NCBI GenBank assembly: GCA_009746045.1
Contig: RPFO01000076.1
Coordinates: forward strand, 3,813,920-3,877,919
Length of the DNA stretch: 64,000 bases
Direction: 5' to 3'
DNA from: Mesostigma viride
Taxonomy: Eukaryota; Streptophyta; Mesostigmatophyceae; Mesostigmatales; Mesostigmataceae
A program made the translations under genes and the position numbers. Below, piece after piece: positions 1-64,000 of this stretch (its first letter is position 1; each line of letters starts with the position of its first letter). Below the pieces are notes generated by a model, which saw only the letters and a program-made list of their open reading frames with translations, was not told the DNA's origin and searched no databases.

Positions 1-175
1 GATGTCAACCACTGTGACACCATACCAGAAGCTGGCATCAAGGAACCGTGATGTCAACCACTGTGACACCATACCAGAAGCTGGCATCAAGGAACCGTGA
101 TGTCAACCACTGTGACACCACACCAGAAGCTGGCATCAAGGAAACGTGATGCCAACCACAGTGGCACCATGCATC
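1..175. repeat. 49-bp tandem repeat
   Basis: Three near-identical 49-bp units start at 1, 50 and 99, each opening GATGTCAACCACTGTGACAC. A fourth, diverged and partial unit runs from 148 to about 175. The array may extend left beyond the window. An open frame runs through it but only because the unit lacks stops. Confidence 0.9.
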
Positions 176-258
176 AATTACCAAGGCTGTCCTTCCCGTA
201 TTTTCCCTTGCCTGCTCTGGCTTATCTATTCAAGTTTCACTTGCTTCTTGTCCCGTCA

Positions 259-2642
259 ATGTGTGGTGGGTTTGGATGCTGGCTGGACCCCCCCTGGCAG
301 CTGGCCCATGGGTGGGTGATCTCCCCCCCCACCGTCCCCAAGCTGCTCTGGAACCTCCTCTTTGGCCGCGGAGCCGAGTCGGACCTTGTGCGCATCTTCA
401 AGGCGGACACGCTCATGGTGAGTGGGTGGGGGGGCGCTACTGGTGAGGGGGGGGGGGGGATGGCAGCCACCGCTGTGGCACTAATGGGCACCATACGTGG
501 ATGTATTGTGCACATCTTCAAGGCTGACAGGTCCCCTGTGACTTGCTGCAGACATGTCACTAGTGAGCAGCTGCAGACACACTCCTGGTGTGTGGCTGCA
601 GCCTACTGACTGTGCGCACATACACCTATGCGGGTGGCTCTTCTCTTCTCACCCCCTCCTCCCCGGATCCCAGATCGGCTACATGTACCAGGGCGGCACC
701 GGCGACGTCATCTACAAGTATGGAGGGCGCAACCGCCAGCGGGCGACCTCCTTTCCGCCGCACATTGTCACCCTGCTGGATCGCTTCAGGGACCGGCTGC
801 ACGCCGAGTTCCGCGAAAAAGTGATGCCCAAGGCACGTCGCTGCATCGGTCATGGTTCAATGGCGCGAACTGCTTGCTATTATGTTGTGATTAGACTTGC
901 AGGTAATAGGGACCATGCCCAAGGCATGTCGCTGCATTATTGATTGTTCAGTGCACTCACAGTCTAATATTCTATCGTTGTTGAAGGCTTGAGGTGTCCA
1001 AGGCACGTTGCTGTAGCGTTCAAGAGCAGCCAGTAGACTGAAGGAAATATGGCATTCCTCCAGGTGCGACGATGGGTGCACACGACCTGACAGAGTTAGA
1101 ATAAAAGTTGTGGTTAAAGTTAGCCGCTTACGTACTACTGCTAGAACAGTAGAGACAGGAAATGAGCTCCTGCCAAGTAAGTAAGTACTTGCATGTCATG
1201 CGCATGGGCATGCCACGGAGTACTATGCTAATCTCATATAATTACACGAAAGTTACAAATATCGTCTGCATCATGCCCCAACCATATAGTCACTAGAGGG
1301 GGATATATTCCTCATCTGAGCTGTCCTCTACTGTAATGGCAGACGAGGCGGTAGTGTAGCGGCTATCCTCAGTTCCTGCCAAGCTTGGTCCCATCAACCC
1401 CACACCTCCCTCCCCAGGATACGTCCGTGAATTCGACGTGAACTGCTGGCTGGCACCTCCTCCTCTGGCGAGCCAACCCACTGCCGTGCTGACATGTGGC
1501 TCTTGGCTTACATCGACTGCATCGCCTGTTCACTGCTGTGCATGGTTTTATTTGCCCTGGATGCATGGGCCGCTGTGCTGTTCACTCCACCGGTTGCTGT
1601 ACTGGCGGCATCCCCCCGTGCTCGACAGCTGGCGTGCCGCAACTTCCCTCCCTTCAACAACGTCAACTGCGTGCTCTATCCGACTGAGCGCAACTTCTTC
1701 ATGCCCCTCCACAATGACGGCCACGCGGGGGAGAGCATCTACAACGCGGGCGCGGTCACCGCCTATGTGGCCCTGGCGAGCGCGCCAGAGGAATCCTCGT
1801 GGCGTCCGAGGGATGGAGAGGGGGAGCGGAGGCTGCCAGGGCGTGGCAGGGATAGCTCCCGAGGGAGACGCAAGCGTGCGGATGCCAGCAGCAGGGCTGT
1901 GGCCGCATCGGCGTCCACCTCCCACCCGTGGCCTGCTCGCTGCCTCACCTACGAGGTCCGAGCAGGAACGGACGCCGCAGTCTCCAGCAGCCAGTTTGTG
2001 TGTGGCTTTGCATCCTTGGCCGCGCCACTCGCTGAGGCGTCCGCGACTGAGCCTGTCGAGTAAGTGGCAGTTTAAGTGTCTCACAGGATGACTGGGTTGA
2101 TCCCACTATCTTGGTGGCAAGGTTTCTTTGGAGATTGTAGGAGGGTTCCCGCTGTGGTGATAAACGTGCCATTTTGGTTTCGTGGAGCCTGCACGTCTAC
2201 CACTAGACAGCTCGTTCTGCTGAGGATGGGTATTCCCCTCCCTCCACCCCACTGCTCATTCCATGGACGATTGATGCTCACGTGACGCAGTAATGTTTAG
2301 TTTGATTCTCTTATGATGCCTGTGTTGTGCTGGCAATGACATAGTAATAGAGAGTTCATGGCAGAGGTCGAGTATCTAGAGGTACCTCTAGACGTCATGG
2401 CCGTGACTCACCCTATAAAGCTTTTCGCCTTGTTATTTAATTTGTGCAGGCACCCCATTGTGCCTGGGAGCAAGATCTCTCAGGCTTTCTCTATGGCGGA
2501 GGGAACCGTGGGTGCACTGCGGGACCATCCACAACAGCTCAAGCATGGGCGCTTGCCGTCACGAGACGCCTCTCTACGCAAGTATGCTGACGCAGTTCTT
2601 GTCTTCCGTTCATTGAGAGGCTTGACAGTGCCAAGCAATTAA
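259..2642 (+). CDS. AlkB-like 2OG-Fe(II) oxygenase, multi-exon, model incomplete
   Basis: Several exon-like blocks together resemble an AlkB homologue, an iron and 2-oxoglutarate dependent demethylase of alkylated nucleic acids or protein. A first block ends at 417 with a good donor (ATG|GTGAGT). An in-phase block starts at 674 after CAG and reads IGYMYQGGTGDVIYKYGG, followed by a proline-leucine segment (FPPHIVTLLDRF), as AlkB proteins have before the core. Around 1660-1770 the frame reads FNNVNCVLYP then LHNDGHAGE, giving the HxD iron-binding pair. The last block, after the acceptor near 2449, reads LKHGRLPSRDASLRK then LVFR, matching the distal His and the Arg residues that bind 2-oxoglutarate; it stops at 2640-2642. 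The 3' border of the second block (donor at 902 fits the phase) and the joins between 1418 and 2450 are not settled. It could be a decayed copy. The family call is an inference from motif order. Confidence 0.5.
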
Positions 2643-2778
2643 CCTCCATAGTTAGTTCAATGTTGATCGACATGTCTCCGCTAATAGGCCTTGGAGCCAG
2701 AAACGTAAGAACTCAAGCGAACATAAGTCATGGTGCAGGACTGAGGATGGCGATGGCGGCCTGCTTCTTGACGACATT

Positions 2779-2991
2779 ATGGACGTCGTGGATTTGGCGC
2801 GCATTACAGCGAGGCGCCTGCAGCTGCGGGCTGGTTGGCAACGGCCGCACCATCTTCTCATCGACCTGCAGGTGAATTTGGTGGCACGACGGGGCCCCAA
2901 GAGCTGCTTGGCGACAGCGCCCTTCCAGTTTGACGAGGGCGAGTCCAACATTGACTGGGAGTGTAGCTTGCCGGTGGCCTCCTTGCTGTGA
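2779..2991 (+). CDS. possible coding exon, unknown function
   Basis: A 70-codon open stretch reads MDVVDLARITARRLQLRAG and later ATAPFQFDEGESNIDWECS, with protein-like composition and a stop at 2989-2991. It lies 140 bases after the AlkB-like stop, so it is either part of another transcript or an alternative end of the upstream gene. No family is recognised and no promoter or splice border can be fixed. Confidence 0.2.
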   Translation: MDVVDLARITARRLQLRAGWQRPHHLLIDLQVNLVARRGPKSCLATAPFQFDEGESNIDWECSLPVASLL

Positions 2992-4350
2992 CCTCCATGT
3001 GGTTTGTCGAGTGGGTCCGGAGCTGGGTGGAAATCTTGGCAGTCATTAATTCACTCATGCACGTGCCTCCGTTGGGAGAGTCACGGGGAACAAACATTGT
3101 GAGTAGGTACCTTTCATCGATCCCTTAGCAACAACACTGGGGGCAATAAACCTAATTCTTGGCTTGCCCTAATGCAGATTCTCGAATGTAAGAAAGCAGA
3201 GCATGCGCGTCCATGGCAATATTAAACCTGTCCAAGAACGCGTATTCGCGATTTTACCATCCACTTGTTTGTTCGTTGAGTCACTCATCCATCCATCAGC
3301 AAGTCTTCAATTGCTCAATTGCTTCACCCAGCGCTGTTCATCCATCTAGCCGGCGGGCCGGCCGGCCGTTCCTCCATCCCTGTAGCTGTCCCTCAATCAG
3401 TGAAATAGTTTGGTACCATATCGGAGTATCCACTGGATACCATAGGTATTGAAACGTGGGATGGGTTGACCACAGCTGGATCCACTGAGTTCGAAGAAGG
3501 GGGGAAAGCTGACAATAACTATATAGTAGTATCAATCAAGCGTATAGGTGCTGAAGCTAAGGTCCATTGGAGTGCCTTCCTACCAGAGAAACAAGTTTAT
3601 TACAATAAGTGTGAGCCTAGCCACGCCCTCAAAATCGTGGTTCTCTGAACATAGTTTCTTTATAGTGAGATGGAAGGGTAGCCGCTATAGCTAGGTTATT
3701 GGGTTCACGTGACATACCTTTTGAGGCCGATGCGGCCTGATCCGGATCAGTCGTGGCCAAAACTTTGGCCAGTTTTTCTTGGCCAGGTGGCAGGAGCTAC
3801 GTTGAGATATAAACCTGCCACTGTCTAGGTTTCTTGGCTAATGGCGTAGTGATTAACTAGATCTAGATTCCTTCTCTCACGCGATATGTGACCTAATAGC
3901 CCCGGCAGCCTTACGTAAGCTGCCGGCAATTAGAACGCCACATTGCGTCATTTGTTCAGAGGCAACATTTGCGTGGCGAAAAAATGCCGTCCGGGCCAAG
4001 GCCGCATGACACGCAAAAAAGGACAAAAACAAACCCACCTAGCTAAGGTCGGCCTCTTTTCTTTTCCCGCCCACCCTCCCTGCGTGTTTGGGGGTAAGGC
4101 TAGCCTTTGCCAAGCAATAAGTGTTCCCATGAGCATCGGCGGCCGGGATGTGGCCTGCCTTTTGTATGTGCTCCACTCATTGTTTTAATAAAGAGTCTGG
4201 TTACCCTGGAGTTCCACGGTTAATAGAATCATTATACAAGTCATTGTCAAGTTAGGCCAGCCAGTTCACCATGCTGGGGCCCAGCACATGCCCCCTTGGT
4301 CCAATCTTGTCCCCCAACAGCAGCGAGGGTGGGTGGGTGGGAGCTGCAAG

Positions 4351-4630
4351 AAGGCCTCCCTACGTTCACCACACCACTCTAAGTACGGTGTGAAAATAGA
4401 AAACAAAGCACATGTCTCACGGCGCCGCGCCCCCCTCAATCAAGGGCGGGCACGATTGCCAGTAGGCACTATAGTACCGGCGCACCGCCGGTCCCCTTCT
4501 CTCTAGTCCTAAGTAACAACAAGCACCTTACATGGTGTAGGTGACGTAGAGCTACGCTACAGGCGGCAGATCGGCCCCCTTTGAGCCCGCCGCAACATAA
4601 CTATAAAATGAGCAGATAGCTCAAAAAATA
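4351..4630 (+). repeat. direct repeat, copy 1 of 2
   Basis: This 280-base block starts AAGGCCTCCCTACG and ends GATAGCTCAAAAAATA. It is repeated with a handful of changes at 5997-6283, which has small insertions such as an added ACGGT near 6195. The copies share orientation and flank about 1.4 kb of other sequence, which would fit long terminal repeats of a nonautonomous element, but neither copy has clear TG..CA ends. Confidence 0.75.
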
Positions 4631-5996
4631 GGTGCTGAAGCTAAGGTCCGTTGGAGTGCCTTCCTACCAGAGAAACAAGTTTATTACAATAAGTGTGTGC
4701 AGGCTTTCACAGTTGAGCCTAGCCACGCCCTCAAAATCATTGTACAAGTCATTGTCAAGTTAGGCCAGTTCACCATGCTGGGGCCCAGCACATGCCCCCT
4801 TGGTCCAATCTTGTCCCACATCACCATCTCTGGCCACCCAGGCCATTTCCAGCCCTGGTGGTAGGAACGCAACCACTTGGAATGCTGGGCTCTTGTTGGC
4901 ATGATGATGCCCCCCCTCCCGCCCCCGTGTGGCCGCTACGGTTTCCCGGCGGACGCAGGGCGGAGCCACATGCGTTCCCCTTCTTAGAGGGGCGTATCCC
5001 AGTGCTGCCGCTTTAGGACTTATGCCACCTGGGAACGTCTCCAGCTCACCCAACCACCATCACCAGCCCGCCAGCTGAAAGCCGCTGGGATTTCCCGAGG
5101 GTAGAGCCACTGCCACCGGCTCTATTACCCCCCATCGTGGTGATAATGATGGCTGCGGACCTCCTAGCGCCAAGGCTCACCATCGCCATGGTGTCCCGAG
5201 CCTTGGCGCAGCCGCAGCCGAGTGGAGCTTTATTATGGTATATAATGCATTTTCTTAATACAAAGCCCGACCGTACTGCCGGGTTCCATACGCACCCCCC
5301 ACGAGGGGAAATTTTTTTCCAGGCTTGCAAGGCACTGTAGCATTTCTTAATCAGATTTTATGGATGCGCATGAATACCCACGGTTTACCGCAGCATCCCA
5401 ACTCTCCCTTATTGCCAAGGGCAGAAGGGGCCTGCTCGCCGGAACGCCGAGAGGGTACAGGGCGCCTGCCGATCTCCCCATGCCGACAGGACCCCCCCCG
5501 ACCCACGGCAGCCACTGCCATTGGTGCACCCTCCTCCGCCTCTGGTTTCTTTTGACCCCCATCTTTATGAAAAACGCCCTGCTTCCCCCGTGCACGCCGC
5601 TACAGGGATAAAAAATTCCTGGCGGACACTTTACCCGAGGGCAAATCTAGCGCTTCCTTCAGGGCTCGTCACCTCTCGCTGTCCTTTCGCAGGGCTCTCC
5701 GCCAAAACCCGCCTTCTCTAAAAACCGCCTTCCCTCTTCATTGACTTTCGAAATTCAAGTCGCTACGGGCTCCCAACTGGAGCCCGGCCGGCGCACCCCA
5801 GCGCCATGGGGGAACACCCTAGGACCAGCACTTCAACCCTTCACCAATATTTCGAACAACAGCGGGTCACCTCTCCGTAATACGGGGAGGCTCGCAGCGT
5901 CGACTTACATTGGGCGTAGCAGCCATAGTGGCCGCAAAGCGGCCCCCCTGGTGGCCAGCCCACCTTTCATCACATTGGAAAGTTGCGAGCTGGAAA

Positions 5997-6283
5997 AAGG
6001 CCTCCCTACGTTCACCACATCACTCTAAGTACGGTGTGAAAATAGAAAACAAAGCACATGTCTCACGGCCCCGCGCCCCCCTCAATCAAGGGCGGGCACG
6101 ATTGCCAGTAGGCACTAGCTAGTACCGGCGCACCGCCGGTCCCCTTCTCTCTAGTCCTAAGTAACAACAAGCACCTTACATGGTGTAGGTGACGTACGGT
6201 AGAGCTACGCTACAGGCGGCAGATCGGCCCCCTTTGAGCCCGCCGCAACATAACTATAAAATGAGCAGATAGCTCAAAAAATA
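5997..6283 (+). repeat. direct repeat, copy 2 of 2
   Basis: Second copy of the 4351-4630 block in the same orientation. It diverges immediately after GCTCAAAAAATA, where copy 1 runs into another repeat module (GGTGCTGAAGC) and this copy runs into CCCGAGGC. Confidence 0.75.
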
Positions 6284-7210
6284 CCCGAGGCAAGATGCAG
6301 CAAATAGCAGTAGTACACTAAACATACTGCCATGCACATTGCCGGTACGCCGAACTAAACCGCTTGCGGCAAGCTCAGCTTAGCTCCAGCGCAGGTTCGA
6401 ACTAGGACCTCTGGCATTGATTCAGCGGATATAGGGGTTTCCTGATCCATAGGCATCCCAAACTATAACCCAACTGCGAAAAAAACTATTTACAGGAGAG
6501 GGGTGTCAGTAATTAATTAATTAATCGATTAATGTACACGTGATTCGGTGTTCTCTGAACGTAGTTTCTTTATAATAGATGATCTCGAATGAACGCCGCT
6601 ATGTGAGTGGTACTACGGGATGGTGGGCTTTGGGCTGGACCGGTTCCATGAGTTAGAATTAGTTGGCCAGTTTTGTATGGCCATTTCTAGTTCGTTAAGT
6701 TAAGGGGAGGTGTGCCACCAAAACCCCCCAAAACTGGAATACACTTGTTTCAATATGAATTCAATTGAATTATGCCCAGCCATGATTAGGGGCCCTAAAT
6801 AACATGTTTAGTGAGTTATCCATGCATTCATTGAAGGTTCTACCCCCAACCACGCGCCGGCATCGCGCTAAAAATAGAAAAAGACGCTAATTAGGGCACA
6901 GTATGCCCCAGCCAATGCACACATCAATTCAGGCCAGCCATGATATTTTCCAAGCAGGTCGTGGGTGGCCAAAAATTAGAGCCACTCACAACCCATATCT
7001 GACATGCTTTAGAATTTTTATGCTCTTGCAAGTACAAAAACGCTGTTTTTCACACATGCCAAAAATAATACACACATGTGAAATGGGCCAAACATGATAT
7101 TTAAAATTCCATTAGTCATCGACACACACGCTCGCAAAATCTGGCTGCATTTGGACAAGCGGTGTGGAAGTTATGCTCTTTGGCAGCATGCCACCTGGGC
7201 GTCCATTATA

Positions 7211-8097
7211 CTAGTCACTGTCACTATCACTGCCATCATCACAGTCTTCCCCGCAGCAAACTGGGCAGAACCAGTCCCCATCAGGTACGCTGGGCAGGAG
7301 AGGGACCGTGCAGCTCAGGTGGAGCCCCCCATCGCACCCGGGTGTGCTGCACAGCAAGAAAGGGTCATCATCAGATGCATCAGTCTTAGAGCAGCGCAAG
7401 CAAGGGATGTGTGCAGTGTCATCATCATCCTCATTGCTGCCCGCCCCCGCCCCCCAGTAGCAGCCCCCACACCCCCATAGTGCACCCCCTTGCTGTAGGT
7501 GACCTGGCCCCTCTGGGCATCTACCTTGCCCTCATCCCAGCGATGGCCACGCTTCACATGCCACGCCCGGGCTGCCTCAGCCTTGTACTCTAGCGTCTTC
7601 TTGACCACCTGCTGGCGCTTTCTCTTCTTCTGCAGCTCACTGAGCTGGGCTAGGGCAGCGGGTGAGGCATCCACACCTAGCTTCTGCGCTACAGCCCCGG
7701 GCCACCAGTCCTCCGGCCCTCCGACGCCCGACAAATCCCCACAGCACAGCACGTGGGGTACAAGCCAGCAGGAAACCCCCCCTTGCCATTAGGTGTGCTC
7801 ATGACCTGCATGCTGTGGTGAAACTCATTGATGTTGGAGCTTGAGTTGTGGCAGAGGCCTGCGAGGATGTCGGGGGTGGACGGGTGGTGTACCTATATCC
7901 CAGACCTCCTTCACTAGCCCCTGCACATCCACTGTGTCCTTGCCCCTTGTAGACGCACGCGGCAGCCAGTTGGTGCTGTCACCCCCCCACGGTGGCTCAT
8001 TCTTCTGCAGCCTGTGCACGCAGCACCACTGCTCCTCCTTGATGCTACCATCTGGCTGCAGGTTGTGGTTAGGAAAAGCATGGCACCTCGCTGTTAC
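7211..8097 (-). pseudogene. PHD-finger protein gene, frameshifted
   Basis: The end of the frame carries a complete PHD finger, the C4HC3 zinc fold that reads histone H3 tails. IPCLRCSK, then PFLLCSTPGCDGGLHLSC, then DGDWFCPVC give C-x2-C, C-x4-C, H-x2-C and C-x2-C, followed by an acidic Asp/Ser tail to the stop at 7211. Upstream, on the same strand, other frames continue one protein: a Cys/Trp-rich segment (EEQWCCVHRLQKNEPPWGG, about 8045-7985), a block VHHPSTPDILAG (about 7890), a Lys/Arg-rich stretch (QKKRKRQQVVKKTLEYKAEAA, about 7640-7580) and KRGHRWDEGKVDAQRG. Joining them needs shifts near 7900, 7760 and in the G-rich tract near 7450. The gene is therefore broken, or the homopolymers are misassembled. 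Its 5' end is not found; a chromatin role is inferred from the PHD finger only. Confidence 0.65.
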
Positions 8098-8224
8098 GTC
8101 CTAAACTTCTACCGCCACCTCTACCTCTACTGGGCCTGATGCTACCTAAATTGGTCAGGCCTCCTCTACTCAAACCCCTAGCGAAAGACGAACGAGACGG
8201 AGCTGATCTCAATGCATTCGCGTA
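8098..8224. other. no gene seen
   Basis: Short spacer between the PHD-finger remnant and the candidate LTR. It holds no long frame and no repeat recognised elsewhere in the window. Confidence 0.4.
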
Positions 8225-8655
8225 TGTGTTGCTGTAATACGCCATACAACCATTTACCCGAACCCGTTTATTCCAGGAATAGAGGAAGGAAACACACTAC
8301 ACTGCCGTGACCCAAGCCTGTATGTGTTAATTCATTTAACACACGCCGAGTGACCACACGAGGGGTAGAACGTGCATAAATGGTCACCAACGGTCCAACA
8401 TGCTCGGGCCGACATGGCCCTCGCCTACAGATACACCGGCACAGGCACAGATGCACGCTGGTCCACTACATTCTACCAAAGGATAAGGACCACTAATAAA
8501 GTACGCGGCGCGGCGCCCAAAAGCACCCAATGTACCACAGTACTGTTACGAGGACAATAGTGTCCCAGTTGGATCTACACGTAAACCTAGGGACAACCGA
8601 GGCAAGGGACCTAATTTACGTCCGTAACTACAACGAATTGTTACGCGACGTAACA
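8225..8655 (-). repeat. candidate 3' LTR of gypsy element with polypurine tract
   Basis: On the minus strand a purine run (GTGGGGGGGGAGG, about 8668-8656) sits directly before TGTTACGTCGCGTAAC at 8655, as expected for a polypurine tract next to a 3' LTR starting TG. About 430 bases later a CAACA end is possible near 8225. An AATAAA-like signal lies near 8270. The partner LTR is absent, so the outer end is a guess. Confidence 0.5.
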
Positions 8656-9023
8656 CCTCCCCCCCCACAAAGGTAGGGAGCCCTCTCCCTACGCACAGGG
8701 AGGAAACCAAGGGGTAGGAAACCTAATGCACCCAGCACACACCAACACAATCGGCAGGCCATCCAAGATACAAAGCACCAACGTATTAACTCGGTCTCCA
8801 CCACCACGCCGGGAGGTGTAGGGTTACCAGCACCAAGCCTGGTGGTAGGTTCCCCTAACTGCCTGGAACAGAGTCCTTGCCGGGGGGACGGCACTGGGCA
8901 GGACACACAGAGTAAACAAATCAGTACCAAGGACCAAGAACGACCAGTCAACTGGCCAGAACGTGAGGGCGACTCTATATACCGGAGGGACAACACCCTC
9001 AGGTCGGGCCTAAGGCCCTCTAT

Positions 9024-9736
9024 CTAGTTGCCATCCGTCTGGTAAGTGCCACGAGAGGCCAGCAGGACATCCAGGTACGCCTGGTAGTGAGCCACATCAT
9101 CGGCATTGTCGTGCCTATCTACAGTGAGGAAAACATCGGCCCACACGCCATCAGGAAAAAGACCCAGAAAGGCCCAGTAATACCTATGCTGCGTAAGAAC
9201 GACCTGGCCACGGGCCCAGTCCAGGAAACCACAGGCAAAGAGGCGTAGGAAAGGCTCTACCGCGATCAAGCAGAGAGCCCGCAGGAGTAGGCGATGGTAC
9301 CGGATCCGAGGGCGCAAACCCGTCGAGAAAAACAGATCTACCAGGGGCTCCACGTTAGACGGCCACATCCGGATGTGCCGAACCTCACGGGAGCGCCAAC
9401 GACGGGCACACTGTCGCGACCCGAACGTCTCGAGGTAGTCGCTAGCCCGTGGAGGAGGATGGCCACGGGAGTCCACCAGACCCTGGCCCGGGATGGGCGC
9501 TGGACGACGGGCATCCCACTCTAAGATGGGCTGGAGAACCGTGCTGTACGTAGCACCCGGCACCGCAGGAAACTCTACCGTAAGGGCATCTGAGGCCATA
9601 ATACCCAGAGGCGGAGGGTAAGCCCACTGGAACCCACCGTAGGTGTCCAAGTCATTGTGACGCCTAGCCCAGCGATACAGAACGCGCCGAACCAGGATCT
9701 CGCCCTGGAACACCGGATCAGCTAAATAACCATATC
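9024..9736 (-). CDS. gypsy-associated 3' frame, downstream part
   Basis: An open frame of about 230 residues ends at 9024. It has no early ATG; its first residues (YGYLADPVFQGEIL) overlap the end of the upstream frame in a different phase, so it is best read as the continuation of the 542-residue protein after a one-base shift near 9735. It is Trp- and Arg-rich, with moderately hydrophobic segments (LLLRALCLIAVEPFLRLFACG; YYWAFLGLFPDGVWADVFL). No family is recognised. It lies just before the polypurine tract and LTR. Confidence 0.5.
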
Positions 9737-11350
9737 GAAAGGAGGCCGATCAGTCTCAATGGGTAGGCCACGGTCCCGCGGCGCCCGACACACCTGGGAG
9801 AACCCGTAGGACATGGGCGAAATGGCAAGCTCGGCGGAGGCGCGTGGCAGGTCACATTGTCGGCAGGCGAGCGCAGACATACCGTACCCAAGGACAGGCG
9901 TGTCGCGCGACTCCGGAGTCGCATGCACCACAGAAGGGGCCCGATCCCGATCGCCCTCAGACAACTCCCGGAGGGAATCAGCAGCGCGGGTGGCGCGAGG
10001 ATCAGAGCCGCTGGACCGAACAACCGCAGCCAAAGACCGCGGGGCCGAAGGGACAGGGGCCGAAGCAGGGGTAGGAACCGGCACAGACGCAGACGGCGCC
10101 GGTACAACAGGGGGTCGCGTCGGACCCGCTGCCGGAGGGGGTCGCGACGGACCCGCCCCCGCAGCTGGCGCTCCGGTCTCCGGTGGCGGAGCACCCCCAG
10201 GCCACATGTTGAAAACAGGGCCCGTAGGGACAGGCAATCCGGCATACGACTGGTTACCATCTAAGCTCCAGTCAGGCACCGGAATCCTCTGCGGAGGACC
10301 GCCCTCCCAAAGCCTGGGAAGACCGCCCGGGTCGCTGAAGAAACCCCGCGAAGGCGGCGCTGGCGCGGTGGGCGGCCCGGAAGCGACGGCGGCGGGCGCG
10401 GCCGCTGGGGCGGAGGACTCGCGCAGAGGCGCAGGTAAGTCAGTAGCAGGCGCAGGGGCAGCCGAAGGCGTAGGAGCCGCAGCAACAGAAGAAACCGCAG
10501 CTACCGAGGGCTCGCACAGCGCGGGCGGACCCGTAGGCGCCGAGGCGACCGAAGGGGAAGGGGGCACAGATACAACAGACAACCCACCTGGCGTGGCTGG
10601 AGCGTGCGCCTGGGCCGCCATGAAGGCCCCGAAGGCCGCGGTCAGGGACTGGATCTGTGCCTGCATCGCAGAAACTGTCGCCGAAAGAGGATCAGGCTCA
10701 CGATCAGAGCCCAAAGGGGTAGGCTCCACCGACGCGCGCCGGGCCGACCGTGGTGAAGACGGGACAGGGGAAGGAGCCGACACTGAGGAGGAGGACGCTA
10801 CAGGGGAGGCCGAATACTCTGGCGTGTACTGTGCCTCGACTGGTGCGTCCGTAGGGGTAGGGTCGCCAAATGCTACGCCCGCTGTCTGGTCCGCGATCTC
10901 CATGAACTCAACCGCCCGTAGGAGGTCACAGGGGTTGTCATCTATATCTGCCTCGCCCTCGCCCGGAAGCCAGGGGAACACCTCCCGTAGGCAAGCGCGA
11001 CCCACAGGGGTAGACAGGTAGGAAAACACCCGGGGGCACTCAAGGACAGCGGCTATCTGCCCTAAGGCTGGGCAGCGGGAGCCACATCCTAAAAGGCAAT
11101 GCCCGGCATCGTCGAATCCATGCACAACTAGCTGTTGCGGATCATCAGGGGCCGGGCCGAACCACGCGACCCCAAAGAGGGCAGCCCTGACTAAAGTCGC
11201 ATGCTGAGCCTGGAGGGCAGACTGAATGGTGCCACCCGGATAACTGGAACGTGACACCCAGCGGCCCGGAAGGGCCTCGAAGTAGAGCTCTGGGTCCGGT
11301 GGTGGAGGGGAAGGTGGCCGGCTCTCCGACGGAGGGGTAGGATCAGCCAT
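9722..11350 (-). CDS. gypsy-associated 3' frame, Pro/Ala-rich, unknown function
   Basis: The ATG at 11350 opens a 542-residue frame. The N-terminal third is globular-looking (ELYFEALPGRWVSRSSYPGG; LLGCGSRCPALGQIAAVLE; FPWLPGEGEADIDDNPCDLL). Then comes a Ser/Pro linker, a short helical segment (LSATVSAMQAQIQSLTAAFG), and about 200 residues very rich in Pro and Ala. The layout recalls a Gag-like structural protein, but it lies downstream of integrase, where an env or accessory frame would be. No signal peptide is seen. The frame ends at 9722 and seems to continue, shifted, to 9024. High G+C produces long antisense frames here that are shadows. Confidence 0.55.
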   Translation of the reverse strand: MADPTPPSESRPPSPPPPDPELYFEALPGRWVSRSSYPGGTIQSALQAQHATLVRAALFGVAWFGPAPDDPQQLVVHGFDDAGHCLLGCGSRCPALGQIAAVLECPRVFSYLSTPVGRACLREVFPWLPGEGEADIDDNPCDLLRAVEFMEIADQTAGVAFGDPTPTDAPVEAQYTPEYSASPVASSSSVSAPSPVPSSPRSARRASVEPTPLGSDREPDPLSATVSAMQAQIQSLTAAFGAFMAAQAHAPATPGGLSVVSVPPSPSVASAPTGPPALCEPSVAAVSSVAAAPTPSAAPAPATDLPAPLRESSAPAAAPAAVASGPPTAPAPPSRGFFSDPGGLPRLWEGGPPQRIPVPDWSLDGNQSYAGLPVPTGPVFNMWPGGAPPPETGAPAAGAGPSRPPPAAGPTRPPVVPAPSASVPVPTPASAPVPSAPRSLAAVVRSSGSDPRATRAADSLRELSEGDRDRAPSVVHATPESRDTPVLGYGMSALACRQCDLPRASAELAISPMSYGFSQVCRAPRDRGLPIETDRPPFDMVI

Positions 11351-11430
11351 GCATGATGGCTGCGGAGGGGAGGGGACAACCAACCACCCACCAACAGCAG
11401 AAATACGATAAGGGAGGGGCAGGTTGCCAG

Positions 11431-12160
11431 CTAGAGCTGGTGTAGGGTTTTGTAGTCCTGCAACAAACGGCTACAACCATCTAACTCACTCTCCGTGTAC
11501 CATACTTTATCTACCTCACTACGAGCATACATCCATTTCACCTTATACTGGCGCTGGGTACCGCGGCCCTTTTTGATATCTCTATGGGCCACGATACTCT
11601 CTACCTCGTCTTCTACCTCCCCAGTGTCAGGGTTATGCTCTAAAGGGGCAGGAGCTAGTTCTCTACCAGCGAACGTGCTTTGGTGATAAAGCTTCAGCTG
11701 GCTTCTATGGAAGGTGTTAGAATGTGTCTGCCAAGAGGTAGGGATATCGATTTTATATAAGAAATTGCCTACTCTAGACAACACACGGAAGGGTCCTAAG
11801 AAGGCGGGCCTAAGTTTCACCTTAAGTTCTGCTTCGAACTTGTGAGCAAAACGGCCAACACGGGGGCCTTCTACTAATACTAGATCTCCTATATCTATTT
11901 CAGGCGCTCTTCTATCTAAGGAGGCACGCAACCTAGCAAGGTACTTAGCCTGAGCCTTTTGGTACCCTGAAATCGCGTGATCATGTGCATTTTTCATTTT
12001 ATCTAGCAAGGCCTGTACACCTTCTACAGTATCCCGGGACACATCGTCCCTGTCCCGTAGAGGACTAGCTAAGAGAGAGGTAGGAGTAAGAGGCTGTCTA
12101 CCAGTATCTAGGAAGAAAGGCGTATGTATAGCCATGCGCAGCCTGGTGGCAATTGTTAAG
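11431..12160 (-). pseudogene. gypsy integrase C-terminus with chromodomain-like module
   Basis: The frame reads HTPFFLDTGRQPLTP, a typical gypsy stretch shortly after the catalytic core, then a helical linker (HAISGYQKAQAKYLARLRAS), the GPY/F-like barrel (GDLVLVEGPRVGRFAHKF; KLRPAFLGPFRVLSRVGNFLYKIDIP) and a chromodomain-like end (VESIVAHRDIKKGRGTQRQ, YKVKW, VWYTESEL) with a stop at 11431. Such chromodomains direct insertion into chromatin in chromoviruses. It joins the upstream integrase only after a shift near 12130. Confidence 0.8.
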
Positions 12161-12896
12161 GGAGAACTCTACCAAGCATAAATAATCCTCCCAATCACTC
12201 CCCGAGCCATTAACATAATGCCTAAGCGCTTCTTCCACTACCCTATCTATTAAGACGCTCTACTAGATGAGAGGAGGAGGAGTGATAGGCAGTACCGAAC
12301 GTAACCTTGGTACCGATAGCAGCGAAAAACTGCTGCCAAAAGTCAGAGGTAAATAGCTTATCTTTATCACTAATAAACTGCCTACTCAAACCATGATATC
12401 TGTAAACGCTATTAGGGTATAGGCGTGCGCAATCGCGTGCGGTGAGTTCTAAAGGACACGGCACGAGATGACACATACGAGTAAAACGATCTACGAAAAC
12501 AAGGATCTGGGCGTTACCTCTATCATTCTTCCTAAAAGGTCCTACAAAATCCATCATGATGGAGTCCCACGGCATGATGGGATCAGGTAGGGTCCTAGGT
12601 TCTGCTATCTGTCCTACATTATTGGGTTTCATCTCCTGGCCAGATTGACAGGTTCTAACATACTCATCTACATCCTTTAAAAGGGAAGGCCAGTAGTAAG
12701 AGCGGGCTACTAGGTCCCGTACCCGTTTACCACCCTGATGAGCAGCTAAGTCATGCAACTCAAAGAGCAAGGAGGAGCGACAGATAGGAGGGACATACAG
12801 GCGCCATTGAGGGGGAGAATCTGCTATTTGCACATATAAAAACCCACCTACAAATTTACAAGGGTGCTTGCCTAATTGTTGGGGATGGGCCGGCAC
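12136..12896 (-). pseudogene. gypsy integrase, zinc-binding and catalytic core
   Basis: The integrase N-terminus reads LLFELHDLAAHQGGKRV then RTCQSGQ: the two His are kept, but the last zinc-binding Cys is Gly (CxxG for CxxC). The core shows MDFVGPF (first Asp), FISDKDKLFTSDFW (second Asp) and SSHLVERLNR (Glu). A shift near 12245 is needed to continue into EEALRHYVNGSGSDWEDYL and FSLNNCHQAAHGYT, and another near 12130. With the lost Cys and two shifts the protein should be inactive. Confidence 0.85.
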
Positions 12897-13453
12897 GTCT
12901 GGGAAACCACCTCTGCCGACGACCAGGGGTTGTCGACCTCGCGCGCCTGCGCTTGCCTGATCACGTCCGGGACCGCAACTCCCGCGCCCAGCACAGAAGT
13001 TGCCACCTGATGGTTGAACAGTCGCGCTGCTCCCAGTCCAATGGCCACTATCTGGCCCAGTGCCTCCCGCGCCAAATCCAGCTGCGACACGGTCACGTGC
13101 CCGCCCTGGTGAGCCACCTCCAGACCGTAAATCGTCGAGGACAGCTCGTCCCTTAGCGACACAAACTTTTCGACGGCCTCTCGCGACAATTCGCCGGGAG
13201 CTGTCGAAGCCTCAATTTGCATCACAATGGGGTCGCTCGCCGCCGGCCCTGCTGCAGTTCCACAAACTGCCACCCAACCTTTCTTCGCCAGCCCCCTTGC
13301 CAGGTACGCCGCCTGGACAAAGGTTGATGCAGTGCTCGGATGAGCGTAGGGATGAAAAGGTCGTGTTCGCTCCGGGGCTCCTACCCGAAGCTGCGGCTGC
13401 GAGCTTTGGCTTTGCGAAGGCTCAATGGCCTGTTCCCTCGGCACGTTGGACAT
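12872..13453 (-). CDS. 193-residue frame, possible gag N-terminal fragment
   Basis: The ATG at 13453 starts MSNVPREQAIEP, followed by a Ser/Gln/Pro-rich leader and a helical region (VEKFVSLRDELSSTIYGLEVA; LDLAREALGQIVAIGLGAARL). It ends at 12872, overlapping the first bases of the integrase frame. Position upstream of integrase and low-complexity leader suggest part of a gag. No motif identifies it, and it may belong to another element joined here. Confidence 0.35.
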   Translation of the reverse strand: MSNVPREQAIEPSQSQSSQPQLRVGAPERTRPFHPYAHPSTASTFVQAAYLARGLAKKGWVAVCGTAAGPAASDPIVMQIEASTAPGELSREAVEKFVSLRDELSSTIYGLEVAHQGGHVTVSQLDLAREALGQIVAIGLGAARLFNHQVATSVLGAGVAVPDVIRQAQAREVDNPWSSAEVVSQTCRPIPNN

Positions 13454-13503
13454 GAAGATGGAAAGGAGACAATAATACGAGTTAGAAAGAGCTCTCAACG
13501 TAT

Positions 13504-14123
13504 GTGAGCTCTTGGTCTTTCACAGCACGACTTAGCCGATGTTGAAAGGCAGCAACCTTAAATCTGTTCACCAGGCCACGACCACGGTGGGCACTTCCAC
13601 GACCAAGGTGGCACCCACGGTTCGTGCTTTCCGAGATAGCTGGTCATCCCCCATGACCAAGCTATATCCTTTGCGTTGTTCCTCGTTCCCATCGGCATGA
13701 CGAGGCACGTGCAGGCGTGCAAGCAAATCCCCAACGTCCACTGGCATCAGTGCAGAGCCAGGACGTACTGGATTTGCCTAGACTCTGCAACCTAGGAAGT
13801 ACAGGACCTGTCACAAGCCTGCAAGGTCTAGTATCCTTGCAGCCCTGTGCCAGCTCCAGTACCCTACTAGTCACAGGCTGCTGCTCCTCCTGGTCTACGT
13901 GGACCACAGTCACGTGATAGACAGGCTAAGCCTGTGCAGGCACGGCCTGCCACGTGTCCTGTCCACTATACCAGAGGACTGCACCCTAGTCGGCCACGGA
14001 TGGCTAGGACTTCGGGACTTGATATCTTTCTCGTCCCTTGTCTGTTTCAGGCGGTCAGCACGGCGTTGGAAAGGTCTTTCCAAACTGTATCCACTTAGCA
14101 TATTGGTTGCCCAAAATGCTAAC
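13504..14123. repeat. dispersed repeat R1, copy 1
   Basis: About 620 bases, from GTGAGCTCTTGGTCTTTCAC to CCCAAAATGCTAAC, recur in the same orientation at 38121-38748 with roughly one change per ten to twenty bases. Both copies end at the same point, next to unrelated sequence. No stable frame is shared, so it is probably a noncoding module such as an LTR or the untranslated end of a retroelement. Confidence 0.8.
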
Positions 14124-15908
14124 TTCTCCCGCAACAGAAAATTACGCGTCATACTGCATAAGTCGTCGGATCGTTACATTTCGATGGTCAAGATTTCATG
14201 ATGAGGTTTGCGTTCAATTTGCCGCAGTTTGCCGCCCAGAGAAAGTAGTCGTTGGACTCGTTGCCCACGATGAAACACAATCAAGCAAGCTCTTTCCGGC
14301 CCCACCGTCTAGGTCATGTAGTCGCTCTTCACGTCGGCCAGCCATAATTTCAATGCACAATTAAGGCTACACATTTCCATCTCCATTCATATTCATAATC
14401 CTGCACGACTCGAAAATGTGGACACGATAACGGCAGGCTCGAGCTACCATGGTCCGGATTCTCCCGATTTCTGGCCTGCGCTGGTTCAGTCTCCTTGATA
14501 TTGGCAACTCTCTCCGGTAAGAGATTTTTCGCAGTTTGGCTGTTTCGAAATGTTAAGTAAGTGAGATGCCTTCGGATCAGGAGACTCACACAGCCGCGAA
14601 ATCATGCCAAAGGTCCTATGTTCGATCCCTTGCTGGTAGCTTCTGAGCTTTCCTATTTTCTGTGTTCCGCGGAATCTCAGATTTGGGCCGCTAGCGCTTT
14701 CACGTTTGTTGCTTTCTGATCCGACGACAACGTTGTGGCTTGCTCGTGTGACATCTGGTGCATGGTGTGATTTATGTGTATGGGCTGCGTTGCCATAAGA
14801 GTGAGTGTTGGGTCATAAATCGTGTTCTACACATTTGCTGCATGCATGGACCGTTAGGTGCTGGTGAGCTCTTCCTTGTAGAATGGTGATGTCTATGTCA
14901 AGGATCTGATATCTTTTTTTTCTCTTGCATATTGTGTCGGTTTGCTTGATTTCTTGCAGGGACCACGAGAGTAAAATGCAAGCGGTCCCACTTTCAAGTA
15001 AGCATGGCCATGTGACGCCCTGTCGAGCGGCCCGCTTTGTTAGCTAGCTACCATATAGTATTTGATGAAAGGCATTGAATGCCGAAGATGTCATAACGCC
15101 ATAACAGACTGTGTTGAACAGGCATTGAATGCCGAAGATGTACATAACACCATAACAGTGTTGAATAGTTGAATCAACGGGTTCTTGCAGCTGTAAACAT
15201 TAAAATTATTCAAACATTCAATGAAAAAATCATGATTGTTGGTGCTGTTTTGAACAGCGGTTGTTACTGGCACTGCATGCATGTGTCTGCTGCCAGCATA
15301 TTGTATTATGGCTGTGTTTCTCAGCGCTGTGTTTTCTCACTTTTCTCACTTTTCTCACGTCCTGTTTTTCTCACTTTTCACACTTTTCTCACGTTTCACA
15401 CCTCCCGTTTTTGAATCTCACTTTTCTCACGTCCTTTTTTTTGAGATTTTTCTCACGTTTTTTCCTTTTCTCACCTTTTTGGGGGCATCTCACCCGGGTG
15501 AGAAACGTGTTTTCTCACCCATTCTCACCCCATTCTCACCCCATTTTCTCACTTTTCTCACCCACCATTCTCACCCATTTCTCACCCTTTTTCTCACCTT
15601 TCTCACCCAATTTCTCACCATTTCTCACCCATTCTCAAAGCCGAGTTCCTAGTGTGATTCCGTGGACTCCGAGCATAGAACACTTTTTTCTGAGACGGCA
15701 GGCTTTTAGTCTTTAAAGTAATTAGACCAACCTCGGGCAGTGTTCGATGGCATGGAAGCTCTTGCTGTCGTTTACATAAACGGCGCTGTCAATCAAGTCT
15801 GTTGGTTTTTAATTTTGACAGGACTCGCCCAGCATGTTTTCCGCATGTTTTTAGCTCCAGGAGCTATAACAGCTGTAATATCACCAGTGGAATGCGGTAG
15901 GGGAGGTC
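14124..15908. other. no gene seen; simple repeats
   Basis: No protein-like frame. A roughly 50-bp unit beginning GGCATTGAATGCCGAAGATG is duplicated in tandem at 15071-15120 and 15121-15167. A pyrimidine-rich minisatellite follows. The last five bases, 15904-15908 (AGGTC), are the left target duplication of copia element E1. Confidence 0.6.
15330..15640. repeat. TTTTCTCAC-type minisatellite
   Basis: A pyrimidine-rich array of TTTTCTCAC and CATTCTCACC variants of 8 to 12 bases. Strand asymmetry (C and T on the plus strand) is nearly complete. Open frames that cross it, rich in Phe, Ser, His and Pro, are by-products of the repeat. Confidence 0.85.
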
Positions 15909-16429
15909 AGTTATTCTAGGGCTTCAGGCCTAGACTATCAGTACACGTGGCGTGGTCCCCGTCTCCCAAGTGGGATACGGACATGGACGGTAGTGTAGTA
16001 CTCTGGACATATCTCTACTAGGATTTAGATCCGCACGTGCCATGATGGGCACGTGGGTGCTAGATATTAGCACTGAGATATGTAGTGCACACGCACGTGG
16101 GTATTCACGTGGTAGGGTTTATGAGCTGTGATGCAGACCACAAGGTGGCTGCAGTGCTAGTCCTGTACGGAGGTCCTAGGGGAGGTCCAGGATCGTCCAC
16201 GTAGTGCTGTTAGGCAGTCGTTGCCTGCGGGCATCGTATCAGTCCTAGCTGGAGTAGATCTAGCTGGACGGAGCCAGCACCTCATTGGTTAGCACTAGTA
16301 CAGGATAGCTAGGTTACCCTAACCTACGTGCCCATGCAATCCAGCTTGGCAAGCTTGCATGGGTTGATATTATGCCAGCCATTGCATAATCCAACACACG
16401 TTCGCATCCATTGCACGAGTGCCATAACT
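15909..16429 (+). repeat. E1 5' LTR
   Basis: 521 bases, beginning AGTTATTCTAGGGC and ending GAGTGCCATAACT, so the ends are the inverted pair AGTTAT/ATAACT rather than TG..CA. It differs from the 3' LTR near 15949 (GGTCC against TGTCC) and near 16002 (TACTCT against TACACT). No standard initiator-tRNA primer site (TGGTATCAGAGC type) follows; the gag ATG is only 32 bases downstream. Confidence 0.95.
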
Positions 16430-16460
16430 TGCATTTATAAAAACTCTCTCATTTTTAAAG

Positions 16461-16810
16461 ATGTCGAACGTTTCCAATACCGATTACTCTTCGGAGTCAA
16501 GCCTGTCCCCATCGTCCGAAGATTTGGACTACCGGGCGGCAGTGCGGGGCCGGCAGGGTCGGGACGATCACGCTGGCAGCGATGCCGGCAGTGGTCGCTC
16601 GTCTTCGGACGAGGACCAGCGGTTCCTGGATCAGTTGGCGGCGCGGCCGCCGCTATACAATGTATGGCGTCCCAACGCACCACCGGCGGAAGGGCAGCCC
16701 ACGGCCCCCGAGCTGGTCACGGGGCCGGGGAGGGTGGTGCCGGTATTGGGGGACATACCGTCAGATGGCTACGACGAGGACGAGGACCTCGTGGATCTCG
16801 AGTTGCCGGA
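16461..16810 (+). pseudogene. E1 gag, 5' part, cut by transposon
   Basis: The ATG at 16461 starts MSNVSNTDYSSESSLSPSS, a Ser/Asp-rich acidic leader. The frame is open to the insertion point after 16810. The transposon entered within a codon; deleting it with one GGA copy brings this segment in frame with 25721 onward, continuing as an Asp/Glu/Lys/Arg-rich helix. Reading on into the transposon end gives a short false C-terminus. Confidence 0.85.
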
Positions 16811-16842
16811 CCCTACCAGCCATTTAGAATGTACTCCAGCAC
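16811..16842 (+). repeat. left terminal inverted repeat
   Basis: 32 bases identical to the reverse complement of 25686-25717. Directly inside lies GCAAAATGTACTTCG, whose core AAAATGTACTT also occurs just inside the right end. Confidence 0.95.
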
Positions 16843-16864
16843 GCAAAATGTACTTCGTACCGAA

Positions 16865-17690
16865 GTTTGTCTTTTTATGCTGAAAATTGTCATGCATGAT
16901 GTTTGCAACCAAAATAGACCTCGTACAAAGTTTGGTATCGATCGGACGTCATCTTGGTGACATTTGCTAGCAATAAAGGTACATTTTTGTCATTTTAAAT
17001 TAAATTAAATAGTAATAAATAGGAAACAGTACTAAATCACGTCAAACCATCATGGATATTTGCAAGCAACCTAATTACCACTAGAATAGACCATGCACAA
17101 AGTTTGGGGTCAATCTGAACTCAAAATAGTGACGTTTGCTAGCATAAATACTGCATTTTTTGCCATTTTCAAGCATTTTGCTCAGTGTAAGCTACTAAAC
17201 AAAATCAAACTACGTCATAAAGCTATGAAATGTTGAAAGCAACCTAAACACCACTAGATTAGACCATGGGCCAAGTTTGGGCTCTGTTTGATGTCAAAAT
17301 AGTGACGTTTGCTAGCATAAATGGTGCATTTTTTGCCATTTTCAAGCATTTTGCTCAGTGTAAGCTACTAAACAATATCAAACTATGTCAGAAAGCTATG
17401 AAATGTTGGAAGCAACCTAAACACCACTAGATTAGACCATGGGCCAAGTTTGGGCCCCGTTTGATCTCAAAATAGTGACGTTCGCTAGCATAAATGGTGC
17501 AATTTTTGCCTTTTTCAAGCATTTTGGTAAGTATAGTTGCCTCAAACTAAGTCAGAAAACTGTGAATTGTTGTAAATAACCTGTTTGCCACTACATTAGA
17601 CCATCCTCAACTTGTAAGGTCAGGCATAGGTAAAGGTAGTGACACTTGCTAGCACTATATATGAGCATATTATGCCTCTTTTCGCATATA
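16865..17690. repeat. subterminal 173-bp tandem repeats
   Basis: The landmark AGACC recurs at 16916, 17088, 17261, 17434 and 17598, giving a period of 172-173 bases with a shorter last unit. Each unit has a form of CCAAGTTTGGG, AATAGTGACGTTTGCTAGCA and CATTTTTTGCCATTTT. The two central units are most alike; the outer ones are diverged. The array starts just inside the left inverted repeat and has no long frame. Confidence 0.85.
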
Positions 17691-18074
17691 CACATAAAAA
17701 ATAACAAGACAATATTAAATCATGGCCTTAATACAAGGTGTGCAAATGCAAATCACACCAGATCGGATGACCAATGATGGGTGGCTGCATGCCAACACAT
17801 CTACCAGGCTGCAGGGTGAGAGGCCACATCGCTACAAGACAGGAATCCTCGCAATTGCACACCGCTAGTACACTGCATACCCCAAGAGGATTTGGCTACA
17901 AGCCATAAAAGTTTGGCCATGCTAACACATTCTTCATCCAAGCAAACTGCAGCCTCTCCAAACTCAACTCATTGATTTAAATGCAACTAGGCCAGGCGTG
18001 CATGCTCTACTTGCCGATAACCATGAGTAAACTTGTGTACCACTTCATTCCATGCGCCGGTAGATGGCACCGTC

Positions 18075-21000
18075 TCATCTACCAGTCATCCCCGGCTCCC
18101 ATTCCGCATCCTCCTCTCCCTCTCCCTCTCCCTCTTCCTCCTCCTCCTCCCCCTCCCCCTCCCATTCTCCCTCCCCCTCTCCCTCCCCCTCTCCCTCCTC
18201 CTCCCCCTCCTCCTCCCCCTCTTCCTCCCCCTCTTCCTCTCCCTCTTCCTCCTCCTCCCCGCCTTCACTGTCACTGTGCACAGCAGGGACGGCATCGTCC
18301 ATGTGGGTGCCATCACCTGCATTCACGGTGCCACCCTCCTGTGGAAAGAAGCGAGCGCGGCCAAATGCCTCGACTGGGTGTGGGCAGCCGCACACAAACT
18401 GAGTCACCTCCTCCAGGGCATGATAGTCCTCATACTGCCCATCAGCCCACATCGCCTTGATGAGCAGGTGACCTCCCCTTTCCTGAACCTTAGTGACCCA
18501 GCCATGGAAGCGCTCCCTCTTCCTCGCTGTCCCCGGAAACAGGGCACACAGGCGCATCCCGATAAGCGCACGTGCTCCATGCTCGGCAAAGTAGGCATTG
18601 CAGTCATCCTTTGCTGCTGCCCTGGCGGCGGTGGCAGTCTTGTAATGCTCAAAGTCAATCTGCGGGTGCTCTTTCAACGCCGCCACCGTGGCAGCTGACA
18701 GTTTGCCGGTACTGATCAGCTCAGGCTGGTGCACCTCTGCCGTACCGCCCACTGTCCAGTGCTGCAGGTGTACATCAGAAATGGGGACCGTCATCCCTGC
18801 GCTGCCGCCACCTAATGTCACTCTAGAAAACTGGCCCGTCCACGTCGGTGCGTAGTAAGGAGAGGCGACAATGCTGTCACGCTCCGTGCGATCGCCTTCC
18901 AGATCAAGGACCTTCACCAGCATGTGTGGTGCCCACGGCATTCCCTGCCCGCAGGTGACGGCTGGCCGCTTAACAACGAGTAGGTCGCCGCGTCGTATGA
19001 GGCTTCCATTCACCTTGAAGGTGTGCCTGCCAGAAATCAGTGTGCGCAAAGCGGGCGTTGCCGTTGATGTGCTCCCTCGCGCAGCGGGCGCACATGCGCG
19101 GTTGATCTGCGCTTGAATCTCGCGGGCAGGGCAAGCGACGTGCGAGATGACTTGGTTTACGGGCAGCCTCAGTGCCCGTGTTGCCCGCGCAACCGACTGG
19201 TCGCCTGCAGATCGCAGCGGCAAGGGTACCGCCTTGTTCGCTTGCAGTTCACGCTGCTCTTTGAGCTTTTGCTCCATGATGTCGAACAGATTCTCGTTGT
19301 TGGCACGCACATCCTCCACGGACTTTGGCACCTGCTCAAACCATCTGTCCAGCAACTGCTGCTTCTCAGCGGAGACGATGTCGGGAAAGAGGCCGTGAAG
19401 GCTAGCGCAGGTACGTCTCCTGGCACCGCCCTCGTCCCATTCAAAAAGCGGTGCTAGACCGGGACTTCCCTTGGGGGCCTTGCCACGCTCCATGAGGAGG
19501 CACCCATAGACAGGATCTCCCTGCGGGGTGTACCCAATGGGCGTGACCCCGTCACAAGCCTCGCCGTTAGGCCCTGTGGGCTGCCACTTGTTCACCGGTG
19601 CATTTACCAACGTTTCTGATGCGGCTAGGCGCCAGCGGACATACACGTTCATATCCGGCCCTAGAAACACTTCGAGATCGAACACCTTCGAAGAGCGGTG
19701 CCTCTCCCTCTCGGCTTCGGTTGCTGGCTCATCATCCAAGTTGGCGGTGGCGCCCGCGCCCGCGCCTACGCCCGCGCCTTGGGTGGCGCCCGCGCCCGCA
19801 CCCGCGCCTTCTCCCCCGCCCCCGCCCCCGCCTGCACCTGCGCCCGCGCCATGGGTGTCGCCCGCGGCTGGCTTCTTCGGAAATGCGTCCATCGATTTCA
19901 CCCACCGGCCAAAGTCGCGGTGGATGCACCCATTCAGCCACGTTGTGACATCCAGTGCGGCGTCCACAATCTGCAAGCAATAGAACAGTCATGCAATAGG
20001 AATAATGCAATATGAATAATCATTAGTATCAACGATGCGTTCATGCAGACGTGAACATGTGAAAAACAACAAGCATGCAACAACGACTCCAGCACACTTA
20101 GTAAATACTGCTCATAATATCTGTAGCACATGCAACATGGTTAAAACACACATGGATGACCTATATGGCTGCACATGAAGTGTGCACATAGAGAAGACTA
20201 GAAATCCAGCATGATATCAAGAGCCATCCACACTAATATAAGTCTTACCGCAGCTTGGGGCTTCTTCGGGTTGAGTTGGCGCATCGAGTTTGTCGGGCCC
20301 TGCTCGTAGTAATGCTCAAATGCGATGCCAAGGCCCGCCAGCACATCATCAAATGTGATTAGTTTCACAGGTGGCCTGTCCGTCACCTTGTTCTTTAAGC
20401 CATTCATCCACCTGACGAACCAACCGAACCGTTGATCACAATCAATATGAGTGTGACCAACGGGTAGCCTGCAGAAGCGGACACGGTCAAACAGTCCTCT
20501 CATGATGAGGACGGCGGCGAACCCCAGAACCTCGCGGTTCATGTTGTCGCCGCCACCGTCCACCTGCATGACCAAAATTCTGGGCAGCCCGTAAGCCCTT
20601 ATCTCAGGGTCCGTGGCACTGTTCCACGACTGTTGCTCGCAGATTTCAATGATGTGACGAACAAGGATGGTGACAGTTATCCTGCCCGAATTACCAGCCA
20701 CAGCCTTGTTGATCACCCATGGTGCGACCACCCAGAAAAAAGTCCTCAACCCGTGTGCAATCGTACAAATCAGGGTGTAAGGTACGGTCAGGTCTCGCTT
20801 GGAAAGAAAGTCCTTAGGCGCCTCAGCCGCCGCAGGAATGTGAGTCCTCATGTGAGCGATAGCGTCCATGGACATGGAATGATAGTGACCGTTCTTACCA
20901 TTAAAGCGCCTGACAAGAAACCCCTTCCTCTCTACATGAAAAAGCTCTTCGTGGTTGGCGAGTTCCTCCTTCCAATACTCCCATCGTTTAGTGTCAGTGT

Positions 21001-21910
21001 GACGGGCAGCATTGATGTTGTTGTTGATGTTGCTGCAAATGTTGCACACGCCCATGATCTTCGTGCGAAACTTCTCCACGCGGACATAACTGGTTGCAAC
21101 AACCTCCTCAAAGATGATCCGGAACAGAGTGAGAGACACGAAGGGAAAGTTGGCTTCCTTCTCGTTCTCCTTCACATAAGTGGCGAAAAGAGTCTGCTTG
21201 CATGGCTCCTCAATGAACGTAGTTCCGTTTGTCGGGTCATTCTGCACCGCGGGCTCCAACCACCGCCGAATCCACTCCTCCGCAAGCGCCCGTGCTTCCA
21301 GCCCCCTCTCCTTGCAGCCCCCGCGAGACTGCTTCTTGCCATGGTGGCCGCTTACATCTATGACGTGCTGTCCCTCGGCTCGCGCTTGGCGCTCATCAGC
21401 CACCTCGTGGACCGACGAGTGCCAAACGTGGTTGCTAATTTTCAGGCAGTGCCTGAATGCCGCCTCGCAAACCTGAAAGTGAAAAGGGGTCACAGACCCT
21501 GTGTTCTTATCCTTGACTCCCCCGTCGAGAACGAACCGGAAACCAGCGTCATGAACGAACTTGTGACGAGTAGATGACGACATGGTCGTTATGGCGTCGT
21601 ACCCCCCCTGGTGCAGCTGCTGCTTTATCGCCGCCTTCCTGTCCTCTTGCTTCCGCCCGGGCGCAAACCAGGCGCTCCGCAATGCCTGGAGATGTGATGT
21701 TTTAATGGGCTTCATGCACTCGTGGCCGCACTTACAGTCGACCGTCTCGTCGGTCACTAGGCTGCCGGCATGGGTGCTGCCGCTTAGCATTTCAGCTGCG
21801 GACTTGCGCTTCCCATGGTGTCCCATCAGCATGATAGCGAAAGCCAGGAAGCAGAGAGCCACGATTATGTCCCAGCAAAGCCATAGCACACCTTCCGTTT
21901 CGACCGCCAT
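18075..21910 (-). CDS. DUF7869-like transposon protein with Tudor-like and acidic C-terminus
   Basis: Two exons: 21910-20249 and 19970-18075, with a 278-bp intron (GCG|GTAAGA; TTGCTTGCAG|ATT) in phase 0, giving about 1,185 residues. Exon 1 has a hydrophobic N-terminus (WDIIVALCFLAFAIMLMG), then cysteine-bearing stretches (VDCKCGHECMKP; IMGVCNICS followed by a His-rich helix). The core reads SMSMDAIAHMRTHIP, then VMQVDGGGDNMNRE, then LPVGHTHIDCDQRFGWF. This Asp, D-G/N-x-N and GHTH-D-F order is that of DUF7869 proteins, common in algal and invertebrate repeats; a DDE-type RNase H fold is my inference. Exon 2 adds a Gly/Ala linker, a basic middle part, a Tudor-like segment (GMRLCALFPGTARKRERFHG; WADGQYEDYHALEEV) and a Glu/Gly tail. 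It is the best transposase candidate. The hydrophobic start is odd and the true ATG may lie elsewhere. Confidence 0.75.
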
Positions 21911-22013
21911 GTCGGCCACTAGTCCGGATAGCTCAACGTACACCTGACCTTGACACTAATCGCACAAACAGCCACAATTTTGCAAGCAAGAAGACATGGC
22001 TACCTCGGCATTT

Positions 22014-22340
22014 CATGAAATGTACTTCGTGAAATGCATTTCGTGAAATGTACTAAGGAACGTGATTGGCCGGCGTTCGCTCGCCAAATCTCGCAAAATG
22101 TACTAAGGCACGTGATTGGTCCCGCAAAATGTACTAAGGAACGTGATTGGCCGGCGAAGATTCTGTTTGCAACAATTAAAATTCCCTACAGAATCTTCGC
22201 CGGCCAATCACGTTCCTTAGTACATTTTGCGGGACCAATCACGTGCCTTAGTACATTTTGCGAGATTTGGCGAGCGAACGCCGGCCAATCACGTTCCTTA
22301 GTACATTTCACGAAATGCATTTCACGAAGTACATTTCATG
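22014..22340. repeat. perfect palindrome between divergent genes
   Basis: Arms of 153 bases (22014-22166 and 22188-22340) are exact reverse complements around a 21-base A/T-rich spacer. Each arm carries three forms of the unit AAATGTACTAAGG(A/C)ACGTGATTGG plus AAATGTACTTCG at its outer edge. It sits 104 bases from the minus gene start and 77 bases from the plus gene start, where a shared bidirectional promoter is expected. The AAATGTACT core also lies at both transposon ends. Confidence 0.97.
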
Positions 22341-22416
22341 GAAGCTGCGCAGAAGACAGCCTGGAGGCAGAGGGAAAGTTCCTGTTCATCGTGAGTCGGG
22401 GTTAGCAATCACGGCG

Positions 22417-24755
22417 ATGTCGTCTGCCATGGCGGAGGAAGTCGGTAATGGCTGCCCTGCCGCGGTAGAGAACCTGGAGGAAGTAAAGATCGAAGAAAAA
22501 GCTAAGGAAACTAGCGCTGTGGAAGGGGGGGTGTTGGGCGACAACTCCAGACTTCGAAAGAGTTTTGTTCCGTGCCGGGGGGCTGTCGCTGGGTTGGAGC
22601 GCATGGCGCAGGATGCTAGGTCAGCCTCGGGGAGTGGCCTTATTAGCTCGGCCCCCGTGTTCAGCAAATGCCTAGTAAAGTATGGTGGCCACTTAGGGGT
22701 GCGTAGAATGGCTATGAATGCGGTGGCATCGAAGATGACGGCAAACAAAGGTGCCGTCATCAACGTCATTGACGTCGGTGGGGGGACGCCTGCAGGCGTG
22801 AGGCGACAGAATGGTGAGAATCAGCTGTACTTGCTGGATGCCACTATGCTGACAGAGTATACCAGCTTCTCCGAGGCGATTCATCTCGACGTGCGCAAGG
22901 GGCAGGTAACCGGAAAGCCGGGATATCCCGACATCTTCGTCGCCTGCGAAACTGGGAACGACACATTCGCAATCGGAGACTTGGTCACGTTTGATGGCCA
23001 GGCAGCTGTCGCTGACATGGCTTCTGCAATGGAGCTTGACGTGGCGACATTCTCCTCGGCCCTAATCGCTGGCCTGGTCCGTACGGGGGGTAAGAATGAT
23101 AGAGAGGAGCAGTGGTTCTGCCTGGTAATGCCCCTTTTGAGCGATTCGCAGGGGTTTTACTCGCTGCCGTCCACATCACCGGGGAAGCAGTTTCCGGCAA
23201 TGTGGTGTAAGCCGCGGTTGCTGGCAGTGGATCTGGGCGCCCATGGGGCAATTCGAGAAACTTCTCTGGTGGCCCAAGCTGTGGAAGCCGCCGCGGGAAT
23301 ATTCTATGACCCAAACTCTGCCATCAATGCATTAAAAACTACCTGCACGCAAGAGAAAGGCTGGAGTGTAAGTCTTGCACGAATGCTTTCCTCTTTGATA
23401 TAAGTGCCTTTTCCGTGGATAGATTGGGCTCTTTTTATAATAAATAAATAAACACATGGTAAAATGTCCTTGGGTTGTTTTGTCCTGTATGCACCTCCTT
23501 GCCCAACATCCAGGCTGTCGGCTACAAGGTGCCAGCGTCTACACCCCCTGCCACACTCCCAGCGCCGCCGCCAAGCACACCACTTCCTGCCTCACTCCCC
23601 TCGGTGCCCCTGCTATGTGCACCCCCTGCCGTATCTTCAAGGGCAGCTGAAGGGACTCAGGACGACGACATGACACCGCACAACAGCAGCGGGGATGGCG
23701 GTGACAACAGGTCAGACAAGTCTTACGGCTCGCCACCCGAGAAGAAGGGGAGGGTCAAGCAGGAGCATGCACCAGTGAAGCGCGAGAAGCATGTTCGCAC
23801 TTGCACCAATGCATCTAAGCATGCCATTCCACCTGTGGTTGCTGATGCTGCCATTCCCATGGTGACTGCTGGTGATGCCGACTTATCCGACTTGCGCTCG
23901 TCTCTGGATGAGGTCAAGAAGGAGTATGATGGCTTGAGGGAGGCAATGGCCGAGGCTCAAACCGATATCAAAAGCATCCTCGGGGGCGGTCGCACCAAGC
24001 CAAAGCGGGGGAGCCAGGCTGTCGAGTCGCTGCCCGCTCTGGCCAAGAAGCTTGGCTTAGCTGAGGGGAGGCTGGCCAGGGTGGAGCAGGAGCACGCAGC
24101 TATAAATGCAAAGCTGGCCACACTTCAAGGCACAGCTGCAGCACCAGCAACGGTGGGGAGCAGGAAGAAAAAGGGGCAGGAGGTTGTTGCTGCGCAGCAG
24201 TCACCACCAAAAGTTGAGGCGCCCGCTACCCCTGACATGCGAAAGGAGGTCAAGGAGCTGCGGGAGCGGGTGGAGCGACTGGAGCGCGAGTACCGTACTC
24301 CGTTGGTGGTCCCTGGTACTCCAGCCAGTGACTCCAGTCACGGGCTGGAGCAGCAAGGGCATCATTATTCAACACGGTCGAGTCCCCAGAGGGTGCTGCA
24401 CTATGATGCAGCCATGGCTCAGCCCAGGGCTGTGACATATGTGGACGATCAGCGGGTGGTGTACACTGCTGCAGGAGGCGGATACCACAGGCAGGCAGCT
24501 CCCGTGACACTTCGCACGGCATTGGACCCTGAGGTTGAATACCACCGGCATGCACCTCCAGTGACAAGCCGCTCGACATACAGTAACAGTGGGCAGGGCA
24601 CTGCTTTCGTGCTAACCCCACCGGCAGGTCACCAGCAGTACTTCGACTCTGAATCAATCACGATGGTGCCTGTCACATCTCTCGCGCAGAACGTGGTGCA
24701 CTTGCAGCCCGCTTATCCAGCAGTGGAGTATTCCATGAAGAAGCAACGGCGCTAG
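22417..24755 (+). CDS. transposon-encoded 730-residue protein, unknown function
   Basis: Two exons: 22417-23367 and 23514-24755. The 146-bp intron (GGAGT|GTAAGT; CATCCAG|GCTGTC) is in phase 0 and contains stops. Exon 1 has an acidic start (EEVKIEEKAKE), then INVIDVGGGTPAGVRR, YLLDATML and HLDVRKGQ. A glycine loop after a hydrophobic strand, followed by Asp-bearing strands, could be a Rossmann-like nucleotide or methyl-donor fold, but no family is firmly recognised. Exon 2 is different: Pro-rich, a basic cluster (PPEKKGRVKQEH) that could be a nuclear signal, heptad-like helices (LRSSLDEVKKEYDGLREAM; ELRERVERLEREYRTP) and a Tyr/His-rich tail ending MKKQRR. It is divergent from the DUF7869 gene across the palindrome, so co-expression and a joint role in transposition are inferred. 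Confidence 0.75.
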
Positions 24756-25480
24756 ATTAGTAGCTTGGCTATCGATGCCATGCTTATCAAGGTCTATGAG
24801 GCATGGTGGGATGTCTTGTTAAGTGCTGCTCATTAAGGAGCACAGGTGAGCGATATGTTTGCAGGATGCTGTACATTGTCTTACACCATATGTTTTGTGG
24901 CTCATGTTTTCGCGCAGGCATTGATTATACATGTATCATGCATCAAGAATGGCATGACAACTAGGACTATGCATGTGCAAACTAAGAGTAAAGCTCACGG
25001 GCTCTTTCATCAAGATAGCCATGCATGGAATATGTGTGCCCACAGTCCATCATGGTTGGAAACCGGGTGTTGCAACTTGCCTTGTTCAAAACTCTCTTAA
25101 TAAAAGGCAACAATATAATTTGTGGTTGGTGATGTTTGGTGAGTTTCAAGAGTTTTGCCACAATGAAGTTGCTATTTTGCCATGTGCATGTGTCATGATT
25201 GTGAGGCGCTTTCTATGGTCCCTGATTATATAGCTGTCTCACTTAATACTTGCTTATCGCTACAAGATGAATTATGACAACACCAGTATGCATGACATGC
25301 TTGCTTGATTACATGTGATCGCAAGGCGCAATGGGGGGCAGGATTGCCTCATTAGTCCGGTGGCTGCGACAGTTTTCGTGTAGCGAATCTGGGCGCGAGC
25401 AGGGTCGGGGAGCCGAAAGAGGCGGCAAAACCTGTTTTTCAAGGGTCTGGAACACTAGACAACTGCATAGCAGCCTTAAA
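24756..25480. other. transposon 3' flank, no gene seen
   Basis: Sequence between the second transposon gene and the right subterminal repeats. Only short frames, none protein-like. It probably holds the 3' untranslated region of the 730-residue protein gene. Confidence 0.5.
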
Positions 25481-25489
25481 ATTTGTTCA

Positions 25490-25580
25490 AATGTAGTTCA
25501 ATGTAGTACATTATAGTAAAAATGTAGTACAAAGTAGTACAAACTAGTACAATGTAGTATTTTGTAGCATATACTAGTTC
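25490..25580. repeat. right subterminal GTAGTAC-type repeats
   Basis: GTAGTTC, GTAGTAC, TAGTAC and related words recur about eight times within 90 bases. One reads TAGTACATT, the complement of the AATGTACTA core in the palindrome. Clustered short words near an end are often transposase-binding sites; that role is inferred. Confidence 0.65.
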
Positions 25581-25685
25581 AACTACCTCCAGATGAGATC
25601 CAGGGGCCATGGGGACACTTTTTTTGCAGAACTGAACTTGAAACAAGCAAAAAAGAGGAAACTTGGAAAAACTCAAAATGTACTT

Positions 25686-25717
25686 GTGCTGGAGTACATT
25701 CTAAATGGCTGGTAGGG
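25686..25717 (-). repeat. right terminal inverted repeat
   Basis: Exact reverse complement of 16811-16842. Preceded by CAAAATGTACTT and followed by the second GGA of the target duplication, then the rest of E1 gag. Confidence 0.95.
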
Positions 25718-25720
25718 GGA

Positions 25721-28130
25721 GGACAAGGAGAAACGCGAGGAGCTGCTCCGCCGAGAGGCAGAGCGCATTCGGCAGGAGGCCCAGCTCCGCAGAGAGCTGG
25801 AGCAACAGCGCGAGCTGGAGGCTCAGCGCGAGGCTCAGCTGCGGGCAGAGACTGAGATGGACAGGACAGCCCGGGTGCTCGCGGAGCGGCAGCAGGAGCG
25901 GGATCGCGTGGCCAGGGCAGGTCTGCGCGCGGGGCCGACAGGTGCGCGAGAGACGCCCCCATACGTCCTCCGCAAGAAGAACGAGCTTTACACCTTTGCG
26001 CACAGGCGCACAGCGCGCTCCTTTAGGCGAATGGCTGGAGATGTGCTGCAGGAGACCGACTCGTCGGTGGAGATGCAGCCAGGAGCGCGGGGAGAGGAGC
26101 TGGTTTTGATGGACCCGGCCATGGTGGAGGCAGAGCGTCTGGCCAAGATAGAGTACGCCAGGCATTGCCAGCGGAAGGCCAAGAGGGCAATGGTGCGGTC
26201 CATGGCGGAGAACAGTTTGGCTAGGGAGCGCGCAGCCAGGGAGGCGCAGCATCGGGAGATGAAGCGACTTCGTGCGAAGGCGCACGACGCCGCGGAGAAG
26301 ACCCGGCGTCACCAGGCGCGGCTGGACGCAGCCTTGAAGAGGTCGGAGGCGACACTGGCAACGATGGTGGGCCCGGCGAGGCGTGAGCAGGAGACCCGGC
26401 TGGCGAGGAAGAGCCGGCGTAATGCGCGTGCCCTAGACAGGCGCATGCGCAAGGAGGAGCGGGCTCTGCGCAGGTATCAGGAGGCGGCCAGGACCTGGGC
26501 TCTGCAGGGAGAATTCGGAGACGCAATCCGGTTTGAGCGTGGTCTGGCGCCACATGAGCCGCTGCCTGAGGAGGCTGTATTGGACTTCATGCGTACCCCA
26601 CAGCCAGCAAGGGCCCAGCGAGGAACGGCCTTGTTAAACGCGCGTGAGCATGTTCGCGCTGGCGCAGACACACCCTACCCCCCACCCCCCACACCCACAC
26701 ACACCATGCAGACCGACACGGACCTGGAGCTGGACCGCATCGCTGCACTACTCCACCAGGAGCTGGATGCAGCGGAGGCCAACCCGACCAAGCGGGCGCG
26801 GGCAGCAGAGGCAGTAGAGCACCTGCTGAAGGCCGCCAAGCGGGTCCGCCAAGGAAAGTGGCAGGAGGGGTGTGGACCATCGTCTACGCCCCAGCGGTCG
26901 CATCCAGAGGAGGATGGTGACGAGGGGAAGGACGGGGGAGCACCAGGGGGAGGGGCACCAGCAAGCACCGGGGGTATGGCGGGCGGCAGCAACGCTGGAG
27001 CGGCAACCCAGCAGCAGCAGCAGCCACAGCATCCGCAGCAGCAGCAGCAGCAGCGGCAGCAGCAGCAACAGCAACCGCAGCAGCAGCAGCAGCAGCAACC
27101 TCATCCACAAGCGACTGTCGCTGTACCACAGCGACCCAGGTTTGATGCATCCCGCAGGGAAGATAGGATTACCTTCCCAGGTCTAGCTGAGGGATATGTG
27201 CAGGAGGACGCACTTGAGTTTCTTTTCAAGATAGAACATTCTTGGTCCCATGATAACATCCGTGATTGGTTTCCTGCTCTCAGGGTGTCTAACACAATCC
27301 ACCAATCTGCACCTAGCATCAAACAAATGGTTCAGATGTATGAGAGGAGGGCCAGCACACCTGGGGCAGAGGAGGTGCAAATCTTCACAGAATTCATAGC
27401 AGACCTAAAAGGGCTGTTGACCAAGGGGGAACACCTGCAGGCTCTCAAGGGGTTCACTGGTTGGCCTCGTACAAAGTCAACAAGTCTGACTACGTACGTG
27501 ATAACAAACAGTTTGTCCTGTACATAGACAGGGACGAGGAGTTGAAGAAACTCAACTCTAAGTACCTGATCCATCAGTGGCTCACCAAAGCTGAGCTGGA
27601 CAAGAACACCAATGCAGTTCTGCTGGCTGGCCTTAAAGACAAGTGGGATGATTTTAGGGGGGCCATGTTGTTCATTCAGCAGAGCCTAGAACCCTTCTCA
27701 ACTGTCAAGGAACCCAAGGTTAACAAGGTCCAAGGGGGGGTGGTCAGGACGGTGCAGGTCCTAGCAGGAAGAAGCTCATCAAGGAGGTGGTAGCTCAGGT
27801 CAAGGCGGTGTTCAAGGGTCCCCAGCAAGGTAAGAAGGCAGGGGGATCATCCAAGCAGCAGGGGAAATCAGACAAGGGGGGAAAGGGGAACCCAGGCAGT
27901 AAGGCTGGGTCCTCCCAGGGGCCTAGTCAGAAAGGTAAGCCTCATGACTCCACCCTGTATTGCACCAGGTGCTCATGCAAGGGGCATGAGAGGGATGATT
28001 GCTGGAAGGGCAAACCCGAACTTGGATCTGATGTGGATGTATGCCCAGGTTGCTGGGAGCCCCGCCACCCGTTACCTGCAGGGGGACGCTGCAACAAGCC
28101 CAGGAAGGGAGCCTCAACGGGGCGCCCCAA
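25721..28130 (+). pseudogene. E1 gag, 3' part with zinc knuckles
   Basis: Continues gag after the transposon. First a long charged helix (EEMLLR-like Glu/Arg repeats, for example ERIRQEAQLRRELEQQRE), then a Gln-rich tract encoded by CAG repeats (27010-27100), a capsid-like region (TFPGLAEGYVQEDALEFLFK; FPALRVSNTIHQSAPSIKQM) and, after shifts near 27470 and 27740, LKDKWDDFRGAMLFIQQ. A basic Gly/Lys/Ser stretch precedes a CCHC knuckle, YCTRCSCKGHERDDCW (C-x2-C-x4-H-x4-C), and a second, irregular one, CPGCWEPRHPLPAGGRC. It would package element RNA. No protease follows the knuckles, unlike standard copia elements. Confidence 0.8.
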
Positions 28131-29130
28131 CAAACAAGCCAGCACTCAGGACGACTGTAAGTCTCCTGTACCCTGGTTTCTCAATGGCCGTGTACCTTCC
28201 ATTTGCTCTGTGTTGCCTGACAGTGAGGAAGTGGATTGGGACCTGGCTTATGACATGACGCTAGCACAGGTGGCCCAAGATCCCACTATAGCCTCCTTAG
28301 ACGCAGCAGCAGATAAGGTTATATCCTATGCCAGGTTAGCCCAACAGCTACACAAGGCAATGGGGCATGAGGCAGTGGCAGAAAGGCTGGCTAATAAAAT
28401 TGATGGCCGTGACCTGGAACAGATGTGCAGGCATGTCAGGAAGCACTGTGAAGCGTGCCAACTGCATGCACCTAAACCCAAGAGATGGCATGTGGCCACC
28501 CCACCACTGGCTAGAGGAAAGCTAGTAGGGGATGTGATACACCTGGTGAAGGACACGGTGTATTACTTGGTCATAAAAGATGCCTGGTCTAGGTTTGTGG
28601 TGATAGAACCTTGCCAGGCATGGCCAATGAACAACTGCACAGAGCCCTGCTGATTGCACTAGCACGGTATCATCCTCAGGAAAAATTAATGCTGGATCAG
28701 CAGTTCACGTGGATACAAGATTATCCTGATCTGCCCAAGATAGACATTGCTGGGGCTCAAGATCATGAACGCCAGGGGATGATTGAACGTACCATGCGTG
28801 CTATCAGGGACCTCATAAAGAAAAATGAGTCCAGGACAGCAGAGTCTGGGAGCTATGCTGATAGGACAGCGTGGGCAGCTGAAGTGTGCAGAACTCTGAA
28901 CACCAAGCCCCTCATGTCTTCTCCTTTTGGTGAAATCACACCAATTGGCCTGCAATCAGGTAGCTACTCTCAGGAGGTACTAGACCACTACAACACGCAG
29001 AGGCAACACTTGGCCAAGTTGCTGGCAAAAAAGGATAAGAGTAATGCCAGGCCTGTGTTTGAAGTGGGGGATCAGGTACTCTACTATAGGGAGGGGAAGG
29101 GAACAAAGCCCACTCTGGTAGATGGCATGG
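28131..29130 (+). pseudogene. E1 integrase
   Basis: The zinc-binding region reads LHKAMGHEAVAERL then KHCEACQLH (H-x3-H and C-x2-C). The core has GDVIHLVKD and VIKDAWSRF, then, after a shift near 28610, LMLDQQFTW as second Asp and RQGMIERTMRAI as Glu. A C-terminal segment follows (FEVGDQVLYYREGKG). A further shift near 29130 leads to the next frame. Homology with E2 integrase is visible in the DxQF and QGxIER boxes. Confidence 0.75.
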
Positions 29131-30060
29131 TCCAGCTGAAATCATCAGGTTCTCAGAAACAGGGGACACGGTGACTATTCAGCATCACAGAGAGCGAATG
29201 GTTGGCAAGCATAGACTGAAGCTTTATTACCCTCCTTTGGCAGACGTGTCAGGGGTAGAATTCTTGGACATGGATTCAGAGCCTCAGTCTGGTGGGTTGG
29301 TCTCACCCAGTGAATTGGCTAGGGACATAGCTGATGCAAGCAACACAACCATAGACGCTCCTGTGTTCCTCAGTGGTGCAGCCCCACCACAGCCCACTGG
29401 TCCAACTGGGCAGGAGGAACGTGCACTGGATGAGCAGCAGGTCGCTCCTCCCTCATCTCAGGAACAGCCACACGAAGCAGCAGATCCTGTTGTCCCCAGG
29501 AATAAATTTGCTGAGGCTCTAAAAGCTCTACATAGAGCACACACTGCCAAGGCACAAATGGCAGCAGGTGCAGCACAAGTCAATGCTGTGGGTGAATCTA
29601 ACCAGGATCCCAGTATTCTGGCAGTAGACACACAGGCACAGGTGAGCATCATCAGTGCACAAGCTGTATCTGGCCTAAGTCTGCAACGCTCGCCCTGGGC
29701 TAGAGTGTCAGATTTTTCAGGCAAAACAAAAATGGCAGTCAAAGGCCAAGTGCTAATTCCCATTCTGGGTGTGCCCACTCCCTTCCAGGTAGTAGAGGGC
29801 TACAAGGGGAATGCACTGCTGGGGGAACCATTTGTCTCATACCCTGGAGTTGTCATCTCAGCTGGGAGGTTGAGCGTGACTGGGGTGGGGCAGGTCACCC
29901 TGGACCATTTCAAAATTCCTTTAACACAGATCAGTGATGGCCTGGAAGCAGCCATCAATGCTGTCAACATAAAATACCTCCCAGGTCAGGAACCCTGTGT
30001 TGATTCCCTCATTCATTCTCAGAAGCTACACCCCTCTGCGTTTGGGCTTGGTAGATGGGA
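29131..30060 (+). pseudogene. E1 aspartic-protease-like domain, after integrase
   Basis: The frame from about 29131 first finishes the integrase tail (HHRERMVGKHRLKLYYP), then a Pro/Gln-rich linker. At 29627 it reads ILAVDTQAQVSIIS, a retropepsin-like active-site strand with DTQ where DTG is usual. About 60 residues later comes NALLGEPFVSYPGVVI, matching the closing hydrophobic-LG-x-x-F/L strand. The same pair occurs after integrase in E2, so the position is not a rearrangement of one copy. Catalytic competence is uncertain because the glycine is replaced. Confidence 0.65.
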
Positions 30061-31080
30061 CATTGCGTCCATGTCTCCCTTGTCCTATGATGATGTGGTC
30101 AAAGACTGTCAAACGCAGATTGGTTTTCTGAAATGGATGGAAGCCTTTAACAGGGCTAGAGAGGAATGGGTTTGTCCTGATCCACGTAGTAAGTCCCAGG
30201 TACCACCTGTAACACCGATTGAGGCACTGCCACAAGGGGCCAGAAAGCTCAGACTGAAGTTTGTCTGCAAGCATAAACCCCAGGCAGATGGGACACCTCC
30301 CATTTTTCATGCCAGACCTTGTGTCACGGAGTTCAGGGGCTCCACTGAGCTAACAGAGGCTGAACTGTATACCCCTGGTATTCAGCAGACGTCTCTTAAG
30401 GTCCTGTTGGCCACTTTCCTTCACCATCTGAATGCTGGTAAGGACTACGTGTGTAAAGCCACTGACATTAAGCGTGCCTTCCTTAAAGGCAACCCTGACA
30501 TAGCCAAAAGGTGTGGAGGGGTCAAGTCTATGTGGTCAACACTCCCAAAGTCTGGGCTGGGGACATCAAGGAACCTCATCTAAGGCCTAACTTGGGGGTA
30601 GAAGGGCTTCAGTCAGCACCTAAAATTTTTAGGCTGTCTGCCCAAGAGGTCTTCCTGAAGCTGGGGGCCCAGTATGATGATATTGACCCTTGTTTCTTCA
30701 CCATCCCTCATCCTGCTGGTATGATGATGTTTGTGTGGCATGGGGATGATCAGCTCATTACTGGTCCCAGGGCAGCTGTGGAGGATTTCATTGCTCAAGT
30801 GTCTGCTAGCTTTGAATTAGGCAAGCAGCTGGAGCTGGGGAAAGATCCTGTCAAGTTCTGTGGCATCATTCTGAACCTGTTTAAGGAGCAGAAGGAGTGG
30901 GTGTGTTCTCTCAAAGCTCCCCTGAGTATGTCATGTCTTGCAAAGATGTTCTTCCCTCTGACATCACTCCTGATCTCTGTCCCACTATTAGGGGTAAGCT
31001 AGGTTGGCTGTGTGCCACTTGTGCTCCTCACCTGGCGTGGTCAGCAGAGTGGATGATGATGTCCTCATGGAGGTAGGGTC
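30061..31080 (+). pseudogene. E1 reverse transcriptase (RVT_2 type)
   Basis: Copia-type RT: RKLRLKFVCKHK and ARPCVTEFRG (fingers), ELYTPGIQQTSLKVLLATF, then KATDIKRAFLKGN with the first catalytic Asp near 30463. After a shift near 30505, LGVEGLQSAPKIF leads to FVWHGDDQLITG at 30739-30750, where HGDD replaces the usual YVDD. The thumb continues after another shift near 30910 (SCKDVLPSDITPDLCPTIRG). Confidence 0.8.
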
Positions 31081-31650
31081 TAGGGCTATTAAACAGGTGT
31101 TGCATGATGGCCCTCCCCTTATTCTTCATGCTTGGATCTGTTCCAACCCATCCACATCACATGCATGATGGACAGTTCCATGGAGTCACGGGTAGTCACT
31201 AAGGTACAAGCCAGAGAGGCAGGTCTCTTTATGTTGTCTAACCCCACTGGCAAGCAATCTTTGGTTTCCTGGTTCAGCAGACTCCACAAGCGCAAGGCAG
31301 TCAGCAGCAATGTAGCAGAATGCCGTGCTGTGGTATCAGCTGTGTTGCATGCCAGGTACTTGAACCATCTGCTGGTGTGGTTGCAGCATCAGGCTGGTAG
31401 TTATGCTGGTGTCAAATCCCATCTGCTGACTGACAGTCAATCCCTTCTCTCTTTCCTGGACAACCCCTTGGCTGTGCACACCGATTTGGACTGGATTGTC
31501 CTCAAGCAGGAGTGTACCTATCTGGAGTCCAAGACTCACATCCGAGACCCTGACAATGCAGCAGATGCACTCACAAAAGTGCCACAGGCTGCAGGGCCTC
31601 AGTACAGAGTCCTATACACGCTGATGAACCCATATAACGGCAGAGGGTGA
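31081..31650 (+). pseudogene. E1 RNase H
   Basis: Copia-type RNase H: CMMDSSMESRVV (first Asp), SWFSRLHKRKAVSSNVAECRA (Glu), LLTDSQSLLSFL (second Asp), and the end IRDPDNAADALTKVPQ. The stop is at 31648-31650. It removes the RNA strand during replication of the element. The segment from 31132 is open throughout. Confidence 0.85.
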
Positions 31651-32025
31651 AGTGCCTCAGCCTAGGGATCTTAGCACCAGATAGGAGGGTGGTCATGGGG
31701 TGGCAGGGTCTGAAGTGTCCCACCCGTAAGACTCTCTTTGCGTCATTAAAGCTTGAGGTCAGAAGGGTCCTCCTTTATTGATGGCTTGTTCTTTGTCAAT
31801 AAAACGTGTGGTCATATTTTTCTGACAATGGTTTTCCTAACACAGGCACCCAACCAGTGGGGATGTTGTATCCAACACGGAGGAGCTATGGGCGCTTTTA
31901 TAAATGCATCTCTTTCAGTGTCCTGGTTGTCCCTGTGGGGAACCTTGCTTATCAGTAGTGGTTGGCATATGAGTGGGTTGTGGGAAGAGTCTTCCCCTCA
32001 CTCCCCAAAGAAAAGTAATAATGGG
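31651..32025 (+). other. E1 3' untranslated region and polypurine tract
   Basis: Noncoding stretch between RNase H and the 3' LTR. The last bases, CCCCAAAGAAAAGTAATAATGGG, hold the likely polypurine tract (AAAGAAAAG), also present next to the 3' LTR of E2. Confidence 0.6.
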
Positions 32026-32546
32026 AGTTATTCTAGGGCTTCAGGCCTAGACTATCAGTACACGTGGCGTTGTCCCCGTCTCCCAAGTGGGATACGGACA
32101 TGGACGGTAGTGTAGTACACTGGACATATCTCTACTAGGATTTAGATCCGCACGTGCCATGATGGGCACGTGGGTGCTAGATATTAGCACTGAGATATGT
32201 AGTGCACACGCACGTGGGTATTCACGTGGTAGGGTTTATGAGCTGTGATGCAGACCACAAGGTGGCTGCAGTGCTAGTCCTGTACGGAGGTCCTAGGGGA
32301 GGTCCAGGATCGTCCACGTAGTGCTGTTAGGCAGTCGTTGCCTGCGGGCATCGTATCAGTCCTAGCTGGAGTAGATCTAGCTGGACGGAGCCAGCACCTC
32401 ATTGGTTAGCACTAGTACAGGATAGCTAGGTTACCCTAACCTACGTGCCCATGCAATCCAGCTTGGCAAGCTTGCATGGGTTGATATTATGCCAGCCATT
32501 GCATAATCCAACACACGTTCGCATCCATTGCACGAGTGCCATAACT
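32026..32546 (+). repeat. E1 3' LTR
   Basis: 521 bases matching 15909-16429 at all but two positions. The right flank AGGTC at 32547-32551 is the second copy of the target duplication. Confidence 0.95.
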
Positions 32547-32551
32547 AGGTC

Positions 32552-32973
32552 GGGCTTAAGGAAAACTTTCTTTCGTTGTCATGCCACCATTCAAGCTCCG
32601 TGGTTACATGCACGACAGTGTAAGGCCCCTTCAAGAGCCCATTTCTGCGATCATAGACCGATAGTGCGCCACCGGCAGTGGTAGAGAAATTTCATGAGTT
32701 TCTTGGAACACCTATAGGCTTAATGACGGCTAGGCAAACGAGCTACTATCTCGCCCCGCGGCTAATCTATGAAACGTAAGTGTGCCACCTTTCCTGTGCG
32801 CAAGTGTGGGGATCTCAGCGGGTCATTCGTTGTCACGTTTACGAAGCGTCTACCCATGTGTTCCATGGCAAACGTGGTGTGCCTGGCATACGCAATGTGC
32901 TCTGAGCATGGGTGTGTTCGGCATTGGTCTCGGCTGCAGGTTGTCAGGCCCTGGGTCGCGATGCACGGAGCAC

Positions 32974-33036
<63 letters not shown>

Positions 33037-33866
33037 CTCTTTGCGTCCGTAGCCAGTGTTGCCGCTTTAGTTCTGATGTATGACTTGCATCACAGCACTT
33101 TGATATCAACACGGCTCACAATACCAGATTACTAGCAACACTGGTTACAAGTTGCAAACTGCATTAATTAATTTTTTTAAAAAATGTACAGGCGTCTCAA
33201 AATATACCACACTTCCTACAAAGATTGTCACGTGCCCTATAGCAGTGTAGTGGTGGTGACGTATGCAAGCATCATGGATGTAACATAAAACATTTTCACA
33301 GCCGTGATTGTGTGGTGATGACTGAATCTAATTAATTAATTAATTAATTAGGAACATAACTCCGTTGGGAGTACATGTAGCACATATCCCTGAGAAGGGG
33401 CATATGGCTTTTAATACATTCTGGGCTACTTCCTGCAAGGGTGGGAATGTAAGCTACCCGTGCTCTAGGTGCACCAGGCACCGGCACCCTCATGATCTAT
33501 CACGCTATGCCCAGCTAAGGGGGAGCATGTCATGTGGGGGAAGATCATCATGGCTATACAAGAGCTAGGGCATGGCTTCTCAACATGCAGAGAGCATCTC
33601 TCTGCATAGGCATAGCATGGCTAAATTCTTAATGCAAAATCCATGGGGCCGGTCCCATTATGTATAGGCATGGCTTGGCTAAATGCTGAAGGCGTCATCC
33701 ATGGGGGCCATTATGGGCGCACATGCGCGTGGGCCACATGCTAGGCTACTAAGCCTGACTAATCTACACTACTGGTACATATTCCCTAGTCTAGGTGGCA
33801 GGAGGGGCCCGGCCTGCCTGGCAGGGCTTGTGGTCAACGTGGATGACCGCCCCCCTCCAGTATACA
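32552..33866. other. no gene seen; simple repeats
   Basis: Contains (GT)30 at 32975-33035, a TTAA-type tract at 33329-33350 followed by ACTCCGTTGGGAGTACATG, a block that recurs at about 38988 and in weaker form near 3070 and 50340, and an imperfect pair of roughly 55-bp units at 33607-33664 and 33665-33718 (AGGCATRGCWTGGCTAAAT). No protein-like frame. Confidence 0.6.
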
Positions 33867-35165
33867 CTAGTGTACCGGCTTCCCCCTTGCGCTCTGCCGG
33901 AGCTGAAGGTAGGTCGGCCATAGCTCGCGTCGCCGCTGTTGCTGGGCCAGGGTCAAGTCGTCGTCCAGCGTGAAGTGAGTCTCCGAGAGCTTCTTGCGGC
34001 ATTTAAGGAACGCCAGCTTGTCCGCCATGTACTGAAAGGTGAGGAGCACGGGTGCTGGGCCAGCCTTACCCCGCGAGCGGGGTAGGCGGACAGCCGACAT
34101 CTGCAGCAGTCACCGCCAGTGAGTTGCATGGGGGCAAAAATGGCGCGCTTAAATGCCTCGAGAAGGCTCGTGGAGGTCTCACCTGCCGGCTGGTCGAAGT
34201 GCTTGACAATGACATTGTGGCTGCGCTTGGTGATGTCGGCCTCCTCGCGAAGGTCGAGGGCTTGTTGCTTGAGTTGTGCCGCGATGGTGGAGGTGGTGGA
34301 GGTGGTGTGATGCTTAAGCAAGTCTGCCCAGGTGGAGGGAGCATCGCCGGTCGGGCCAGCAGGTGCCGGCTGGGCGGCGATGTCCTTCACCGCCTGGGCG
34401 GTGAGGCCGGCGGTGTCATGCAAGCACTCAAGGGCGGTGGCGGTGGCTTGAAGGCGTTGGTCGAGGTCGAGGAGCTGGGCTTTGATGTCGGCAGTGGAGG
34501 CGGAAATGGCAGTGGAGGTGGAGGCGGCGGTGGTGGAAATGTGAGGAAGTTCAGTAGCCAGGGTGCCACCCATTGCTGCTACGTCGGCAGCAAGGGGGGT
34601 CACGTGCTTCTGAAAGGCTTCCGTGAGGGTGGAACAGAGTGTGGGGGCGGAGATGGATGGAGCCCAGATCTCGCCGTCAGAGCGCATGAGAACCTGGAGT
34701 TGAGGATGGTGTGTTGGAGGTAGGCGCGGTTGCACCCGTCCAGAACGCTGATGTTGTGCCACCAGCTGCCGTCCGAGCTAATGAGACGATTGATGTCGTA
34801 GAGATGGAGGCACAGGTCGTAAAGCGAGGCGTAGTCCCCGTGGAAGATGCAACGCAGGGCAGTTGCCGGGGACATGTTGGTCCAGTCGTGATCATCCACC
34901 TTGAAAGGTTCAGGCTGAAAGCGCGGTTCTTTGGGGCGTGAAAACCCTCCTGTGTTGTCGGCTGGGCGGCTGCATTTAGGGTCAGGCGATGCCGATGGCA
35001 AGGCATTGAGCCCGGGAGGTTGCTGGGCGACCACCAGTGCACGACTAGTGTCACCGCGCTGCCTGCCGGACCTGATGGCGAAGCTGCAGCCTGAGCTGCA
35101 GACGAATTTTCATGGCCGAGCGCATCCGCCAAACTGCGTTGCGTCAAGGGGCGTTTGCTCGTCAT
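33867..35165 (-). pseudogene. LINE ORF1-like remnant, frameshifted
   Basis: Minus-strand pieces in changing frames: MTSKRPLTQRSLADALG (from 35165), then FHGDYASLYDLCLHLYDINR and WWHNISVLDGCNRAYLQ (about 34860-34710), then a helical Thr/Ala-rich region (TADIKAQLLDLDQRLQATA) with RSHNVIVKHFDQPAGE, and after a shift near 34120, VLLTFQYMADKLAFLKCRKK and LDDDLTLAQQQRRRELWP. The last two strings are typical of the RNA-binding ORF1 of plant and algal LINEs. Shifts near 35050, 34690 and 34120 break it. The endonuclease and reverse transcriptase expected downstream are absent. Confidence 0.65.
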
Positions 35166-35187
35166 ATATTGCGTAATATAGATTCGG

Positions 35188-35313
35188 AAAATTATATCAG
35201 CATGTGCGTCTTAGAAAGACGAAGCGATCAGTGATATTCACGGCTAAATTCGGTGCTCAAACGTGAAAGTTATGAGCTCCGCCGTCAGCCATGGCTACCT
35301 CGTGGCTCGTGGC
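35188..35313 (+). repeat. dispersed repeat R2, copy 1
   Basis: About 125 bases, containing CTTAGAAAGACGAAGCGATC and GTGAAAGTTATGAGCTCCGC, recur in the same orientation at 37797-37923 with few changes. Function unknown. Confidence 0.8.
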
Positions 35314-35764
35314 TGAAGAGAGTGATGCAAACTGCATTGGTATACAAATAATATTACAAATGCAAATAATCTGTATATAATATACAAAAGAGTCTGATGT
35401 CAATAATCTGCATTGAAGAAGATGCAGGTGTTTGACTGTGCATGGAGGCAAGAGCTGCTTGTTGATAGCAGCCACCGCCATGGGCTGTGTTGTGTCGCTT
35501 TCACAAATATTTGCCCATCGTCGTTTTCTTCAGCGCTATAGTGCATGATGGCAGTGCCACAACAATCCATGCCAATGATTTGGCATGATGGGGGGAAAGG
35601 ATGACAATTCTACCTGGCTGTTTGACACGTGCATGCTTGACTCGCTCACCCAGCCACTCCCTCCCTCACGCACCCACGCAAGCACGCACACCCACATCCA
35701 CACTGTCCCACGCACCCGGCAAGCACGCGCACCCACGCACCCAGACAGCCAGACACACACACAC

Positions 35765-36066
<302 letters not shown>

Positions 36067-38120
36067 CCACCCACCCACCCACCGGCCACCCACCCAACCA
36101 CCCACCCATCCATCAAACATGCATGCACGTCTAGTGTCTCTCCATTTGAGCACCTGTCCTTACACCCCCGCAGTGGCAGCCAAGCGAGGAAGCAACCAAG
36201 GGACCAAGCAACCCCCCCAACTGCCCGACATCACCGGAATGTACCGTCCGGAATGTTCGTATGGCACGTTAGTTGCAAAAATACCTGCCCCACATTTTCT
36301 TCAACGCTACATAATGCATTATCGCAGTGCCACAACATTGAATCTGGGCTCAGAGATATTGAATGATACGGGGGGGGGGGGGGGGGGGAGATGACAGGCA
36401 TACCTGGATGTTTCACACGTGCGTGCCTGAACAGCACATGGATTATGAAACAAATTGAAAGCACGGGCGCACAGCATCAACCAATATCATAACTTATTCG
36501 GTTTTACTGTACATGGTAAGGTTCATTGGTACCACATGCATTACTGGACAACTTGGGAGTTAGCTTTGATATAGCCTGCAGGCTATCTATAGTGAAAACT
36601 GCAAGGCATGCTGGCATGGCTACTAAGTGGAACACCATGTTCAAATGGAATCCCTACATAGTAACACCAAGCCTAGTAATGTAAATTACAGGTGGCACAA
36701 CTGGCACACACCACATCGTGGCAAATATAAGCCTGGACTTCAACAGATGATGGCATTTTCCTGTTATGGCATGGTTGATCGGAGGGAATTTTCAACTTTT
36801 TTAATGCAGATGGACAATGTGAAAGTTATTCCACATAGGGCGGCCCGGCACTCAGCTGCTAACGTGTAGCTGGCAACAAGCTTCACGGCCGAATCAGGGA
36901 TGCAGCGGGCCACTATTAAACCAAGGCATATGAAAAAAAAATCCTGCACAACGTCGGCTTACCGATGGTTGCGGTTAGCATGCGTGAACAAGAAGATTGT
37001 GTGGTTTGTACGCCGGTCTGACCCGGCGACATTGCAGTGGCTGCCGGCCAGCACATGCGCATGCCATTCGACATGCTGAATGGGGGGCTGTGCGTTAAAA
37101 TCGAAATGAACATGACAAACATCTCATGTACGAACTTTATATACAGCTTTCTGTCTCAAGCCACAAAAAGTGTGTCGTCATGCAATATATCAGTCCTGCC
37201 AGCCATAAACCTAAACTCCTAATCTGGAATTCACAATTGGCTTGTTTGAATCACACGCATAAAAAAGGTAGTCGACACATGTCTACGGAAGCGGCATTTT
37301 GAACGTGAGGTTGGACTGTTGATTTGCCATTTGGTTAGTAAGTTTCCCAGACTGCCATTGCTAGCAAACTTACCATGGCTAGCAGTTGCTGAGGTGCATT
37401 TTTTCCCTTAGGCAAGAACGGGACCATTTTTCTTTAGTCTAGCGCGAAAGGCTAAGCATGGGCGGGTCGACATGGCGTCGCATGGGCCGTGAGGCCGGAC
37501 TTGAACGGACGATAGTGTTGTACTAGTTCAGCCTGAAAATGATTCCAACGTTTTCCCTTCCTGATTCCACCGTTTTTCCTTCCCGATTCCTTGGATGAAA
37601 TCTGGCCGAATCAGACAGAATAGTTCCTGCGGTGCCGAAATGGCGGTTACGGAAATGAGTGGCTGGAGTTTGTGCGAAGGGTAACTACTTTGACTGGTGC
37701 GCACTTGAAACTAGTTGGCATTGCTAGATGCCGCGGGGGTACACTCCAACTTGAAAGCCGAGGTCTTGTGTGCCAACCCTTGGTTTTCGGTAATGCAATG
37801 AATTATATCAGCGTGTGCGTCTTAGACAGACGAAGCGATTGTGATAGTCACAGCTGAATTTTGTGCCCAAACGTGAAAGTTATGAGCTCCGCCGACAGCC
37901 ATGGCTACCTCGTGGCTCGTGGCTTGTTCCTAAAGGGAATGAATGCGATGCTCAAACGGGGCTGGGACCACTAGGTCGGCCAGCAACTGCTGTGTATAGG
38001 TCCTGGCATTTTTACCCATCTTTCTAGGAATGTCCATGGGGCCAGGCCAGGTCAAGATATGCCGCCCTGGTTGGCCAAGCCGCTGGGGGCCGGCCAGAAG
38101 TTAAGAACGAAGCCCAGAGC
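36067..38120. other. no gene seen
   Basis: Includes 19 G at 36370-36388 and dispersed repeat R2 copy 2 at 37797-37923. Frames are short and without family resemblance. Confidence 0.5.
37797..37923 (+). repeat. dispersed repeat R2, copy 2
   Basis: Direct copy of 35188-35313. Confidence 0.8.
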
Positions 38121-38748
38121 GTGAGCTCCTGGTCTTTCACACACAACGGGATGAGCCAAAGTTGCAGGCAGCAACCTTTTAACCCGTGCACCAAGTCACG
38201 ACCACGGTGGTCACTTCCACGTCCAATGTGGGCACCCACGGCCGGTTCGTGCTTGCCAAGATAGCTGGTCATCCCCATGACCAAGCTATATCCCCTTCGT
38301 TGCTCCTCGTTCCCATCGGCGTGACTAGGCACGTGCAGGCGTGCAAGCAAATCCCCAACGTCCACTGGCATCAGTGCAGAGCCAGGACGAGCTGGATTTG
38401 CCTAGACTCCTGCAACCTAGGAAGTACAGGACCTGTCACACGCTTGCAAGGTCTAATATCCTTGCAGTCCTGTGCCAGCTCCAGTACCCCACCAGTCACA
38501 GGCTGCTGCTCCTCCTGGTCTACGTGGACCACAGTCACGTGATAGACAGGCTAAGCCTGTGCAGGCACGGCCTGCCACGTGTCCTGTCCACTATACCAGA
38601 GGACTGCACCCTAGTCGGCCACGGACGGCTAGGACTTCGGGACCTCATATCTTTCTCGTCCCTTGTCTATTTCAGGCGGCCAGCACGGCGTTGGAAAGGT
38701 CTTTCCAAACTGCATCCACTTAGCATATTGGTTGCCCAAAATGCTAAC
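38121..38748. repeat. dispersed repeat R1, copy 2
   Basis: Second copy of the 13504-14123 repeat, same orientation and same right edge. Here the edge abuts a LINE fragment on the opposite strand. Confidence 0.8.
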
Positions 38749-38749
38749 T

Positions 38750-38860
38750 CCAGACCGAGGTCGGTGTCTACCTGGCTGGTGCGAGCAAGATGTCCTACAA
38801 ATGCTATCCTACGCTGTCTAATCTCGTCCGAAATGCGAGGCATGCCCTGGTACAAAGATT
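38750..38860 (-). pseudogene. LINE C-terminal fragment
   Basis: On the minus strand the frame reads PRISDEIRQRRIAFVGHLAR followed by TSQVDT. The RR-I-x-F-x-GH-L-AR string is the conserved C-terminal motif after the reverse transcriptase of many LINEs, and matches RLGLAGHLARTYQVDT in the LINE at 46-47 kb. The rest of the element is missing. Confidence 0.6.
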
Positions 38861-39232
38861 CTAAAGACCTATGTGTGGAAAACCCTACATTCTTTGCTTT
38901 GGCTATGGCTGCCTGATTCAGTCATATTAGGTCATCCAGTCATGATGTTTGATGCATTAAATTAAATTAAATTAAACTATATCATGACTCCGTTGGGAGA
39001 TCATGTAGCACATATTCCCTTGCTGGATGGATGGAGGTGGGCAAAGCCGTGAAACCGAACTAATCTAACTCTAAGCTAATCTAATCTAGAAAACCCTTAC
39101 TATTCTAGCGCCCCTTCCTCTTTGGGGGTGGGGGCTTGCCCACATGTTTGATGCTGTATATGGCGCTGTATAACTTATACAACACCTATTTTCAAAATTT
39201 TGACCCTCCTAGCTCAATATGGCCCCGTTTAT

Positions 39233-39614
39233 GGGGCTCGTGTCGTTGCGTCATGTTGTGAAGGGCTCTCATTTTTCCCACTGCTTTGTGTTTGTGATGC
39301 TAATGAAAAATAGCTCCAGTGGCCCAATGGGCCTGAGTTTTGTTCCACAGAGCCTGCATATGTTGCCCATAGCTCGTGCAAGAAGCCAGATTTTTTTCAT
39401 GAACCATTTGTGAAGAAGCACATGACTTGTGACCTAGGGTCAACAAATCGCGGTCATGGTCAGACCCCCTGGTATTCAAACCAGTGTATCTCTCTAATGA
39501 ATTAGCATTTTCTAGGTCTGAGTAGCTCAAAAAATCCTTTGATTTATGGGCTTTCAGGAAAGTATATGAAAAAATTTTTCCCCAAGATGTTATGACGTGT
39601 TCTATAAATAGCTC
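39233..39614 (+). repeat. dispersed repeat R3, copy 1 (empty site)
   Basis: From GGGGCTCGTGTCGTTGCG to TCTATAAATAGCTCAC this repeat occurs as an inverted copy at 49797-50285. The site TGTGACCTAGGGTC at 39428-39441 is single here, but doubled around a LINE tail in the other copy. Confidence 0.85.
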
Positions 39615-40441
39615 ACAACGCAGTATATCGCGTTCTTAAAAAAAAAAAAACACGGGTCAATAATCAATTGGGAAGTCGTAAACAAGAATCAAGATTGGGG
39701 CATATTCAATCTAATGCAACGATTATTGCATTACAACTTAAAAAACTACAACAGGCAGAAGCTGCTGTAACCTCAAACGCTGCAAAAATACCCATATAAT
39801 ACAAACACCGATAAGATCAGACTATGACGAACCTCTAGCGTTTTTCACATACAAAAGTAGGATACTGTGCAAGAAAAAGAATGGCACGCTGTAGCATGCG
39901 CTCGCCACTTCGAAATAATGACTTTGGGCTAGGTCATGAGGCATGACCTACCCATCCGGTTTCATAAAGCACGCCCATGCTTCAACATAGTCCAGGCACC
40001 ATGCCGCAGGACGCCTGCCGTCGTAGGGCACTGTCACGGACACCATCATAGATGAGGAAAAGCATGTGCGTATGCTTTTGCGTTGACTCTGCGCATTGCT
40101 AACTGTTGCACTGCGCTGCGCACATGCAAGCTTGGTCCAAGTCCATTCTTGCAGCACACAATGCCGACCGGCAGTCCCACTTTTGGCAGTGGCCATGGAA
40201 CCATGAGCCATGGCGAACTCAGACCTGCCAAGGGGAAGAGGGTTCTGCACTTGCGTCGACACCTTCATCCAGGCATCAGAACAAAGGCCTGACACGTAGC
40301 TGAGAAAGCTACGGCAGCCGTTGCCCATAAAGCACGTTGCCATGAAAACATGATAACCATCTCGTTCCTGTGGCAACACTCTGTGCTCAGGCAGGCGTGA
40401 ACGTTAGAAGGTGCGGCACCACATGTCCGACCTGTGGCCAC
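39615..40441. other. cyclin 3' flank
   Basis: Lies downstream of the minus-strand cyclin stop. 39620-39650, with CGCGTTCTTAAAAAAAAAAA, has an inverted partner at about 46165-46195. An open frame of 143 codons at 39948-40379 (minus) has no homology signal and is more likely cyclin 3' untranslated sequence. Confidence 0.45.
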
Positions 40442-42118
40442 TCACGGCTTGTACGCGCTGGTCGCCTCGGCGTCCATGGGCGAGGACTGCTGGCCCCCGA
40501 TGGCGGCCGTGAGCGGCTTGAGGAGGGCCACCTCCATAAAGCGCTCCGAGCTGTACTTTTTGTGGACCGCCACAAGCTTGTTCGTGGGCGCCTGGTGGTG
40601 CAGGTGCACCAGCGCCTGCGCACACGAGGCCAGCTGGTGCTCCGTGTACGCGGTGTGCCGCACCATGAGCCGGTTCCAAGGCTTCTCCCGCCCCTGCATG
40701 AGCAGTGCCACGTAGACGGCCGCAGCGGCGATCATGGACGGTGTGTACTTGATCATGCCGTAGTCGATGATGGCCAGCTCCGACAGGAAGCTGGCGATCA
40801 CCTCCACGACGCGCTCGGCGGTGGCCACCTTGCAGAAGCGCAGGATGAACGGGTAGGGCGTGGCGACGGTCAGGTGGAACTTGAGCGCGTTGAGCATGGA
40901 GCGCTCCATGTTGATGATCTGGTCCCGCTGGTACGCGCGGTCCGAGATGTACACAAAGTCCCGCACCTCAGGTGCCCAGATCTCCTCGTACTTGGCGGCC
41001 ACCAGCATGGCCGTCACGCCGACAAGCTGCAGGTTGCGGCGCGTGACGGGCTTCTGTGACAGGTAGCGGTCGATTACATTCTGGGTCAGGTAGAGCGTCT
41101 CGGGCATGAGCTTGAACTTGAGGTGCACCTCCACCAGCCAGTCGAGCAGGATGGCGCGCATCTTGTCGTTGATGTCCGTCTGCATCTCCATGTAGTTGGG
41201 CGACACGACCGACTCGGTCTCGACCTTGCGGTAGTAGGCGAGGATGTCGTTCACGTACTCAGGGCACGCGCACTCGTTGTCCTTGTCGTCCGCATCAACG
41301 TCCGGCAGCGAGTCAAGCGACACATCGTCAAACTCCTGCAGCACGGGCGCGTCACTCGAGGTGGAGCCAATGGCACTCTCGCTCAGCCCGCACATGTAGC
41401 CCGTGTACGTGCGCTCGCCCTGGAAGACACGCGCGCGCGCACGCTCGATGGCCGACTGGCCCCGCGCTGAGTTGTGGGAGCCGCCTGGGAGCAACACATC
41501 TAGACCGCGCGCTGGGCCTTCCTGCACGACCGCACCACCCCCAATGCTGGAGCCGCTGGCCTTGCCCTGGCCATCCGTCGCGGGCTGCATGTCGAGGTCC
41601 TGGCCCCCCGTGCTCGTGCTTGACCGGTGCGGCTGCCTCTGCCCTAGCGTGCGGGGCTTGGTCGCGCCCCAGCACTGCGGCAGGGGAAGCGCCGCCTCAT
41701 CCGTACCCTCTGGCAGGGAGGCGGGCGCCGTTTGCGGCAATGGCTCCTCCGTGGCAGCGACAGCAGACGCCGACAAAGGCCGGGCCCGCCGCGTCTGACG
41801 TGCTGCAGGATCCTCTTTGACATTTGCGCGTGACGCCTGGTACCCTTTCAGCAGGCCGGTCACTCCATCCTTGCCAGCTGGCGCCTTGCCCTGTAGAGCG
41901 GAGGTGTTGCTGATATTACCCAGAACGGTTCTGCGCGCGGCTGCCACCCCATCACCTCCGGCGGCTTGGCCGAGAATGGGAATGCGAGATGCTTGCGATA
42001 AGCCTGCAACGCGCCCAAGGACGGGTAGGAAGGTTTGCACAAAACCGGGCACAGGGGTAGAGTAAAACAAAATTGCGATCAGCACAAAGCAAAGGTGGGA
42101 GTACCTTCTTGTTGGCAT
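40442..42118 (-). CDS. mitotic B-type cyclin
   Basis: Regulatory subunit of the mitotic cyclin-dependent kinase. The 558-residue frame has a destruction box, RTVLGNISN, at residues 63-71 (form RxxLxxIxN), for ubiquitination by the anaphase-promoting complex. A disordered Ala/Pro/Ser-rich region follows. The first cyclin box begins YMEMQTDINDKMRAILLDWL and continues VEVHLKFKLMPETLYL, with YLSQKPVTRRNLQLVGVTAM and AAKYEEIWAPEVRDF; the C-terminal cyclin fold has TPYPFILRFCK and IIDYGMIKYTPSMIAAAAVY. MRAILLDWL, KYEE and the P-E-x-x-D-F pocket are all present. The first 38 codons are hydrophobic and lie in pyrimidine-rich DNA ending GCAG near 42004, so they may be intron, with the true start in an unseen upstream exon. 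This is the only clearly intact host gene in the window. Confidence 0.9.
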   Translation of the reverse strand: MPTRRYSHLCFVLIAILFYSTPVPGFVQTFLPVLGRVAGLSQASRIPILGQAAGGDGVAAARRTVLGNISNTSALQGKAPAGKDGVTGLLKGYQASRANVKEDPAARQTRRARPLSASAVAATEEPLPQTAPASLPEGTDEAALPLPQCWGATKPRTLGQRQPHRSSTSTGGQDLDMQPATDGQGKASGSSIGGGAVVQEGPARGLDVLLPGGSHNSARGQSAIERARARVFQGERTYTGYMCGLSESAIGSTSSDAPVLQEFDDVSLDSLPDVDADDKDNECACPEYVNDILAYYRKVETESVVSPNYMEMQTDINDKMRAILLDWLVEVHLKFKLMPETLYLTQNVIDRYLSQKPVTRRNLQLVGVTAMLVAAKYEEIWAPEVRDFVYISDRAYQRDQIINMERSMLNALKFHLTVATPYPFILRFCKVATAERVVEVIASFLSELAIIDYGMIKYTPSMIAAAAVYVALLMQGREKPWNRLMVRHTAYTEHQLASCAQALVHLHHQAPTNKLVAVHKKYSSERFMEVALLKPLTAAIGGQQSSPMDAEATSAYKP

Positions 42119-43415
42119 GCAGCTAGAGATTCACCGCCTTTCCAAAGCAAAAAGAAACCCAGTTGCCAAAGAAAAAAAGCAAAAAGAACCCAGTTGCAGG
42201 TCATCTGGGTAGGTACGGTATAGGTAGTCGTTCTGCCCGCGATACATCGCAAAAACCTTGCCATGGGTTACACAGCGTGAATCTGCAATGTACACATAGT
42301 GATGCTGCCTTTCATCCACAGAGCCCCTGGAGGTGAACGCCTATGATGCACCCCTGCTGCCGGTAACGGTTACATTACAATTTTCATATAGGTCAGTGCT
42401 GTTGACCCACAAAGCCCCACAGGAACACAAGGTCTCAGCCATTAAGAGAAAACGACCCAGGGAGGGATGCTATAGAGCCTCCATAGGTGTGTCAAGGCAA
42501 GTCGTGGCTGCTTTCGAGGTCAATAAGTCAACATTAAACGTAGCGATCAGCAGGCCCAACCGAATGATATCCGCACCAACAGGCCAACAGGCGTAATGAA
42601 AAATTGACAGACAAAGTATGGATTGACAGGATGCCCTACTCGGGTTGTCGGCAGACCGCAACATAAAACGCAACTCAATTCACAACCGCAGAGCAACTGT
42701 GCAGAGTGCCTCCCCCTTCAACGCATTTCCCTGGTGATAAACCTTGTGCACCCTTTCACGCGCAAGAATAGAAATCCCTGGACAAGCGGCAACAGGTCTG
42801 TCACCATCACACACTGTCTGACAGGGAAACCTAATCCTTAGCGAGAGAGATGGACAACGGCAGTATACGACCCGCAACGATTACAATGGTGGGAACCTAG
42901 TAGTCCCAACCCTGTCCTAGTCAAAAGCTCCAGGAAGCGGAGAGAGGGTACCCACTTTTTTCTCCTCCGCCAATGCGCTTGGCGGTCCGGTTCTCGTCCG
43001 CTATTTGCTGCTGTTGAAGGGCATCGAATGGCTGCTGCAATAGGGTTGCCAGCGCAATACATTTCAAACGATCCAACACGGTAGGATGTGTGAAATCCAC
43101 GGTACTTGCCAGCTCCAGCGCGTACATTCAAATCGACAGCGAGCTTGAACATTCATCGTTGGGTGGGTGGGTCAATGGGTGGTAAGCCTGTAGGACCGTT
43201 CAACGTTACATGCAGACCCCCCCCACAAAAAACACGCCAGGCCATAGCAAGCAATCATCTACCGCATACCCTGGCAAAAGCCATTTAAACTGGCTGTTGG
43301 GTGGCTTGAAGAAGAGCCGTTGTCTTCCCGGAAAACACCACCGCGAGCAAGGAAACCCCGGCGCCACCCTTAACAACGTCGAGCAATAATATCAAATGTT
43401 GCTTCTTGTGGCTCG
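42119..43415. other. cyclin upstream region, no gene seen
   Basis: Would hold the cyclin promoter and first exon on the minus strand. A near-duplicate of about 28 bases, CAAAAAGAAACCCAGTTGCC and AGCAAAAAGAACCCAGTTGC, lies at 42149-42198. No convincing frame. Confidence 0.4.
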
Positions 43416-43715
43416 ATGGACCTTCCACGATGGATTACACCTGCAGTTTCGTCGTTGCCCTCGACACGGTGCCCTTCACAAACTTTTGCGGTCTTTGCTC
43501 TCGCAAGTGTGTTTGTAGCCGTTGGGAGTCTTGGCGGTACATTCAAGCTGCTCTGTACCCGTTGGGGAAACCGGTTCCGCACCATCGGAATGATCGGATC
43601 CAGGAGGGGGGACGTCACAGCAAAACTGCCGGCCACTGCTCCAAGTGTGGTCCGGGGCTCTGACAGACGTGACGCGAGCTCCGAAACCGCCCCGGCCGGC
43701 GGCAGCATAATTTAA
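43416..43715 (+). CDS. possible small single-pass membrane protein
   Basis: A 99-residue frame from ATG 43416 has one clear hydrophobic stretch (TFAVFALASVFVAVGSLGG, residues about 23-42) followed by a basic region (RWGNRFRTIGMIGSRRGD), and stops just before an A/T-rich patch. No family is recognised. An equally long antisense frame (43708-43370) has no membrane segment. Small size and missing context keep this tentative. Confidence 0.25.
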   Translation: MDLPRWITPAVSSLPSTRCPSQTFAVFALASVFVAVGSLGGTFKLLCTRWGNRFRTIGMIGSRRGDVTAKLPATAPSVVRGSDRRDASSETAPAGGSII

Positions 43716-43906
43716 AAGGAGTGCGCTCAAGTTGGCTTTTTTATCTTTTGAGGACGGCGCGAGGATATACGAAGGCAAAATGAAAAAAGTTAAAACGTTA
43801 GCCTCCGACAATCTGGAGCGCAATACGAAGGGTTTTTGGAAATCACACCCGGTGTTGGGAACACCCGGTGACGGGTGACGGGTGACGCTAGGGTACGGTA
43901 CGCGTC

Positions 43907-44044
43907 GATAAATACGAATGGAAGGAACGAACGGGACGGTGTGGGCCGATTAATACGAATGCCGTATGCATACGCGGCGGCATGAGCCGGCATCGACGTT
44001 ACAAGGGACGAACAGAACGGAAAACGCAGCCTAGTGGCGCCTAC
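43907..44044 (+). repeat. dispersed repeat R4, copy 1
   Basis: 138 bases, from GATAAATACGAATGGAAGG to GGCGCCTAC, occur as an inverted copy at 52321-52458, where an E2-family LTR starts at the next base. Here the sequence continues without an LTR, giving an empty-site reference. Confidence 0.8.
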
Positions 44045-46165
44045 TAGGGCGCCAGAGCAGGTGCACGTGCGAAGGCTATTGAACGGGTAGCATGAGACTC
44101 GGTGCGTAAATTTTGGGTGCGGAAGTACAAATGACAGAATAAACTGCAGGCGCGCCAACTTCCAAGCAAGGGTTCGCGCAGGGCGCAAGGCAGAAAACGT
44201 CGAAGTCCATCGCTATGGCGAAGCATAAGCGGGGGCGTTTGCTTAGCATAATGAAGTGAACTCCACAGCAAGAGAATGCGGCGGACCGAAAGAATGTAGC
44301 GGCATTAGTGCCAGTCAAGTAGTCTGACATTTCAGTTCCTTGTCTATAAACGGCTGAATCCTTGCGTTGCAGTTCTAGCTGGCAAGACAAACTAGCCCAG
44401 TCAAGAAAATGGCGGCTAGGATTGGTTTCTTTAAAATCTTCGGCTTTGCTGTGGAGGAGATCCGTCGGGTTGTGCGCAGCACTTTTCACATCTCGTTGCG
44501 GACTATATTCGCACGATGATAAGTTCTTTCAACCTGCATGAAGGTGCGGGCACAAGACGACGATATTTAGGCAAATATTTTCCATTGCAGGACGCAGGTC
44601 CCATGGTGCTTTGTGTCTTAACGGCGGTGTTGCCACTTCGAAATGAGCTGCTCCGCAGGTGCTGATAACTTCGCCAGCTGAGCGGACGCTACAGGAAAGC
44701 AAGCCTCGGTTATTACTGGCGCTGCCAGCAAGACAGAAAGAGCGGTGAGACCGGATGGGCGCAGCTAAGCAGGCGGCTAGCGAGCATCCTGCAGATGTTC
44801 CCTGTCATCCTGGAATTGCCGCTCCATTTGTTGCATTGTTGTGACAATATTCGCTCGGATCCTTACTACACCGATTTGCAAGTCTGTTCAAAATATTGTA
44901 TACACAATCAAAGTGTGTCGATATCATTTTGAGAGAATGGATCGCTTGCTTGTGTCATGTTAGTCGGTTGTATTGGTAGTTGCAATCATCTCTATCCTGT
45001 TCGGTTGGTTTATTCCAACCAGTCAGTCAATACTCGTGTGTCAATGAAGGGAGCTCACCATACCGTGATGCCATCGTAAGACCTTGATGTTGTGCAACGT
45101 TGCCCATTGTCATACTTGTTTCTCCGACAAAAGTTATGTGCAGATGTTGTCTCCATGATAGCTTTCTGCCATCCTTGCACGCAAACATGTGAGGGATAGG
45201 GTTACTTGCCATTATCCATTTAAGAAAGGGCCCTTGTGGTCAAGTGGCATCTGCAACAAGGAAGTTCCCAATAAACAGATTTTAAAACAACCTGTTTGAC
45301 ATCTTTGTGCGCGGCATGTGTTTTCATGTCAGCTGCCAGGATCTCCTCTGCTCCAGCCTTTCTACCAAAGCGGGTTTACTGCATTGGTGACCTTTATGAT
45401 GTTAAAGGGTGGCAAGGCGAAGGGTCCACAAGCGGAGGGGCGAGGTATTTTTTCCGCGGAGGACGGCGGGGTGGCGGGCAGTTGGGCGCTGCTGGGCGGG
45501 TGCCTTGTATAGTTACCAATGGCGTGGCTGTCCCAAGAATGTTGACAGTGGCAGCAGCCCAGGTGCTAAGCCAATAGATGAGGCATGCTTGGGATGTTGT
45601 GGTGTGGGGCAGGTAAAGGCCACTAGGTGCCCTTGGCGCTTGTACCATGACCACATGCCGTTGTCATCTTGTTTCCCCTAACATGTGTGGAGTCTCTACA
45701 CGGCATCAGCGCCCTCCTCGTATGTAGGCCCGTTCTAGAAACGAGGCGTGTGCTGTGCCGGGGGTCAGGTGAGGCGCGGTGGGGTGTCGGCAAGATGACG
45801 ACCGGGAGTGCCAGAATGGTTTGGGTTGTACAAAGCACACAAAGCGCTATGATTCATGCATGTGTGTTGTAATTATTTAGTGAGTAAGTAAAAAAGCATG
45901 TAAATTCTTACATTAATTAATTAATTATTTAATAGACACGTGACTGCGTAAATTCTTACATATTAGAACTATACCGACAATATAAGCCCTCGAGGGGGCA
46001 CGTTAACCGGTACTCCCGGCCACGTGGACTATGCAAATATTTCAAAGAGGCCAAAAATTTGCGCTGTGCAAGTGTATAGTTGGATTGTTAGTAAACTAGC
46101 ACGTGACTGCGTCGGGTGGATGTAATTAGCCATCTGGTTCCTAAATACTCGATGCATTAACCCGT
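44045..46165. other. no gene seen
   Basis: Two kilobases with only short, unremarkable frames. A TTAA-type tract lies at about 45913-45930, followed by AGACACGTGACTGCGT, and the same CACGTGACTGCGT word recurs at about 46099. Similar words in opposite orientation flank the TTAA tracts at 47.3-47.5 kb. Confidence 0.5.
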
Positions 46166-47238
46166 GTGTTTTTTTTAAGAACGCGATATACTACCCCGCC
46201 ATGCCCACTGCAGACCGGCGTCTGGCAGGGTTGCGTCCTGTCGCCGTACCTGTTTATTATTGTAGTGGATTATGTTATGCGCCAGGCACGTGCTCGCTTT
46301 GCTAGCATTGCAGGCCGTGCCCCTGGCCTAGCGATCACGAACGAGCTTGGGGAAGGGGGGCCGACTAACAAGCAGAATTTACTAGCTGACCTAATTTATG
46401 CCGACGACATCACGCTCATCGAGAAGCCGGAGTCTGCCCAACTTTGGCTGGACTGCCTGGCGCTCGAGGCTCGGGCGGTTGGTCTAGAAATCAGCCCCAA
46501 AACGGAGGCCCTGGCCCTCGGCATGGCAGGGCCCCCACCCACACTCCGCCTCTTAGACGATGCCGAGGTCAACTACCCTCCTTCAGGCCGCTTCAAGCTG
46601 CTCGGCAGTTGGCTTCCCGACTGCGAGGACGACATGACGACACGGATCGGCATGGCGTGGGCGCACCTCCATGACCACCGCCGCTGGTGGAGCAACCCCG
46701 CCCTACCCCGGATCGTCAAGCGTGACCTCTTCAAGGTCGTCATTCTGACGATCCTGACCTACGGCGCCGAGACGTGGACACTGACGCAGGAGCTGGAGCA
46801 ACGACTCGACGGCGCCGTCACCAAGATGCTGCGCAAGGCCCCCTTAACATCCCCTTTGGTTTGCACATTAGTAATGAGGATTTGTACGCTGATTTGCCCT
46901 ATGTTTCCCGCATTATTAGGCACATGCGCCTGGGCCTAGCCGGGCACCTGGCCCGCACATATCAGGTAGATACATCAGATAGACTAGCTGGCACCAAGCC
47001 CGCCCAGCCTGGGCGATATGTCCTCACCTGGCGTGCCCCCGGCCGCGCGCGGCAGGGCCGCCACCCGTGGACTTTTCGTGATAGACTCGGCATGGACATG
47101 TGCTACACTAGACGTGACGGGCTCACCCCCGGGCAACCTCCTGGTTTGTCTGTAATATGGAGGCAGATGGTGCGCAAGGATAGATGGCAAGTAGTGATGA
47201 AGGAGACCACCCCAAGCCTGTGGGGGCTCCGCGTGTGA
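46166..47238 (+). pseudogene. LINE reverse transcriptase fragment
   Basis: A 5'-truncated non-LTR retrotransposon. It begins in the RT palm: GVWQGCVLSPYLFIIVVDYV, then LLADLIYADDITLI (catalytic YADD), FKLLGSWLPD and GAETWTLTQELEQRLDGAVT. A shift near 46840, in a C run, moves the frame to ISNEDLYADLPYVSRIIRHM and RLGLAGHLARTYQVDT, ending LWGLRV at 47238. RT motifs before the palm and the endonuclease are missing. The 3' end just after the stop is repeated inside R3 at 49991-50063. Confidence 0.85.
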
Positions 47239-47314
47239 CCAAGTATGGCATTCATAGCGATTCGGGCCGCGGTGCCCACACCCCTGTAACTAGGACCTAG
47301 ATAGCTTATACCAT

Positions 47315-47490
47315 CCATTCCATCCCATGTTCCGCTCCCACTGAGGGCTTATGCTCACGTGACGCAGTCACGTGTCTATTAATTAATTAATTAATTAATC
47401 CATTCCATCCCATGTTCCCCTCCCACTGAGGACTTATGCTCACGTGACACAGTCACGTGTCTATTAATTAATTAATTAATTAATTAATTA
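47315..47490. repeat. 85-bp tandem duplication ending in TTAA tracts
   Basis: Units at 47315-47399 and 47400-47490 start CCATTCCATCCCATGTTCC and contain TGCTCACGTGAC(G/A)CAGTCACGTG, then (TTAA)n. The CACGTGACGCAGT word is also at about 2279. Confidence 0.85.
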
Positions 47491-49796
47491 AGGGGACGGG
47501 ACACCCCCGAATTTTTTGGCGCCAAAAAATTCGCGCCGGAACCGAAGGTCACAAATTTCACGTGCACGGTGCGCGCACCCCTTGCGGAAGTGGCCATGGC
47601 GACTGCGTTCAGGCGAAACTACCACACTAGGGCAGGCGAAATGCAAAAATTTTACTCGAACCTAAAAGGAGATGAGTTTATTATGTTAGTTTGTGGCGGA
47701 AATCAGCTGGTTTACAATATCGCTGTTGTTTTTTTATGCCATCGGCATGGGGGGTAATCTGAATTTTTTGGTCGCGCGGAATGAAATAGAATTCATGATA
47801 GCGGCTGTAAAATAGCGGTTTTGGGGGCTGTTCTGACCGTGAAGCAGGCATTGATATCGGTTGCATCGAATTCTAAACCGAGCTGGTGCTTTTTGCCAGA
47901 TTTTCGGCCATTATCGATAAGTAATTGTTCAGACCTGCGCAGTGCGTGTCTGACCTGTCCATGGAAGAACGGCTGTTGTTGCGCGCCTGGGCGAGGGATT
48001 TACGAGGGCAAGGTACAGATTTGTCTCGAATGTTATCTGCTATCGGTGCTTTCTTCTATGAGCTCATCGTTCGAGGTTTTTTGCGTTCTTTTTTGGCAGT
48101 TTCCTCCAGCTAGCTCGCCGTCGCTTGCCGTTGTGTTGTCGAATACCTGGCAGCTTTAGATTGTTTTCGTTGATGTCGTGATCAGGGCCGCTTCAGTCGC
48201 AGCCTATAGCTCTTCGGGAAGGTATAAGGCATTTCATAAAACGTGTTCTGGCAAGGATGTTGTGCGTATGGACGCTTCTTGTTGTTTGAGAGTGACGCAC
48301 CCTCTCTTCGCAGGCCGCAGCGGCATCACAGAGCTCATGCGGTGAAGGGCCGCCAATGGTTTCTTTGCATTTTATCGTGCAGGGATGGAAGTGTTATAGT
48401 GATGATGATGTTGGATATATTGCATTTGTGTGACTGCATGTAGATAGCTGGCACAAATGGTTGTTTGAGCTTTCCTTTGTTATGATGATGTGACAAGACT
48501 ACAATGTGCTGAGCCAACCATGGTTGACATGCATGACTGCATGCAAGCTATATATACCATGTTCCTACTTGGTTCCTTGCCCTCGATAGTCCCAGTTTGT
48601 CATCCATGCCGGGGAGGACAGTTTAGGAGGTGTTGTTGAGCTGATGCTTGGTTGGCATCAACCTTACACTCTAACCTGGGAGAACATGTAGGAAATGCTG
48701 CTTAGGCATGTTTGGGCTACCATCGTCAAGGCTATGCACATATTTACAAGGCTGGCCATGCTGGAGGGATGATGAAGACATATGAGGTGCGTGGCCACCC
48801 CTTTGTACTTTGTAAACATATTGTGCATGGTTTTGGTGCATGTTGGATGGCATATTAAGTGGCACTGTGGGGTTACTGACTTACTGAGTGGTCCTTAGCG
48901 CCTTGTCATGTGGTCATATAGGAAACCCATCAACTTGAGCAGTTCTTGTCGCAATGACCCCCCACATTGAGCATGCGTTGCCGTCAGCGTGCAAGAGTTG
49001 ATTATGTGTGCTTTGGTCAGTTTGCAGATGTCTTTGATGAAGAAGGAGGTGCTAGTGTGGCTCAATGGTTACTCTAATTTCCTTGTAGCGTCTACATGGG
49101 TGGCCGTCTTGGAATGGTTGTAACTTGGGCAGTTCTTGTCAGAATGGCGTCAAACCTTGAACATAGGAGGTACCATAGGTGCAGAGAATGGTAGTATGTG
49201 GTTTGGCCAGTTTTCATGAGGCTTAGATGTATAAAGGGGTGTTAGTGTGGTTAAATACTAGCTAAAACCTCGCTTAGCTTCGTCACAGGTGGCAATCTAG
49301 GAATATCCATCAAATAGGGCTGCGCTTGTCAGAATGACCTGAAAATTTGGGGCTGCATGTCCCCCCCTCTCTAGTACTTGAAAATATAAGATATGGCATG
49401 ATTCCATGTGTTTATGGTTTGTTTTATTTTTTTTGGTGAAAAAAAGTACCCTTTTGCGGGAAAATCCATCAATGTGTCTAAACATCATTGTTTTGTGCTC
49501 AAAATTAGGCAAACTTTCTCAAAAGTGGGGGAACTATATGGAAATATATGATTTGGTCCAAATATGTTTGCCCATTGTCCTAGGGAAAATATGCCAAAAG
49601 TAGCGTCTTTTCTATTTTTAGCGCGTAACCGGCATCTGGTGGGGGCTAGTACCCCCCCCAAGTGGTTGGAATTTTTTTTTTTAATCATATTTATGGTCCC
49701 CAATCATAATTGGATTTTAAGCACATGCATAGGTATGGTTTCCAGAAAAGTGCCCTTTAGGGGTGTCCCCTCCCCTTAATTAATACTGCATTGTAA
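47491..49796. other. no gene seen
   Basis: Only short frames. No repeat shared with the rest of the window was found except short TTAA tracts at both edges. Confidence 0.45.
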
Positions 49797-50285
49797 GCTA
49801 TTTATAGAACACGTCATAACATCAAGGGAAATTTTTTTTCATAGTCATGTGTATACTTTCCTGAAAGCCCATAAATCAAAGGATTTTTTGAGCTACTCAG
49901 ACCTACAAAATGCTAATTCATCAGAGAGATACACTGGTTTGAATACAGGGGGGTCTGACCATGACCGCGATTTGTTGACCCTAGGTCACAATTAATTAAT
50001 TGTGGGCAGGGGTGTGGGCACCGCGGCCCGAATCGCTATGAATGCCATACTTGGTCACACGCGGACCCTAGGTCACAAGTCATGTGCTTATTCACAAATG
50101 GTTCATGAAAAAAATCTGGCTTCTTGGACGAGCTATGGGCAACATATGCAGGCTCTGTAAAACAAAACTCAGGCCCATTGGGCCACTGGAGCTATTTTTT
50201 ATTAGCATTACAATTACAACGCAGTACAACGCAGTGGGAAAAATGAGAGCCCTTCACAACATGACCCAACGACACGAGCCCCATT
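49797..50285 (-). repeat. dispersed repeat R3, copy 2, with LINE insertion
   Basis: Inverted copy of 39233-39614. It is interrupted at 49991-50063 by a 73-base LINE 3' end, flanked by the 14-base direct repeat GACCCTAGGTCACA (49977-49990 and 50064-50077). A long (TTAA)n tract abuts its right edge. Confidence 0.9.
49991..50063 (-). mobile_element. 5'-truncated LINE 3' end
   Basis: Read on the minus strand it starts CGCGTGTGACCAAGTATGGC, identical to the last codons and stop of the LINE at 47226 onward, continues to GCCCACACCCCTG, and ends in a short TTAA-type tail (CAATTAATTAAT). The duplicated 14-base target and the empty site in R3 copy 1 show target-primed insertion. Confidence 0.9.
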
Positions 50286-50331
50286 CATTAATTAATTAAT
50301 TAATTAATTAATTAATTAATTAATTAATTAG
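50286..50331. repeat. (TTAA)n tract
   Basis: Eleven or so ATTA/TTAA units in a row, the longest such tract in the window. It separates R3 copy 2 from a block beginning GACTCGTGCTCCCGTTGGGG. Confidence 0.95.
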
Positions 50332-52320
50332 ACTCGTGCTCCCGTTGGGGAGTCACGGAGCATTAAACCCGATGGATGGATGGATGGGTACGTGCAAACA
50401 GTCCTACCGGTCTAATCTATCTACATCAGCTACCTACGACATCTATCTAACAGCATTCTAACTACAACATCTATCTAGACAGCCTAACGATGCCCTATAA
50501 ATGGGGGAGGGTCAAAACGTTGAAAATAGGAGTTGTATAAGTTATACAACATCAAACATGCATCAAACATCATGACTGGATGACATAATATGACTGAATC
50601 AGGCAGCCATAGCCAAAGCATCATCCACTCTCACAACGTGTTGAGCACATGCCTCGTGGGAAGGGAGGCACTGGGTTTTCATTCCATAACGTGTGCAATA
50701 CTGAAAGAAAGAGGCATGTGTAATGCAAGGCTTGGATAGGTTGAGTGATCCATGAGCTTACATGCATACAAAGATGACGCTGGAATGCATGCTAGCAAAT
50801 GGTGGCAAGATGCTAACAACGCATGATTATACACCATGATTATGGGCACCTAGCTGATCTTCTTGCACAATCGACGCAGTATAAACCATCAATATCCAAT
50901 CCTCACGATATATTCACGGCTTGACGATGTATACAGCACCTAAATACTGCACAACTGCAACCTGCTATGGCTGACATGCAAGCAACGTCGAGTAGGATGG
51001 CGGTCTTAGAGAGGCTGGGCAGAGGTCGGTAGAAATAAGTGGAAAACTGGCAGAAACTACTATGTATGACGAAGACTTGACAAGGGGGAAAATTTGAGGG
51101 AATTGGATGGATGAATCAATGAGAGGGAGTGCGGACGAGATGGTGAAGGGGATGATGTCACGATGGATAGGTGCAGGGACCGCGGGGGGGGCAAATGGAG
51201 GGACAGGTGGAGGGGTGGACCGAGGGACATCCTCAACAATCGATGCATTCATGGTAAGTTGAATGACTGGATAAGAGGGAGCGTGGACGAGATGGAGGTA
51301 CAAAGGGCGTGAGGGGTGAATGAATTGGTAGAAACGGACAGTTGGAAAGATGGACGGAGGGATGTGGGCGCACGAACGCTTGAGGGACCATATGCCATCC
51401 GGCTCTGCCGATGCAGCCAGCGGCATTATGCGGACCAAGCCCGTGTACAAGGTTGCTATGTTGGAGGAATTCGTAGTGTAGGCGGGCTGGGTTGACCGGA
51501 TGTAAGGACCCTCGGGTGGGACGTCGGAGGCGCGCGCTTGCAAGTAGCAGGTCGAGGATGACGGCAAAATCGAGGAAGCGGGGCCTGTGGCATGGCACAA
51601 ACCATGGAGGTATGATGAGCATGGGCGAGTCGAGGAGGACATGCATGGGATGGGGGCTGAGCAACCGAAGGCAATCGTACACAAAGGCTCGCGGATGGCA
51701 CTAACATGATGCAAAAAAGATAAAATGGCACCCAAGGGCAGCACTTAAGGTGGTCCGCAAGGGCAACAGCTACCTACACGCTCTTTGGAGTAACTGACGA
51801 AAAAAAATTCTACTTCTACCCAGAAAATCCCATTTAAAGCGGCGGGTAGACAACGGGCCATAAGGCCTAAGTAAAGACGTACCATCATAATGGAAGCTAG
51901 ACAGTGCCGAGACACCGCGACAATTGTCGATAAGAATGCCCGCGACAGGCGCCAACGATAAGGCAACAATGCAAACAATCATCGCTACCATGATCGCGGC
52001 CTTTCCGCGCAGTCTATAGTTGTCGTGGCCCGGCATCACATCCGGGCCCATCTCTACAAGCTCACCAGCCACTGGAATGACTGTTCAAAGGGTGACAAGA
52101 GTGCGCGGACACCTTTTCATGTTCCTACCTTCATGCTCCTTCATGGACAACGGTGCCGGATATCTTGTTTGAAGGTTCCGTTACAGCGATTTCCCGCCTT
52201 GCGCTCTTTGCACTCAGAATAACAAGTCTTACGCCACGTCCAAACCACTGTTCCAAATTTTTTTTACATGGCCGCCTTGGCATGGTATGGCCCCACATCT
52301 AGACTTCGCGGTTGTGGCAA
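50332..52320. other. mostly noncoding; one tentative membrane-protein exon
   Basis: A minus-strand frame from 52072 (MAGELVEMGPDVMPGHDNYR) has a good membrane segment (AAIMVAMIVCIVALSLAPVAG) and meets a strong donor (GATG|GTACGT) at 51883. No in-phase second exon could be joined. A 259-codon minus frame at 50965-51744 is Pro/Ser-rich without homology. Either could be real; neither is well supported. Confidence 0.25.
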
Positions 52321-52458
52321 GTAGGCGCCACTAGGCTGCGTTTTCCGTTCTGTTCGTCCCTTGTAACGTCGATGCCGGCTCATGCCGCCGCGTATGCATA
52401 CGGCATTTGTATTAATCGGCCCACACCGTCCCGTTCGTTCCTTCCATTCGTATTTATC
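52321..52458 (-). repeat. dispersed repeat R4, copy 2
   Basis: Inverted copy of 43907-44044. It ends exactly where the E2-family LTR at 52459 begins. Confidence 0.8.
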
Positions 52459-53074
52459 AGTTGTATGAGAGTGAATGCCACGAATTCCGCCATGGTTCTT
52501 GCAGGAAGTTGCCTTTATTAATAACAGGAAACACAGACGTAAGTCACGTCACTTCCAAGACTGCACGCAGCACAGACGACAGGGTCGCAGTGCCAAGAGA
52601 ACGTGCACGCAAGAACTAGCGTCCCGGTGCGACCAAGTCACACATATAGGTTGTTAGGGACGCGTCCAAGTATTCAGCTGCACTGTCACAGCTGAACTGT
52701 CAATCAATTGATTACACAGACTCTGGCACGCCTTTGGCGCGGAGATCTATCAATTGTCCATACGGCTAGTCCTGTGGACCTATCCGTACACTACTCAGCA
52801 TCAATTGTCTCATAGGTCCTGGCGCGCTACAGCGCGCCTACCTATCAATTGACCATCAAGTTCTGTACAAGTCCTGTCAACGTCCTGCGGACTATCAAAG
52901 TGACACTTGTACATCCTGTGTCCGTACGCGCCCACAGTGGCGCGCCGGGTACTGTCGGCACAGCCTAGGAAACGTCATAACTTTTACGTTCCTTAACCAA
53001 ATGAGGCGTTCAAGGTGCCGTTGGAAAGAGCGTAACAATCTCTATCCATCTAACGTACATCCTTTACGTTAACT
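52459..53074 (-). repeat. E2b LTR
   Basis: 616 bases, of the same family and length as 54187-54802 and 61384-61999. Its outer edge is altered (AGTTGTATGAGAGTGAATGCC for AGTTGTAAGCGTGAGAATGCC). Confidence 0.93.
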
Positions 53075-54186
53075 CCAATCCCTTCTTTTCTTTAGGGATC
53101 ACATCCCCTGCCAGGGACCCTTGAAGTAGCTTGAAATGTCCTTCACTCCAGCTTGAAGCTTGAACAGATGTCTTTAATGGCCATTGCCATTCCCCCAGCC
53201 TTTTCTTTTAAGGAACTGGAAAAGAAACAGATCTGCCACAGGGAAAAACCATTCCATGAGAAATGGATAAAAACCTATGGAAGTGGCATTACAGAGTACC
53301 ACCAGATATTAGAAGCACACAAAATTAAATACATACAGGTTAATTCTATGAGGTCTTCTCCAGGAATTAATCCCATCACCTCGGTAGAGCCTCCAGTACA
53401 ATGACCTTCTGGCGGTGAGTTACATTAATCCCAGATACTAATCCCATAAAACCCAGTACATATTCAATATAAGTACAATAAATCCATGACAATTAAAATA
53501 CCACTTGACAAAGTAAGGCGTATTACAATAGTTTGCCTGTCATTCTCTCAACAGGGGTCTATTGGCGCCCGTCTTACGGCGCCCGTCTACTTGCCAGATG
53601 GTAAACTGCCACAGCAAACAAATGACAAAATGAAACACATAGGCAACAATTAAATCCTGCCCTGGGGAACTAGGGAAGTCTGAACAGGCAAACACCTGAA
53701 CAGGCCAGCTTGTAGAAACATAATACCAGGGAATCGAACCCCGCCCTATAAACCCCAGAATAAAGGTTCCCAGACCATTGTGAGAAGTATGTACAAATAT
53801 ACATTTCTTTTAAAATAGAATACATGGTCTGTAATGGACCTGTCAACCTTGTGTAGTCAACAGCATGAACCCCAGCCAAAACCTGGCTGTATCCTGATTA
53901 AAATCAGAGTGAGTGTACCATGGTCCATGAGCCTTAGTACAGACTAAAAATACAGGTATTATGCCAGTCACAATGCTGACACTACCACACAATCTGCTCT
54001 CCAATGCCCTATAACCATGCACCAGTTTAGACAGCTTGCTGAGATGGGTCCATCAGAGATTGAAGAACCTTGTATTGCACTGCTGCCTTCTGCACTAGCT
54101 TGGTCAAAGCATCAACAGCATTGTCAACCCCAGGGATATGCTCAATATTGGCCAAGGAGGACAACTCCTTAAGAAGGAGATAATCC
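52459..54186 (-). mobile_element. older E2-family copy (E2b), left part
   Basis: Holds the 3' LTR (52459-53074), the 3' untranslated region, and the end of RNase H (IEHIPGVDNAVDALTKLVQK, about 54155-54027, where intact E2 reads NPADALTK). It stops at AATCC (54182-54186), where the complete E2 copy inserted. The other half resumes at 62000. Confidence 0.9.
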
Positions 54187-54802
54187 AGTTGTAAGCGTGA
54201 GAATACCACGAATTCCGCCATGGTTCTTGCAGGAAGTTGCCTTTATTAATAACAGGAAACACAGACGTAAGTCACGTCACTTCCAAGACTGCACGCAGCA
54301 CAGACGACAGGGTCGCAGTGCCAAGAGAACGTGCACGCAAGAACTAGCGTCCCGGTGCGACCAAGTCACACATATAGGTTGTTAGGGACGCGTCCAAGTA
54401 TTCAGCTGCACTGTCACAGCTGAACTGTCAATCAATTGATTACACAGACTCTGGCACGCCTTTGGCGCGGAGATCTATCAATTGTCCATACGGCTAGTCC
54501 TGTGGACCTATCCGTACACTAGTCAGCATCAATTGTCTCATAGGTCCTGGCGCGCTACAGCGCGCCTACCTATCAATTGACCATCAAGTCCTGTACAAGT
54601 CCTGTCAACGTCCTGCGGACTATCAAAGTGACACTTGTACATCCTGTGTCCGTACGCGCCCACAGTGGCGCGCCGGGTACTGTCGGCACAGCCTAGGAAA
54701 CGTCATAACTTTTACGTTCCTTAACCAAATGAGGCGTTCAAGGTGCCGTTGGAAAGAGCGTAACAATCTCTATCCATCTAACGTAAATCCTTTACGTTAA
54801 CT
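54187..54802 (-). repeat. E2 3' LTR
   Basis: 616 bases from AGTTGTAAGCGTGAG to TTTACGTTAACT on the plus strand, so the outer bases are AGTT/AACT as in E1. On the minus strand it is preceded by a purine tract, AAAGAAAAGAAGGGATTGG. Confidence 0.95.
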
Positions 54803-55751
54803 CCAATCCCTTCTTTTCTTTAGGGATCACATCCCCTGCCAGGGACCCTTGAAGTAGCTTGAAATGTCCTTCACTCCAGCTTGAAGCTTGAACAGATGTC
54901 TTTAATGGCCATTGCCATTCCCCCAGCCCTTTCTTTTAAGGAACTGGAAAAGAAACAGATCTGCCACAGGGAAAACCATTCCATGAGAAATGGATAAAAA
55001 CCTATGGAAGTGGCATTACAGAGTACCACCAGATATTAGAAGCACACAAAATTAAATACATACAGGTTAATTCTATGAGGTCTTCTCCAGGAATTAATCC
55101 CATCACCTCGGTAGAGCCTCCAGTACAATGACCTTCTGGCGGTGAGTTACATTAATCCCAGATACTAATCCCATAAAACCCAGTACATATTCAATATAAG
55201 TACAATAAATCCATGACAATTAAAATACCACTTGACAAAGTAAGGCGTATTACAATAGTTTGCCTGTCATTCTCTCAACAGGGGTCTATTGGCGCCCGTC
55301 TTACGGCGCCCGTCTACTTGCCAGATGGTAAACTGCCACAGCAAACAAATGACAAAATGAAACACATAGGCAACAATTAAATCCTGCCCTGGGGAACTAG
55401 GGAAGTCTGAACAGGCAAACACCTGAACAGGCCAGCTTGTAGAAACATAATACCAGGGAATCGAACCCCGCCCTATAAACCCCAGAATAAAGGTTCCCAG
55501 ACCATTGTGAGAGTATGTACAAATATACATTTCTTTTAAAATAGAATACATGGTCTGTAATGGACCTGTCAACCTTGTGTAGTCAACAGCATGAACCCCA
55601 GCCAAAACCTGGCTGTATCCTGATTAAAATCAGAGTGAGTGTACCATGGTCCATGAGCCTTAGTACAGACTAAAATACAGGTATTATGCCAGTCACAATG
55701 CTGACACTACCACACAATCTGCTCTCCAATGCCCTATAACCATGCACCAGC
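54803..55751 (-). other. E2 3' untranslated region
   Basis: About 950 noncoding bases between RNase H and the 3' LTR, nearly identical to E2b 53075-54026. A 112-codon frame (55605-55267) with a hydrophobic stretch (LIVAYVFHFVICLLWQFTIW) is open in E2 but broken by an extra base in E2b, so its coding status is doubtful. Confidence 0.6.
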
Positions 55752-57364
55752 TTAGACAGCTTGCTGAGATGGGTCCATCAGAGACTGAAGAACCTTGTAT
55801 TGCACTGCTGCCTTCTGCACTAGCTTGGTCAAAGCATCAGCAGGATTGTCAACCCCAGGGATATGCTCAATATTGGCCAAGGAGGACAACTCCTTAAGAA
55901 GGAGATAATCCAAGTCCCTACTTCTGGCCATCTGCCTGTGCACAAACTGCACCATCCCCATGGAGTCTGTTTTTAGAAGAGTGGTAACCTGAAGTGGCCA
56001 AGGAGTGTTAGAAGTCATCTGATGAAGCAACTCCTTCAGATAAAGGCTTGTGTGAATGCCTTCACAAATAGCCCTGCATTCTGCCACATCACTGCTGACA
56101 GCCACCCGTTTGTGCAGGCGACTAAACCAGCTCACCAAACTCCCCAGGCCTTCCTGTCTGAGCACAAAGAGCCCTGCAGCCCTGCCCCTGACCTTGGAGA
56201 CCTGCCTGCTGTCCATTGAGCTATCCACATACAGCTCCATGCAAATGGGTTGTGATAAATCCACTGCAGACAACAGAATGCCAGATGAAGCCCTGACCTG
56301 ATCAGCCACCTTGGCAGACCCTAGCTCCACCAGCATGTCATCAGGCAACCTGGCTATGACCATAAGGTCTGGCCTGGAAATGCCTGCCACCCAAGCAACC
56401 ATGCCCCTCACCATGGGACACAGTGCCTGTGTGATGGTTGGAGGAAGCTTGCTAATGAGGGTCTCTTGATAATCATTGCCCCCCACCAGCAGCATACGCC
56501 ACTCCCCCCCTTCTTCACCAGTGTGGCCTCCATGCCCACAAACAGCAGAGGCTCATTCTCCACCTGCCATTGCTCCCTACCCAGAGGAAACTTGGACTTA
56601 ATGATGGAGATCAGCTCCTTAAGCCACGACGTGGGAGCTATCAGATGTAGGTCATCCCCGTGCAGCGAAGCATACACTGGCAGGCCTTCCCATTGCCCCA
56701 GAAACAGACAGGGGTCTACAGGAGAGACCTTCAAGTTGCAATGCTCCTTCAGGAAACGGTTGAGAGTCTCCCTCCAGATTATTGGACTTGACCTCAGGCC
56801 CTCCAGGCCCTTGAGGATTTTAAGGAACTCCGTGTGGATGTCCCTTTTCCATACAGCAGGCACCCTAACATAGAAAGGCGTCTTGCCCTCCCACTTTTCC
56901 TGTGCCACATCTGCATCACCCTCCAGAAATGCCCTCTTGAAGTCTACCACCACTGAGCCATAGTCCAAGCCCTTGTTGAGAAGGCCTAGAAATACACACA
57001 GCAGCAGCCTCCAAGTATCATGCAGCATGCCAGGGGTATACAACTCCTCAGCAGTGCACTCACCAGTACCCTTGAACTCATTCAGCACTGGCCTGACATG
57101 TGGTACCTTGACCCCGTCCACCTCCTTCATCTTGATGACAAACTTGAGCTTGAGTAGACGTCGTGCAGGAGGCAGGTCATTGACAGGTTCCACGCATTTC
57201 TTGGAGATCCAGTCCTCCCCAGATTTAATCAGACCCAGTGTGACCTGGGGACACATAATGGGAGAGGACATGAGCTTCACCAGGCCTTGGTAGTTGATAG
57301 GGCTGTGTCCAGCAAGTGAGTGAGGACCAATGCCCAAACTGCTTGGATGACTAGCAGCTGGCAT
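55752..57364 (-). pseudogene. E2 reverse transcriptase and RNase H
   Basis: RT reads LLKLKFVIKMKEVDG, HVRPVLNEFKGTGE, ELYTPGMLHDTWRLLLCVFL, VVVDFKRAFLEGD (first catalytic Asp) and VYASLHGDDLHLIAP (56662-56651), with HGDD for YVDD. A shift in a C run near 56505 separates it from MLLVGGNDYQETLISKLPP; E2b is open across this point, so the shift is private to this copy. RNase H follows: MELYVDSSMDSRQVSK, SRLHKRVAVSSDVAECRA, LLKTDSMGMVQFV and IPGVDNPADALTKLVQ, with a stop at 55752. A shift near 57355 separates RT from the protease-like frame. Confidence 0.85.
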
Positions 57365-59235
57365 ATGAGGTCATCAACCAAGGGCTCCTGCCCCTGGCAC
57401 ACTTGCACACGCTTAACCGTCCTGGTTACTGCACGTGATAGGTGAGTGGTCCTGAAATTAATCAGTGGGACCTGACCAGCCCCTTCCTTAGTCAGGAGAG
57501 AGGACGTGATCACTACCCCATCCTGGCATAGGAAATTCTGCCCCAGAAGAGCAGGTCCTTGATAGCCCTCCAAGACACAAAAAGCAGTGTCCTGTCCAAG
57601 GATAGGAATGAATACCTCACCCAGTACCTTCACGTGTACCCCGCCACTGAAGTCAGACACAAACTGATAGCTGGGTTCAGACATGCTGTACCCTGCTGCA
57701 GCCCTGGTCCCAATGATGGAAACCTGAGAATTAGTGTCTACCTCTAAGGCAGTGTCCAGCCCCAGATTGCCATGCCACCTGAGCTTGGCTACCTTGGGCT
57801 GCTTCTTGGCCCTTTGTAGAGCCCCAATCAATCCAGCCAAACTTGTCCCCCTGGGCTTGGTTAGTGCCTTGGGCTTGACAGTTGACTCCCCAGCTGTTGA
57901 CCTTGCAGCCTGTTCAACAAGTACCTCTGCAACCTGGCCAGGGCTGACAGATTCCCCTGCAACAGATGTGGTCGTTGCGTCAGTGATGTCACCTGGGACC
58001 TGAAAATCCTGCAGATCCTGTGAGCCTTGTGCCTGACTGCCCTCATTCATCAGGTTAGGCTTGACATATGACCAACTCAGCCGGTGTACATGCTTTGGTT
58101 CGTCCTCCATGCTGACCAAGCATGCGTGGCTAGCTTCATCAACCTGGGTAACCACCCCAGGACTCCAGCTACCACGTTTGCCATAAAGGCTAGGTTCCTT
58201 CCAAGCTAGGACCTTCTGACCCACTTGTGGCTCCAGCATCTTCCAACCCCGGTCCTTCTCCCTCAGCTTGGCAAAGGTGACATGTGCAGCATGTTTCCAG
58301 CCCTCCAGCACATGTGGTGGGCACAGGCCATGATATAGACCCATTGGGCTGACAGCAACTCCATCATAGTAGAAGTTAACCCTGCTGTTCAGCTGCTGCT
58401 CCACGTTCCTCAGCCATGCACTCCTGACAAGTGCAGGTGCAGACAAGGGTACCCAGTCTTCAGAGATGATCAATTTCTTGACCTCCTGGATTGCCCTCTC
58501 GATAGCACCCTGCTGCCCATGAGCCTCCCTAGGTGTAACCAGCAACTCAGGAAGGGTAGGATCACCCTTGAGATGCTGAAACTGCATGTCCACCTGGATC
58601 CTTGTGGTAGGAAACTTGGCTCTTACATTCTGCAGGGCAGCCAGCAAGTACCTGTTCTTCATAGAAGGTAAATGCTCCAGCACCTTGTATTTCGTGTACC
58701 TGTCCACGCACACCAACAGTTGCATGCCCCTGATGTGTTGGATATCACACTGCAGATCACCAATGCTCTGAGGTAGAGCTTTGGCATGTGATTTCCTGGG
58801 CTTGTTGGAGGACAACTGGCACTTACACCGTGAGGCAGCTTGCTGACACGCCTTAAGAAGGGGTGCCCTGCCCATACGGAAGGCAAAGTTGTTTGACAGA
58901 GAAGTGGCATGCCCAAACATGTTGTGGATTCGGGCACCCAACTCCTGGTACACAGAGGAAGCAGTCCCTGGCACAGTCAGGACTGTGCTGTCAGGTTGTC
59001 CAGCATCACCATGCTGACTTCCATCCTGTTCTGACTCAGAGCCTGAGTCACCCTGCTCATGCCCAACACCTGGACCGCCAGCAGGGACCACATGCATACC
59101 ACCAGAGGCCTTCACACCCCTCTGTGGTTGTACATTGGTTTCTCTCAAAATGAGAGGTCCACCCTCGTGCCCAGCACGAGGATGCATGGGGTCAGACATT
59201 CTTACAGCTGCACCAGCTGTCAAGGACGTCTTCAT
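57277..59235 (-). CDS. E2 integrase with downstream aspartic-protease-like domain
   Basis: One 652-codon frame. The integrase zinc region reads ARIHNMFGHATSLSNN then KACQQAASRCKCQ. The core shows LLVCVDRYTKYKVLEHL, TRIQVDMQFQHLKGD and QQGAIERAIQEVKKL as Asp, Asp and Glu boxes, then VNFYYDGVAVSPMGLYHG and a C-terminal barrel (VGQKVLAWKEPSLYGKRGSW). After a linker comes ALEVDTNSQVSIIG (Asp at 57738-57736), VLGEVFIPILGQDTAF and GPALLGQNFLCQDGVVI: a retropepsin-like pair with DTN in place of DTG. In standard copia polyproteins the protease precedes integrase. The first ATG (59235) is used for the coordinate; expression may instead follow from gag by shifting. Confidence 0.8.
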   Translation of the reverse strand: MKTSLTAGAAVRMSDPMHPRAGHEGGPLILRETNVQPQRGVKASGGMHVVPAGGPGVGHEQGDSGSESEQDGSQHGDAGQPDSTVLTVPGTASSVYQELGARIHNMFGHATSLSNNFAFRMGRAPLLKACQQAASRCKCQLSSNKPRKSHAKALPQSIGDLQCDIQHIRGMQLLVCVDRYTKYKVLEHLPSMKNRYLLAALQNVRAKFPTTRIQVDMQFQHLKGDPTLPELLVTPREAHGQQGAIERAIQEVKKLIISEDWVPLSAPALVRSAWLRNVEQQLNSRVNFYYDGVAVSPMGLYHGLCPPHVLEGWKHAAHVTFAKLREKDRGWKMLEPQVGQKVLAWKEPSLYGKRGSWSPGVVTQVDEASHACLVSMEDEPKHVHRLSWSYVKPNLMNEGSQAQGSQDLQDFQVPGDITDATTTSVAGESVSPGQVAEVLVEQAARSTAGESTVKPKALTKPRGTSLAGLIGALQRAKKQPKVAKLRWHGNLGLDTALEVDTNSQVSIIGTRAAAGYSMSEPSYQFVSDFSGGVHVKVLGEVFIPILGQDTAFCVLEGYQGPALLGQNFLCQDGVVITSSLLTKEGAGQVPLINFRTTHLSRAVTRTVKRVQVCQGQEPLVDDLICQLLVIQAVWALVLTHLLDTALSTTKAW

Positions 59236-59377
59236 AGGAACCTGTACCTCTCCAGGTGACCTGGGGCCACCTGAACCTGGAGATCACCCTCTTGTTGCCC
59301 AGATATAAAATCTGCATTGGAGCACCTGGCCTCCCCCTTGGGTGAATTAAGGTGTGTAGGGGTTGCCTCAGACAGTC

Positions 59378-60488
59378 ACTGCTCCTTGTTGTCTTCTTGC
59401 TGACTGCCCTTTGAAGGCTGGCCTGCCTGGGACTTGTTGTTGTTCTTCTTGTTGTTGTTGTTATTCTTGTTGCTGCCCTGGCCCTGGGACTTCTTGAAGC
59501 TGGGACACTCCTTCTTGATGTGCCCCCACCCCTTGCACAGGTAGCATTGTATCTTGACTTGCCCTGGCCACTGCCCCCGTTGTCAGACGCGTTGCCCTGC
59601 TTGGGCTGACCACCCACCCGCCTGAACACCGACTTGGAGTGTGACCTCCTGTCAGAATCAGGTGAATGATCTCCCTTGCGCTTGTGATGGTTGCCCCTAC
59701 GCCCTCCTTGGCTTCGGTCAGCCTCAGACGTCTTGGAGCCACCCTGGGTACGCCCACCTGCCTGGGTAGCCTTCACTGCTGGCACTCCACCCTCAAACAG
59801 CTCCTCTGCCTCGAGTGCTTGTTTGATTATGACCTTGTAGGCCTTGAGGGTTGAGTGTGGGGCACACATGACCTTTAAAGAGCCACGTGTCGCCTTATCC
59901 AGCCCAGAAACCTTGAGCCAGTTGGTCAGGGCTATGTTATCAGCGACATTAAAGCCGTGAGCCCTGCCCTCCTCAACCATTTTACAATAGTTAAGGAAGT
60001 TCTGGATCAGGTCCCCCTTGACCTCCCACCCTGGTATTTATCCTGCCAATGGATGCCGACCTTCTTGCGTTGGTCTTCCAGCAGCTCCTTCAGCTCAGCC
60101 ACGTACAGTGCCCAGGCCTTATTGGCCTTCTTGCACTCCCTGGTCAGGTCCTTAATCTGGTCAGTACACTTGCCAAAAGTGCTACTTCCTATCCAGATTT
60201 GATAGTAATTTGTACCACCGTACAAGCTAGGGAACCCTTCCAATCCTCCACAAACTCTTCAGCCTGCTTAGGCTTGGAGTCTGAGGTTACAGGCTGCAGC
60301 TGATTGACAATTAAAAGACCCTGTGTGGTGAGATCAAAGCCATGAACAGCTTGTGCATTATTATTATTGTGAGGAAGGTTGGTAATCTCTCCGGTAACCC
60401 CCACGTCATCTACGTGAGCGGTTCCACTACCAGCACCACCATTATTCCCACTGGCTGGGGCACCTTTGCTACGGCGCCCGTCTGCCAT
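59378..60488 (-). pseudogene. E2 gag with CCHC zinc knuckle
   Basis: The ATG at 60488 starts MADGRRSKGAPASGNN. After shifts, the capsid-like part reads TNYYQIWIGSSTFGKCTDQI and KANKAWALYVAELKELLEDQ, then VADNIALTNWLKVSGLDKA and TLKAYKVIIKQALEAEELFE. A basic Gly/Ser/Arg region precedes the knuckle IQCYLCKGWGHIKKECPSF (C-x2-C-x4-H-x4-C, about 59560-59510) and an Asn/Lys-rich tail with a TGA stop near 59377. Shifts lie near 60220, 60010 and 59580. Confidence 0.75.
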
Positions 60489-60690
60489 TCTGCACTACAA
60501 GCTATTCAAAGAACACCTTAGCAAAGCAGCAGAAAATATGTACAAAATTTGTCGCCACTGCCGCCTGCGCCGGTGTCGCTGCCGCCCCCGCGAATTGCCG
60601 CCGAAAATTCGACAAAAATGTCGACGAGCACTGGAGAAAAATTGGCCGACTAGTAGTCAAGGCCCCGGAAGTCGCAGTACTCGTATAAAC

Positions 60691-61359
60691 TCAGGATCCT
60701 CCATATCCGGCGTGTGTGCCGGACCTGCACCGGTATGTATTAAAACCGGTGTGCTTCCCGTCGCGAAGTTGCGCGCGCCGACGCGCGACGAGGCGCAGAG
60801 GATGAGTAAAAATGGAAAATTCCCACCCTGCGGGAATCCACTCTCGCAGAGATGCGAGAAAAGCCACCAGGTTAATAAGAACCTGGCGTTCGCGACTGCG
60901 TACGCCGCGTGTGAGCAGCGACAGCAACGCGAGATCCTGAAACAAATTTGTCGACACCGCCGGCGCGCCCCCCGTGCGTAGCGATGCCCAGTTTTGTAAG
61001 TTTCTCTGGTAACCGGTGAGCGAAGAGATGGCGTTATCCAACTCCTCGATGGCAGTGGTGACCTCGTTCACCGACCGCAAACCTCCCCGCACCTGGACCG
61101 TAAACTGCGATAAAATGTTGCGAATCTGGTCCAACAGTGCGCGTATAGCCGGCACCAGTGCTGGCAAATCGGGGTCCTCGGGGTTATCCCCGAGCAATGG
61201 AAGAACTGCGCGCTGCCGACGATGAAGTTCGTCGAGCGAGATCGTGACTTCGTCGAGCAATTGCTGCCACGACGGCGCAGTCGGTCTTGACGGAGGACCA
61301 GCCGGCGGAGCGGCTATTTCCTCATCGGCGGGAATCCGGAATTCTTCAGAATTTGGCAT
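60691..61359 (-). CDS. E2 leader frame, 222 residues
   Basis: The ATG at 61359 is 25 bases after the 5' LTR and starts MPNSEEFRIPADEEIAAPP. The middle is helical (WQQLLDEVTISLDELHRRQR; VPAIRALLDQIRNILSQFTV; NEVTTAIEELDNAISSLTGY) and the end is Arg-rich. Its position matches the gag start of E1. It may be the gag N-terminus, separated from 60488 by decay, or a distinct first gene. No family recognised. Confidence 0.5.
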   Translation of the reverse strand: MPNSEEFRIPADEEIAAPPAGPPSRPTAPSWQQLLDEVTISLDELHRRQRAVLPLLGDNPEDPDLPALVPAIRALLDQIRNILSQFTVQVRGGLRSVNEVTTAIEELDNAISSLTGYQRNLQNWASLRTGGAPAVSTNLFQDLALLSLLTRGVRSRERQVLINLVAFLASLREWIPAGWEFSIFTHPLRLVARRRAQLRDGKHTGFNTYRCRSGTHAGYGGS

Positions 61360-61383
61360 CTTTTTAACGAGGCGTGTAATACG

Positions 61384-61999
61384 AGTTGTAAGCGTGAGAA
61401 TGCCACGAATTCCGCCATGGTTCTTGCAGGAAGTTGCCTTTATTAATAACAGGAAACACAGACGTAAGTCACGTCACTTCCAAGACTGCACGCAGCACAG
61501 ACGACAGGGTCGCAGTGCCAAGAGAACGTGCACGCAAGAACTAGCGTCCCGGTGCGACCAAGTCACACATATAGGTTGTTAGGGACGCGTCCAAGTAATC
61601 AGCTGCACTGTCACAGCCGAACTGTCAATCAATTGATTACACAGACTCTGGCACGCCTTTGGCGCGCAGATCTATCAATTGTCCATACGGCTAGTCCTGT
61701 GGACCTATCCGTACACTACTCAGCATCAATTGTCTCATAGGTCCTGGCGCGCTACAGTGCGCCTACCTATCAATTGACCATCAAGTCCTGTACAAGTCCT
61801 GTCAACGTCCTGCGGACTATCAAAGTGACACTTGTACATCCTGTGTCCGTACGCGCCCACAGTGGCGCGCCGGGTACTGTCGGCACAGCCTAGGAAACGT
61901 CATAACTTTTACGTTCCTTAACCAAATGAGGCGTTCAAGGTGCCGTTGGAAAGAGCGTAACAATCTCTATCCATCTAACGTAAATCCTTTACGTTAACT
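61384..61999 (-). repeat. E2 5' LTR
   Basis: 616 bases, partner of 54187-54802, differing at about six positions (for example TAATCAGCTG for TATTCAGCTG, and GCGCGCAGAT for GCGCGGAGAT). On the minus strand it is followed by CGTATTACACGCC, which does not match a common tRNA primer site. Confidence 0.95.
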
Positions 62000-62918
62000 A
62001 ATCCAAGTCCCTACTTCTGGCCATCTGCCTGTGCACAAACTGCACCATCCCCATGGAGTCTGTTTTTAGAAGAGTGGTAACCTGAAGTGGCCAAGGGGTG
62101 TTAGAAGTCATCTGATGAAGCAACTCCTTCAGATAAAGGCTTGTGTGAATGCCTTCACAAATAGCCCTGCATTCTGCCACATCACTGCTGACAGCCACCC
62201 GTTTGTGCAGGCGACTAAACCAGCTCACCAAACTCCCCAGGCCTTCCTGTCTGAGCACAAAGAGCCCTGCAGCCCTGCCTCTGACCTTGGAGACCTGCCT
62301 GCTGTCCATTGAGCTATCCACATACAGCTCCATGCAAATGGGTTGTGATAAATCCACTGCAGACAACAGAATGCCAGATGAAGCCCTGACCTGATCAGCC
62401 ACCTTGGCAGACCCTAGCTCCACCAGCATGTCACCAGGCAACCTGGCTATGACCATAAGGTCTGGCCTGGAAATGCCTGCCACCCAAGCAACCATGCCCC
62501 TCACCATGGGACACAGTGCCTGTGTGATGACTGGAGGAAGCTTGCTAATGAGGGTCTCTTGATAATCATTGCCCCCCACCAGCAGCATACGCCACTCCCC
62601 CCTCTTCTTCACCAGTGTGGCCTCCATGCCCACAAACAGCAGAGGCTCATTCTCCACCTGCCATTGCTCCCTACCCAGAGGAAACTTGGACTTAATGATG
62701 GAGATCAGCTCCTTAAGCCACGACGTGGGAGCTATCAGATGTAGGTCATCCCCGTGCAGCGAAGCATACACTGGTAGGCCTTCCCATTGCCCCAGAAACA
62801 GACAGGGGTCTACAGGAGAGACCTTCAAGTTGCAATGCTCCTTCAGGAAACGGTTTAAAGTCTCCCTCCAGATTATTGGACTTGACCTCAGGCCCTCCAG
62901 GCCCTTGAGGATTTTAAC
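62000..62918 (-). pseudogene. E2b RT and RNase H, right part, truncated
   Basis: Resumes E2b exactly after the E2 insertion (AATCC at 62000-62004). It carries RNase H up to RDLD and RT back to ILKGLEGLRSSPIIWRETLN, open without the shift seen in E2, and with LHGDD at 62756-62745. The copy ends at about 62918, where TTGAGGATTTTAA meets unrelated sequence; the frame runs on by chance to 63083. The rest of pol, gag and the 5' LTR are missing. Confidence 0.9.
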
Positions 62919-64000
62919 CATGGTCCGCCGATGCGGTCCATTTGGACCACAACTCACGTAACGTAAATGTAACGCGTAATTCCGTGACCTGCGACGTAAG
63001 TGACGTAACGTAAATATGTCCGGCCGGTCGGGGCAGACCCAACGTGAATGAAAATGCTTAGGTTGGGTAGGTAATTGCGCCATAGCCCAGTAAATACCAC
63101 CACTTTCTTGCAGGCAGTCACGTGACTTTTGCTAACATTTTTTACCGTTGCGCGCGCGCATAGCGAGATATGGCTGTCAGCGTGCCATTTTTTGGCAATT
63201 TAGGGTTCCGCAGCTTGAAATTGGTCAGATGATGACCCCTGAACGATGATGCATTATTTTGGTACGTCAAGAATGATCAGATTTATGCTGTTGAGGAAAT
63301 ACGCAGTGGCTATTACCTCTGTCTTGGTAGTCACTGTCAGACGAGACTTCCCGTTTGGTATCGCCTGTTTCCTTTGGTTCTTGGGAGTTTCCGTCTGCCT
63401 GGGCCTCCCGCGTCTTTACGAAAGTCCGCTGCGCCATTTGCTGGGAACGTGGAAGCGTTAGACGTCATCTTTGCACATATCTTCAACATGGTAATGATGA
63501 CGGATGCATGGATAGAGCGGCTATGGCCGCCTCTCCCACTAGTAGCTGCATAAGTGACGTATGAGCATGCCGGCCAGCGGAACCCGGCCAGGTCATGATC
63601 GAGGCAGGTACGGCAATGCATTTGCACGTTGTTTGCAGGGCAACTCGTACGTTCTTACATGTCTTTTGATGAGTAGGATAGTGGTTACTGCAACAGCTTT
63701 CCATGCCTGCTCTAGGAGGGGTATTAGCCATTATGGTGCATAATTTGTGGCACTTCTTTGGGGGATATCGTTCAGTGATGGCAAGTTGGCGTCATGTTTG
63801 GATTCCAGCAGGTTTGGCACTCTATTGTGGTCATTTATATTGCATAATTGTATAGCATGGCATAGTTGGCTGTTTGCGCGTGCGTAAGCCACACATGTAC
63901 ACGCGTGCATTATACATGTCAAATGGGGTATCCGGGTGGTTTGACCGAAGGAAAGCACCATTCTATTAACCGTGGAACTCCAGGGTAACCAGACTCTTTA
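62919..64000. other. no gene seen; end repeat
   Basis: Starts with ACGTAACGTAAATG-type words repeated near 62955-63020. No protein-like frame follows. The last 40 bases, 63961-64000, are the reverse complement of 4189-4228, so a dispersed repeat probably runs out of the window. Confidence 0.5.

Follow-up and report, generated by a model that had tools for sequence, protein, structure and literature searches.

The 8,907-bp insert that interrupts the gag frame of an LTR element (Table 1) is best explained, with a probability of roughly 0.8, as an autonomous and very recently active transposon of the cut-and-paste type, comprising a likely transposase (the product of gene T), a probable partner protein (the product of gene A) and a palindrome with which the element would sense its own dose. 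(The window, here, is the whole 64,000-nucleotide stretch of DNA that was analysed.) A likely function, that of transposase, is thereby given to DUF7869, a Pfam domain of unknown function; the domain is also linked to elements that are both complete and extremely young, which makes activity directly testable.

Table 1. Features of the insert and of its host element (positions in the window)
Feature	Position	Strand	Remarks
Host element left LTR (context)	15909-16429	+	
Target-site duplication, left	16808-16810	none	GGA
DNA transposon insert	16811-25717		8,907 bp; ends and duplication read from sequence
Left terminal inverted repeat	16811-16842	+	32 bp; AATGTACT at 16828, another copy at 16847
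Subterminal direct repeats	16984-17535	+	3 copies, 173-bp period, 74-77% alike
Gene T exon 2	18075-19970	-	glutamate-rich tail
Gene T intron	19971-20248	-	GT-AG
Gene T exon 1	20249-21910	-	ATG at 21910, frame open from 21943
DUF7869 in T exon 1	20402-20593	-	Pfam profile match
T invariant residues D360, D462, D501, D503	codons start 20866, 20560, 20443, 20437	-	
Central palindrome	22011-22343		arms 22011-22166 and 22188-22343, 99% complementary; between divergent genes T and A
Gene A exon 1	22417-23367	+	
Gene A intron	23368-23513	+	GT-AG
Gene A exon 2	23514-24755	+	coiled-coil-like
Right terminal inverted repeat	25686-25717	-	32 bp; AATGTACT at 25505, 25677, 25693
Target-site duplication, right	25718-25720	none	GGA
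Host element right LTR (context)	32026-32546	+	

The boundaries of the insert are those given by an initial annotation of this DNA: the terminal inverted repeats are perfect (32/32 bp, with CCC..GGG ends), GGA is duplicated on the two sides, and removal of the insert together with one GGA leaves a single frame that is open from 16461 on and takes in the downstream gag ORF. The host LTRs, described there as 99.6% alike, are 521 bp each with 2 mismatches (99.616% identity), and AGGTC is found at both outer flanks of the host element. The insertion had been proposed to be younger than its host, and this is supported: a joined, 200-bp empty-site query matches unbroken at 40 scored places of 120 candidates (93-100% identity, five of the 40 at full score). 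The converse, that the insert is an ancestral part of the host element, fails because all 40 of these scored host-element copies lack it at the window site.

The proposed genome search for inverted pairs of the 32-bp end found 28 exact occurrences in the 440-Mb genome, disposed as 13 inverted pairs and 2 singles; the reversed control pattern occurs 0 times in the same genome, and a chance origin of the ends is thus excluded. Besides the window copy there are 14 further copies with these ends (15 in all), and duplications of 3 bp flank every one of the 14 with both ends readable (all 13 exact inverted pairs and locus L039), the duplicated sequence varying so that 12 different ones are found among the 14. 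The identification as a DNA transposon accordingly stands. The window copy and three others (L026, L030 and L037) are identical across all 8,907 bp; with near-identical copies at unrelated sites, several of them without a single differing letter, the transposon has been active, and has spread, in this genome very recently. The description of the insert as apparently intact holds for the frames and splice sites of the window copy but does not extend to six of the 14 long copies, in which the tail of T exon 2 is shifted and which may be inactive, or else assembly errors.

Gene T encodes a protein of 1,185 aa in two exons. A Pfam search of the coded proteins, also proposed in the initial annotation, matches T with PF25273 (DUF7869; E=4.6e-13, 49.6 bits against a curated cut-off of 26), a family to which Pfam assigns no function, and matches A with no family. 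T covers profile positions 55-119 of 192, that is, the core of the domain only, while a protein of another family (L063) covers positions 36-158. DUF7869 is matched in 6/6 aligned T proteins, and D360, D462, D501 and D503 are still invariant at 26% identity. (One alignment, A1, includes L058 and omits L056, whose frame departs near the end, and the fragment L057; the other, A2, omits L058 and adds one new family only, because four of its members besides the window sequence come from A1.) T exon 2 matches no known family, and has a homologue in family C at 40% identity; a sequence comparison of T with solved structures gave 0 matches. The domain match and its invariant aspartates make T the likely transposase of the element, and suggest an RNase-H-like DDD enzyme in which D360, D462 and D501 or D503 would serve catalysis.

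Outside this genome, three protein searches (two at E<=0.001, one of which was limited to the 8,000 candidates with the most words in common, and one at E<=5) returned no homologues, and T exon 1 matched nothing in a viral contig and a genome contig collection. A degenerate pattern of the core found 0 loci in the genome contig collection and 15 viral loci, which were set aside when translations around the match were judged by eye to be non-relatives. Absence of homologues in these collections means little, since they are believed to be mostly viral or prokaryotic. Rfam gave 0 matches over the whole window.

The chances are about even that Repbase already contains the superfamily in question (Academ, Sola, Kolobok, Dada, Novosib or another), with DUF7869 as its hitherto unnamed transposase domain and the element as an ordinary algal or protist member. 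Further multi-copy families with DUF7869 are numerous in the genome (150 scored matches of 275 candidates), hence widespread enough for curators to have met them, and to our knowledge several named superfamilies are without a Pfam model that could be named. On the other hand, duplications of 3 bp are unlike those of Sola and Kolobok (4 bp), Dada (6-7 bp) and Novosib (8 bp), and Sola was rejected on this ground. Academ, with duplications of 3-4 bp and extra genes, among them one for an XPG nuclease or helicase, resembles the window element in duplication length and in having extra genes, but no Academ-like XPG or helicase domain was found in the frames scanned; moreover, a literature search found no paper naming DUF7869. 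That DUF7869 is instead the catalytic domain of an undescribed eukaryotic superfamily is a tentative proposal, to which we give somewhat less than even odds, the named superfamilies having been compared by description and by Pfam. Within it, the present clade would be characterized by CCCTA ends of 32 bp and duplications of 3 bp, by a divergent and obligate partner gene, and by a self-sensing two-way promoter palindrome whose motif tracks that of the ends.

PIF/Harbinger shares with the window family its 3-bp duplications, and a two-protein layout with a DNA-binding partner is given for Nuwa (in the available part of PMC12730594). Its TNA duplication pattern (available part of PMC12477816) fits only 1 of the 14 duplications, the Pfam scan matched no Harbinger-type transposase domain, and the assignment was rejected. 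Zator, which likewise makes 3-bp duplications (PMC10045372, available part), was rejected for want of any Pfam match of ISAzo13 type, and KDZ (Zisupton), with 8-bp duplications (PMC12730594, same part), because the window family duplicates 3 bp and gave no KDZ match. Nothing resembling the element appears in the available parts of PMC12730594, PMC10045372, PMC10294476, PMC8226300, PMC12477816 and PMC11071193.

The 730-residue product of gene A, also specified by two exons, matches no known family (its second half gives weak, sub-cut-off matches of coiled-coil type). A divergent gene A lies within 6 kb of T in all 14 copies of the family and in 27 of 28 near-full-length relatives, which is to say next to 41 of 42 near-full-length T copies. 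(When genes were counted more widely, A was missing beside 31 of the 35 partial T matches, and a scored T beside 26 of the 71 A matches.) TnpA of the En/Spm element, a partner of the DNA-binding or assembly type, serves as the model for A, which we infer to be an obligatory DNA-binding or assembly factor. So constant a pairing suggests a transposition system of two proteins, one that has not been matched to a described system.

The palindrome and the ends of the element share the motif AATGTACT, which is present 13 times in the element and 0 times in the remaining 55,093 bp of the window (shuffles: mean 0.17); the 0.33 kb of the palindrome hold 8 of these sites, together with 6 ACGTGATTGG sites. 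A sister family, whose T is 45% identical, also has perfect 32-bp CCCTA ends, a 3-bp duplication (CAT), both T and A, and a palindrome in the same spot between them (these being the only two families in which complete ends were seen). The core, TGATTGGCC...GGCCAATCA, is common to the two palindromes, that of the sister family bearing its own, different, end motif. The palindrome might be thought to have no working role and to be just a fold-back element inserted into the transposon, or the product of a rearrangement by chance; its 99% arm complementarity is like that of young fold-back elements. This is unlikely: no duplication flanking the palindrome is seen in the sequence, the A-T position and core are common to both families while the outer motif differs, and of 11 non-autonomous copies in which both gene A and the catalytic region are gone, 10 retain the palindrome over 328 bases and the remaining one over half its length. 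The initial annotation mentioned neither the palindrome and the motif it shares with the ends nor the introns and the conserved T-A pair.

Maize En/Spm, at ~8-9 kb and with a repeated subterminal motif and two proteins, is like the ~9-kb window element, and the 2-3-bp duplications of CACTA/EnSpm accommodate the 3 bp of the window family, whose genes are instead divergent around a palindrome. It is nonetheless very unlikely that the element is a divergent CACTA/EnSpm (whose duplications are given as 3 bp in the available part of PMC12730594) with T akin to TnpD and A to TnpA, an identity rejected because the ends are CCC..GGG and not CAC..GTG, the Pfam scan of the coded proteins matched no CACTA transposase family, and the C(2)C that follows D2 (same source) is absent from T, whose only CxxC, at residue 300, precedes D360. 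Thus the judgement that the element is neither CACTA nor Harbinger survives on its ends, its lack of either transposase match and the single TNA duplication.

For a transposon of the cut-and-paste type, as proposed here, movement would probably proceed by excision rather than copying: T would recognize the AATGTACT sites in both ends, excise the element and rejoin it at points 3 bp apart. The palindrome, with CCAAT-type boxes in both arms, may be a symmetric two-way promoter; since the sites of the ends recur in it, T or A, or both, may bind it too, and such binding would allow the element to sense and limit its own dose. The palindrome may also help to pair the element ends, somewhat as the internal operator/enhancer of phage Mu does. 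Transposase and sites would change together, the sister family having kept palindrome and core with the motif swapped in palindrome and ends alike; this matched change in two families constitutes a natural experiment on the co-evolution of a transposase with its sites.

The element inserted in the gag gene of the host LTR element has inverted ends that are perfect over 32 bp, flanked on each side by GGA. Taking out the insert and one GGA leaves the gag frame open across the site, as the initial annotation of the sequence had claimed. The exact 32-mer end is found 15 times forward and 13 times in reverse (13 pairs and two singles) in the 439.9-Mb, 2,243-contig Mesostigma viride assembly, in which its reversed control has no occurrence. 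The further copies for which that annotation proposed a search number 14, all of which were examined (one, L038, runs into an assembly gap). Duplications in the 13 exact pairs, the window's included, are GGA, TAT, ACT, CGA, CAG, AGG, TAT, CAA, TGA, CTT, CAC, CCT and CAA; one of the singles (L039) has a right end altered by one base and duplicates GCA. Every copy with both ends readable (14 of the 15) has a 3-bp duplication, with 12 different sequences among them. G or C precedes the duplication in 12 of 13 sites and follows it in 10 of 13, a weak preference noted post hoc.

Three copies (L026, L030 and L037) are letter-identical to that of the window across 8,907 bp. Base-by-base comparison of six other uninterrupted copies yields mostly length changes in one repeat, at element 1326-1393; L031 has one change within this repeat and L025 one substitution, at element position 58. 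Nested inserts interrupt two further copies, L033+34 (1,722 bp) and L035+36 (1,897 bp); both inserts have inverted ends and TTAA duplications, and by these duplications we take them to be piggyBac-like. L029 is a 4,212-bp derivative with an internal deletion and 98.7-99.1% identity.

The host element has its own target duplication, AGGTC, and LTRs of 521 bp each, with two mismatches between them. Host copies without the insert, which the initial annotation proposed to look for, exist: the joined, 200-bp empty site has 40 scored places among 120 candidates, at 93-100% identity (five with full score), and none of the 40 is interrupted. The near-identity of the LTRs and these uninterrupted sites together imply that the insert is younger than this copy of its young host element, which upholds the relative age first proposed. 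The host element, with these 40 relatives at its gag site, itself constitutes a young family, and its LTRs start with AGTTAT and finish with ATAACT.

Gene T, the likely transposase gene, lies on the minus strand in two exons separated by a GT-AG intron and codes for 1,185 amino acids from its first ATG; exon 1 matches DUF7869 (PF25273; E = 4.6e-13). In all 14 long copies, T exon 1, the intron of each gene and the two exons of the divergent gene A are letter-identical, and among these copies T exon 2 is identical in five, has an in-frame difference of repeat length in three and a shifted glutamate-rich tail in six. With T exon 1 as query, 77 of 1,422 candidates in the genome were scored. They comprise the 14 copies identical to it, 28 relatives of nearly full length at 43-46% identity (one carrying a stop) and 35 matches that are shorter. 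Of the last, 26 (L057 and 25 other places) are 53% identical over residues 210-544, 23 of them equal in score, and are perhaps a non-autonomous or re-used fragment. Their frame of 397-398 residues is nearly the middle of the T protein of a further family, D (L054), with other ends.

Invariant in six aligned T proteins are D360, D462, D466, D501, D503 and GHTH.D.DQRFG. The protein of L063, which has DUF7869 and belongs to another family (26% identity), retains D360, H397, D462, N467, N469, H497-T498-H499, D501 and D503. From these residues T is read as a putative DDD transposase, whose third catalytic residue would be 501 or 503. Searched with the DUF7869 profile, the Mesostigma viride genome gave 150 scored matches out of 275 candidates, and 14 control genomes gave none. 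Many of the 150 have equal scores, with frames of 750 to more than 1,700 codons, and these are probably several other large multi-copy transposon families.

Gene A, on the plus strand, has two exons and codes for 730 amino acids; a family search with it returned nothing above cut-off. Its first exon has 71 genome matches, 26 of them with no scored T partner. A divergent A match lies at most 6 kb upstream of T in 14 of 14 copies of the window family and in 27 of the 28 near-full-length relatives; of the 35 shorter T matches, 4 have one. Gene A stably accompanies near-complete T genes and is not a passenger.

Between T and A lies a palindrome with 156-bp arms that are complementary at 99% (DNA fold, z = -38.8). 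The element contains AATGTACT 13 times and the other 55,093 bp of the window not once; its count in 200 shuffles of the element has a mean of 0.17 and a maximum of three. Each palindrome arm also holds three ACGTGATTGG boxes (six in the element, none in the rest of the window); read in reverse, ATTGG gives CCAAT, a box common in promoters. In the preferred reading, T would bind the motif sites of both ends, then excise the element and insert it with a 3-bp stagger, A possibly assisting. The palindrome may act as promoter for both genes, and its motif sites, the same as those at the ends, would permit feedback.

Sister family C (L060+L059) spans 9,029 bp and has a perfect inverted 32-bp end, with 17 of the 32 bases, including CCCTA, TGTACT and the last CAC, common to the window element. 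Its duplication is CAT; that of a second copy, with ends in L061 and L062, is GGG, ambiguous within a G run. Identity to the window proteins, by exon, is 45% and 40% for T, and 31% (E = 1.3e-18) and 29% (E = 3e-4) for A, in the same divergent layout. The palindrome upstream of T has perfect 117-bp arms and holds GTGACACC, arrays of which also lie near each end of the element. The palindrome core TGATTGGCC...GGCCAATCA is common to both families and the outer motif is not. The layout is thus inherited, and the motif at the ends and that in the palindrome differ jointly between the families. The window family and family C are the two that were read with complete ends.

We put at about 0.4 the probability that the element belongs to a new superfamily, in a comparison made against Pfam families and the literature searched. 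For Academ the comparison covers its accessory domains, which the frames scanned in the window element lack. CACTA, Harbinger, Zator, Sola and Zisupton are each rejected on a tested feature that the element does not show, and the first assessment that it is neither CACTA nor Harbinger stands. DUF7869 is not named in the literature searched; in Repbase it may carry a name.

The 21-base end, at up to two mismatches, has 266 genome matches; among those listed, 28 are exact and all others carry the same T-to-A change. Eleven places with the changed end were examined, nine of which have both ends within the stretch (two of these contain 2,500 unread bases). The nine are 98.1-99.9% identical to one another, and eight have a 3-bp duplication. 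In these non-autonomous copies the ends, the palindrome and a large part of T exon 2 match those of the window element; BLASTN gave no match to element 3564-4597 (code for the putative catalytic region), and gene A is for the most part unmatched as well. One of them, L047, has long two-residue-repeat arrays (GV, RG, PT, HA) in place of gene A.

Coordinates of features in the window, the element and non-autonomous copy L047
Feature	Position	Strand	Remark
Integrase and chromodomain frames, Gypsy-like element	11431-14124	-	adjoining 0.63-kb stretch repeated at 38121-38749 (92%)
Host LTR element	15904-32551
Inserted element	16811-25717
Inverted repeats	39231-39626; 49783-50284		90-92%, ~10 kb apart
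Tandem duplication	52458-56823		1.73 kb, 99%; related copy 7 kb off at 61377-62917
AATGTACT sites	18, 37 bp from left tip; 25, 41, 213 bp from right tip		8 more within palindrome
L047 repeat arrays (oriented copy)	near 1214-2333	reverse frames
L047 repeat arrays (oriented copy)	6268-7771	forward frames
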